From NCBI GenBank assembly GCA_947625845.1, contig CANQQB010000018.1:1-34406 (forward strand): 34,406 nt of DNA, in the 5' to 3' direction. The translations under genes were made by a program, and so were the position numbers. Under the pieces are notes generated by a model, which was not told where the DNA came from, searched no databases, and saw only the letters and a list, made by a program, of their open reading frames with translations. Every line of letters starts with the position of its first letter. The stretch's first letter is position 1. Positions 1-34,406 of this stretch are shown one piece after another. Origin of the DNA: an uncultured Oscillospiraceae bacterium. GTDB lineage: Bacteria; Bacillota; Clostridia; Oscillospirales; Oscillospiraceae.

Positions 1-3000
1 GAATGGCCACCGTGTCGGTGAACACCCCCGTCCCGTCGGCGCAGCCCAGCTCTTTGGCCTTTTCGGAGGCGTCCGCCTGACACTCCCGCGCCCCCGGCGC
101 GGTGCAGGTGGGCTCTTTCGTCACCTCAATGGCGGCGTCCACCGTCACGGTCTGCACATGTGTCGCGTCGTTGCCGCAGGTGAAGGTCACCGTTGCCTGA
201 CCCCGGTCGGCCGGCCACTGGACCGAGGCGCTCCAGGCGTGGCCCAAAGGCTTCAGCTCCACGGTCCTGCTGTCGGTGAACACGTGGCCGTTGATGGTCA
301 CCGTGGCCGTATAGGTCACGCTGCCGCCGGTCTCGCATGTGGCGTCGGTCCGGCTGACGACGGCCGCTCTGGCGTTCATGGTGATGGGCTCGGCCTGCCC
401 GGCGAGGGGCAGGGTCAGGCTGGCGGTCACCGGACCGTCGCCGGTCATATCCTCCGGCCAGGACCAGGACGCGTCGCTGTCCACGATACCGGTCAGCTCC
501 GAGATGCCGGCGCTGTGGATGACATACAGCTTTTCCTCGCCGTTCATGGTGACCCGGAGCAAATTGCCGCCGTCCGCCGCTGCCTTGGACAGGTATGCGT
601 ACAGGGTGGTGTCGTTCTCGTAAGCCGCGTGGTTCCGGGGCTGCCAGGCCTTGCCGTTGATGGTCACGGCCATGCCGCCGGGGTTTTGCAGGGCCAGCAG
701 CCAGGCCGGGTCGCCGTTTGCGTCCACAGGCTGGGGGTAGATGATGCCGTTGACGGTTTTCACCGAGCCGCCGTCGATGATCACCTTGGCGCCGTTGTAG
801 CCGGGATGGATGCCGATGTCCGAGCCGGTCGAACCCTGGGCCGTCACCGTGCCGCCGTGGATGGTCACTGTTACGCTGGTGTGGCTCCACCCGGTGCCGA
901 TGCCCGGCCCGCCATTAGCGGTGCCGATGCCAGTCACCACGCCGCCGTTGATGGTCACCGCGCCGTCGCTGCCGCAGAGGATGCCGCCGGTGGTGACGGT
1001 GAGCGCGCCGTCCCTGGTGAAGTCCGCGTTCTGGCCCCAGACGGTCAGACTGCCGCCGCTCTGGATACGGATGCCGTTGCTCACCGTCAGGTCCGCGCCG
1101 TCGGACAAAATCAGGTTCACGTCGCCGCTGACGGTGACGCTGTCCAGGGTCTTGGCGCCGCCCATCGCGTACCAGCCGTCCGTCCAGCTCGCCATGCCCG
1201 TGGTGATGGACGCGGCGTCGTGGCGCAGGGTCTGGTCGGTGGTCGGGTCATAGTACCGCACGGCCGTGGAGACCTCGTAGCGCTCCATGTCCTCGTTCAG
1301 CACGTACTGATAGGCCTGGCCGGTCCCCACCGTCACGTACACGTCCGGCGCGGACAGGTAGAGATACAGATTCGTGTCCCCGCCGCCGGCGGCGGTGTGG
1401 TTGACGGGCTCCCAGACCCGTCCGTTCACGGTGACGACCTCGCCGTTGGGGTTGGGTATTTGCAGCAGATATGCCGGCTTCCCGTCCGGACCCACGGGCC
1501 GGGTCATGTAGCTGGTGGCCCACACGGACCCGCCGGTGATGGTCACGACGCTGTCGCCGCCGTTGCCGCCTCTGCCCAGGGACGCGCCGAACTCGTCGCC
1601 GATGGCCGTGACGGTGCCGCCGTTGATGGTCACCGAGATGTCGGAGGCGGGACCGGCGCAGCCGATGGCCGTGCCGCCGTTGCCGTTGGCGTTGACCACG
1701 CCGGAGTTGATGATGACCGCGCCGTGGCTGTCGTCCCCGTGGGAGCCGATGGCCGTCATGCCGCCGGTGGCGTTGATAACGCCGCCGTTGATGGTGATGG
1801 TCCCGCTCATGGCCGCGCCGTTGATGCCGATGCCGCCGTGGACCGTGAGCACGCCGTCCCTGGCGTAGTTGGCGTCCTGGCCCCAGATGGTCAGGTGCCC
1901 GCCCTCCATGACGGTGATGCCCCGGTCAACGGTCAGGGCCGCGCCGTTGGTCAGGAGCAGATTGATGTTGCCCTCGACGGTGGCCAGCTCCATGTTCACC
2001 GCGCCCCGGACCACGAACCAGCCGTTGTTCCACTGGTTTTCCCTGAATATGGTCTGGCGGCCGGCGCTCTCCACAAGCGCCGCCGAGTCGCGCATGACGG
2101 TGGCGTTCGCCGCCGGGTCATAGTAGACGATGCGCTCGTCGTGCTCGAACCGCTTGGTTTCGGTGTTCAGGTTATAGCGCTCGATGGGTCCGCCGCTGGC
2201 GCTCACGTACACCGTGGTCTCCGTGTCGGGCGCAAACATGTAAAGATTCGTGTCGTTGTCCACGGCCACGTGGTTGTTGATGGCCCAGGGCTTGTCGTTC
2301 ACGGTCACGACGCCCCCATCGGGGTTGGCCACCTCCAGGGCGTAGAGCGTCTCCCCGGCGCTGTTTTTGGGCTGGGGATTCGCGCCGCCCACGGCGTGCA
2401 CCGACGCGTTGTCGATGGTCACGGACGTTTTGCCGCCCTGATACCCGGCGCCCACGCCCGCGGCGTTCGCGCCGCCGGTGGCGGTGATGGTGCCGCCGGT
2501 GATGGCGATCGTGACGGTGCAGCCGGTGGTGCCGCCGATGCCCGCGCCGTACTGGCCGCCGGTGGCCTTGATGGCGCCGCCGTTGATGGTCACGCTGGCG
2601 GTGGAGCCGGTCATGTCCAACAGGGGACCGGCCGCGCCGATGCCCGCGCCGTACTGCCCGCCGGTGGCATCTATCACGCCGCCGTTGATGGTCACGGTGG
2701 AGCTGCCCTCGCCATAGCCTGCGCCGATGCCCACGCCGTTATAGCCGCCGGTGGCGGTTATGGTGCCGCCGTTGATGGTCACGGTGGACTTGGAGTATGC
2801 GCCGCCGCCGCCGATGCCCGAGGCGTAATCGCCGCCGGTGGCGGTAATGATACCGTCGTTGATCACCACCGTGCCGGTGCCGGTGTCATGGCCCGCGCCG
2901 ATGCCCGCGCCGCCGCTGGGGCTGGTGGCCGTCACCACGCCCCGGTTGATGATGACCGTGGCGTCGGAGAGCTGGTCGTCGCCGCCGATGCCCGAGCCGT

Positions 3001-5719
3001 TATAGCCGCCGGTGGCCGTCACGTGCCCGCCGTTGATGATGATGGTGGCGGTGACGTCGTTGCCCTTGGGGCCGATGCCCGGAGCGTGGTCCTTCGCGCC
3101 ATAGACGACTATTCTGCCGTCCTCGTTATAGTCGTACTCGCTGCCCCAGATGGTCAGCGTGCCGCCGTCCTTGATCTCGATGCCGTTTTGGACCTCCAGG
3201 AACGCGGCTTTTTCCAGCACCAGGTCCACGTTGCCGTACACGTCCAGGTGGTCCACGACCACATGGTTGGGGACCACATACCAGCCGTTTTCCAGCTCCG
3301 TTGCGCCGTTCTGCACCCAGACGAGGTTCTCCAGGATCTCCCGTGTGTTGGTCTCGGGGTTATAGCACACAGCGCCGGAGCGGGGCAGGTCGGGCACGGG
3401 GCCAATGTACTGGAACTTGCCCGCCGCCTTGTCCAGCCGGTACCGCTGCGCCGCGCCGCCGGCCACGGTCACGTCCACGGTGGTGTTCGTGTCGGGCAGA
3501 TACATGTAAAGGTCGTTGTCGCCGTCCGTGGCGGCGTTGTTGATGCCGTTCCATGTCTTGCCGTTGGCGGTGACGGTCCCGCCGCTGGGATTGCTCACTT
3601 GCAGCAGGTAGGCCGGGTTACCGCTGGCGTCCACAGGCTGGACATTGAAGCCGCCCTTCACCGACCCGCCGGTGACGATCACCGTGGCCCAGGACCCGCC
3701 ATAGTAGGTACCGATGTTAGCGTAATCGCCGGTGGCCTTGATCGCGCCGCCGGTGATGGTCACCGTGACGCTGCCGCCCCGTACGCCGGAGCCGATGCCC
3801 ACGCCGCGGTAGCCGGCGCTGGCGTTGATGACGCCGCCGTGGATGTTCACCGTGGCGCCGCTGCTCCATAGCCCGGAGCCGATGCCCGCGCCATATTGGC
3901 CGCCGTTGGCATTCACCACGCCGCCGTTGATGGTCACCGTGCCGCTGTAGCCGATGGCCGCGTTGCTCTCAGCGCCGTTGGCCGTCAGCACGCCGTCGCT
4001 GCGATAGTCCGCCTCGCTGCCCCAGATGGTTATGCTGGCGTCGCCGTTGACCAAAATGCCGCCGTCCACACGCAGGCTCGTGCCCTTGGGCAGGATGAGG
4101 TTCGCCTCGCCGGTGACGCCGACCTGCCCCAGGCTCACCGTGCCCTCCATCACGTACCAGCCGCCGGTCCACTCCGTGACGCCGTCGGTCACGAGGGTGA
4201 CGTTCTCCGCCGTCTTCTGCGTCCCCGCGGCCGGGTCGTAGTACGACGCCGTTTTCGTCAGCGGGTCGAAGTACTGCGGGCCGATGTCCTCGAACCGATT
4301 CGTTTCCCCGTTCAGCCGGAATTTCTCCGCCGGCTTGCTCCCCACGACCACGCCGGCCGCGCCGTCGATGCCGTGCAGGTACATGTAAAGATCCGTGTTG
4401 CCGCTGTTCGCAGCCGCGTGGTTGTTGACGTTCCACGCCTTGCCGTCCACGGTGACGGCCGCGCCGTCCGGGTTCGCCACCTGCAAGAGATACACAGGCT
4501 CGCCGTCGGCGTTCACCGGCTGGGGCGATACGCTGTCGGCCTTCACCGACCCGCCGGTGATGGTCACCGTGCCGCTGCTGTTGGGCCCCGCGCCCAGGCC
4601 CACGGAGCCGCTGCCGGCGACGGCCGTTATCACGCCGCCGGAGACGGTGACCGTGGCGCCGGAATACCACCCCGCGCCGACGCCCGCGGCCGTTTGGCCG
4701 CCGGTGGCCGTTATCGCGCCGCCGGAGATGGTGACCACGGCGTTGGTGCGGTAATACCCGGAGCCGATGCCCGCGCCCGTTTCGCCGCCGGTGGCCGTTA
4801 TGGTGCCGCCGGTGATGTTCACCGTGGCGTTGGTGCTGCGGAACCCGGAGCCGATGCCCGCGCTCGAATTGCCGCCGGTGGCGTTGACCACGCCGCCGTT
4901 GATGTTCACCGTGGCGCTGGCGTCGTTGATCCCGGCGCCGATGCCCGCGCCATGATAGCCGCCGGTGGCCGTGATCCGGCCGCCGTTGACGGTTACCGTG
5001 ACATCGGCGCTGCCATACCCGGTGCCGATGGCCGGGATGTAGCTCCCGCCGGTGGTGACGGTCAGCACGCCGTCCGAGGCGGCGTTCGCGTTCTGGCCCC
5101 AGATGGTCAGGCTGCCGCCGCTCTGCACCAGGACGCCGCCGTCCACCGTCAGGGCCGCGCCGGTGACCAAAATCAGGTTCACGTCGCCGCTGACGCTGAC
5201 GCCGCCCATGCTCACCGCGCCCTCCGCCGCGTACCAGCCGGTGGTCCACTCCGGCACGTCAGCCGTCACAGGCGTGACGTTCCCGGCCTGGTTCTCCGCG
5301 CCGGTCCTGGGGTCGTAATAGGTCACCGTCAGGCCCTCCGTGTCCTCCGGCTCGTCCGTGGCCTCCGGCTCGTCCGTGGTTTCAGGCTCGTCCGTAGTCT
5401 CGGCGGCGGGTTCCGCCGTGACCTCGGGGGCAGGTTCCTCCGTCGCCTCCGGTACGGGTTCCTCCGTCGCCTCCGGTACGGGTTCCTCCGTCGCCTCCGG
5501 TACGGGTACCTCCGTCGCCTCCGGGGCAGGTTCCTCCGTGACCTCCGGTACGGGTACCTCCGTCGCCTCCGGGGCAGGCGCTTCCGTCGCCTCCGGGACA
5601 GGTTCCTCCGTCGCCTCCGGCTGAGCCGGCTCGTCCGACGCGAACGCCGTCGTCGCCAGGCTGCCAAAGGCGAGGATCGCCGCCAGAAAGACTGCTATGA
5701 TCCGCTTTGCCATCTTCAT
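1..5719 (-). CDS. Large secreted repeat protein, five tandem beta-helix-like modules (3' end outside window)
   Basis: The minus frame starting at ATG 5719 appears open to the window edge, about 1,906 codons, so the C-terminus is missing. GGAGGG lies 6 nt upstream of this ATG; a second ATG at 5713 is too far from it. Residues 1-27 form a signal peptide (MKMAKRIIAVF... ending TTAFA). About 100 residues of Pro/Glu/Thr linker follow, built on PEATEEPV-like units. Five modules come next, each opening with a YYDP-like motif (near 5320, 4240, 3360, 2120 and 1255), then WxxGWYxxxG, NLIL, LTIWG, and rows of GGxITATGG/GAGIG repeats typical of right-handed beta-helices. Each module closes with a YLLQVxNPxG/LYMYL segment. 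The last visible part has Cys-containing motifs such as CTAPGAREC. It is likely an extracellular or wall-linked adhesin-like protein; ligand and anchor are unknown. The long plus-strand frames over this region are its mirror image. Confidence 0.85.
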   Translation of the reverse strand, partial: MKMAKRIIAVFLAAILAFGSLATTAFASDEPAQPEATEEPVPEATEAPAPEATEVPVPEVTEEPAPEATEVPVPEATEEPVPEATEEPVPEATEEPAPEVTAEPAAETTDEPETTDEPEATDEPEDTEGLTVTYYDPRTGAENQAGNVTPVTADVPEWTTGWYAAEGAVSMGGVSVSGDVNLILVTGAALTVDGGVLVQSGGSLTIWGQNANAASDGVLTVTTGGSYIPAIGTGYGSADVTVTVNGGRITATGGYHGAGIGAGINDASATVNINGGVVNATGGNSSAGIGSGFRSTNATVNITGGTITATGGETGAGIGSGYYRTNAVVTISGGAITATGGQTAAGVGAGWYSGATVTVSGGVITAVAGSGSVGLGAGPNSSGTVTITGGSVKADSVSPQPVNADGEPVYLLQVANPDGAAVTVDGKAWNVNNHAAANSGNTDLYMYLHGIDGAAGVVVGSKPAEKFRLNGETNRFEDIGPQYFDPLTKTASYYDPAAGTQKTAENVTLVTDGVTEWTGGWYVMEGTVSLGQVGVTGEANLILPKGTSLRVDGGILVNGDASITIWGSEADYRSDGVLTANGAESNAAIGYSGTVTINGGVVNANGGQYGAGIGSGLWSSGATVNIHGGVINASAGYRGVGIGSGVRGGSVTVTITGGAIKATGDYANIGTYYGGSWATVIVTGGSVKGGFNVQPVDASGNPAYLLQVSNPSGGTVTANGKTWNGINNAATDGDNDLYMYLPDTNTTVDVTVAGGAAQRYRLDKAAGKFQYIGPVPDLPRSGAVCYNPETNTREILENLVWVQNGATELENGWYVVPNHVVVDHLDVYGNVDLVLEKAAFLEVQNGIEIKDGGTLTIWGSEYDYNEDGRIVVYGAKDHAPGIGPKGNDVTATIIINGGHVTATGGYNGSGIGGDDQLSDATVIINRGVVTATSPSGGAGIGAGHDTGTGTVVINDGIITATGGDYASGIGGGGAYSKSTVTINGGTITATGGYNGVGIGAGYGEGSSTVTINGGVIDATGGQYGAGIGAAGPLLDMTGSTASVTINGGAIKATGGQYGAGIGGTTGCTVTIAITGGTITATGGANAAGVGAGYQGGKTSVTIDNASVHAVGGANPQPKNSAGETLYALEVANPDGGVVTVNDKPWAINNHVAVDNDTNLYMFAPDTETTVYVSASGGPIERYNLNTETKRFEHDERIVYYDPAANATVMRDSAALVESAGRQTIFRENQWNNGWFVVRGAVNMELATVEGNINLLLTNGAALTVDRGITVMEGGHLTIWGQDANYARDGVLTVHGGIGINGAAMSGTITINGGVINATGGMTAIGSHGDDSHGAVIINSGVVNANGNGGTAIGCAGPASDISVTINGGTVTAIGDEFGASLGRGGNGGDSVVTITGGSVWATSYMTRPVGPDGKPAYLLQIPNPNGEVVTVNGRVWEPVNHTAAGGGDTNLYLYLSAPDVYVTVGTGQAYQYVLNEDMERYEVSTAVRYYDPTTDQTLRHDAASITTGMASWTDGWYAMGGAKTLDSVTVSGDVNLILSDGADLTVSNGIRIQSGGSLTVWGQNADFTRDGALTVTTGGILCGSDGAVTINGGVVTGIGTANGGPGIGTGWSHTSVTVTIHGGTVTAQGSTGSDIGIHPGYNGAKVIIDGGSVKTVNGIIYPQPVDANGDPAWLLALQNPGGMAVTINGKAWQPRNHAAYENDTTLYAYLSKAAADGGNLLRVTMNGEEKLYVIHSAGISELTGIVDSDASWSWPEDMTGDGPVTASLTLPLAGQAEPITMNARAAVVSRTDATCETGGSVTYTATVTINGHVFTDSRTVELKPLGHAWSASVQWPADRGQATVTFTCGNDATHVQTVTVDAAIEVTKEPTCTAPGARECQADASEKAKELGCADGTGVFTDTVAI

Positions 5720-5774
5720 GCCAGGTCCCTCCTTGTGGTATTAAAGTGTGCATAGCACAACCAATTCTGGCAAC

Positions 5775-5803
5775 GAAATAGAAAACATTGCGTCAAAAGT
5801 CAA
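5775..5803 (-). promoter_or_regulatory. Possible sigma-A promoter of the repeat protein
   Basis: On the minus strand TTGACT (5803-5798) is followed after 17 nt by TATTTC (5780-5775). The -35 is good and the -10 is weak. It would give a leader of about 50 nt before ATG 5719. If transcription instead starts beyond 5946, the hairpins at 5849-5946 would sit in the leader. Confidence 0.35.
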
Positions 5804-5848
5804 TAGTTTTGTCCTGAAATGCAGAAATCACGACCTGAATTGCATGTC

Positions 5849-5946
5849 AGAACGGTTTTGGAGATGCCAGGACCTCGTAAACGAGCCCCTGCGCATCGGC
5901 CAAAACCGTTCTTCCATTTTCCCAAAAGGCAGGCTTGCCTTTTGGG
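5849..5946. other. Pair of strong hairpins in intergenic DNA
   Basis: AGAACGGTTTTGG (5849-5861) pairs perfectly with CCAAAACCGTTCT (5900-5912). Inside it GATG/CATC, CAGG/CCTG and CTCG/CGAG also pair in register, closing on a TAAA loop, so about 25 base pairs form one 64-nt imperfect hairpin. A second hairpin follows at 5921-5946, with an 11-bp stem (CCCAAAAGGCA/TGCCTTTTGGG) and loop GGCT. Neither is followed by a clear T-run on either strand, so a simple intrinsic terminator is not the obvious reading. It could be a small mobile palindrome, an sRNA or a leader element. No coding sequence is supported here. Confidence 0.6.
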
Positions 5947-5980
5947 AGCCCTATTCAATAAGGAAAAGGATTTAAATAAT

Positions 5981-6071
5981 TCTCTCCCTCCGTCGTCGCC
6001 CCTCGCGCCGCAGCGCGGCCCCCTCTGACGAGGGGGCTGTCGCCGCCGTCAGGCGGTGACTGAGGGAGAGA
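5981..6071 (-). repeat. Palindromic intergenic repeat, copy 1
   Basis: The element is bounded by TCTCTCCCTC and GAGGGAGAGA inverted ends and contains inner hairpins (CCCCCTCTGACGAGGGGG and CGCCGTCAGGCG). Its reverse complement matches the copy at 9645-9785 at both ends and in the core (CAGTCA, then GACAGCCCCCTCGTCAGAGG). The element sits downstream of the acetyltransferase gene, where its hairpins could also help end transcription. The gap 5720-6083 otherwise holds only the hairpins and the possible promoter. Confidence 0.75.
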
Positions 6072-6083
6072 CAGTTAACTTGC

Positions 6084-6539
6084 TTACACGTCCTTTACAT
6101 ACACCCGCGATTCCTCGCCGTTCATGTCCGGCAGGAGGCGGTCAAAGCGCCAGCCGTATTTTTCATAAAGGCCGGTGTGGCCGGTGGAGATGTAGACGTG
6201 CGCCGCGCCCTCGGACGTGGCGGTCTTAAACGCGTGGTCCAAAAGCCTGCCCACGTACCGGTGGCCGCGCCAGGCCGGGAAGGTGTACACAAACCCGATC
6301 CAGGGGCCCAGGTCCGTGTCCCGCACGTCGTCCAGCTCCGCCAGGGTGCAGAAGCTGACAAGACTGGTCCCCTCCGTCAGCAGATACACCCGCGCCGTCT
6401 TGCCGCACAATGGCCGGAAGGCGCCGGAACACAAAAGCCAGTAGAGAAGCTGGCCGGCGGCCCAGTCGCTTTGCTTGATCGCCTCCAGCCACCGGTCCCG
6501 CGACCCCTGTGGCAGGGAATAAAATTCCAGAATTTCCAT
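6084..6539 (-). CDS. GNAT family N-acetyltransferase
   Basis: A 151-aa protein starting at ATG 6539 with GAGG 7 nt upstream. A longer frame extends back to 7052, but it runs antisense-like through the XRE gene and lacks any family resemblance, so it was cut. The C-terminal half has the GNAT pattern: a beta strand IGFVYTFPAWRGHRYVGRLL, where R-G-H-R-Y-V-G matches the acetyl-CoA pyrophosphate loop (Q/RxxGxG/A), then a helix, VYISTGHTGLYEKYGW and the final strand. The N-terminal half includes CTLAELDDV, typical of a substrate-side segment. The family transfers acetyl from acetyl-CoA to an amine; the substrate here cannot be told. It lies 35 nt downstream of the XRE regulator on the same strand, so the two probably share a transcript. 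Confidence 0.85.
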   Translation of the reverse strand: MEILEFYSLPQGSRDRWLEAIKQSDWAAGQLLYWLLCSGAFRPLCGKTARVYLLTEGTSLVSFCTLAELDDVRDTDLGPWIGFVYTFPAWRGHRYVGRLLDHAFKTATSEGAAHVYISTGHTGLYEKYGWRFDRLLPDMNGEESRVYVKDV

Positions 6540-6574
6540 GTTATACCTCGAATCATAGAATAAGTTTTGGCCGG

Positions 6575-7078
6575 TCAGCGCCGCTTGCGATACAATGTCA
6601 GGGCGATGACCACGCCGGCGATGAGCATGACCGCGCCCACCGCGGCGGCGAACGTGCACAGCGTGACGCCGGGGTTGGACGGTGTGGGTCCAAAGGGGTT
6701 CGTTATGAACGTGCGGAACATGTGCCGCCCCACCAGACCCAGAGCGGCGGTCAGACCCCCACCCACGGCCAGATACACCCCGAACAGCCACCCGTACTGC
6801 CGCAGCAGCCGGCCCACCGCGCCGGGCACCGCGTCCACCCAGGATGACCCATGGTCGGCGGACGGCGTGTCCGACGGCGGACCGTCCTCGGACAGCAGCC
6901 AGTCCGTGGTCACGCCGAAGGTTTTGGCCAGCAGGACAAGCTTGCCCACCTCCGGCGTGGCGTCGCCCAGCTCCCACTTGCTCACCGCCTGACGGGACAC
7001 GCCCACCTTTTCCGCCAGTTCCTCCTGCGACAGCCCCGCGCGCTTGCGGCACCAGACGATCTTTTCAGCCAGTGTCAT
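6575..7078 (-). CDS. XRE-family transcriptional regulator with C-terminal membrane segments
   Basis: A 167-aa protein. ATG 7078 is preceded by AAGGAGGG, which decides against the longer frame from 7147. Residues 1-60 are a helix-turn-helix of the Cro/CI type (LSQEELAEKVGVSRQAVSKWE, shown here as two joined motifs: LSQEELAEKVGV and SRQAVSKWE), with the TPEVGKLVLLAKTFGV helix behind it. After a short linker come two hydrophobic stretches, roughly residues 95-115 (YGWLFGVYLAVGGGL...) and 135-160 (VTLCTFAAAVGAVML...), ending in YRKRR. This layout is common in Firmicutes, where such proteins regulate their own and neighbouring genes and may sense a membrane state. Palindromes around the promoter at 7110-7175 are plausible operators. 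It is probably co-transcribed with the acetyltransferase. Confidence 0.88.
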   Translation of the reverse strand: MTLAEKIVWCRKRAGLSQEELAEKVGVSRQAVSKWELGDATPEVGKLVLLAKTFGVTTDWLLSEDGPPSDTPSADHGSSWVDAVPGAVGRLLRQYGWLFGVYLAVGGGLTAALGLVGRHMFRTFITNPFGPTPSNPGVTLCTFAAAVGAVMLIAGVVIALTLYRKRR

Positions 7079-7109
7079 GGGAAGACCCTCCTTTTGGTTA
7101 TGTACCGCC

Positions 7110-7175
7110 AGTATAGGCAACGGCGCGGTTGCGAATCTACCAGCCAAAGCGGGAAAACGCGCAACGGGCGGTTGC
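7110..7175 (-). promoter_or_regulatory. XRE promoter -10 with two palindromic operator candidates
   Basis: On the minus strand TATACT (7115-7110) is a good -10. A palindrome with arms GCAAC/GTTGC lies directly upstream at 7117-7132 (6-nt centre), and a second with the same arms at 7161-7175 (5-nt centre). The -35 is unclear. Two copies of one dyad, centred 43-44 nt apart and flanking the promoter, fit autorepression by the XRE dimer. This is inference. Confidence 0.5.
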
Positions 7176-7194
7176 GGGAGGCGCTTTCAGACGG

Positions 7195-8175
7195 TTACAG
7201 GGCGAAATTCTCCGCCTCGCGGGCTGTGTTGGCGAGATAGCGGATGGTCTCCACCGGATACCGGCCCACGGCCGTCTCCCCCGTGACCATCACCGACGAT
7301 GCCCCGTCCAGCACCGCGTTGAAGATGTCGCTGACCTCGGCGCGGGTGGGCACGGGAGCGCGCTCCATGGAGGAGAGCATTTGGGTCACCACCATGAAGG
7401 GTTTCCCCATGGCGCGGCACTGGGCGGCGATGCGCTTTTGCAGGGCCGGCAGCTTCCAGAGCGGCTGGGCGTTGCCCAGGTCCCCGCGGGCGATCACGAT
7501 CTCGTCCGCCGCCGACAAAAGCGCGGGCAAATTCTCCGCGCCGTCCAGGTTTTCGATCTTGGCGAACAGCCGGATATGTTGTCCGCCGGCGTTGTCCAAC
7601 GTTGTCCGAACCGTGTCCAGATCTGTCCGGCTGCGGACAAATGGCTGCATCACGCCGGTGACGCCAAAGTCCGCCGCGTCCAATATGTTGGCCCGGTCCG
7701 CGTCCGTCATAGCCGGGGGGCGGATGTCCGTGCCCGGCAAAGCGATGCTCTTGCGGCTTTGCAGCACGCCGCCCCGCTCCACCGTCGCCGTGGCGCTCGC
7801 GCCGGTATGGTCCAGCACCCGCAGAAGAAGCTTGCCGTCGTCCAATAAAACCGGCTGGCCGGGCTTTAAATAGGGCAGCACCGCCGCCGGGACGGGGACG
7901 CCGTCCGCGCCAAGGGTCACGGTACTGTTCTCGTCCAGCGGCAGGGGCGCGGGTAATACGCCCACCCGCAGCTCCGGGCCCTGCATGTCCACCAGCAGCT
8001 TTGGTGTCACGCCGCAGCGCGCCGCCGCCTCATGCAGGCGCGCGATCTGGTCCGCCGCCTCCCGCAAGGTCACGTGGGACAGATTGAGCCGCACGCCGGT
8101 CATGCCGGCGCGGAACATCTCCGCAAGCGTATCCGCGTCCGAACAGGCCGGGCCAAGGGTGCCGTAAATGTCCAT
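7195..8175 (-). CDS. Pyruvate kinase-like protein lacking the C-terminal domain
   Basis: A 326-aa protein from ATG 8175 with GGAGG 6 nt upstream; the frame opens further (8274) but without homology. It matches the catalytic barrel and B domain of pyruvate kinase, which makes ATP and pyruvate from ADP and phosphoenolpyruvate. Motifs in order: GTLGPACSD, RLNLSH (Arg29, Asn31, Ser33), DMQGPELR, LLDDGKLLL (B domain), LPGTDIRPP, QPFVRSRTD, KIENLDGAENL (catalytic Lys), IVIARGDLG (metal-binding Asp), TQMLSSME, then PTRAEVSDIFNAVLDG and VMVTGETAVGRYPVE. It stops where the allosteric C-terminal domain (about 120 residues or more) of normal 470-590-aa enzymes would begin. The usual KDxxDL motif after LPG is altered to TDADRANI. 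It may be an unregulated isozyme or a repurposed barrel. It stands alone, with the XRE gene 116 bp downstream. Confidence 0.85.
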   Translation of the reverse strand: MDIYGTLGPACSDADTLAEMFRAGMTGVRLNLSHVTLREAADQIARLHEAAARCGVTPKLLVDMQGPELRVGVLPAPLPLDENSTVTLGADGVPVPAAVLPYLKPGQPVLLDDGKLLLRVLDHTGASATATVERGGVLQSRKSIALPGTDIRPPAMTDADRANILDAADFGVTGVMQPFVRSRTDLDTVRTTLDNAGGQHIRLFAKIENLDGAENLPALLSAADEIVIARGDLGNAQPLWKLPALQKRIAAQCRAMGKPFMVVTQMLSSMERAPVPTRAEVSDIFNAVLDGASSVMVTGETAVGRYPVETIRYLANTAREAENFAL

Positions 8176-8281
8176 GGGTCCGCCTCCCTCCCAGGCAAGG
8201 ATAGCACATCCCCCGTCAGGACGCAAGGCGGCGGCAGGCGGGATTTTGGCGGAAATGGAAATGGATTTATACAAATGAACG

Positions 8282-8290
8282 TGCTATAGT
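8282..8290 (+). promoter_or_regulatory. Extended -10 promoter for the EamA transporter
   Basis: TG-C-TATAGT forms an extended -10 (TG 8282-8283, hexamer 8285-8290). The -35 position 17 nt upstream (TGGATT, 8262-8267) is weak, as is usual with extended -10 promoters. It would give a leader of about 26 nt. Confidence 0.5.
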
Positions 8291-8322
8291 ATGGGAAATC
8301 TGGACGGAAAGCGGCGAAAAAC

Positions 8323-9222
8323 ATGAAAAACAAGAATGCTGCGGCGGTGGCCATGATCCTGACGGCGGCGGCCGGCTGGGGCTTCATCGGCCTGTTCACC
8401 AGACCATTGACGGCGGCGGGCCTGACCGCCTTGCAGGAGACGTTCGTGCGCAGCGTGGTCGTGGTGGTGTGCATGGGCCTTTACCTGCTGGCAAGGGACA
8501 GGCGCATGTTCCGCATAGAGTGGCGGGACGCATGGATATTTCTGGGCACGGGTCTGGTGAGCATCGTGTTTTTCAACGTGTGCTACTTCACCACCATCGA
8601 GCTGACCACCCTGGCGGCGGCGTCCGTGCTGCTGTATACGGCCCCCTGCTTCGTCATGCTCATGTCGGCGGCGTTTTTCAAGGAAAAAATAACGGTCCGG
8701 AAGCTGGCGGCGCTGGCCCTGGCCTTCGGCGGGTGCGTGCTGGTCAGCGGCGTGGCCGGAGGCGGCATCACCCCCATGGGGCTGCTCACCGGCGTCGGCG
8801 CCGGGTTCGGCTACGCCACCTACAGCATTTTCGGCAAGGTGGCGCTGAAAAAATACCACGCCTTCACGCTGATCTTCTATACCTTCGTGGTGTCCACGGT
8901 ATGCCTGGCACCCTTCGCCCACGCTGGCGCGGCGGCGTCGGTGCTGCTGGACGGCGGCGGCAGGACGCTCGCGCCGGCGTTGGGCCTGGGGCTGGTGAGC
9001 ACGTTCATGCCCTATATCTGCTATACCACCGGCCTGGAGCACGTGGAGGCGGGCAAGGCGTCGGTGCTGGCGTTTTTTGAGCCGCTGGTGGCGACGGTCA
9101 CGGGCATCGTGGCGTTCCATGAAAGGCTGACGGTGCTGAGCGCCGCCGGCATCGGGCTCATTTTCGCCGCCATCGTGCTGCTGAATGTGCCCGCGCGGGG
9201 CGAGAAGACGGGAGGCGTGTGA
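8323..9222 (+). CDS. EamA/DMT family membrane transporter
   Basis: A 299-aa protein of the usual length for the drug/metabolite transporter superfamily. It has ten hydrophobic segments in two homologous EamA halves. The first half contains GWGFIGLFTRPL and QETFVRSVVV, with the TLAAASVLLYTAPCFVMLMS helix; the second contains GLLTGVGAGFGYATYSIFGK and, near the end, TGLEHVEAGKASVLAFFEPL followed by VATVTGIVAFHE. These are family hallmarks (the glycine-rich GxGYAxYxxxxK and ExxxPVxAxxxG-like motifs). Such proteins export or import amino acids, nucleosides or drugs; the substrate is not evident. The start lacks a strong ribosome-binding site. The next gene begins 2 nt after its stop, so the two are probably one operon. 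Confidence 0.9.
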   Translation: MKNKNAAAVAMILTAAAGWGFIGLFTRPLTAAGLTALQETFVRSVVVVVCMGLYLLARDRRMFRIEWRDAWIFLGTGLVSIVFFNVCYFTTIELTTLAAASVLLYTAPCFVMLMSAAFFKEKITVRKLAALALAFGGCVLVSGVAGGGITPMGLLTGVGAGFGYATYSIFGKVALKKYHAFTLIFYTFVVSTVCLAPFAHAGAAASVLLDGGGRTLAPALGLGLVSTFMPYICYTTGLEHVEAGKASVLAFFEPLVATVTGIVAFHERLTVLSAAGIGLIFAAIVLLNVPARGEKTGGV

Positions 9223-9224
9223 CC

Positions 9225-9635
9225 ATGGAGCGAATATTCGAGGATGACGATTTGGAGGCGCTGCGGCGGAAATATTTCCCCCGCGTGCCGTGGACCGAGG
9301 CGGGACCGGTGCGGCGGCGTTATTATGCCCGCGCCGTCCGGGAGGACCAGACCGTGGCCGGTGCGCTGGAGGCGCTGGCCATAGAGGAAGGGTTCATCGG
9401 GCCGGGACGGCGAGCCGTGACGGGGGACGGGGCGGCGTGTCTCGCGGCGATGCAAAATCGAGGCGGTGCGGAGACGCTGGTGTTCGGCCTGGGGCCGGAC
9501 GCGTGCTGGTGCGATATCGCCTTCGGCCAAGTGGCCGGCGACGGCTGGCAGGAGATACTGGTCCGGTCCGAGGAAGCGGAAAACCTGGTGGCCCTGGCCC
9601 ACGCGGCGGGGGTCGTCAGGTTTAAGAGAGTGTGA
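9225..9635 (+). CDS. Hypothetical protein, 136 aa, coupled to EamA gene
   Basis: I do not recognise this protein. ATG 9225 is preferred because GGAGG (9211-9215) sits 9 nt before it; an in-frame GTG at 9219 overlaps the upstream stop but is only 3 nt from the same site. The protein is soluble, with no signal peptide or membrane segment. Its N-terminus is charged and helical (RIFEDDDLEALRRKYF). The middle has AVREDQTVAGALEALAIEEG and the C-terminal half has FGLGPDACWCDIAFGQVAG and EILVRSEEAENLVALAHAAG. Codon use and GC match the neighbours. It is probably translated from the transporter mRNA. No function can be assigned. Confidence 0.75.
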   Translation: MERIFEDDDLEALRRKYFPRVPWTEAGPVRRRYYARAVREDQTVAGALEALAIEEGFIGPGRRAVTGDGAACLAAMQNRGGAETLVFGLGPDACWCDIAFGQVAGDGWQEILVRSEEAENLVALAHAAGVVRFKRV

Positions 9636-9644
9636 GAGAAGCGG

Positions 9645-9785
9645 TCTCTCCCCCAGTCAGCGCGGAGCGCTGACAGCCCCCTCGTCAGAGGGGGCCGGCC
9701 CCTGCGGGGCCGATTCGGGGGCAAAGCCCCCGCCTCCCTCTGACGAGGGAGGTGGCGCGGCGCAAGCCGCGACGGAGGGAGAGAA
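9645..9785 (+). repeat. Palindromic intergenic repeat, copy 2
   Basis: It is bounded by TCTCTCCCCCAGTCA and GACGGAGGGAGAGA. It contains nested hairpins: CAGCGC/GCGCTG, CCCCCTCGTCAGAGGGGG, GGCCCCTGCGGGGCC, GGGGGCAAAGCCCCC and CGGCGCAAGCCG. Its ends and core match the inverted copy at 5981-6071 and the left part of the element at 20248-20406. The gap 9636-9906 holds this element and the weak promoter for the next gene; nothing else is visible. Confidence 0.75.
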
Positions 9786-9864
9786 ACATCAAAATCCCAC
9801 GTGTCCACGGCGCAAGCCGGGGACACCTTTTTAACGCGGCATGGTAGCATAATTTGGCTGCATG

Positions 9865-9873
9865 TGATAGAAT
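9865..9873 (+). promoter_or_regulatory. Possible extended -10 for the PAP2-GDPD gene
   Basis: TG-A-TAGAAT (9865-9873) resembles an extended -10; no convincing -35 lies upstream. It would place the transcript start about 27 nt before ATG 9907, leaving room for the AGAGGTGG ribosome-binding site. Confidence 0.35.
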
Positions 9874-9906
9874 AAACTTGGATTATGAAAACCAAGAGGT
9901 GGGCAT

Positions 9907-11811
9907 ATGAGCTTTTTGTATCTGCTGGAGGGGCTGCGGACCCCGGTGCTGGACAAGCTGTTCGGCGCCATCACGTTCCTGGGCGGCGAGGTTGTCTTCG
10001 TGGCCCTGGCCATCATCATCTACTGGTGCGTCAACAAGCGCAACGCCTATTACATCATCGCCGCCGGCATCGGCGGCACGGTGGTGAGCCAGACGCTGAA
10101 GATCGCCTGCGCCGTGCCGAGGCCCTGGGTCCGGGACCCGAGCTTCACCATCGTGGAGAGCGCGCGAGCGGACGCGGGGGGCTATTCCTTCCCCAGCGGC
10201 CACAGCCAGAACGTCATCGTGTCCCTGGGCGGCGCTGCCCGGTGCGTGGGCAGGACCTGGGGCAAGGTCGTACTGTGGGTGCTGGCGGGGCTGGTGTGCT
10301 TCTCCCGAATGTACGTGGGCGTGCACACCCCGGCGGACGTGGGCGTGGGCGCGGCGCTGGGGCTGGCGCTGGTGCTGGGATTGTGGCCGCTTTTTAAAAA
10401 GAGCGACGAGAAGCCCTGGATCATGATGGTGGTCTACGGCGTGTGCGCCGCGCTGGCGCTGGGGGCGGTGCTGTACGGGGAGCTGTACCCCTGGCCGGCG
10501 GACGTGGACACCGAGAACCTGGCGGAATTTCGCAAGAACAGCTATACCATGCTGGGCATGGCCCTGGCGGTGCTGACGGCGCTGCCCATCGAGCGGCGGT
10601 ACATAGACTTTGACACCAGGGCCCCCTTCTGGGCCCAGGTATTCAAGTGCGCGTTGGGCTTCGCCGTGGTCATGGGCGTGCGCGTTGGATTGAAGCCGCC
10701 TCTGAACGCCCTGTTCCACGGGCATATGGCCGCGAACGCGGTGCGGTATTACCTGATGGTCCTGTCGGCCACGCTGCTCTGGCCGCTCACGTTCCCCTGG
10801 TTCGCCAAGGGCTGCCCCATGCGCAAGGGGGTGAAGGCGTTGGTCATCGTTCTGGTGGTGGTGCTGGCGCTGGCGGCGCTGCTGGCGGGGACGTACTGGG
10901 CCGTGACGCGGGATTCCGGCATGCCGCCTCAGGACTTTCCCGACGCGAATAACCCACTGATCACGCCTCTTGGCGTGACCATGCTGTCCGGCCACCGGGC
11001 CGGAGGCGGCGTGGCGCCGGAGAACACCATGCGGGCGCTGGTGAACAGCGCCGAGAACCCGGACTACCGGCTGGACATCTTCGAGTTCGACGTGCACCTG
11101 ACCGCCGACGGGGTGCTGGTGCTGCTGCATGACGATACCCTGGACCGGACCAGCGACGCGGCGGAGGTCTTCGGCGAGATCGAGGTAAAGGTGGGTGAGA
11201 AGACCTTCGAGGAACTGCGCAAGCTCAATATGGGAGCCCACTTCACCGCCGCCGACGGGTCCGCGCCATACGCGGACCTGCACGGGTCAAGGGTGCCGGA
11301 GGACCTGCGCATCATCAGCCTGGACCAGGCGCTGGAGTATCTGGACAGCGCGGGGGATTTCCGGTACATCATCGAGATCAAGGACAGCGGCGGCAAGGGT
11401 TTTGAGGCGGCGGACAAGCTTTACGCGGCCCTCAAGGAGCACGACGCGCTGGACCGGACCATCGTGGGCACCTTCCACAACGAGGTCACGGCGTACATGG
11501 ACAGCACCTACCCGGACATGTCCCGCAGCGCCGGGGTCAAAGAGGTGATCAACTTCTATATCCACGCCCTGCTGGGGATCGGGATGAACAGGGACAAGAT
11601 ACATTATAAGGCGTTGCAGATACCCACCACGGACTACACCATCAATCTGGGCACCAGCCGGGTGGTCAATTTCGCCCATAAGTACGATATCGCGGTCCAG
11701 TACTGGACCATCAACGACGCCGACGAGATGGCAAGGCTGCAAAGCATCGGCGCGGACGCGGTGATGACGGACCTGCCGGACGTGGGGGCAAGGGTGCTGA
11801 ACCAGCCGTAA
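9907..11811 (+). CDS. Fusion of PAP2-type phosphatase and glycerophosphodiester phosphodiesterase
   Basis: A 634-aa membrane protein starting at ATG 9907 behind AGAGGTGG. The N-terminal third is a PAP2 lipid phosphatase with all three signature motifs: K65-x6-R72-P73, P96-S97-G98-H99, and S133-R134-x5-H140-x3-D144. More membrane helices follow to about residue 325 (the last is KALVIVLVVVLALAALLAG). From about residue 355 comes an extracytoplasmic GDPD domain with H363-R364, E372 (APENT), E393-x-D395 and H408 (LLHDDTLDRT), the metal and catalytic residues of the family, ending with AVQYWTINDADEM and a GADAVMTDLP segment. PAP2 enzymes hydrolyse phosphate monoesters of lipids such as phosphatidic acid or polyprenyl diphosphate; GDPDs split glycerophosphodiesters into glycerol-3-phosphate and an alcohol. 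One chain may therefore process lipid or teichoic-acid-derived products at the outer membrane face. It has its own transcription unit. Confidence 0.9.
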   Translation: MSFLYLLEGLRTPVLDKLFGAITFLGGEVVFVALAIIIYWCVNKRNAYYIIAAGIGGTVVSQTLKIACAVPRPWVRDPSFTIVESARADAGGYSFPSGHSQNVIVSLGGAARCVGRTWGKVVLWVLAGLVCFSRMYVGVHTPADVGVGAALGLALVLGLWPLFKKSDEKPWIMMVVYGVCAALALGAVLYGELYPWPADVDTENLAEFRKNSYTMLGMALAVLTALPIERRYIDFDTRAPFWAQVFKCALGFAVVMGVRVGLKPPLNALFHGHMAANAVRYYLMVLSATLLWPLTFPWFAKGCPMRKGVKALVIVLVVVLALAALLAGTYWAVTRDSGMPPQDFPDANNPLITPLGVTMLSGHRAGGGVAPENTMRALVNSAENPDYRLDIFEFDVHLTADGVLVLLHDDTLDRTSDAAEVFGEIEVKVGEKTFEELRKLNMGAHFTAADGSAPYADLHGSRVPEDLRIISLDQALEYLDSAGDFRYIIEIKDSGGKGFEAADKLYAALKEHDALDRTIVGTFHNEVTAYMDSTYPDMSRSAGVKEVINFYIHALLGIGMNRDKIHYKALQIPTTDYTINLGTSRVVNFAHKYDIAVQYWTINDADEMARLQSIGADAVMTDLPDVGARVLNQP

Positions 11812-11837
11812 AACATGCGGCGTAAGCCGCACATTAT

Positions 11838-12118
11838 GGAACGCCCCCCTTGTCAAAGGGGGTTCCCCGACGGCTATACCCAGCCCAAAGCCCCCCTTGT
11901 CAAAGGGGGGTGGGCGCCGCTTGCGGCGCTCGGGGGGATTGCCGTGGGTCTAAGGACAATCCCCCAGTCTCGTCGGAGCTCGCATGGCTAGGTCGTGATT
12001 TGCCGCAAGCGGCAAACCCCGAGTAGCCAGCGGCTCCTCCTCTCCCCACGCGACAGGCGTGCCGCGTGGGGGCCCCGAGGGGCGACGCATGACAGCCCCC
12101 TTTCACAAGGGGGCCTTT
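11838..12118. repeat. Composite palindromic repeat region, copy 3
   Basis: Several hairpins follow one another: CCCCCCTTGTCAAAGGGGG (near 11844-11862), the same core again near 11892-11907, and GCCCCCTTTCACAAGGGGGC (near 12095-12114). Between them, 11971-12083 is a near-identical inverted copy of 20285-20394. The 373-nt gap 11812-12184 holds only this region and the ECF promoter. The first hairpins may terminate the PAP2-GDPD transcript. Confidence 0.75.
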
Positions 12119-12148
12119 CGATAAGGAAGAAAAAATTTTCAGAAGTTT

Positions 12149-12177
12149 TGTAACGAACTTGGCACAAACCCGTCTAA
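12149..12177 (+). promoter_or_regulatory. ECF-type sigma factor promoter
   Basis: TGTAACG (12149-12155) and CGTCTAA (12171-12177) are separated by 15 nt. This pair is the classic -35/-10 of Firmicutes ECF sigma factors (AAC in the -35, CGTC in the -10), placed directly before an ECF sigma gene, so autoregulation is the natural reading. The predicted start is near 12183-12184, only one or two bases before ATG 12185. Confidence 0.75.
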
Positions 12178-12184
12178 CCATAGG

Positions 12185-12682
12185 ATGGAGGTGAGGGCGC
12201 TGGACTATGAGGGGTTGTATGACGCCTGTTACATGCAGGTGTACTCCTTCCTCCTGACCATGTCCAGAGACCGGAGCCTGGCCGAGGAGCTGACGGCCCA
12301 GACCTTCTACAAGGCCATGACGGCCCAAAGCGAGTTTCGGGGCGAGGGCTCGGAGCTTACCTGGCTGTGCGCCATCGCCAAGAACCTCTACGCCGACGAA
12401 CAGCGCCGCCGAGCCCGGCACAGCGAGCTTGCCCCGGATGCTGAGGCGGCCGCGCCTGGGGCCATGGAGGACAGCGCCCTGGACCGGGATATGGCTTTCC
12501 GTATCCATCTGGTGCTGCACGACATGCCGGAGCCATACAAAGAAGTGTTCCAACTGCGGGTGTTCGGGGAGCTGTCCTTTCAACAGATCGGGCAGATATT
12601 TGCCAGGACGGAGACCTGGGCCCGTGTGACCTACCATCGGGCAAAGCTGAAAATACAGGAGAGGATGGGAGACGATGGATAA
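12185..12682 (+). CDS. ECF-family RNA polymerase sigma factor
   Basis: A 165-aa protein with the two domains of ECF sigma factors. Region 2 covers about residues 8-75 (YDACYMQVYSFLLTM, LAEELTAQTFYKAM, LTWLCAIAKNLYADEQRR). Region 4 covers about 105-160 (LHDMPEPYKEVFQLRVFGE, SFQQIGQIFARTETWARV, YHRAKLKIQERM). It directs polymerase to envelope- or stress-type promoters such as the one just upstream. The start is uncertain. ATG 12185 has no ribosome-binding site and lies within a couple of bases of the predicted transcript start, so it would be leaderless. GGAGGTGAGG (12187-12196) is well placed for an in-frame CTG at 12200, which would remove five residues. The stop overlaps the anti-sigma start, indicating translational coupling. 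Confidence 0.92.
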   Translation: MEVRALDYEGLYDACYMQVYSFLLTMSRDRSLAEELTAQTFYKAMTAQSEFRGEGSELTWLCAIAKNLYADEQRRRARHSELAPDAEAAAPGAMEDSALDRDMAFRIHLVLHDMPEPYKEVFQLRVFGELSFQQIGQIFARTETWARVTYHRAKLKIQERMGDDG

Positions 12683-13631
12683 CTGCGGCCTGGTCCGGGA
12701 CCTGCTGCCCCTGTACGTAGACGGCGTGTGCGGCGAGGAAAGCCGCCGGCTGGTGGAAGAACACGTCGCCTCCTGTCCCGATTGCGCAAAAATGCTGGGA
12801 AAGCTCAAAAACAGCGCATGCGAGGACAGCCTCCGGCGGGAGGCGTACGCGGTGCTGGCCCCCCGGCGGTGGCGCAACCGGGCCTTTGCGGCAAGCTGCG
12901 CGCTGGCGGCGTTCGCCAGCGTGCCGGCCTGTCTGCTGGCCCAGACCATGCAGCGCGCCGAGGATAAATACGCCTGGCTTTTATTGCTGGCACCGGCGCT
13001 GCTGGTGGTGATGAGCGCCACCATGCTGCCGCTGCGCACCCGGCGGTACACAGGCCGGTGGACGGTGCTGGGCTATGCGGCCAGCTTGATGCTGCTGTGT
13101 ATGGCCTGCGCCGTATACGTGGCGGAGGGCGCGGAGGGCTTCACGTCCGGGACGGTCTTTTTCCTGCTGGTCACCGTGGCGCTGGGCATGGTGTACGCCT
13201 TCGTGGTCCTGCCCTGGGCAGCGAAGGACGAGAGCTTTCTGCGCCGGTCCGGGAATTTGAAGTCGGCCTGGGGCGCGGCCTATATCCTGCTGCTGGCGGA
13301 CACGTTCTGCCTGGCCCGGCCTATGCCGGGGCTGATGGCCGCCGGGTGCGTGCTGACGCTGGGGCTGCTGACCGCGGCGGCGGTCATCTTGTACCGGCGG
13401 CTTCGTATCGACGTGCGGGCAAGGCTGGGGCTTTGCGTGACGGTCGTGGGCAGCGGCCTGGCTTGGCTCATAAGGCCCCTGCTGGTGCTGACCGGCGCGG
13501 AGAAGAATGTGGTCCGGGCCGCGCTGGTCGGGCGGGCCTGGCTGGCGGTGGGGTCAGCGCTGGCGGGCGCGGCGCTGGTGGCGCTGGGCGCGTGGCGGGC
13601 TTACCGCCGGAGCATGAGCAAGGAGGCGTGA
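12675..13631 (+). CDS. Zinc-finger anti-sigma factor, membrane protein
   Basis: A 318-aa protein whose start overlaps the sigma stop by 8 nt. The first 40 residues carry the zinc-binding anti-sigma pattern: Cys4, then His30-x3-Cys34-x2-Cys37 (HVASCPDC), after LVRDLLPLYVDGVC, which is usual for Firmicutes anti-sigma proteins. The rest, from about residue 70, is hydrophobic with around seven or eight predicted membrane spans (for example LLLLAPALLVVMSATML and FFLLVTVALGMVYAFVVL). The inference is that the cytoplasmic zinc domain holds the upstream ECF sigma factor and releases it when the membrane part senses a signal. The long multi-span portion is larger than in single-span RsiW-type proteins, so signalling is probably not by simple site-1/site-2 proteolysis. 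Confidence 0.85.
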   Translation: MDNCGLVRDLLPLYVDGVCGEESRRLVEEHVASCPDCAKMLGKLKNSACEDSLRREAYAVLAPRRWRNRAFAASCALAAFASVPACLLAQTMQRAEDKYAWLLLLAPALLVVMSATMLPLRTRRYTGRWTVLGYAASLMLLCMACAVYVAEGAEGFTSGTVFFLLVTVALGMVYAFVVLPWAAKDESFLRRSGNLKSAWGAAYILLLADTFCLARPMPGLMAAGCVLTLGLLTAAAVILYRRLRIDVRARLGLCVTVVGSGLAWLIRPLLVLTGAEKNVVRAALVGRAWLAVGSALAGAALVALGAWRAYRRSMSKEA

Positions 13632-13635
13632 GGGT

Positions 13636-14751
13636 ATGCAGACGACCGGCAGAACGGAGCTGGCCGTCCGGCTGGACCGGCTGGCCGCCAATGTGGAGAA
13701 AACGCGGGCGCTGCTGAGGCCCGGCACGGACATCATCGCCGTCTTAAAGGCGGACGGATACGGCCTGGGCGCGGCGGGGATATGGCCCACGCTGCACGGC
13801 TGCGGCATCCGCAAATACGCCGTGGCCTACTGGCAGGAGGGCGCTGCCCTGCGGGCCGCGGGGCTGACGGATCCCATATACCTGCTGGCGGACGTGTGGG
13901 ACGAGGAGCTCCCCATGGTGCTGGAACACCGGCTGATACCGGCCCTGTTCGACGCGGGCACCGCTGCCCGGCTCAACGCTCTGGCCCACGCCGCCGGGGT
14001 GGTCCTGCCCGTGCAATTGAAGATAGACACGGGCATGCGCCGCATCGGCCTTCCCTGGGGCCAGGACGCCATCCCGGAAGCACGGCGTATCGCCGCCATG
14101 AAAAATCTGCGTATCGCCGGCGCGTTCACCCACTTCGCGAAAGCAGACTCGGACCCGGACGAGACGACGGCTCAGTTAGACCGGTTCCTCAGGACCGCGC
14201 AGCTCATCCGGGATGCGGGCATTGACCTGCCCATGCTCCACGCGGCCAACTCCGCCGCCGTGATATTGCACCCGGAGACGGCGCTGGACGCCGTGCGGGT
14301 AGGGGATATGCTCTATGGGCTCGTCACCGTGGACGACGAGCCCTGGGACGCGCTGGGGCTGGAAGAGGTCATGACCTGGTACGCGCGGGTCAGCTTCGTG
14401 AAGACGGTCCCCGCCGGGTCGGCCATCGGCTACGGCGGTACATATGTGACGGAGCGGGAGACGGTGGTGGCGACGATACCGGTGGGCTACGCGGACGGGT
14501 ACAGCCGGAGGCTTTCCAACCGGGGCCGGGTCATCATCCGGGGCATGGAGGCTCCCATCATCGGCCGGGTGTGCATGGACCAGTTCATGGTGGACGTGAC
14601 GGACATCCCGGACGTGAGCCGCGGGGACGAGGCCGCGCTGCTGGGCGAGGGCATGACCATACGGCGCATGAGCGAGCTTTCCGGCGTCAGCGTGGACGAA
14701 CTTTCCTGCGGCGTCACGGCGCGGGTACCCAGGGTGTATATAGGGAATTAA
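13636..14751 (+). CDS. alr: Alanine racemase
   Basis: A 371-aa protein of normal family length; AAGGAGG overlaps the end of the anti-sigma gene and serves ATG 13636. It interconverts L- and D-alanine with pyridoxal phosphate, supplying D-Ala for peptidoglycan. PLP-lysine is Lys38 in AVLKADGYGLG (a variant of the usual VVKANAYGHG). Other motifs are LKIDTGMRRIG, THFAKAD, HAANSAA, VRVGDMLYGL, the catalytic tyrosine Y266 in AIGYGGTY, then VGYADGYSRRLSN and RVCMDQFMVDVTD in the C-terminal beta domain. The divergent motifs resemble the VanT-like/serine racemase branch, so serine is a possible second substrate. It lies 4 nt after the anti-sigma gene, so it is probably part of the ECF-driven operon, which would tie D-Ala supply to envelope stress. 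Confidence 0.92.
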   Translation: MQTTGRTELAVRLDRLAANVEKTRALLRPGTDIIAVLKADGYGLGAAGIWPTLHGCGIRKYAVAYWQEGAALRAAGLTDPIYLLADVWDEELPMVLEHRLIPALFDAGTAARLNALAHAAGVVLPVQLKIDTGMRRIGLPWGQDAIPEARRIAAMKNLRIAGAFTHFAKADSDPDETTAQLDRFLRTAQLIRDAGIDLPMLHAANSAAVILHPETALDAVRVGDMLYGLVTVDDEPWDALGLEEVMTWYARVSFVKTVPAGSAIGYGGTYVTERETVVATIPVGYADGYSRRLSNRGRVIIRGMEAPIIGRVCMDQFMVDVTDIPDVSRGDEAALLGEGMTIRRMSELSGVSVDELSCGVTARVPRVYIGN

Positions 14752-14778
14752 CTTTTTCGCGTACAGGAGGAACAGGAA

Positions 14779-16248
14779 ATGAACGGGAAAGAAAAGACGC
14801 CGAAAATGCCGAAGCTGTGGCAGGCGCTGCTGACGCTGGGGTTTCTGGTGGCCATGCTGGCCATCGGCATCATCGTGTACGGCGTGGACCCCCACGTGCC
14901 CATGTTCATGGGTGTGATCGGCGCGGCGGTCATGAGCCTGTGCCTGGGCTACAAGTGGTCGGAGATCGAACAGGCCATGTTCAGCGGCATCGGCAAGGCC
15001 ATGCAGAGCATCATCATCCTGGCCATCATCGGCATCCTGATCGGCGTGTGGCTGGACGCGGGCACGGTCCCGGCCATGATCTATTACGGCCTGAAAATTT
15101 TGAAGCCCTCCATCTTCTTCATCGCCACGCTGCTCATCTGCTCCATCACCAGCCTGGCCACCGGCACGAGCTGGGGGACCATCGGCACCATGGGCGTGGC
15201 CCTCATGGGCATCGGCTACGGCCTGGGCATGAGCCCGGCCATGACCGCCGGCGCCATCCTGTCCGGCGCCTATTTCGGCGACAAAATGAGTCCTCTGTCC
15301 GACACCACGAACCTGGCCCCCGCTATGGCCGGCACGGACGTTATCAGCCATGTGAAGTTCATGATGCTGCCCACGGCCATCACCTACGGCATCTGCATCG
15401 TCTTCTTCGGCGTGCTGGGCGTGATGCAGTACCACGGCGGCGCGGCCGACATGAGCAAGGTCAACGAGCTGCAAACCGCTCTGGAGGGCATGTTCCACCT
15501 GACGCCATTACAGCTTCTGCCCCCGGTGGTGGTCATCGTGGCGGTGGCGTGCAAAATGCCGGCCATCCCCGGCATCACCCTGGGCATCCTGACCGGCGGC
15601 ATCATCGGCCTGCTGGGCCAGCCCAATTGCACGCTGGGCACGCTCTTCTCCTGCGGCATGAACGGCTACGTGTGCGAGACGGGCATCTATGAGATCGACG
15701 AGCTTTTGAACAGCGGCGGCCTCATGAACATGATGTTCTCCATCTCCATGACCATCATCGCCATGATGTTCGGCGGCATCATGGAGCACACCCACCAGCT
15801 GGAGGTCATCGTGAACAAGCTGAAGGCCCTGGCAAGGACGCCGGCGCGGCTGGTGGCCATGACGGAGGTCACCTGCGTGGCGTCCAACGCACTCATGCCC
15901 GAGCAGTATATCTCCATCGTGGTGCCGGGACGGATGTACGCCGAGGAATACCGCAAGCGCGGCCTGAGCCCGGAGAGCCTGTCCAACGCGCTGGAGAGCG
16001 CCGGCACGGTCAGCTCCGCGCTCATCCCCTGGAACACCTGCGGCGTGTTCATCCTGGGCACGCTGGGCATCGGCGTGGGCCAGTACGCGCCCTACGCCAT
16101 GTTCAACTGGCTCATGCCCATCGTGTGCGTGGTGATGGCATTTTTAGGCGTGACCGTGGCGGACAAAAACGGCGTGCGCCTGACGAAAAAGAATCTCGCC
16201 AGCGGCAAAGCGAAGCTGGAAGGCGAAAGCGTCCCCGCCACAGAGTGA
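14779..16248 (+). CDS. nhaC: NhaC-family Na+/H+ (or malate/lactate-type) antiporter
   Basis: A 489-aa polytopic membrane protein with about 11-12 hydrophobic spans; GGAGG lies 8-9 nt before ATG 14779. It matches the NhaC family throughout: SLCLGYKWSEIEQAMFSGI, GTSWGTIGTMGVALMGIG, AGAILSGAYFGDKMSPLSD followed by TTNLAPAMAGTD, and LMPEQYISIVVPGRMYAEEY with SALIPWNTCG near the end. The GDKxSPLSDTTNLAPA box is the family signature around the ion site. Members exchange Na+ for H+, and some exchange malate for lactate; the sequence does not decide between them. It follows alr by 27 nt and is the last gene before the terminator at 16283-16304, so it belongs to the sigma/anti-sigma/alr unit. Confidence 0.9.
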   Translation: MNGKEKTPKMPKLWQALLTLGFLVAMLAIGIIVYGVDPHVPMFMGVIGAAVMSLCLGYKWSEIEQAMFSGIGKAMQSIIILAIIGILIGVWLDAGTVPAMIYYGLKILKPSIFFIATLLICSITSLATGTSWGTIGTMGVALMGIGYGLGMSPAMTAGAILSGAYFGDKMSPLSDTTNLAPAMAGTDVISHVKFMMLPTAITYGICIVFFGVLGVMQYHGGAADMSKVNELQTALEGMFHLTPLQLLPPVVVIVAVACKMPAIPGITLGILTGGIIGLLGQPNCTLGTLFSCGMNGYVCETGIYEIDELLNSGGLMNMMFSISMTIIAMMFGGIMEHTHQLEVIVNKLKALARTPARLVAMTEVTCVASNALMPEQYISIVVPGRMYAEEYRKRGLSPESLSNALESAGTVSSALIPWNTCGVFILGTLGIGVGQYAPYAMFNWLMPIVCVVMAFLGVTVADKNGVRLTKKNLASGKAKLEGESVPATE

Positions 16249-16282
16249 GGGGAAACGCGGCCTCAGCCGCACAATAATGTAT

Positions 16283-16304
16283 GGGCGCGTCTTTCGACGC
16301 GCCC
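16283..16304. terminator. Rho-independent terminator between convergent genes
   Basis: A perfect 9-bp stem GGGCGCGTC/GACGCGCCC with loop TTTC, followed on the plus strand by TTATTCC. It lies between the NhaC stop and the convergent LRR gene's stop, so it may serve both strands. Confidence 0.75.
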
Positions 16305-16312
16305 TTATTCCA

Positions 16313-19300
16313 TTATTTCTTATATGTGATGCTCTTGCTGGCGCTCTTGGCGTTGTACAAGCTCTTGCCATCCTTGCTCGCCACCTGTACCGCAAAGGTG
16401 TACTTGGTCCCATTCTTGGCTTTCGTCCATGTGTAGCTGGTGGAAGTCGTGTCCGCAATCTTTGTCCAATCACCGGAGCCGGTCTTATAGAACACCCGGT
16501 AAGCAGCCGCGCCGCCCACTTTACCCCAGGTGAGCTTCACGCCGTTGCTCGCATTGGACACCTTGCTTATTTTCACCTGACCGATATAGGTTTTATTATA
16601 GCTGGCACTCTTGGCGTTATAGAGGCTCTTGCCGTCCTTGCTGACCACCTGCACCGCAAAGGTGTACTTGGTCCCGCTCTTGGCCTTCGTCCAAGTGTAA
16701 CTCGTCGCGGCGGTGTCCGCTATCTTCTTCCAATCCCCGGACCCGGTCTTGTAGAATACCCGATAAGCGGCCGCGCCGCCGACCTTACCCCAGGTAAGCT
16801 TCACGCCGGTGGGCTTATTCTCAGCCTTGCTGATTTTTACCTGCCCGATATATGTCTTGTTGAATCCGTCACTCTTGGCGTTATACAGGCTTTTGCCATC
16901 CTTGCTCGCCACCTGTACCGCAAAGGTGTACTTGGTCCCGCTCTTGGCTTTCGTCCAGGTATAATCCGTCTTGGTTGTGTCCCCGATCTTCGTCCAGTCC
17001 CCGGACCCGGTTTTGTAAAACACCCGGTAAGCGGCAGCGCCTCCCACTTTACCCCAGGTAAGTTTTACGCCTGTGGGCTTGTTCTCCGCCTTGCTGATTT
17101 TTACCTGGCCGATATATTTTTTGCTCGTTCCCGCCTTGTCGTAGTTGCCGCCGGTGTTGGTCTTATCAAAGGCGCGAACGGTGAATGTGTATGTCGTGCC
17201 GCTCTTGGCCTTGGTCCATGTATAGCTGGTCGCGGTAGTGTCCGCTATCTTCGTCCAGGAACCGGAGCCGGTCTTGTAGTAGACCCGGTATTTGGCCGCG
17301 TCGGTGACCTTGCTCCACGTGAGTTTCACACCCGTTGGCTTATTCTCCGCCTTGCTGATCTTGGGAGCCGCAAGCAGGGGCACTTTGCCGAGGGATTTAA
17401 ATTTATACCCATATTCTTCCGCGTAGGCCTGGGCCGTGGAACCGGCATAGCCGCGGATAATCGTGGTCCCGGATTCCCCTAATGTGTAACTGGAATCATT
17501 AATGACACAGTATGGGCTCAGCACTGTCAGGCTCGTCAGACTTTTGCAGCCAAAAAACGCCCCCTCCCCGATGCTGGTCACGTCGGCCGGGATGGTCACG
17601 CTCGTCAGGGACGTGCAATCATAAAACGCATCGTCCCCGATGCTGGTCACGGTATCCGGGATGGTCACGCCCGCCAGCGGCATGCAATTGTAAAACGCAT
17701 AATCCCCGATGCTGGTCACGCCGCGGGGGATGTCGTACACGTCGGAAAGGCCTGCCGGGAAGCAAACGAGTTCCGTTCCGGCCGCGTTGAACAGCACCCC
17801 TCCCACAGAGCGGTAATTGCTGTTCCCTGTCTCGACCTTGATCTCTTTCAGACCGGTACAATGACTAAACGCAGATCCGGCAATGCTGGTCACGCTGTCC
17901 GGGATCGTCACGCTGGTCAGCGAACTACACCCTTCAAACGCACCAAACCCGATGCTGGTCACGCCGGCTGAGATGGTCACGCTCGCCAGGGACGTGCAGT
18001 AGTAGAACGCGCCAAACCCGATACTGGTCACGCTGCCTGGGATCGTCACGTTGGGCAGCGACGTGCACCAGCCAAACGCATCTTCTCCGATGCTGGTCAC
18101 GCCGGCTGAGATGGTCACGCTCGCCAGGGACGTGCAGTAGTAGAACGCACCCTCCCCGATGCTGGTCATGCTGTCCGGGATCGTTACGCTGGTAAGCGAC
18201 GTGCAGCGTGCAAACGCTTGGAGCCCGGTGTAGGTCACACCATTGCCGAGCGTCAAACTGGTCAGCAAGTCGCAACAATAAAATGCATACTCCCCGATGC
18301 TGGTCACGCTGTCCGGGATCGTCACGCTGCTCAGCGCCGTACCGGAAAATGCCCAGCCCCCGATGGTAGTTATGCCATTTTCGATGACAACTGTTTTGAT
18401 GGAAGATCGATAGGAATACCACGGGGAATTGTCAGAAGGAAAGTCCGCCATCGGCCCGGTGCCGGAGATGGTGAGCGTACCGTCGGAGAACAAAGACCAC
18501 TTGACGTTATCCCCGCACATGCCGGAGTCCGTCTCCGTTGGTTCAGGCTCGCCGAGAGACTCAAAGGTGTAGCCATTTTTAAAGGCATACGCCTGGGCTG
18601 TAGAACCGGTATAACCGTAGATCACCATTGTATTCGGACCACCCAGCGCCGAGTTCTTGATATCGCTGTTTGGGTTTAAGATGATCACGCTCGTTAGCCT
18701 GTTGCATTGGTAAAACGCTTGGTTCCCGATGCTGGTCACGCTGGCGGGGATCGTCACGCTCCGCAGCGACGTGCAATCCTCGAACGAATGCTCCCCGAGG
18801 CTTTTTACGCCGTCTTCGATCGTCAGGTTTTCCAGGGCCAAGCACCTGAAAAACACTTGGTTCCCGATGGTTTCCACGCCTGCGGAGATCGTCACGGTCT
18901 TCAGATTGGTGCAGGACTGGAAAGCGCCACCATACCACCAATCGCCATTAATGCTGGTCACGCTGCCGGGGATCGTCACGCTGGGCAACGACGCGCAGCC
19001 CCTAAACGCACCTTCCCTGATGGTGGTCACGCCATTCTCGATCGTCAAGTTCGTCATATGATTGCAGTCACGAAACGCACAGTACCCGATAGTGGTCACG
19101 CTGCCGGGGATCGTCACGCTCTGCAACGACGTGCAGCCTCCAAACGCAGATTCCCCGATGTAAGTCACGCTATTCCCGATTGTTAAGTTGGCCAGGGACG
19201 CGCAGGAATCAAACGCATATTGCCCGATACCAGTCACACTGCCCGGAATCGTCACGTTTGGCAACGCCGTGCAGCTCCTGAACGCATATTCCCCGATGTA

Positions 19301-19903
19301 GGTCACGCCATTTTCAATCGTCAAGCTCGCCAGAGACGTGCAGCCACCAAATGCATCGCTCCAGATGTTGACCACACTGCCGGGGATAGTCACGCTCTGC
19401 AACGACGTGCAGCCTCCAAACGCAGATTCCCCGATGCTGGTGACGCTGCCGGAAATCGATACGTTCTTCAACGAAATGCAGCCATTCAATGCCCAATCAC
19501 CGATGTTGGTAACGCCGGGACCGATCACCGCGGTTTCGATGTAATACTTGTTCCACGGAGATGACCAATAGTCCTCCATCACGCCCGTGCCGGAGATGGT
19601 AAGGGTGGTGCCAGAGATGGACCAATTTACATTCTCCCCGCAGGTGCCAGAGGCGATCACCGCCGCGGGCACGGGTTCGTCCACCGGCTCTTCCGTGACT
19701 TCGACCGGTTCTTCCGTCACGACGGGTTCTTCCGTGACTTCAACCGGTTCCTCTGTCACAACAGGTTCTTCCGTGACCTCAACGACTTCCTCCGTCACGA
19801 CTTCTTCTTCCGCCGTGACCGGTTCTTGCTCCGCGAACGCTGGTGCCGCCAGGGAGAACACCGTCGCCAGCGCCAGGAGCAAACATAAGCTGCGCTTTGC
19901 CAT
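16313..19903 (-). CDS. Secreted BspA-type leucine-rich-repeat protein with four C-terminal FN3-like domains
   Basis: A 1,196-aa protein from ATG 19903 (AAAGGTG upstream). Residues 1-24 are a signal peptide (MAKRSLCLLLALATVFSL... AFA). Next comes a Glu/Thr/Pro/Val linker (EVTEEPVVTEEP units, to about residue 75). Two blocks of BspA-like LRR_5 repeats of about 23 residues follow, each opened by a CGENVNWSI- or CGDNVKWSL-type strand; repeats read SLTSVTIPDSVTSIGEYAF. Each block is closed by a GYTGSTAQAYA or GYAGSTAQAYA turn. From about residue 845 four tandem units of 88-90 residues, KISKAENKPTGVKLTW... YRVFYKTGSG... YTWTKAKSGTKYTF, have FN3-like strands. No sortase motif or membrane anchor is visible. 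Such proteins mediate adhesion or matrix binding; the ligand is unknown. A strong promoter and a structured leader precede it. Confidence 0.92.
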   Translation of the reverse strand: MAKRSLCLLLALATVFSLAAPAFAEQEPVTAEEEVVTEEVVEVTEEPVVTEEPVEVTEEPVVTEEPVEVTEEPVDEPVPAAVIASGTCGENVNWSISGTTLTISGTGVMEDYWSSPWNKYYIETAVIGPGVTNIGDWALNGCISLKNVSISGSVTSIGESAFGGCTSLQSVTIPGSVVNIWSDAFGGCTSLASLTIENGVTYIGEYAFRSCTALPNVTIPGSVTGIGQYAFDSCASLANLTIGNSVTYIGESAFGGCTSLQSVTIPGSVTTIGYCAFRDCNHMTNLTIENGVTTIREGAFRGCASLPSVTIPGSVTSINGDWWYGGAFQSCTNLKTVTISAGVETIGNQVFFRCLALENLTIEDGVKSLGEHSFEDCTSLRSVTIPASVTSIGNQAFYQCNRLTSVIILNPNSDIKNSALGGPNTMVIYGYTGSTAQAYAFKNGYTFESLGEPEPTETDSGMCGDNVKWSLFSDGTLTISGTGPMADFPSDNSPWYSYRSSIKTVVIENGITTIGGWAFSGTALSSVTIPDSVTSIGEYAFYCCDLLTSLTLGNGVTYTGLQAFARCTSLTSVTIPDSMTSIGEGAFYYCTSLASVTISAGVTSIGEDAFGWCTSLPNVTIPGSVTSIGFGAFYYCTSLASVTISAGVTSIGFGAFEGCSSLTSVTIPDSVTSIAGSAFSHCTGLKEIKVETGNSNYRSVGGVLFNAAGTELVCFPAGLSDVYDIPRGVTSIGDYAFYNCMPLAGVTIPDTVTSIGDDAFYDCTSLTSVTIPADVTSIGEGAFFGCKSLTSLTVLSPYCVINDSSYTLGESGTTIIRGYAGSTAQAYAEEYGYKFKSLGKVPLLAAPKISKAENKPTGVKLTWSKVTDAAKYRVYYKTGSGSWTKIADTTATSYTWTKAKSGTTYTFTVRAFDKTNTGGNYDKAGTSKKYIGQVKISKAENKPTGVKLTWGKVGGAAAYRVFYKTGSGDWTKIGDTTKTDYTWTKAKSGTKYTFAVQVASKDGKSLYNAKSDGFNKTYIGQVKISKAENKPTGVKLTWGKVGGAAAYRVFYKTGSGDWKKIADTAATSYTWTKAKSGTKYTFAVQVVSKDGKSLYNAKSASYNKTYIGQVKISKVSNASNGVKLTWGKVGGAAAYRVFYKTGSGDWTKIADTTSTSYTWTKAKNGTKYTFAVQVASKDGKSLYNAKSASKSITYKK
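16325..17370 (-). repeat. Four tandem FN3-like units at DNA level
   Basis: Four in-frame units of about 267-270 bp encode the FN3-like domains. The last three are closely similar in DNA, each with KTYIGQVKISK-type junctions; the first differs more (AFDKTNTGGNYDKAG region). This indicates recent internal duplication. Confidence 0.8.
17949..18148 (-). repeat. Recently duplicated LRR block
   Basis: The 62 bp at 17949-18010 recur without a difference at 18087-18148. The offset is 138 bp, exactly two 69-bp (23-residue) LRR units. Identity at synonymous sites points to recent duplication or gene conversion. Confidence 0.85.
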
Positions 19904-19977
19904 GAGAATACCACACCTTTCATATTGAGTTCCCGGCAGTCAGGCCGGGGGCGTTGCCGCCCCGCAGCCCTTCCGCC

Positions 19978-20177
19978 GGAATAACAAAAGCGGTGCAGAG
20001 TCTGTTCCCCACACCGCGCACAACACAACAAAGTCAGGCAACCTTTTCCCCTTGTAAAAACAGGTGGGAAAAAGTATAATGAGCCTTGGGCGCTGAAAAG
20101 CTGTGTAGGAGGTCGGTCTCCTGCATAGGGGCGTGAGGTGTTCGCTGCGCCTCACGTCCCGCCTTTGTTATTCCGTT
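19978..20177 (-). ncRNA. Candidate structured RNA or leader of the LRR gene, about 200 nt
   Basis: The transcript predicted from the promoter at 20212-20184 begins near 20177. Its first bases, GGAATAACAAAGGCGG (20174-20159), pair with CCGCTTTTGTTATTCC (19993-19978): 15 Watson-Crick pairs plus one G-U that is allowed only on this strand. Inside lie a hairpin at 20160-20129 (CGTGAGG/CCTCACG), one at 20122-20107 (AGGAG/CTCCT), one at 20074-20042 (CUUUUUCCC with GGGGAAAAGG), and GCGGTG/CACCGC at 20017-19990, which competes with the inner end of the closing stem. The closed-end shape and length resemble 6S or raiA-type RNAs, but I cannot confirm a family. No T-rich terminator follows, so it may be a 5' leader of the LRR mRNA. 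Confidence 0.45.
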
Positions 20178-20183
20178 TATGCC

Positions 20184-20212
20184 ATTATAGCGCGCCAAAG
20201 CCGGCAATGCAA
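20184..20212 (-). promoter_or_regulatory. Strong sigma-A promoter upstream of the LRR gene
   Basis: TTGCAT (20212-20207), a 17-nt spacer, and a perfect TATAAT (20189-20184) on the minus strand. The predicted start is near 20177, giving a leader of about 274 nt before ATG 19903. Confidence 0.8.
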
Positions 20213-20247
20213 GCGGCAAACCGGGCAAAGCAAATATTTTTGGGGAT

Positions 20248-20406
20248 TCTCTCCCCCAGTCAGCGCAAAGCGCTGACAGCCCCCATGGGGGCCCCACGCG
20301 GCACGCCTGTCGCATGGGGAGAGGAGGAGCCGCGGGCTATTCGGGGTTTGCCGCTTGCGGCGAATCCCGACCTAGCCATGCGAGCTCCGACGACAGAGGG
20401 GGCGTC
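20248..20406 (+). repeat. Palindromic intergenic repeat, copy 4
   Basis: The left part (TCTCTCCCCCAGTCAGCGC, then GCGCTGACAGCCCCC) matches the element at 9645-9785. The segment 20285-20394 is a near-identical inverted copy of 11971-12083, including CACGCGGCACGCCTGTCGC and CGACCTAGCCATGCGAGCTC. The gap 19904-20450 is filled by the leader/ncRNA, its promoter and this element; 20407-20450 shows nothing. Confidence 0.8.
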
Positions 20407-20450
20407 ATAAGACAGTATAATATTGAATTTCGGGAATGGCGTGGCGGGTG

Positions 20451-20975
20451 TCACGCCATTTCCTCTTGCATCAATTCTTGGATGGGGATGAATCCTACAA
20501 AGCCGTAGGAAATGTGGATGTTCTGCCGCCGCTTGCCGTCTCCCTTGTTTGGCTCGTCAATGTAGATAGCCTTTACCAGCTCATGCAGAGCGTAGGGCGT
20601 CAGTTCTTCCAAGCCGACATATTTGTGCGCCTGGGCTATGAAGCGCTCCACATCGGTGGCTTTCTGCTCCTGTTAGGCCACATCTTTGGTAAGCGTATCC
20701 GCTTCCTTTTTGAGCTTCGCCTGTTCGTCCTCGTAGGACTTGCTCATGGAAGAAAAACGCTCGTCGGAAATCGTGCCATTCACCCGATCCTCGTACAGCC
20801 GCATGAAGATGCGATCTAGCTCGCCCAGCCGTTTCTCCGCCTTGGCCAGCTTCTTTTTGCTCACTCGGATGCCTCGTCGGACGCCAGCTTCAGCTTGTTC
20901 CCCATGACTGCTCGGATATAATGCGCGGAACAACGGTTATGTTCCTTTGCGTACCGTTCTGGCATGGCCTTCTGA
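20451..20975 (-). pseudogene. Remnant of a TndX-like serine recombinase (C-terminal part)
   Basis: Three fragments of one recombinase C-terminus remain on the minus strand. Near 20970-20870 reads YAKEHNRCSAHYIRAV, the end of the zinc-ribbon region. In a shifted frame, KKKLAKAEKRLGELDRIF continues to LTKDVA and a TAA stop (20675-20673). In the same frame after that stop, ERFIAQAHKYVGLEELTPYA and LHELVKAIYIDEP lead to HISYGFVGFIPI, the DUF4368-type end found in large serine recombinases of clostridial conjugative elements. So there is an N-terminal loss, an internal deletion with a frame change, and an in-frame stop. The gene cannot make a working recombinase. It overlaps the 3' end of the phosphatase gene. 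Confidence 0.75.
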
Positions 20976-21563
20976 CAATTCTACAAACCGAAAGCTGTCA
21001 GAATAAATCATGTTTTTTATTGCAAGTAATCTTTCGTTTTCATCAAATGCAAACTCCACTATCCACGGCATTTTACTCTTAATTTTCGCAAAATCTTCGT
21101 ATCCAAAAGCATTATCATAATAATTGATAATTATACTCAGAGCCGTACCACGACTTCCTATAACAATCTTTTTCCCTGGATATTTACGCAAAACGGATCG
21201 CAATGCGGCAACGTTTCTGTCCTGAACCTCCTGGAGACATTCTCCGTCTGATAATTTATAGGAAAAATCATTCCACTGTCGCTGTGAAAATGAGACAAAA
21301 TCCTCGATCCATTCGCTGTCAACTTTCCTTTCCTGGAAGTCGTCTATGATCTCAATTTGAAGCCCAAATGAATCTGTAAAATCTCTGATCGTATCGATCG
21401 CTCTTTTATATGGACTCGATAAAGCGACATCTATTCCCTTATCTGCCAAAAAATCCGTGACTAATCTTCTGTCCTTCAGTCCTTTGGCCGACAATTCTCG
21501 AAGAAGATCATCGTGGTTATTATAATTTGGCTCTGCATGACGGACAAAATATACTGTTGTCAT
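20937..21563 (-). CDS. Histidine phosphatase family protein with altered second catalytic residue
   Basis: A 208-aa protein from ATG 21563, with GGAGG 5 nt upstream. It belongs to the phosphoglycerate-mutase-like phosphatases: the phosphohistidine motif is YFVRHAEP (Arg8, His9), followed by LSSPYKRAIDT with the conserved Arg, and an acidic ERK segment. The second catalytic His, normally in SHGT, is Arg138 here (GSRGTALS; codon CGT, one change from CAT), so activity is doubtful. The gene is clearly AT-richer than its neighbours, suggesting recent transfer. The last 8-10 residues (GHARTVRKGT) are encoded by DNA that also reads as serine recombinase in another frame, so the original tail was probably replaced at a junction. 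Its substrate is unknown. Confidence 0.75.
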   Translation of the reverse strand: MTTVYFVRHAEPNYNNHDDLLRELSAKGLKDRRLVTDFLADKGIDVALSSPYKRAIDTIRDFTDSFGLQIEIIDDFQERKVDSEWIEDFVSFSQRQWNDFSYKLSDGECLQEVQDRNVAALRSVLRKYPGKKIVIGSRGTALSIIINYYDNAFGYEDFAKIKSKMPWIVEFAFDENERLLAIKNMIYSDSFRFVELSEGHARTVRKGT

Positions 21564-21610
21564 TATTCCTCCACAAATCCCAAGTTTTCGCTTTGTTGCT
21601 CTATGTTGAG

Positions 21611-21619
21611 ATTATAGCA
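21611..21619 (-). promoter_or_regulatory. Extended -10 promoter of the phosphatase gene
   Basis: TG-C-TATAAT on the minus strand (21619-21611), with no clear -35 at the right distance. The predicted leader of about 40 nt carries the GGAGG site. The rest of 21564-21749 holds no recognisable feature. Confidence 0.6.
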
Positions 21620-21749
21620 TGATTTTTTCAACTTTGCTACACCTTCCAGCGCGTTACAGGGCCGCATTTTTCAAGGATTTCAACCCATAGCGACCCGGAC
21701 AAACCCGCGCCGGTAGTAACAAATAGATAACAGTTTTACAAAATCTTTT

Positions 21750-21995
21750 TCATTGTTCCACCTTCTCCCATTGTTCCCGCTGAATTGCCTGTATTCGGGC
21801 AATATCATCTTCCAGGTCTGAAATCTGTTCTTGCTTCCCGGCGATCACGTCAGAAAGCAATTCCGGGGGCAAGCTGTACCAAAGGGCTTCCCCGTCCACC
21901 GGTGTTTCCGGGTCCTGATTGTGCCAATTACAGTCAATGGAAACGATCAGGACCAGGGCAACCAGGATCAGGATGATGAACAGGGCCTTTTTCAT
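21750..21995 (-). CDS. Small membrane-anchored coiled-coil protein of a phage lysis cassette
   Basis: An 81-aa protein from ATG 21995, whose ATGA overlaps the endolysin stop, so translation is coupled. Residues 1-22 are one hydrophobic segment (KKALFIILILVALVLIVSI) that could be an anchor or uncleaved signal. The rest is polar, ending in a charged helix (GKQEQISDLEDDIARIQAIQ) with coiled-coil spacing. Size, topology and place directly after an endolysin resemble small phage lysis accessory proteins, but I do not recognise a family. An upstream in-frame start at 22088 would run through the endolysin and lacks support. Confidence 0.65.
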   Translation of the reverse strand: MKKALFIILILVALVLIVSIDCNWHNQDPETPVDGEALWYSLPPELLSDVIAGKQEQISDLEDDIARIQAIQREQWEKVEQ

Positions 21996-22831
21996 GTCAG
22001 CTTTGTCAGCATTGCGGGCCAAGTATCTTTGCCCACAACACCATCCACCGGCAAGCCAAGATGTTTCTGAAGTTTCCTGACCGCACAATCGGTGTCCGTT
22101 CCAAAATCACCATCCACGGCAATGGGCCGTCCCGTGGTACCGGTGAACCCGTAAGCATAACAGATTCTTTGCACCGTTTTGACCAGGGCACCGGTGGATT
22201 GCTTGGCCTTGGACAGTTCTTCCACATTCAGGGTGACAGTGATCTTTGTGGGTGTAGGTGCCGGGGCCGGGGTATTACCCCCGCTGGAAGAATCGTCAAA
22301 AATGGGGTGCCCATACCCGGCAATATAGCTGTCATTCAGATTGTAAGTATGACGCTTCACGCAATTCCCGCTGTTGCCTTCTTCAGTGGTAACAGTGGTA
22401 GACGTTACCCCAATGACAATGCCGGTGTGTACGATCTTCCCGCCCTGTTGGAAGAATACCTGATCCCCAAGTTGGGGGGTCTTACTGAACCGGCCTTTAG
22501 CCTTGTAGTAATCCGCGCTGTACGGGCAAGCCGCCCCCAAAGGACCGCTTTGACATTGGGCCGCTTGTGCCTTACTCGCATTTTTGCCGTAGGCCATCCA
22601 GTACACCCAATCCACAAAGACATCACACCATTCAAAGCCCTGTTTGCTTCCGTTGTAATATCCAGCCGCCGCAAGGTCACGGGCATATTTTGTGTAATTG
22701 TTACTTCCCGCATTGGCGGAAGGGTTATCCAGGTTGGAATTACTTGCTTTTTCTTTGTAGCCTTCTTCACCCTTAGGCCCTTTAGGTGTTTCATTGATCC
22801 CCGCCGCCCGTGATCTTGGCTTGGGTGCCAA
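21992..22831 (-). CDS. Phage-type endolysin: CHAP amidase/endopeptidase with peptidoglycan-binding domain; start probably frameshifted
   Basis: The open frame gives about 279 aa. Residues about 25-165 are a CHAP domain: GYKEKASNSNLDN, catalytic Cys69 in EWCDVFVDWVYW, GDQVFF and the catalytic His in VHTGIVIGV. A Ser/Gly/Pro linker (GGNTPAPAPTPT) leads to a C-terminal PG_binding_1-like domain (VDGDFGTDTDCAVRKLQKHL, then LPVDGVVGKDTW). It would cut peptidoglycan peptide bonds. The only in-frame start is TTG 22831, inside the holin-like remnant and without a ribosome-binding site. ATG 22794, which overlaps the holin-like stop as ATGA, is one base out of frame; one extra base near 22778-22783 would give MKHLKGPKGEEGYKEK. 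So it is probably a frameshifted phage gene. It is the remaining core of a prophage lysis module. Confidence 0.75.
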   Translation of the reverse strand: MAPKPRSRAAGINETPKGPKGEEGYKEKASNSNLDNPSANAGSNNYTKYARDLAAAGYYNGSKQGFEWCDVFVDWVYWMAYGKNASKAQAAQCQSGPLGAACPYSADYYKAKGRFSKTPQLGDQVFFQQGGKIVHTGIVIGVTSTTVTTEEGNSGNCVKRHTYNLNDSYIAGYGHPIFDDSSSGGNTPAPAPTPTKITVTLNVEELSKAKQSTGALVKTVQRICYAYGFTGTTGRPIAVDGDFGTDTDCAVRKLQKHLGLPVDGVVGKDTWPAMLTKLT

Positions 22832-22871
22832 AGTAAAAGGCGATTACCACGGTATACACCGTAAGAAAATC
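22791..22871 (-). pseudogene. C-terminal fragment of a phage holin-like protein
   Basis: Twenty-six residues, DFLTVYTVVIAFYFGTQA plus KITGGGDQ and a stop, look like the last membrane segment and tail of a clostridial phage holin-like protein. They are followed immediately by the endolysin region. Upstream the DNA switches to IS1182-type transposase on the other strand, so the N-terminal part has been lost by that insertion or a later deletion. Confidence 0.5.
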
Positions 22872-22876
22872 TTGGG

Positions 22877-23092
22877 CAATTTGAGCGAGTATTCGCAGAC
22901 GCGAAGGAGAAGCACGCGATGCGATACACACAGCACCGAGGTCTGGCCCGGGTGACAACCTGGGTGAGGCTGAAGTTTGCTGCAATGAACTTGAAAAAGA
23001 TGGCGACATGGAGTTGGGGAAAGCCCAGCTTTTCCCATATCTTCTGGTTATTTCCCGCCTCTATACAAAAACGAGCCGTTCTCCTTCCTTGA
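22877..23092 (+). pseudogene. IS1182-type transposase, C-terminal fragment
   Basis: About 71 codons on the plus strand read FERVFADAKEKHAMRY, then TQHRGLARVTTWVRLKFAAM and NLKKMATW, ending at TGA 23090-23092. ERVFADAKEKHxxRYTxxRGL...F..MNLKK is characteristic of the C-terminus of IS1182-family DDE transposases. The catalytic domain is missing and no start fits the beginning of the similarity. The following hairpin at 23119-23146 is placed as this gene's own terminator. The frame is too short to stand out among ORFs and lies opposite to misleading minus-strand frames. Confidence 0.8.
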
Positions 23093-23118
23093 AAACCGCT
23101 CGTTCTTTGACAGACTGA

Positions 23119-23146
23119 GAAGGATGCACAAAACGGTGCATCCTTC
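23119..23146 (+). terminator. Rho-independent terminator of the IS fragment
   Basis: An 11-bp perfect stem GAAGGATGCAC/GTGCATCCTTC with a 6-nt loop, followed by TTTT (23147-23150) on the plus strand. The T-run is only on the plus strand, matching the transposase orientation. Confidence 0.8.
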
Positions 23147-23195
23147 TTTTCCTCTTGCCGGGTGCAGCCGCGGCCCCCCCGGCGCGTTGGCAATC

Positions 23196-23224
23196 TTGAT
23201 TTTCTGCTTTAAAACGTTTATACT
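23196..23224 (+). promoter_or_regulatory. Sigma-A promoter of the 372-aa protein gene
   Basis: TTGATT (23196-23201), 17-nt spacer, TATACT (23219-23224). The predicted start is near 23231, about 43 nt before ATG 23274. Confidence 0.75.
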
Positions 23225-23273
23225 GTGAGCGTGTCCGATCCGTTGGGAAAAACAGGAAAGATGGTGCGCTGCG

Positions 23274-24392
23274 ATGGGGACGAACGACATCACCACCGTC
23301 CAGCCAATTGAATATGACGCCGTCCTGTATGGGCACATGACGCCTGCTGAGGCGGCCGCGTATCTGCAGGACGGCCGGGTAGTCCCCCGCTCCTTTGGGG
23401 AGACGCTTCGCCTGATGTACCCCTATGCCGACCTGCAAAGCCGACTGATGGGTTTTTTTGCGTCCCAGCCGGGTGCGGAGGCGCGTGCCGTGCGCCGAAA
23501 TGTCCGCAACTGGCTGGGCGCCCGGCATCATCCCTCCAACCGGCGGGACGTGTTCGGCATCGCCTTTGCCCTGCGGCTGACGGAACAGCAGCTGGACCAT
23601 CTTCTGTGCGTTTGCACCGACTACGGCATCCAGTACCGCAACGGCTGGGAGGCGGTGTTCTCCTGGTTTTTGCGCAATGGCCGCGCCTGGCAGGAGGCGG
23701 CGGACTTTTACGGCGCGCTGCCCGAGCCTCCCGGTCTGGAACAGGTCACCGGCCGGGAGGCGTCCCAGCTCACCAGGGAGATACGCGACGAGATGCTCCT
23801 GGCCGTCACCCTCCCGGAGCTGGAGGCATGCTACAGGCGGAATCTGGACAAATTCGGCTCCCTGCATCTGCGGGCGTACTACTATTTCGAGCTCTATATG
23901 CGCCAGCTGATCCGGCCTGAGCCGCCGTGGGTAGACGAGGAGGAGCGGGATTACTCCGTGGAGACGGTGATGGAGACCTATCTCACCGTCCACATGCCCA
24001 GCGGCACCAGCCGGAAGGGCTTCAGCGTGGTCCAGCGGCTGGTCAAGCAGAACTGGCCTAACGCCACGGGCCTGAAGAATATCCGCCTGCACAAAAAGGA
24101 CGTGCCCCGGAAGCTGCTTCTGCTTCTGTACGTGGTGACGGAGAACGTAGGGGTCCAGGACGGACCGTACGACGAGGACTACGGGGAGGAGGACCTGACC
24201 GTCGAGGAACGGCTGGACGACCACTGGTGGACCCTCAATGCCCTGCTGGCCGACTGCGGCATGGCCCCGCTGGACCCCCGCAACGCCACCGACTGGCTCA
24301 TCCTGTACTGCATGTGCGGCGACCCGGACGAGCCCATGAGCGACAGGCTGGAGCAGGTCATCAAGCATATGTTCAAAAATATCCGGGACTGA
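23274..24392 (+). CDS. Uncharacterised 372-aa protein with helix-turn-helix-like N-terminal region
   Basis: I do not recognise a named family. The protein is soluble, with no signal peptide or membrane span. Residues about 40-110 look like a helix-rich regulator module: SFGETLRLMYPYADL, then RRNVRNWLGARHHPSNRRDV followed by FGIAFALRLTEQQLDHLL. The NWLxxxxxPSNRxDVFxIxFALxLxEEQ pattern resembles Firmicutes proteins in which an XRE-like DNA-binding unit precedes a long helical domain. The remainder is helical and acidic, with KGFSVVQRLVKQNWPNATGL, a KKDVPRKLLLLLYVV helix and a DYGEEDLTVEERLDDHWW segment near the end. The start is at ATG 23274; the nearest Shine-Dalgarno-like AGGA is rather far, so the start is moderately sure. 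It converges on the kinase genes and shares the terminator at 24405-24434. A regulatory partnership with them is possible but unproven. Confidence 0.8.
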   Translation: MGTNDITTVQPIEYDAVLYGHMTPAEAAAYLQDGRVVPRSFGETLRLMYPYADLQSRLMGFFASQPGAEARAVRRNVRNWLGARHHPSNRRDVFGIAFALRLTEQQLDHLLCVCTDYGIQYRNGWEAVFSWFLRNGRAWQEAADFYGALPEPPGLEQVTGREASQLTREIRDEMLLAVTLPELEACYRRNLDKFGSLHLRAYYYFELYMRQLIRPEPPWVDEEERDYSVETVMETYLTVHMPSGTSRKGFSVVQRLVKQNWPNATGLKNIRLHKKDVPRKLLLLLYVVTENVGVQDGPYDEDYGEEDLTVEERLDDHWWTLNALLADCGMAPLDPRNATDWLILYCMCGDPDEPMSDRLEQVIKHMFKNIRD

Positions 24393-24404
24393 CGACATAC
24401 GAAA

Positions 24405-24434
24405 CCCGCCGGGAACGATCTCGTTCCCGGCGGG
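24405..24434. terminator. Strong bidirectional terminator
   Basis: A perfect 14-bp stem (CCCGCCGGGAACGA with its complement) separated by two bases, followed by CGTTTTATT on the plus strand and preceded by GAAA, giving TTTC on the minus strand. It lies between two convergent genes. Confidence 0.85.
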
Positions 24435-24446
24435 CGTTTTATTCGT

Positions 24447-27400
24447 CTATTCGACCTCCCACACCGGCTCGACACCCTCCACGTCCACCTGATCGTTCCA
24501 GCCGTCCCTGCGGAACAGCCGGAGCGCGCCGCTGTTTTGGATGGGGACGGCGACCTGCTTGGGCACGTCCAGGTACATCTCGCCCCGGTTCACCAGCGCG
24601 CCGGCCGCGTCAAGGCGGCCCTCCTCCTGGCCGCCTATCCACACGCTGCCGTCGTTTTCCAACGTGGCGTCCGCCGTCATGGTCACGTCCGCGCGGCTGA
24701 AGGTGAGCCAGCACGTCTCGCCCACCGTGACCGCGCAGCCGTCCAGCCGGACCGTTTTTCCGGCAAAGCGCACCGACGTGCCGTCCCCCGCCAGGGTCAG
24801 CGCCCCGCCCGCCAAAACCGCGTCCCCGGGGAAAAGGAGCTCCCCGCTGGTGACGGATATGCCGGTCTCGCGGGCGGAGAAGCCGCCCCGGAAGGGGGTG
24901 AAAACGTTGGCGCCGTCCTCCGCCGTCATGTCCGCGCCGTCCATGGTGAACTGCTCCGCACGCATGGGCGCGAACAGCCCGCCGCGCACGGTGATGTGCA
25001 CCTCGTCCAGGGTCAGGCTCCGGCACTCGCCGCACAGGACCGCGGCCGGTCCCAACAGAGCCAGCTCCCCGCCCGGCGCCACCGTCAGGGAGCAGCCGTC
25101 CGTCAGCGCCGCCGTGCTGCCTTCGTACACCCGCAGAGCATCGGCCTGCAGCGAACCGCTCTTCCACAGGACCAGGGCTGTGCCACGGACGGTGATGGGG
25201 GCATCGGGTCCCGCCGTCACAGCGCCGCCGATGTACAGGGGCGTCGTCACCTCCAGCGGGCCGGTGAGCGTCATGTCGCCGGGCACATAGACCGGGTCCG
25301 TACCCTCCAGCGCCTGGTGCAGGGAGGACTCGTCCTCCGCCGTGACGTATCCCTCCGGCAGCCGTTCCAGGGAGGGCGTGTGCAGATAGCCCAGCCAGCC
25401 AAGCTGGCCCTCGCCGTCCCGCCGGACCGTGCCCGGCCCCAGCACCCGGCCGCTGGCCCGCACCTCGTCCGATACGGCCTCCACCGCGCCGTGGCGGTTA
25501 TAGAGAAGCCCTACCCAGATATCCTGGCCGTCACCCAGCCGGATGAGCCCGTCGTTGACCGTCCGCACCGCACTTTCGAAGACGCAGCCGTCGCGGGCGG
25601 TGAACACGCCGCCGTTATAAAACGCGCCGTCGTTCGAGAAGGACATGCCGGGGGACGGCCAGTCCACCGCCAGCAGCTCCAGTTGGCCCAGGTTCACCAG
25701 GGTCCCGCCGGCGACGGTGAGGACGCCTGTTTCCATCCGACCCAGGTTCACCAGCTCCCCGCCCGCCGACACGCAGCCCCAGTCATCCGGCGTGAACGTG
25801 CCGCCGTTGACCATCAGGGTGCCGCCGTACAGGCGGACGGACCCGCCTTCCCCGGTCCCGGCCAGGTTCCCGCCGTTATACACCACGGCGTCCTTCGCCT
25901 CCAGGCGGCAGGCCATCTCTCCCTCGTTGGCCAGCACGGAGCCGTTCAGCAGAAAGCCCGCGCCGGGCACGGCGTCGATCCGCACGCCGGGGGCGACGAA
26001 CACCGTCTTGCCGGCCAAGTCGTATGGCCTGTCCAGCGTCATGTCCGCGTCGAGCAGGAGCGTGTCGTAAAGCCGCAGCCCCTCCTGAAGCTGCCACAGG
26101 TCCGAGGCCGGCTGGGTATTTTCCCGCCGGGGCAGCAGCCGCAGCCGGCCGGCCATCGCCTGGACCAGGTCCCGGTCCATGGAAAGGTTGCCGCCCTCGT
26201 CCATGAGCACCACGGCCAGCTCCTCCCCGTCCGGCGACATGGTCCCCGCCAATTGCAGCCGGGTGCCGGACCCCTCCAGGAGGATGAGCCCCCGGCAGTC
26301 CAGTTCCCCGTCCACCCGCAGGGCGCTGCCCTCCGGCACGGTCAGCCGGTTGGCGAACAGGGTGGAGCCGCTTTTGGTCATCAGGGGCTTTTCCAGCACG
26401 AACGGCTCGCCCGCCGGGTCGTTCAGGTCCAGCACCGCGCCCTCGCCCAGGACCACGGCAGGCACGCCGTCATCCTCCATGAGCCGGCGAAGCGTCTCCG
26501 GGCCGTAGGCCCCGTCCTCCAGCGCCGCCGCGCCGTCGAACAGGCGCGTGTCGATGGCCGCGCCGCCGCCGGGGGTTCCGTCGTCGGCCGCCGGACCGGG
26601 CGCGGACCGGCCCAGAAAGGCCCACAGTCCCCCGGCCAGCACCAGCGCCACAGCCGCCGCGGCGGCGGCTGCCGCGAGCCGGCCCTTCCGCCGGCGGGAG
26701 GGCTTCTCGGCCTCGATTATGGTGATCTTCTCCGGCGTCTGCCAGGGTCCTTTTGGCTCCGGGAGCGGGGCGGCGTCTTCGTATAAAGCCTCGTATAGCT
26801 GTCCCATGGAGCGGAACCGCCGCCTTGGCTGGATGCACAGTCCTCTCAATATGGCGCGCTCCTGCCGTCCCGTCAGGGACACTCCCAGCTTGCTGGGCAG
26901 CAGCAGCGTGTCCTCCGGGACCCGGTCAAGGGGCTGAGGCGGCGTCTGCCCCGTCAGGCAGTAGTACATGGTGGCGCACAGGGCGTACACGTCCGTCCAG
27001 GGACCCTGGCCTTTTTGCCGGTATTGCTCGATGGGGGCGTAGCCATATTTGAGGGAGATGGTCAGCGTCCGCCGTCCGGCGGCTGTCTCCCGCGCGCAGC
27101 CGAAATCCAGAAGCCGGGCCCGCCCGTCCTCCAGCATGATATTGTCCGGGGAGATGTCCCGGTGGACCAGTCCCGCGGCGTGGAGCTTTCCCAGTGCCAG
27201 ACATACCGGTTCCAGCAGGGGGAATAATTCCTCCGGCGGCACCCGGCCGCCCCGCTGGGCCGTCAGGGCCGTCAGCGTGACGCCCTGCACGTACTCCATG
27301 ACGATATAGGCGGTGCCATTGGCCTCGAAAAAGTCCCGCACGCCCACGATGGCCGGCTGTTTTTCCATCCGGGCCATGACCCGCGCTTCCTCCAAAAACC

Positions 27401-27725
27401 GCTGTCTGCCCCGGTCGAAGCCCTCCGGCGGCATGCCCACCAGACTGACCACCGCCGGGAAATCGGCGGCGCTGCGGGCAGCCCTGTCACGGGGGTAATA
27501 CTCCTTCACGGCCACCTTCACGTCCAGGCGGGTGTCCAGGCCCACGTAGGTGATGCCGAACCCTCCCTCGCCCAGCACCGCGCCCAGCAGATACCGTTCC
27601 TCCAGCAGCGTCCCCGGCGGCAGGTGGTGGACCTGGGGCGCGTAGGCCGTGTCCCGTCCGCAGACGGGACAGACCGCTTCATCGCCGCGCAGCGGCGCCA
27701 TACAGTATGGACAACGCTTTTCCAG
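24447..27725 (-). CDS. Transmembrane Ser/Thr protein kinase with beta-helix-like ectodomain (kinase A)
   Basis: A 1,092-aa protein if CTG 27725 is the start, with GGGAGG 8 nt upstream. Starting at ATG 27701 would cut off half of the zinc ribbon (Cys5, Cys8, Cys19, Cys22), which the paralogue retains. Residues about 45-320 are an active-looking kinase: G-loop GEGGFG (52-57), Lys74 in VAVKEYYP, alpha-C Glu in FLEEARVMARME, HRD 188-190 in HRDISPDN, DFG 207-209, and APIEQY. One membrane span lies at about 350-372. Outside, about 700 residues form short repetitive beta strands (VVLGEGAVLDLNDP, LVNLGQLELLAV, FYNGGVFTARDG), consistent with a solenoid; there are no PASTA domains. It phosphorylates Ser/Thr of unknown targets. 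It is third of three tandem paralogues and has its own promoter. Confidence 0.9.
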   Translation of the reverse strand: MEKRCPYCMAPLRGDEAVCPVCGRDTAYAPQVHHLPPGTLLEERYLLGAVLGEGGFGITYVGLDTRLDVKVAVKEYYPRDRAARSAADFPAVVSLVGMPPEGFDRGRQRFLEEARVMARMEKQPAIVGVRDFFEANGTAYIVMEYVQGVTLTALTAQRGGRVPPEELFPLLEPVCLALGKLHAAGLVHRDISPDNIMLEDGRARLLDFGCARETAAGRRTLTISLKYGYAPIEQYRQKGQGPWTDVYALCATMYYCLTGQTPPQPLDRVPEDTLLLPSKLGVSLTGRQERAILRGLCIQPRRRFRSMGQLYEALYEDAAPLPEPKGPWQTPEKITIIEAEKPSRRRKGRLAAAAAAAAVALVLAGGLWAFLGRSAPGPAADDGTPGGGAAIDTRLFDGAAALEDGAYGPETLRRLMEDDGVPAVVLGEGAVLDLNDPAGEPFVLEKPLMTKSGSTLFANRLTVPEGSALRVDGELDCRGLILLEGSGTRLQLAGTMSPDGEELAVVLMDEGGNLSMDRDLVQAMAGRLRLLPRRENTQPASDLWQLQEGLRLYDTLLLDADMTLDRPYDLAGKTVFVAPGVRIDAVPGAGFLLNGSVLANEGEMACRLEAKDAVVYNGGNLAGTGEGGSVRLYGGTLMVNGGTFTPDDWGCVSAGGELVNLGRMETGVLTVAGGTLVNLGQLELLAVDWPSPGMSFSNDGAFYNGGVFTARDGCVFESAVRTVNDGLIRLGDGQDIWVGLLYNRHGAVEAVSDEVRASGRVLGPGTVRRDGEGQLGWLGYLHTPSLERLPEGYVTAEDESSLHQALEGTDPVYVPGDMTLTGPLEVTTPLYIGGAVTAGPDAPITVRGTALVLWKSGSLQADALRVYEGSTAALTDGCSLTVAPGGELALLGPAAVLCGECRSLTLDEVHITVRGGLFAPMRAEQFTMDGADMTAEDGANVFTPFRGGFSARETGISVTSGELLFPGDAVLAGGALTLAGDGTSVRFAGKTVRLDGCAVTVGETCWLTFSRADVTMTADATLENDGSVWIGGQEEGRLDAAGALVNRGEMYLDVPKQVAVPIQNSGALRLFRRDGWNDQVDVEGVEPVWEVE

Positions 27726-27758
27726 GTCCCTCGCCTCCCTCGCCGGGTCTATCTTTGG

Positions 27759-27788
27759 ATTGTATCACATTTCGCGCAAGCTTGTTAA
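27759..27788 (-). promoter_or_regulatory. Promoter of kinase A
   Basis: TTAACA (27788-27783), 18-nt spacer, and TACAAT (27764-27759), preceded by TG at the extended -10 position, on the minus strand. It lies in the 74-nt gap after the pseudokinase gene, so kinase A can be transcribed separately from the other two. Confidence 0.7.
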
Positions 27789-27799
27789 GTCTCATCCGC

Positions 27800-30700
27800 T
27801 CAATAGACGCGATCCGGCTGGTTTCCCTCCACCGGTATGTCGGCGTCGCACAGGTACATGATCCCGTTGTTGACGATATGCACCGTGTCGTCCGCCGTCA
27901 CGGTCGCGCCGACGTAGGGGTCCTCGATGCCGCCTAAGCCCACAAAGCCATCGTTGTTGACGATCTGCGTATTGCCCGTCAGGGATACCGCGTCGCAGGA
28001 AAGGATGAAGTTGCCTCCGTTGTTCATTGTCACCGTGCAGTCCCGCAGAGCGCCGGTCTGTCCCGATACGACGATCCCGGCGCCGTCGGAGACGGTGATG
28101 GTCCCGTTGGTCAGTTCACAGGGCGCGGAGCAGGTGATATCGCCTGTGGCCAGGGTCAGCGTCAGGTCCCGTGCGGAAAAGCCGGTCTGACAGGGGGGAA
28201 GCAGCGCGGCGGCGCCGATCGTTATCTGCGCGCCGTCCGCCGTGAGCGCGCCGCGCTCCATGACCACCCCGGAGCCGTCCTGCAGATCCACGGTCCTGCC
28301 GCTCAGATCCAGGTCGCTGTCGGGGCAATAGAGGGTCCCCTGCCGCATCCGCAGCGCGCCGGTGAAGCCGAGCGTGCTCTGTTCTCCCAGCACCGTCACC
28401 TCAGCGCCGTCCTGTATCGTCAGGTCCCCCGTGTTTAAGGCGCTGTCCCGCAGGACCAGCAGGCCTCCGCCGCCGACCGTCACGGACGGGGCGGTCAGGG
28501 TCCCGCCGTCCACATAGAGCTGGCCTGTGATCGTCAGCGCCTGGTCCAGGGACGCGTCACCCCGCAGGCACACCGGCGTCTGGCCGTTCAGGGCCGCCAG
28601 CAGCTCCTGGCCGCTATAGACCGCCACGGCCTCCGCCGGAACCTTGTACAGCTCCGCCCGGAGCGGGGTCACGTTGAGAAAGTTGGGATCGTCCTCCGGG
28701 GTCTCAATATGCCCCGCGTTCAGGAGCGCGCCGCCGGTGCAGGCCAGCGTGTCAGGCATCGGACGGAGAACGCCGCCGCGCCGGTTATAGACCACGCCGA
28801 TGCTGTCCAGCCGCGCGCCGTTGTCCAGGCGCAGACAGTTGTCGTTCACGATCCAGCCGCTGTTGTCCACGTAGCTGCCTTTGGTCATGTTCACCGCGGC
28901 GGCGTTGTACAACGTGCCGCCGTATCGCAGGTCCAGGTTGACGTCCCAGCTCTTTCTCGTCATATCGAGCTCGCCCACGTTGACCAGCCGGCCGCCCAGC
29001 ACGCTCAGGCCACAGCAGTTAAGGTCGCCCCAGTTCACCAGCCGGGCCGTCTCATACAGCGCGCCCTGGCGTATCTCCAGGGAGGCGTCGTTGACGAGCA
29101 TCCCGTGCTCCGACAGCGAGAACCCCTGCAGGTCGTACATGGTACCTAAGTTATACACAGCCCCGCCGGCCACGTTCATGTTGATGTGCATCTGGCCCAT
29201 GTTCACCAGCGTACCGCCTTCGCCCACCGTTATCCGGACATCCGTCTGCTTGCCCAGCGCGGCGGATACCGTGACGGCCTCGTCCACGAACAGCGTGGCG
29301 TTTTCCACCACCAGCTCCTCGGCCAGCGTCACGTCCGCCGTCAGCAGCACGCTCCCGCCGTTTTGCACGGCCTCCGCCAGGGACTGGGCGTCAGCCGCTT
29401 CCGTGACGTTCTTCGGCACAGTAGAGTGCTTGATGAAAAAGCTGTGCTGCAGGTCCTCGTCTATGAAGCTCTCGTCCATGAACAGGTTCGTGCCCGCGTC
29501 CATGAACAACGTCATCTCCGCGGCGTTCCGGCTCGTCAGCGGGTGGCTGACGGCCATTCTCACGCCGGAGCCGGACAGGTCGATCAGGCCCTGGCAGTCC
29601 AGGTCTCCGTCCAGCACCAGAAGGCCGCCTTTGGGTATCTGCATGGCGCTTACGCGCAGCAGCGCCCCGGACTCCACCCACAGAGGTTTTGTCACCGTGA
29701 AGTCGCAGGCGTTCGCCGACGCCACGGCGCCCTCCCGCAGCACGATGGCCGGCACCGTATCGTCCGCCATCAGGTCCAGCATGGTCTGCGTGTCATACTC
29801 CCCCGCCGAGAGGGTCCGCGCGCCGGCGAACACCGTCATATCGGGCGCGGAGCCGGACCCCGGCGCGGCCGTCGGCTTGGGCGTGGCGGTGGGTCTGGGC
29901 GTGGGCTTGGCCGTGGGCTCCGCCGTGGCGGTGGGCTCGGCCGTGGGCTCCGCCTTTTCCGGGGGCAGCACCCCCGTGGCGAACAGCGCCGCCGCGCCGA
30001 TGGCCGCGGCACCCAGGATAGCCAGCGCGGCGATCCAGCCCCGGTGCTTGTGCGGAACGGGGTCGGGCTTTGGCGGTATGATCATATCCTCTTTACGCAG
30101 ATATGGCTTTGGAATGACGCCTTTATATATCCCGTCGTATAGCTCGGAGATGCTCTGGAACCGTTCCTGCCGCCGCACGCGCAGGCCGATGGTCACGGCC
30201 AGGCTCTGCATGCGGCTCACCGACACGTCCAGCTCGCTCATGGAGATGAGCGGGTCGTCCTCCTGCCGGTCGGGAGCCGCCGGCGGCGTCCGGCCGGTCA
30301 GGCAGTAATAGATCGTGGCGCTCAGGCCGTACACGTCCGTCCAGGGACCCTGCTCGTCGCTGAAGTATTGCTCCAGAGCGGAGAAGCCCGCGTGGGTCGT
30401 GGAGGACAGGGTATAGGTCTGCCCGCCGCCGGTCTCCCTGGCGCTGGCGAAGTTGATGAGCCGGGCGTTGTCCCGCTCCAGGATGATGTTGTCCGGGGTG
30501 ATGTCCCGGTGGTACAGGCCCTTTTTGTGCAGCGCCTCCAGCGCGATGAACACGTTTTCCAGCAGGGCGAACAGCTTGCCCGACGCCATGGGACCGGAGG
30601 ACTTTACCCGCTGCCGGAGGGTGGAGCCGGTCACATACTCCGTGACCAGATAGACCGTCCCGTTGGCCTCGAACAGGTCCTGCACGTCCACGACGGCGGA

Positions 30701-31081
30701 TTGCTTCTCCATTTTGGCCAGGATCTTTGCCTCCCGCGTGAAGTTGCGCCGCCCCCGCTCAAACGCGCTGATGGCGCCGCTGATATCCGTCGTGCTGGCG
30801 CGCACCTCGGCTGACTGTGCGGCGTCCCGGTCGGCCTGACCGCTGGGAAAGAACTCCTTCACGGATACTCTTTTGTGCAGCAGCAGGTCCCGGCCGATGT
30901 AGGTGATACTGGCCTCGTCGTCTTGCAGCACGCCGCCCAGGATGTACTTGTCGACGAGCACCGTGCCCGGCCGCAGATAGGCGGGGGCCGGGACGTATTC
31001 CGCCGGCCGCCGGCCGCAGGCGGGGCAGACGTCCTCCGTTCCCAGCACCGTCATACAGTACGGGCAGTATCGTTTCTCCAT
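27800..31081 (-). CDS. Predicted transmembrane pseudokinase with beta-helix-like ectodomain (kinase B)
   Basis: A 1,093-aa protein from ATG 31081, with AAAGGAGAG directly upstream; the longer frame from 31150 starts inside the preceding gene and was rejected. The zinc ribbon is complete (Cys6, Cys9, Cys19, Cys22). In the kinase domain the G-loop is QDDEAS (53-58) instead of GEGGFG, and the metal-binding DFG is NFA (210-212, codons AAC TTC GCC), while Lys75 (VSVKEFFP) and HRD 191-193 (HRDITPDN) remain. Loss of both nucleotide loop and DFG Asp predicts little or no catalysis. One membrane span is at about 349-372, then a Pro/Thr/Glu linker (EPTAEPTATAEPTAKP) and about 690 residues of short beta-rich repeats (LVNWGDLNCCGLSVLGGRL). 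It begins 16 nt after kinase C stops, so the two are translated from one mRNA. Confidence 0.9.
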   Translation of the reverse strand: MEKRYCPYCMTVLGTEDVCPACGRRPAEYVPAPAYLRPGTVLVDKYILGGVLQDDEASITYIGRDLLLHKRVSVKEFFPSGQADRDAAQSAEVRASTTDISGAISAFERGRRNFTREAKILAKMEKQSAVVDVQDLFEANGTVYLVTEYVTGSTLRQRVKSSGPMASGKLFALLENVFIALEALHKKGLYHRDITPDNIILERDNARLINFASARETGGGQTYTLSSTTHAGFSALEQYFSDEQGPWTDVYGLSATIYYCLTGRTPPAAPDRQEDDPLISMSELDVSVSRMQSLAVTIGLRVRRQERFQSISELYDGIYKGVIPKPYLRKEDMIIPPKPDPVPHKHRGWIAALAILGAAAIGAAALFATGVLPPEKAEPTAEPTATAEPTAKPTPRPTATPKPTAAPGSGSAPDMTVFAGARTLSAGEYDTQTMLDLMADDTVPAIVLREGAVASANACDFTVTKPLWVESGALLRVSAMQIPKGGLLVLDGDLDCQGLIDLSGSGVRMAVSHPLTSRNAAEMTLFMDAGTNLFMDESFIDEDLQHSFFIKHSTVPKNVTEAADAQSLAEAVQNGGSVLLTADVTLAEELVVENATLFVDEAVTVSAALGKQTDVRITVGEGGTLVNMGQMHINMNVAGGAVYNLGTMYDLQGFSLSEHGMLVNDASLEIRQGALYETARLVNWGDLNCCGLSVLGGRLVNVGELDMTRKSWDVNLDLRYGGTLYNAAAVNMTKGSYVDNSGWIVNDNCLRLDNGARLDSIGVVYNRRGGVLRPMPDTLACTGGALLNAGHIETPEDDPNFLNVTPLRAELYKVPAEAVAVYSGQELLAALNGQTPVCLRGDASLDQALTITGQLYVDGGTLTAPSVTVGGGGLLVLRDSALNTGDLTIQDGAEVTVLGEQSTLGFTGALRMRQGTLYCPDSDLDLSGRTVDLQDGSGVVMERGALTADGAQITIGAAALLPPCQTGFSARDLTLTLATGDITCSAPCELTNGTITVSDGAGIVVSGQTGALRDCTVTMNNGGNFILSCDAVSLTGNTQIVNNDGFVGLGGIEDPYVGATVTADDTVHIVNNGIMYLCDADIPVEGNQPDRVY

Positions 31082-31097
31082 AACGCGCTCTCCTTTA

Positions 31098-34000
31098 TTA
31101 TTGTTGTTGTTGCTGTTGTTCCTCCGCTTGCAGCGCCGCTTCCTCTTCAAAGGTCATCGGCGGGTTGCCCATGTACATGTCGAACGGCTTGTAGGTCGGG
31201 TACGACTCGTTCTGCGCCACCACCAGCCGGCCCTGGTTGTCGATGGGCTGGCGCAAAACGACGCTGGTCATACCGATCTCCATCCTGCCGTAATTGGTGA
31301 TGCGGACCGTGGAGGCGGACCGGATGGAATACTCGTCCCAGCCGCTAAAGACCACATTGCCCCGGTTGACCAGCCTGGTGGAACCCTCCAGGGACAGATT
31401 GCACAGCATCGTCTGCATGTCGCCGCCGGCCACGTTGACCGTGCAGTCCCGCAGGACCGCGTCGCCCGCGAAGTCGATGCCTCCCGGCTGTTCCTCGCCC
31501 GTCTGCGACACGGTGATGTCCGCGCCGGTCAGCTCGCAGCCCGCGCAGACACGGAAGCATCCGCCGTTGAACAGACGCAGGCGAAGACCCTCGGCGGTCA
31601 GCTTGCCGCCTCTTGGCGGCGTGGCGGCCTCACATTCGCTGACGCTCACGTTCGCCTTGTCCAAGAGGAACGCGTCCAGCCGCGCCGGCATAAAGCTGGT
31701 GTTGTTTATATCCACCGTCGCGCCGGTCAGGTCCAGCGTGCCGCCCTCGGCCACAAAGGTCATGTGGCGCATTTGCAGCGTCCCGGTCACCTTCAGGCTG
31801 CCGCCCGCCGCCAGGCTCAGGTCCACGATGCCTTCCTGATCGTCCACTGGGAGCAGCCGCAGAGTCTCCAGCGTCACCGAGCCGCCGGACAGGATCGCCA
31901 GCGACCCTCTCGTCACGTTCAGGCTCTGGCCCCGCAGCATGCCGGTCACGTACAGCGGCGCCGCGACCTCCAGCGGCTCGCCCAGCGTCACGCTGCCCGC
32001 CACGCATATGCTCTGGCCGGCCCCGGCCGCCTGGCGCAGGGCCGCCTCGTCCCGGACGACGACGGCGTCCGCCGGCGCCTGGGCCAGCGGCGCGGTGTGG
32101 GCGATGACGAGGTTGCACGGCTGTCCCTCCGGGATCTCCGCGGTACCCGGTCCCGCGACGACGCCGTAGTGGGTGCCGGACAGGACGGCCTTGCCCCGGT
32201 TGTATATCTTGTATGCGGGGTTCCCTTCCATATCGGTGGAGCGGTCCTCAAACACCCCGTCGTTATAGATGACGCTGTCGCTGCAGATGCCGTACTGTCC
32301 GTCGGCCGTCAGCGTCCCGCCGTTGTACAACGAGCCTCTGTCGCAGACCTTCGTGCTGAACCAGAAGGGGTCCGGGTCCTGGGGGTCGATCGCGCCGACC
32401 TGGTGGCAGCCCAAAGAGCCCAGATTGGACAGCGAGCCCACGACCTCGAAGTGGTATAGATCGGCGGAACCCAGGTTGATCATGCGACCTTGCTCCCAGA
32501 TGCGGGAGATGAAGCCGCCGCCGACGTACTTGCCGTAGTTGAGCAGCACGCCGGATTCGAAATAGAGCCCGTCGTCCACCACGTCCCGGTCGCCGGTCGT
32601 CATGGAGCCGTAATTGAACACCCGTGCGCCGGGACCGCCGTCGCCGGCGTTGAGCGTGCCCACATAGGTCCCCTCGTTGACCAGAGTCACCGCTCCGTCC
32701 CTGGTGTACAGATAGAAGCCGTGCTCGGTGGCGCTCTGCACGGTCACGCCCTCGCTGATCCAGACCGTGACACCGGAGGGGAGGAAGGGGTCCATGACGG
32801 TCATGTCCGCGTCGATGGACACGTTTTGCTCGTTTTCCAGCGCCTCTTGCAGCTCCTCCGGCGTCTTCACCGATACCATGTCCTCCGTCTTCTGGGGCGC
32901 GGGCAGGAGTATGTCATACATGCTCTTGGCCAGGTCGTCGTTCTTAAAGCCGATGTTGGCCCCCGAGTCCATGACGACGGCGGCCATCTCCAGCGTATCG
33001 CCCGTAACGTCGCCGGTCATATAAAGCCGCGTGGCGCTGCCCTCCAGGGTGATGAGGCCCCGGCAGTCCAGCGTGCCGTCCATCTCCACGGCCACGCCGC
33101 CGGGGATGGTCAGCCAGTTGGCCCGCAATACGGCGCCCTTCTTCACCCACAGGGGCTTTCTCATGACGTATTCCCCGGCCGTGGGGTCGTTCAGGTCCAG
33201 CACCGCGCCCTGCTCCAGGACCACCGCCGTCACGTATGGGTCCGTCTGCATGGCGTCCAGGTCCGCCCGGCCGTATACCCCGGCGGTCAGGGTGCGACCC
33301 TCGGAGAAGATGGCCGTGTCCAGCGCCTCGCCGGAGCCGGGGGCCGGCGTGGGCTCTGGTGTTGGCGCGGGCGTGGGTGTGGGTTCCGCCGTGGCGGTGG
33401 GCTCTGGCGTGGGGGTTGGCGCCGACTCCGGGGGCAGCACCCCCGTGGCGAACAGCGTCCCTATCACCAGCGCCGCTGCCCCAAAGGCCGCGACTGTCGG
33501 CGCCAGCCACCGCTTCCACCAGGGCGTCGGGTCGGGAGGCGGAGCGGCGTACAGGTCCTTATGCAGCTCCTCCATGCTCTTATAGCGATCGCCGGCGGCG
33601 TAGCTCAGGCCCTTCAGCAGCGCCTGTTCCTGCTTTTCGGACAGGGGCACGCCCATCTTGGTGGGAGGGTGGAGCTTATCCTTCTCCTTGCGCTCATAGG
33701 CGGAGGGCGGCGTCTTGCCGGTCAGGCAGTAATAGAGGGTGGCGCAGAAGGCGTACACGTCCGTCCAGGGACCCTGGCCCTTGCTCTGGTATTGCTCCGG
33801 CGGGGTGTAACCCTCCTTCTTGAAGATGGCCTGAGTGCCCTCGCCCTTGGTGTCGCGGGCACAGCCGAAGTCCAGCAGCCGTACCTGGCTGCCCTCCAGC
33901 ATGATATTGTCCGGGGAGATGTCCCGGTGGATGAGCCCCGCGTCGTGCACCACGGTCAGGGCCTGGAACAGCGGCTCCACCAGGTCGAGCAGCTCCCCCG

Positions 34001-34406
34001 GCGGGAGCTTGCCGCCCCGCTGGGCCACCAGGTCCTTGAGGGTGACGCCCTCCACGAACTCCATGACGATATAGGCGGTGTTGTTGTCCTCGAAAAAGTC
34101 CCGCACGCGCACGATGGCGGGCTGCTTTTCCAGCCGCGCCAATACCTGCGCCTCGTGCAGAAACCGGTCCTTGCCCTTCTCATAGCCCTCGCCCGCGCCG
34201 CTTTTGAGCACGTAGACACGGGTCGAGGAGGTGGCGCTGCGGGAGACCATCTCCCGTGGATAAAATTCCTTGATGGCCACCTTCATGTCCAGCGTCAGGT
34301 CCCGGCCCACATAGGTGATGCCGAAGCCTCCCTCGCCCAGCACGCTGCCCACCAGGTATTTGCCCCGCAGCAGCGTCCCCGGCGGCAGGTGAAACGGCGA
34401 CGGCTC
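31098..34406 (-). CDS. Transmembrane Ser/Thr protein kinase with beta-helix-like ectodomain (kinase C, 5' end outside window)
   Basis: The frame is open to the right edge, giving 1,102 visible residues; the N-terminal zinc ribbon expected from the paralogues lies beyond. The first GTG in frame (34352) falls inside the kinase G-loop region, so it is not the start. Visible numbering: HLPPGTLLRGKYLVGSV, GEGGFG 24-29, Lys46 (VAIKEFYP), alpha-C Glu85, HRD 160-162 (HRDISPDN) and DFG 179-181, all intact. A membrane span (VAAFGAAALVIGTLFATGVL) is followed by a Pro/Thr/Glu linker (TPTPEPTATAEPTPTPAP). About 700 residues of solenoid-like repeats come next (VLLNYGKYVGGGFI, LSNLGSLGCHQV, LYNGGTLTADGQ). 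The protein ends in an acidic tail and six glutamines. It is first in the kinase C-B-A series. Confidence 0.9.
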   Translation of the reverse strand, partial: EPSPFHLPPGTLLRGKYLVGSVLGEGGFGITYVGRDLTLDMKVAIKEFYPREMVSRSATSSTRVYVLKSGAGEGYEKGKDRFLHEAQVLARLEKQPAIVRVRDFFEDNNTAYIVMEFVEGVTLKDLVAQRGGKLPPGELLDLVEPLFQALTVVHDAGLIHRDISPDNIMLEGSQVRLLDFGCARDTKGEGTQAIFKKEGYTPPEQYQSKGQGPWTDVYAFCATLYYCLTGKTPPSAYERKEKDKLHPPTKMGVPLSEKQEQALLKGLSYAAGDRYKSMEELHKDLYAAPPPDPTPWWKRWLAPTVAAFGAAALVIGTLFATGVLPPESAPTPTPEPTATAEPTPTPAPTPEPTPAPGSGEALDTAIFSEGRTLTAGVYGRADLDAMQTDPYVTAVVLEQGAVLDLNDPTAGEYVMRKPLWVKKGAVLRANWLTIPGGVAVEMDGTLDCRGLITLEGSATRLYMTGDVTGDTLEMAAVVMDSGANIGFKNDDLAKSMYDILLPAPQKTEDMVSVKTPEELQEALENEQNVSIDADMTVMDPFLPSGVTVWISEGVTVQSATEHGFYLYTRDGAVTLVNEGTYVGTLNAGDGGPGARVFNYGSMTTGDRDVVDDGLYFESGVLLNYGKYVGGGFISRIWEQGRMINLGSADLYHFEVVGSLSNLGSLGCHQVGAIDPQDPDPFWFSTKVCDRGSLYNGGTLTADGQYGICSDSVIYNDGVFEDRSTDMEGNPAYKIYNRGKAVLSGTHYGVVAGPGTAEIPEGQPCNLVIAHTAPLAQAPADAVVVRDEAALRQAAGAGQSICVAGSVTLGEPLEVAAPLYVTGMLRGQSLNVTRGSLAILSGGSVTLETLRLLPVDDQEGIVDLSLAAGGSLKVTGTLQMRHMTFVAEGGTLDLTGATVDINNTSFMPARLDAFLLDKANVSVSECEAATPPRGGKLTAEGLRLRLFNGGCFRVCAGCELTGADITVSQTGEEQPGGIDFAGDAVLRDCTVNVAGGDMQTMLCNLSLEGSTRLVNRGNVVFSGWDEYSIRSASTVRITNYGRMEIGMTSVVLRQPIDNQGRLVVAQNESYPTYKPFDMYMGNPPMTFEEEAALQAEEQQQQQQ

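Follow-up and report, generated by a model that had tools for sequence, protein, structure and literature searches.

Three tandem receptor-type proteins with putative beta-helix ectodomains at the probable sensor end of a Ser/Thr phosphorylation operon in an uncultured Oscillospiraceae bacterium

Three adjacent genes, designated C, B and A, were analyzed in a stretch of 34,406 nucleotides from an uncultured Oscillospiraceae bacterium (hereafter the window), and very probably form the sensing end of an operon for Ser/Thr phosphorylation. On the best reading of the sequences, the trio would represent an enlarged version of a conserved signalling cluster whose sensor parts vary by lineage and outpace the kinase parts. 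The best functional reading, put at a little under even confidence, is a module of receptor kinases whose sensors are interchangeable and change fast, with FHA readers and a PP2C reset. The preliminary description had treated the trio as a system in its own right; a receptor-kinase system in the membrane, with ectodomains of the solenoid type, is still predicted, but not of the trio alone, as the operon adds FHA proteins, PP2Cs and an FHA-tailed protease. No published description of such an operon was found among the top matches listed in literature searches.

The genes are large neighbouring open reading frames on the minus strand (positions 24447-34406), and their tandem paralogy was confirmed, B and A being 37% and 42% identical to C, respectively. 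Gene C, a receptor kinase (31098..34406), is truncated at its 5' end by the contig end and encodes a kinase domain (approximately 33537-34379), a transmembrane segment (33438-33494), a Pro/Thr linker and the ectodomain (31101-33326). Gene B, a receptor pseudokinase (27800..31081), starts 16 nt past the stop of C and encodes a zinc ribbon (31013-31066), a pseudokinase domain (approximately 30122-30964), a transmembrane segment (29978-30034) and an ectodomain (27803-29848) with the highest dN/dS of the trio. Gene A, a receptor kinase (24447..27725), encodes a zinc ribbon (27657-27713), a kinase domain (approximately 26781-27614), a transmembrane segment (26613-26669) and the ectodomain (24450-26558). 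The Pfam Pkinase model matched C, B and A with E-values of 1.2e-34, 4.2e-23 and 5.1e-28. One hydropathy peak above 1.6 was found per protein, C-terminal to the kinase domain, in keeping with the single membrane span described before, and the ectodomains, put earlier at about 700 residues, measure 742 (C), 682 (B) and 703 (A) residues.

Other elements said to be common to the trio were recovered in part. The Pro/Thr linker is present in C and B, but that of A is a short Gly/Pro/Ala segment. The anchors VVL.(Q/E)GAVLDLNDP and LDCRGLI are shared by C and A, and B differs, with IVLREGAVASANAC and LDCQGLI. The zinc ribbon is evident in B (CPYC...CPxCG); in C it would lie past the contig end and was seen in orthologues only (4 of 4), and in A only a translation start at a CTG (position 27725) would place it in frame. 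Gene A appears to use this CTG start, because no ATG, GTG or TTG occurs between the zinc ribbon and the upstream stop. The CTG is kept in four orthologues; two of these, in G011 and G020, additionally have an ATG in frame farther upstream.

The catalytic motifs of C (GEGGFG, VAIK, HRDISPDN and DFG) are all present, so that C is predicted to be active; A also has complete motifs and is likewise a predicted-active kinase. The earlier count of three kinases thus holds for C and A but not for B, which is a conserved predicted pseudokinase: its glycine loop reads QDDEAS instead of GEGGFG and its DFG motif NFA, with the VSVK lysine and HRD retained, and both losses recur in the orthologues of all five genomes having one. 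Constraint on this domain persists, as its dN/dS is 0.36-0.53. In the kinase tree, from which one G018 receptor with a truncated kinase was omitted, A, B and C each formed one clade over five genomes (support 100/98, 100/100 and 98/95). The closest solved kinase domain was 5hnv (PpkA; 7.2e-45). The absence of PASTA repeats was borne out, no match being found in A, B or C by Pfam at E-values up to 1, and the scores against NCBIfam NF033483 (160.6 bits for C, 90.1 for B and 137.1 for A) all lay below its cut-off of 450 bits; identification as PASTA kinases was rejected. A and C do have the catalytic motifs of a Hanks kinase domain.

By the definitions in PMC12599244, B falls outside the ActPs3 pseudokinases (all three motifs degraded), the DYD pseudokinases (beta-3 Lys replaced by Arg, plus a DYD motif) and the CP1 pseudokinases (no transmembrane segment, COG3899 fusion), as it has the VSVK lysine, HRD, a transmembrane segment and NFA. 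The same source provides a precedent in which a phosphorylated pseudokinase recruits an FHA protein (MviN, PknB and FhaA). That B works as a phospho-scaffold is given an even chance.

Asparagines stacked along coils of about 20 residues are a hallmark of the right-handed beta-helix. Asn-Gly motifs number 11, 8 and 4 in the ectodomains of C, A and B, against means of 0.5, 0.4 and 0.7 and maxima of 4, 3 and 5 in 1000 shuffles; only B falls inside its own shuffle maximum. The alignment of 19 of the 20 ectodomains of the genus (one G018 receptor spanning two sequence pieces was left out) revealed an Asn ladder of eight columns spaced by 17-23 residues, seven invariant and one at 95%. Five of these columns were invariant over 27 ectodomains, 8 of them from seven genomes of other genera. 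In the autocorrelation of the profile, z was 3.7 overall and 6.6 (lag 22) for the second half; the ladder region itself gave a weak signal (z 2.7, lag 18). Pectate_lyase_5 (PF20585) matched 7 of the 27 family ectodomains at an E-value of 0.1 (best 3.4e-12), at least five of these seven being from other genera, and 5 of the 8 other-genus ectodomains at 0.01. It gave no match at an E-value of 1 in whole A, B and C, and no Pfam match at 0.1 was obtained for the ectodomain of C in the window. A search of solved structures with the 19-row ectodomain profile returned nothing at an E-value of 1; the best solved-structure match of the ectodomains was weak (4wa0, E 0.017). From the repeats and the Asn ladder, the ectodomains, that of C included, are probably right-handed beta-helices.

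The operon order in G011, G020, G030 and G017 is DUF805-FHA, ZnR-FHA, PP2Ca, PP2Cb, trypsin-FHA, soluble kinase, C, B and A; in G018 the same operon is spread over two contigs. Domains were assigned by Pfam in ten operon proteins from G011, G030 and G018. The protease has an N-terminal signal-like segment, one more membrane span and a C-terminal FHA domain. The ISR..H residues are missing from the ZnR-FHA of the genus, which may not bind phosphothreonine. In the source genome the upstream operon genes were found in part, on contig C112, which aligns to G011 (90.2%) immediately ahead of the G011 stretch matching the window (85.8%), with about 3 kb of G011 between them absent from both contigs. 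Gene 10 (23274..24392, plus strand, 372 aa) is convergent to the receptor array and adjoins it in 5 of 6 genomes of the genus (in G011 it is not beside A); seven genomes outside the genus also have it close to operons of this kind. It had no match in Pfam, NCBIfam or PADLOC, and that it regulates the output is a guess. A vWA-like protein is encoded past the receptor array of G018.

Rates of change were estimated by Nei-Gojobori counts, which ignore codon bias. Between the genome of the window and G011 or G020, dN/dS was 0.57-0.91 in the ectodomains and 0.07-0.40 in the kinase domains, and the bootstrap intervals of the two stayed apart in 6 of 6 comparisons, though only just for B with G020 (0.65 and 0.66). 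In 80-codon windows, dN exceeded dS near residues 715-820 in all three genes when compared with G011; with G020 this was seen for A and B and not for C. Values for other parts were 0.40-0.60 (ZnR-FHA), 0.30-0.42 (DUF805-FHA) and 0.58 (FHA part of the protease) for the FHA parts, 0.42 for the soluble kinase, 0.22-0.32 for the PP2Cs and approximately 0.10 for gene 10 (G000 against G020). As the FHA values reach that of ectodomain A, the contrast is valid against the kinase domains, the PP2Cs and gene 10, not against all inside parts. In the protease, dS between G011 and G020 was 0.83 for the outside part and 0.13 for the FHA part. The alanine racemase control (G000 and G011 only) had a dN of 0.070 and a dS of 0.389; dS in the kinase domains is roughly half as large (0.16-0.18). 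Taken as surface controls, the LRR-fn3 proteins of the window matched 58 stretches of G011 and 4 of G020, and its Beta_helix_3 proteins 9 and 0; paralogue expansions make orthology unsafe in both, so both were dropped as controls. The high ectodomain values could reflect relaxed constraint.

The marker gene was found in 34 of 394 genomes sampled at the order level and 31 of 391 at the class level, and the idea that the arrangement is an oddity specific to the window was thus rejected. The ectodomain family occurs in 6 of 35 genomes of the genus, several of them incomplete assemblies, always in three to five copies and never in one or two, so that co-occurrence of the genes, proposed earlier as a check, was observed. 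In operons elsewhere the kinase ectodomains are PASTA, leucine-rich, MORN, RCC1, solute-binding and others. Among 47 ectodomain tails of related operons (2 of 49 were omitted because they run into the stretch end, as does the retained tail L143), PASTA was found in 7, F5/8 type C in 3 and solute-binding domains in 3. The 58 neighbourhoods include 17 without a visible kinase and 26 without trypsin-FHA, some being cut contigs. The scan for ectodomain kinases in the order sample gives a lower bound, at most two candidates having been scored per genome and the ectodomain kinase of G130 having been missed.

A mechanism can be proposed from these features, which as a complete chain is put forward tentatively, at clearly less than even confidence. 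The beta-helix ectodomains would bind an outside ligand, and binding would alter the association among the receptors; A and C would then phosphorylate one another, B and the soluble kinase, with B acting as a phospho-scaffold. FHA domains, that of the protease included, would dock on the phosphothreonines, the inside kinase state would position or gate the protease outside, and the PP2Cs would reset the signalling state. The ectodomains and, in two genomes, the outside part of the protease outpace the kinase domains, which makes a variable ligand the likelier one. A polymorphic surface molecule, a phage or a host or diet glycan is accordingly favoured over invariant peptidoglycan, though at less than even confidence; the fast change of the ectodomains makes it less likely, if still conceivable, that the only ligand is a wall polymer that does not vary.

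Part of the evidence can be read differently. In adhesion or carbohydrate sensing, which is possible but unlikely, polysaccharide from plants or mucus would be bound by the beta-helices, and the kinases would signal that the cell is attached. The description of Pectate_lyase_5 is that of an adhesive domain resembling pectate lyase, F5/8 type C and solute-binding domains (3 of 47 tails each) occur in other operons, and the five named relatives are uncultured Oscillospiraceae whose isolates are named 'Lapin...', taken as rabbit gut; however, the ten scanned operon proteins contain zero carbohydrate-active domains, and the match to 4wa0 is weak. It is rather unlikely that the trio serves cell-wall homeostasis, sensing peptidoglycan or another wall polymer like PrkC/PknB and tuning wall synthesis, with variability due to drift. 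In NCBIfam, C and A match the PASTA kinase family best (E-values of 7.6e-47 for C and 1e-39 for A, under the 450-bit cut-off), and the PASTA repeats in 7 of 47 tails indicate that the operon core can serve wall sensing, but A, B and C have none, and the ectodomain dN/dS and the windows with dN above dS are odd with an invariant ligand. Defence or self/non-self recognition, with ectodomains that see phage or neighbour cells and the protease as effector, is improbable: the kinase domains match the PADLOC PD-T4-6 and mad6 models (best 3.7e-50), the extracellular parts are fast and partly exchanged and occurrence is patchy (34 of 394), but the PADLOC matches are limited to the kinase domain, and a nuclease-like effector is absent from the ten scanned proteins. 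Decay of B within an ordinary duplication lacking joint function, suggested by its long stem in the tree (0.7) and by the highest dN/dS of the trio, is very improbable and was rejected, as all five genomes with the trio have an intact B that retains Lys and HRD, and dN/dS of its kinase domain lies below the neutral level.

The favoured reading, a receptor-kinase module with exchangeable sensors, has counterparts among known systems. The mycobacterial operon comprises fhaA, fhaB, pstP, pknA and pknB, and we know of no FHA-tailed protease in that system. According to PMC4601284 and PMC12599244, PknB, the PknD propeller, FhaA and MviN share with the operon diverse ectodomains, FHA readers and an FHA-recruiting pseudokinase, but the mycobacterial pseudokinase is part of MviN and B is a receptor paralogue. 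The PASTA kinases PrkC, StkP and PknB also combine a cytoplasmic Hanks kinase, one span, outside repeats and a partner PP2C (PMC6213207 and PMC4601284); the trio differs in lacking PASTA and in having an N-terminal zinc ribbon, three tandem receptors including a pseudokinase, and the FHA-tailed protease of the operon. Type VI PpkA, PppA and Fha provide the same kinase, PP2C and FHA set (PMC6213207), from which the ectodomains and protease of the operon differ. The third theme of GAP1-N2 systems is restricted to actinobacteria and has GTPase, GAP1 and vWA genes, according to PMC7159879; these were absent among the ten operon proteins scanned by Pfam, although the vWA-like protein of G018 lies past its array. 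EssB/YukC of type VII secretion is, like B, a Firmicutes transmembrane pseudokinase, but all three of its motifs are degraded (PMC12599244), whereas B, with its ectodomain of 682 residues, retains Lys and HRD. An equivalent in bacteria of the receptor-kinase arrays of plants, with a conserved cytoplasmic chassis (FHA proteins, PP2C, soluble kinase and FHA-tethered protease), plug-in ectodomains (beta-helix, PASTA, leucine-rich, MORN, RCC1 or solute-binding), a pseudokinase co-receptor, recognition-driven diversification and segment exchange, and a protease output steered from inside, is a speculative extension that is unlikely to hold as a whole.

To our knowledge, only a few of the ligands and outputs of receptor kinases in bacteria have been identified. 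The system may have escaped notice because the ectodomain varies by genome and A apparently starts at CTG. With a recurring operon this compact, in which ectodomains can be swapped, a pseudokinase under constraint adjoins two receptor kinases and an FHA-tailed protease spans the membrane, several questions become testable: whether phosphorylation inside controls proteolysis outside, what role a receptor pseudokinase has in bacteria and what drives the fast change of the receptors.

The last 10 kb of the window are occupied by three minus-strand genes, C (31098-34406, truncated at its 5' end where the contig stops), B (27800-31081, beginning 16 nt after the stop of C) and A (24447-27725, from an inferred CTG start, 74 nt after the stop of B). 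The genome assembly comprises 2.5 Mb in 134 contigs and is 78.5% complete. Each protein has one kinase domain (Pfam), one hydrophobic span and a large ectodomain (742, 682 and 703 residues in C, B and A); identity to C is 37% for B and 42% for A. The preliminary description gave the paralogues one layout, which holds for these three elements; the Pro/Thr linker is missing in A. The N-terminal zinc ribbon of that layout is visible in B's own sequence and was found for C in 4/4 orthologues. In A it lies upstream of the first ATG and enters the protein only with the CTG start. Four orthologues keep this codon, and two of these four also carry an in-frame ATG upstream of it.

All three had been taken for kinases, but B is, as judged by its sequence, a pseudokinase. 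In 5/5 genomes its glycine loop is gone (GEGGFG replaced by xDDxAS or SQDTSS) and DFG is replaced by NFA; the VxxK lysine and HRD are retained. B fits none of the three pseudokinase families checked (ActPs3, CP1 and DYD). The HRD-to-DFG segment was readable by motif pattern in 94 of 107 kinase-domain ORFs from the fetched loci (a set without the window), and among these the aspartate was missing only in the four B orthologues of the set. Seven of the 13 unreadable ORFs were inspected: four have the motifs in a form outside the pattern and three are degenerate, namely a soluble relative in G018 (same genus), a truncated kinase in genome G519 and, in genome G199, a kinase N-lobe that appears joined to a PP2C domain. 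With the B orthologues, these three indicate that operons of this type repeatedly contain degenerate kinases. The G199 N-lobe (locus L145, 1925-3130, plus strand) also carries a zinc ribbon.

The trio is part of a larger operon. The gene order in four relatives of the genus (G011, G020, G030 and G017) is DUF805-FHA, zinc-ribbon-FHA, PP2C, PP2C, trypsin-like protease with a C-terminal FHA, soluble zinc-ribbon kinase, C, B and A; in G018, which has five or more receptors, the set is divided between two contigs. Pfam scans of ten proteins (from G011, G030 and G018) backed the domain assignments, the zinc-ribbon-FHA protein scoring 19.6 bits in G011, just under the cut-off of 20.7, and giving no FHA match in G018. 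In the window's genome the upstream genes sit on contig C112, which matches G011 at 90.2%, directly upstream of the G011 stretch matching the window at 85.8%. About 3 kb of G011 between the two stretches are in neither contig, and the protease gene has no match in the window's genome at 1e-15. From this synteny we infer that both contigs belong to one operon.

In the zinc-ribbon-FHA alignment the ISR..H residues of FHA, which we take to be phosphothreonine-binding, are absent from 4/4 genus sequences and retained in 6/7 from other genera. Proteins of 130 and 133 aa lie between two operon kinases in two genomes (L138, 2335-2727; L141, 14784-15185; both minus strand). Genes that we read as TrkA/TrkH-like (41-45% identical) lie near the operon in G011 (L040, 399-3284) and two class-level genomes (L166, 1941-4634; L168, 2124-5108), possibly by chance, and a vWA-like protein, likewise by our reading, lies about 6 kb past the G018 receptor array (G018:C4:10344-10991, plus strand).

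The ectodomain family was found in 6/35 genus genomes (three copies in five, five copies in one), in at least 6/394 genomes of the order-wide sample, the window's own included; other genera contribute at least seven genomes with such ectodomains. The five named loci are from uncultured Oscillospiraceae with isolate names starting 'Lapin', which we read as rabbit gut origin. The zinc-ribbon-FHA marker was detected in 34/394 order-level and 31/391 class-level genomes, the window's genome and three others being in both sets. For marker matches not already in hand, 58 neighbourhoods from 55 genomes were fetched and scored with local models. A PP2C gene was present in 56, the trypsin-FHA protease in 32, at least one kinase in 41, at least two in 20, and a membrane kinase tail of at least 100 residues in 35 (at least 250 in 25). 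The fetched stretch held no kinase in 17/58; some of these are short contigs, and some look like a kinase-less variant of the operon.

The ectodomains of this operon type appear interchangeable. Pfam (E up to 1e-5) was run on 47 of 49 kinase tails, with ten scanned alone as well. PASTA was found in 7/47; leucine-rich repeats of overlapping kinds in four (LRR_8), three (LRR_5) and three (LRR_4); MORN, F5/8 type C, SBP_bac_8 and Listeria-Bacteroides repeats in three each; RCC1 and WG in one each; further families also occurred, and the remaining tails had no match among the 23 families listed.

The ectodomain of the trio is, on our reading, probably a right-handed beta-helix, a fold of which asparagine ladders are a mark. 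In an alignment of 19 ectodomains eight Asn columns (seven invariant, one 95%) are spaced by 17, 23, 20, 18, 23, 20 and 18, and three further invariant Asn columns by 22 and 18; five of these Asn are invariant across 27 sequences, other genera included. Of 37 lags tried, profile autocorrelation was highest at lag 22, with z 3.7 over the whole alignment and 6.6 over its second half; inside the ladder region it reached only z 2.7 (lag 18). Pectate_lyase_5 was matched by 7/27 ectodomains (best 3.4e-12), of which at least five belong to other genera, and Beta_helix by one (0.0028); in whole protein B the latter scored 0.002, under the family cut-off. The best match to a solved structure was weak.

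A tree built from 37 kinase domains (midpoint-rooted for drawing) separates A, B and C into clades of their own, every one of which contains all five genomes, and the triplication therefore most likely predates these five species. Receptors from other genera group together, and soluble kinases make up a separate group. dN/dS was estimated by Nei-Gojobori counts with bootstrap intervals. Between the window's genome and G011 and G020, values for C, B and A were 0.15-0.19, 0.37-0.40 and 0.07-0.09 in the kinase domain versus 0.64-0.72, 0.83-0.91 and 0.57-0.59 in the ectodomain, the intervals not overlapping in any gene (barely so for B against G020). The same order gave 0.28, 0.36 and 0.16 versus 0.70, 0.83 and 0.56 against G030, and 0.27, 0.53 and 0.13 versus 0.61, 0.85 and 0.56 between G011 and G020. 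An uncorrected scan of 80-codon windows placed some in which dN exceeds dS around residues 715-820: the comparison with G011 showed them in C, B and A alike, that with G020 in B and A without C (bootstrap shares 0.75-0.98). Other such windows lie outside this region, one of them around residue 981 of B. Other G011-G020 values were 0.22 and 0.30 (PP2Cs), 0.42 (soluble kinase), 0.42 (DUF805-FHA), 0.48 (zinc-ribbon-FHA) and 0.58 (protease FHA part); against G011 and G020 the window's genome gave 0.60 and 0.40 (zinc-ribbon-FHA), 0.30 and 0.41 (DUF805-FHA) and 0.32 and 0.32 (PP2Ca), and gene 10, the convergent gene beside A, gave 0.10 against G020. The operon genes are thus not all slow, and the ectodomain contrast is strong inside the receptors themselves and relative to PP2C and gene 10, and weak relative to the FHA parts. 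The outside part of the protease (G011-G020) has dS 0.83 and dN 0.77, versus dS 0.13 in its FHA part, and the B ectodomain in G011 has dS 0.39-0.41 versus 0.15-0.16 in the kinase part; the raised dS of both fits segment exchange.

Two further surface proteins are encoded on the minus strand of the window: an open 1906-residue protein with Beta_helix_3 repeats (2-5719, cut by the contig end; 2.3e-36), with nine matched stretches in G011 and none in G020, and a protein with BspA-type leucine-rich repeats and fibronectin III (16313-19903), whose 58 stretches in G011 versus four in G020 suggest paralogue expansion. Elsewhere in this genome, G000:C8:14459-46053 (L054, L055) holds a run of WXG-like small proteins, a 1583-aa EssC-like protein and PP2C and kinase genes, and reads like a type VII-type cluster (gene names by our reading). 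A further kinase family of the genus (G.GSFG.V; L050, G018:C237, 1096-9796; L051-L053, G012) has tandem copies and very large tails, in proteins of up to 1828 aa.

Among known systems, a PASTA kinase was rejected as a description of the trio, and the PD-T4-6 and mad6 defence models were matched through the kinase domain only. PpkA is the nearest kinase domain among solved structures. Similar in parts are the actinobacterial GAP1-N2 systems, in which a zinc-ribbon kinase is found together with PP2C and vWA (PMC7159879). Hanks kinases of the receptor type are already known to carry diverse ectodomains (PMC6213207 and PMC4601284), and C, B and A are therefore a variation on a known theme. Pseudokinase B, once phosphorylated, would be a docking site for an FHA protein, with a precedent in MviN, PknB and FhaA (PMC12599244). 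The FHA tail of the protease may in turn link the kinase state inside to the protease outside, and this coupling would be the most original step of the proposed mechanism.
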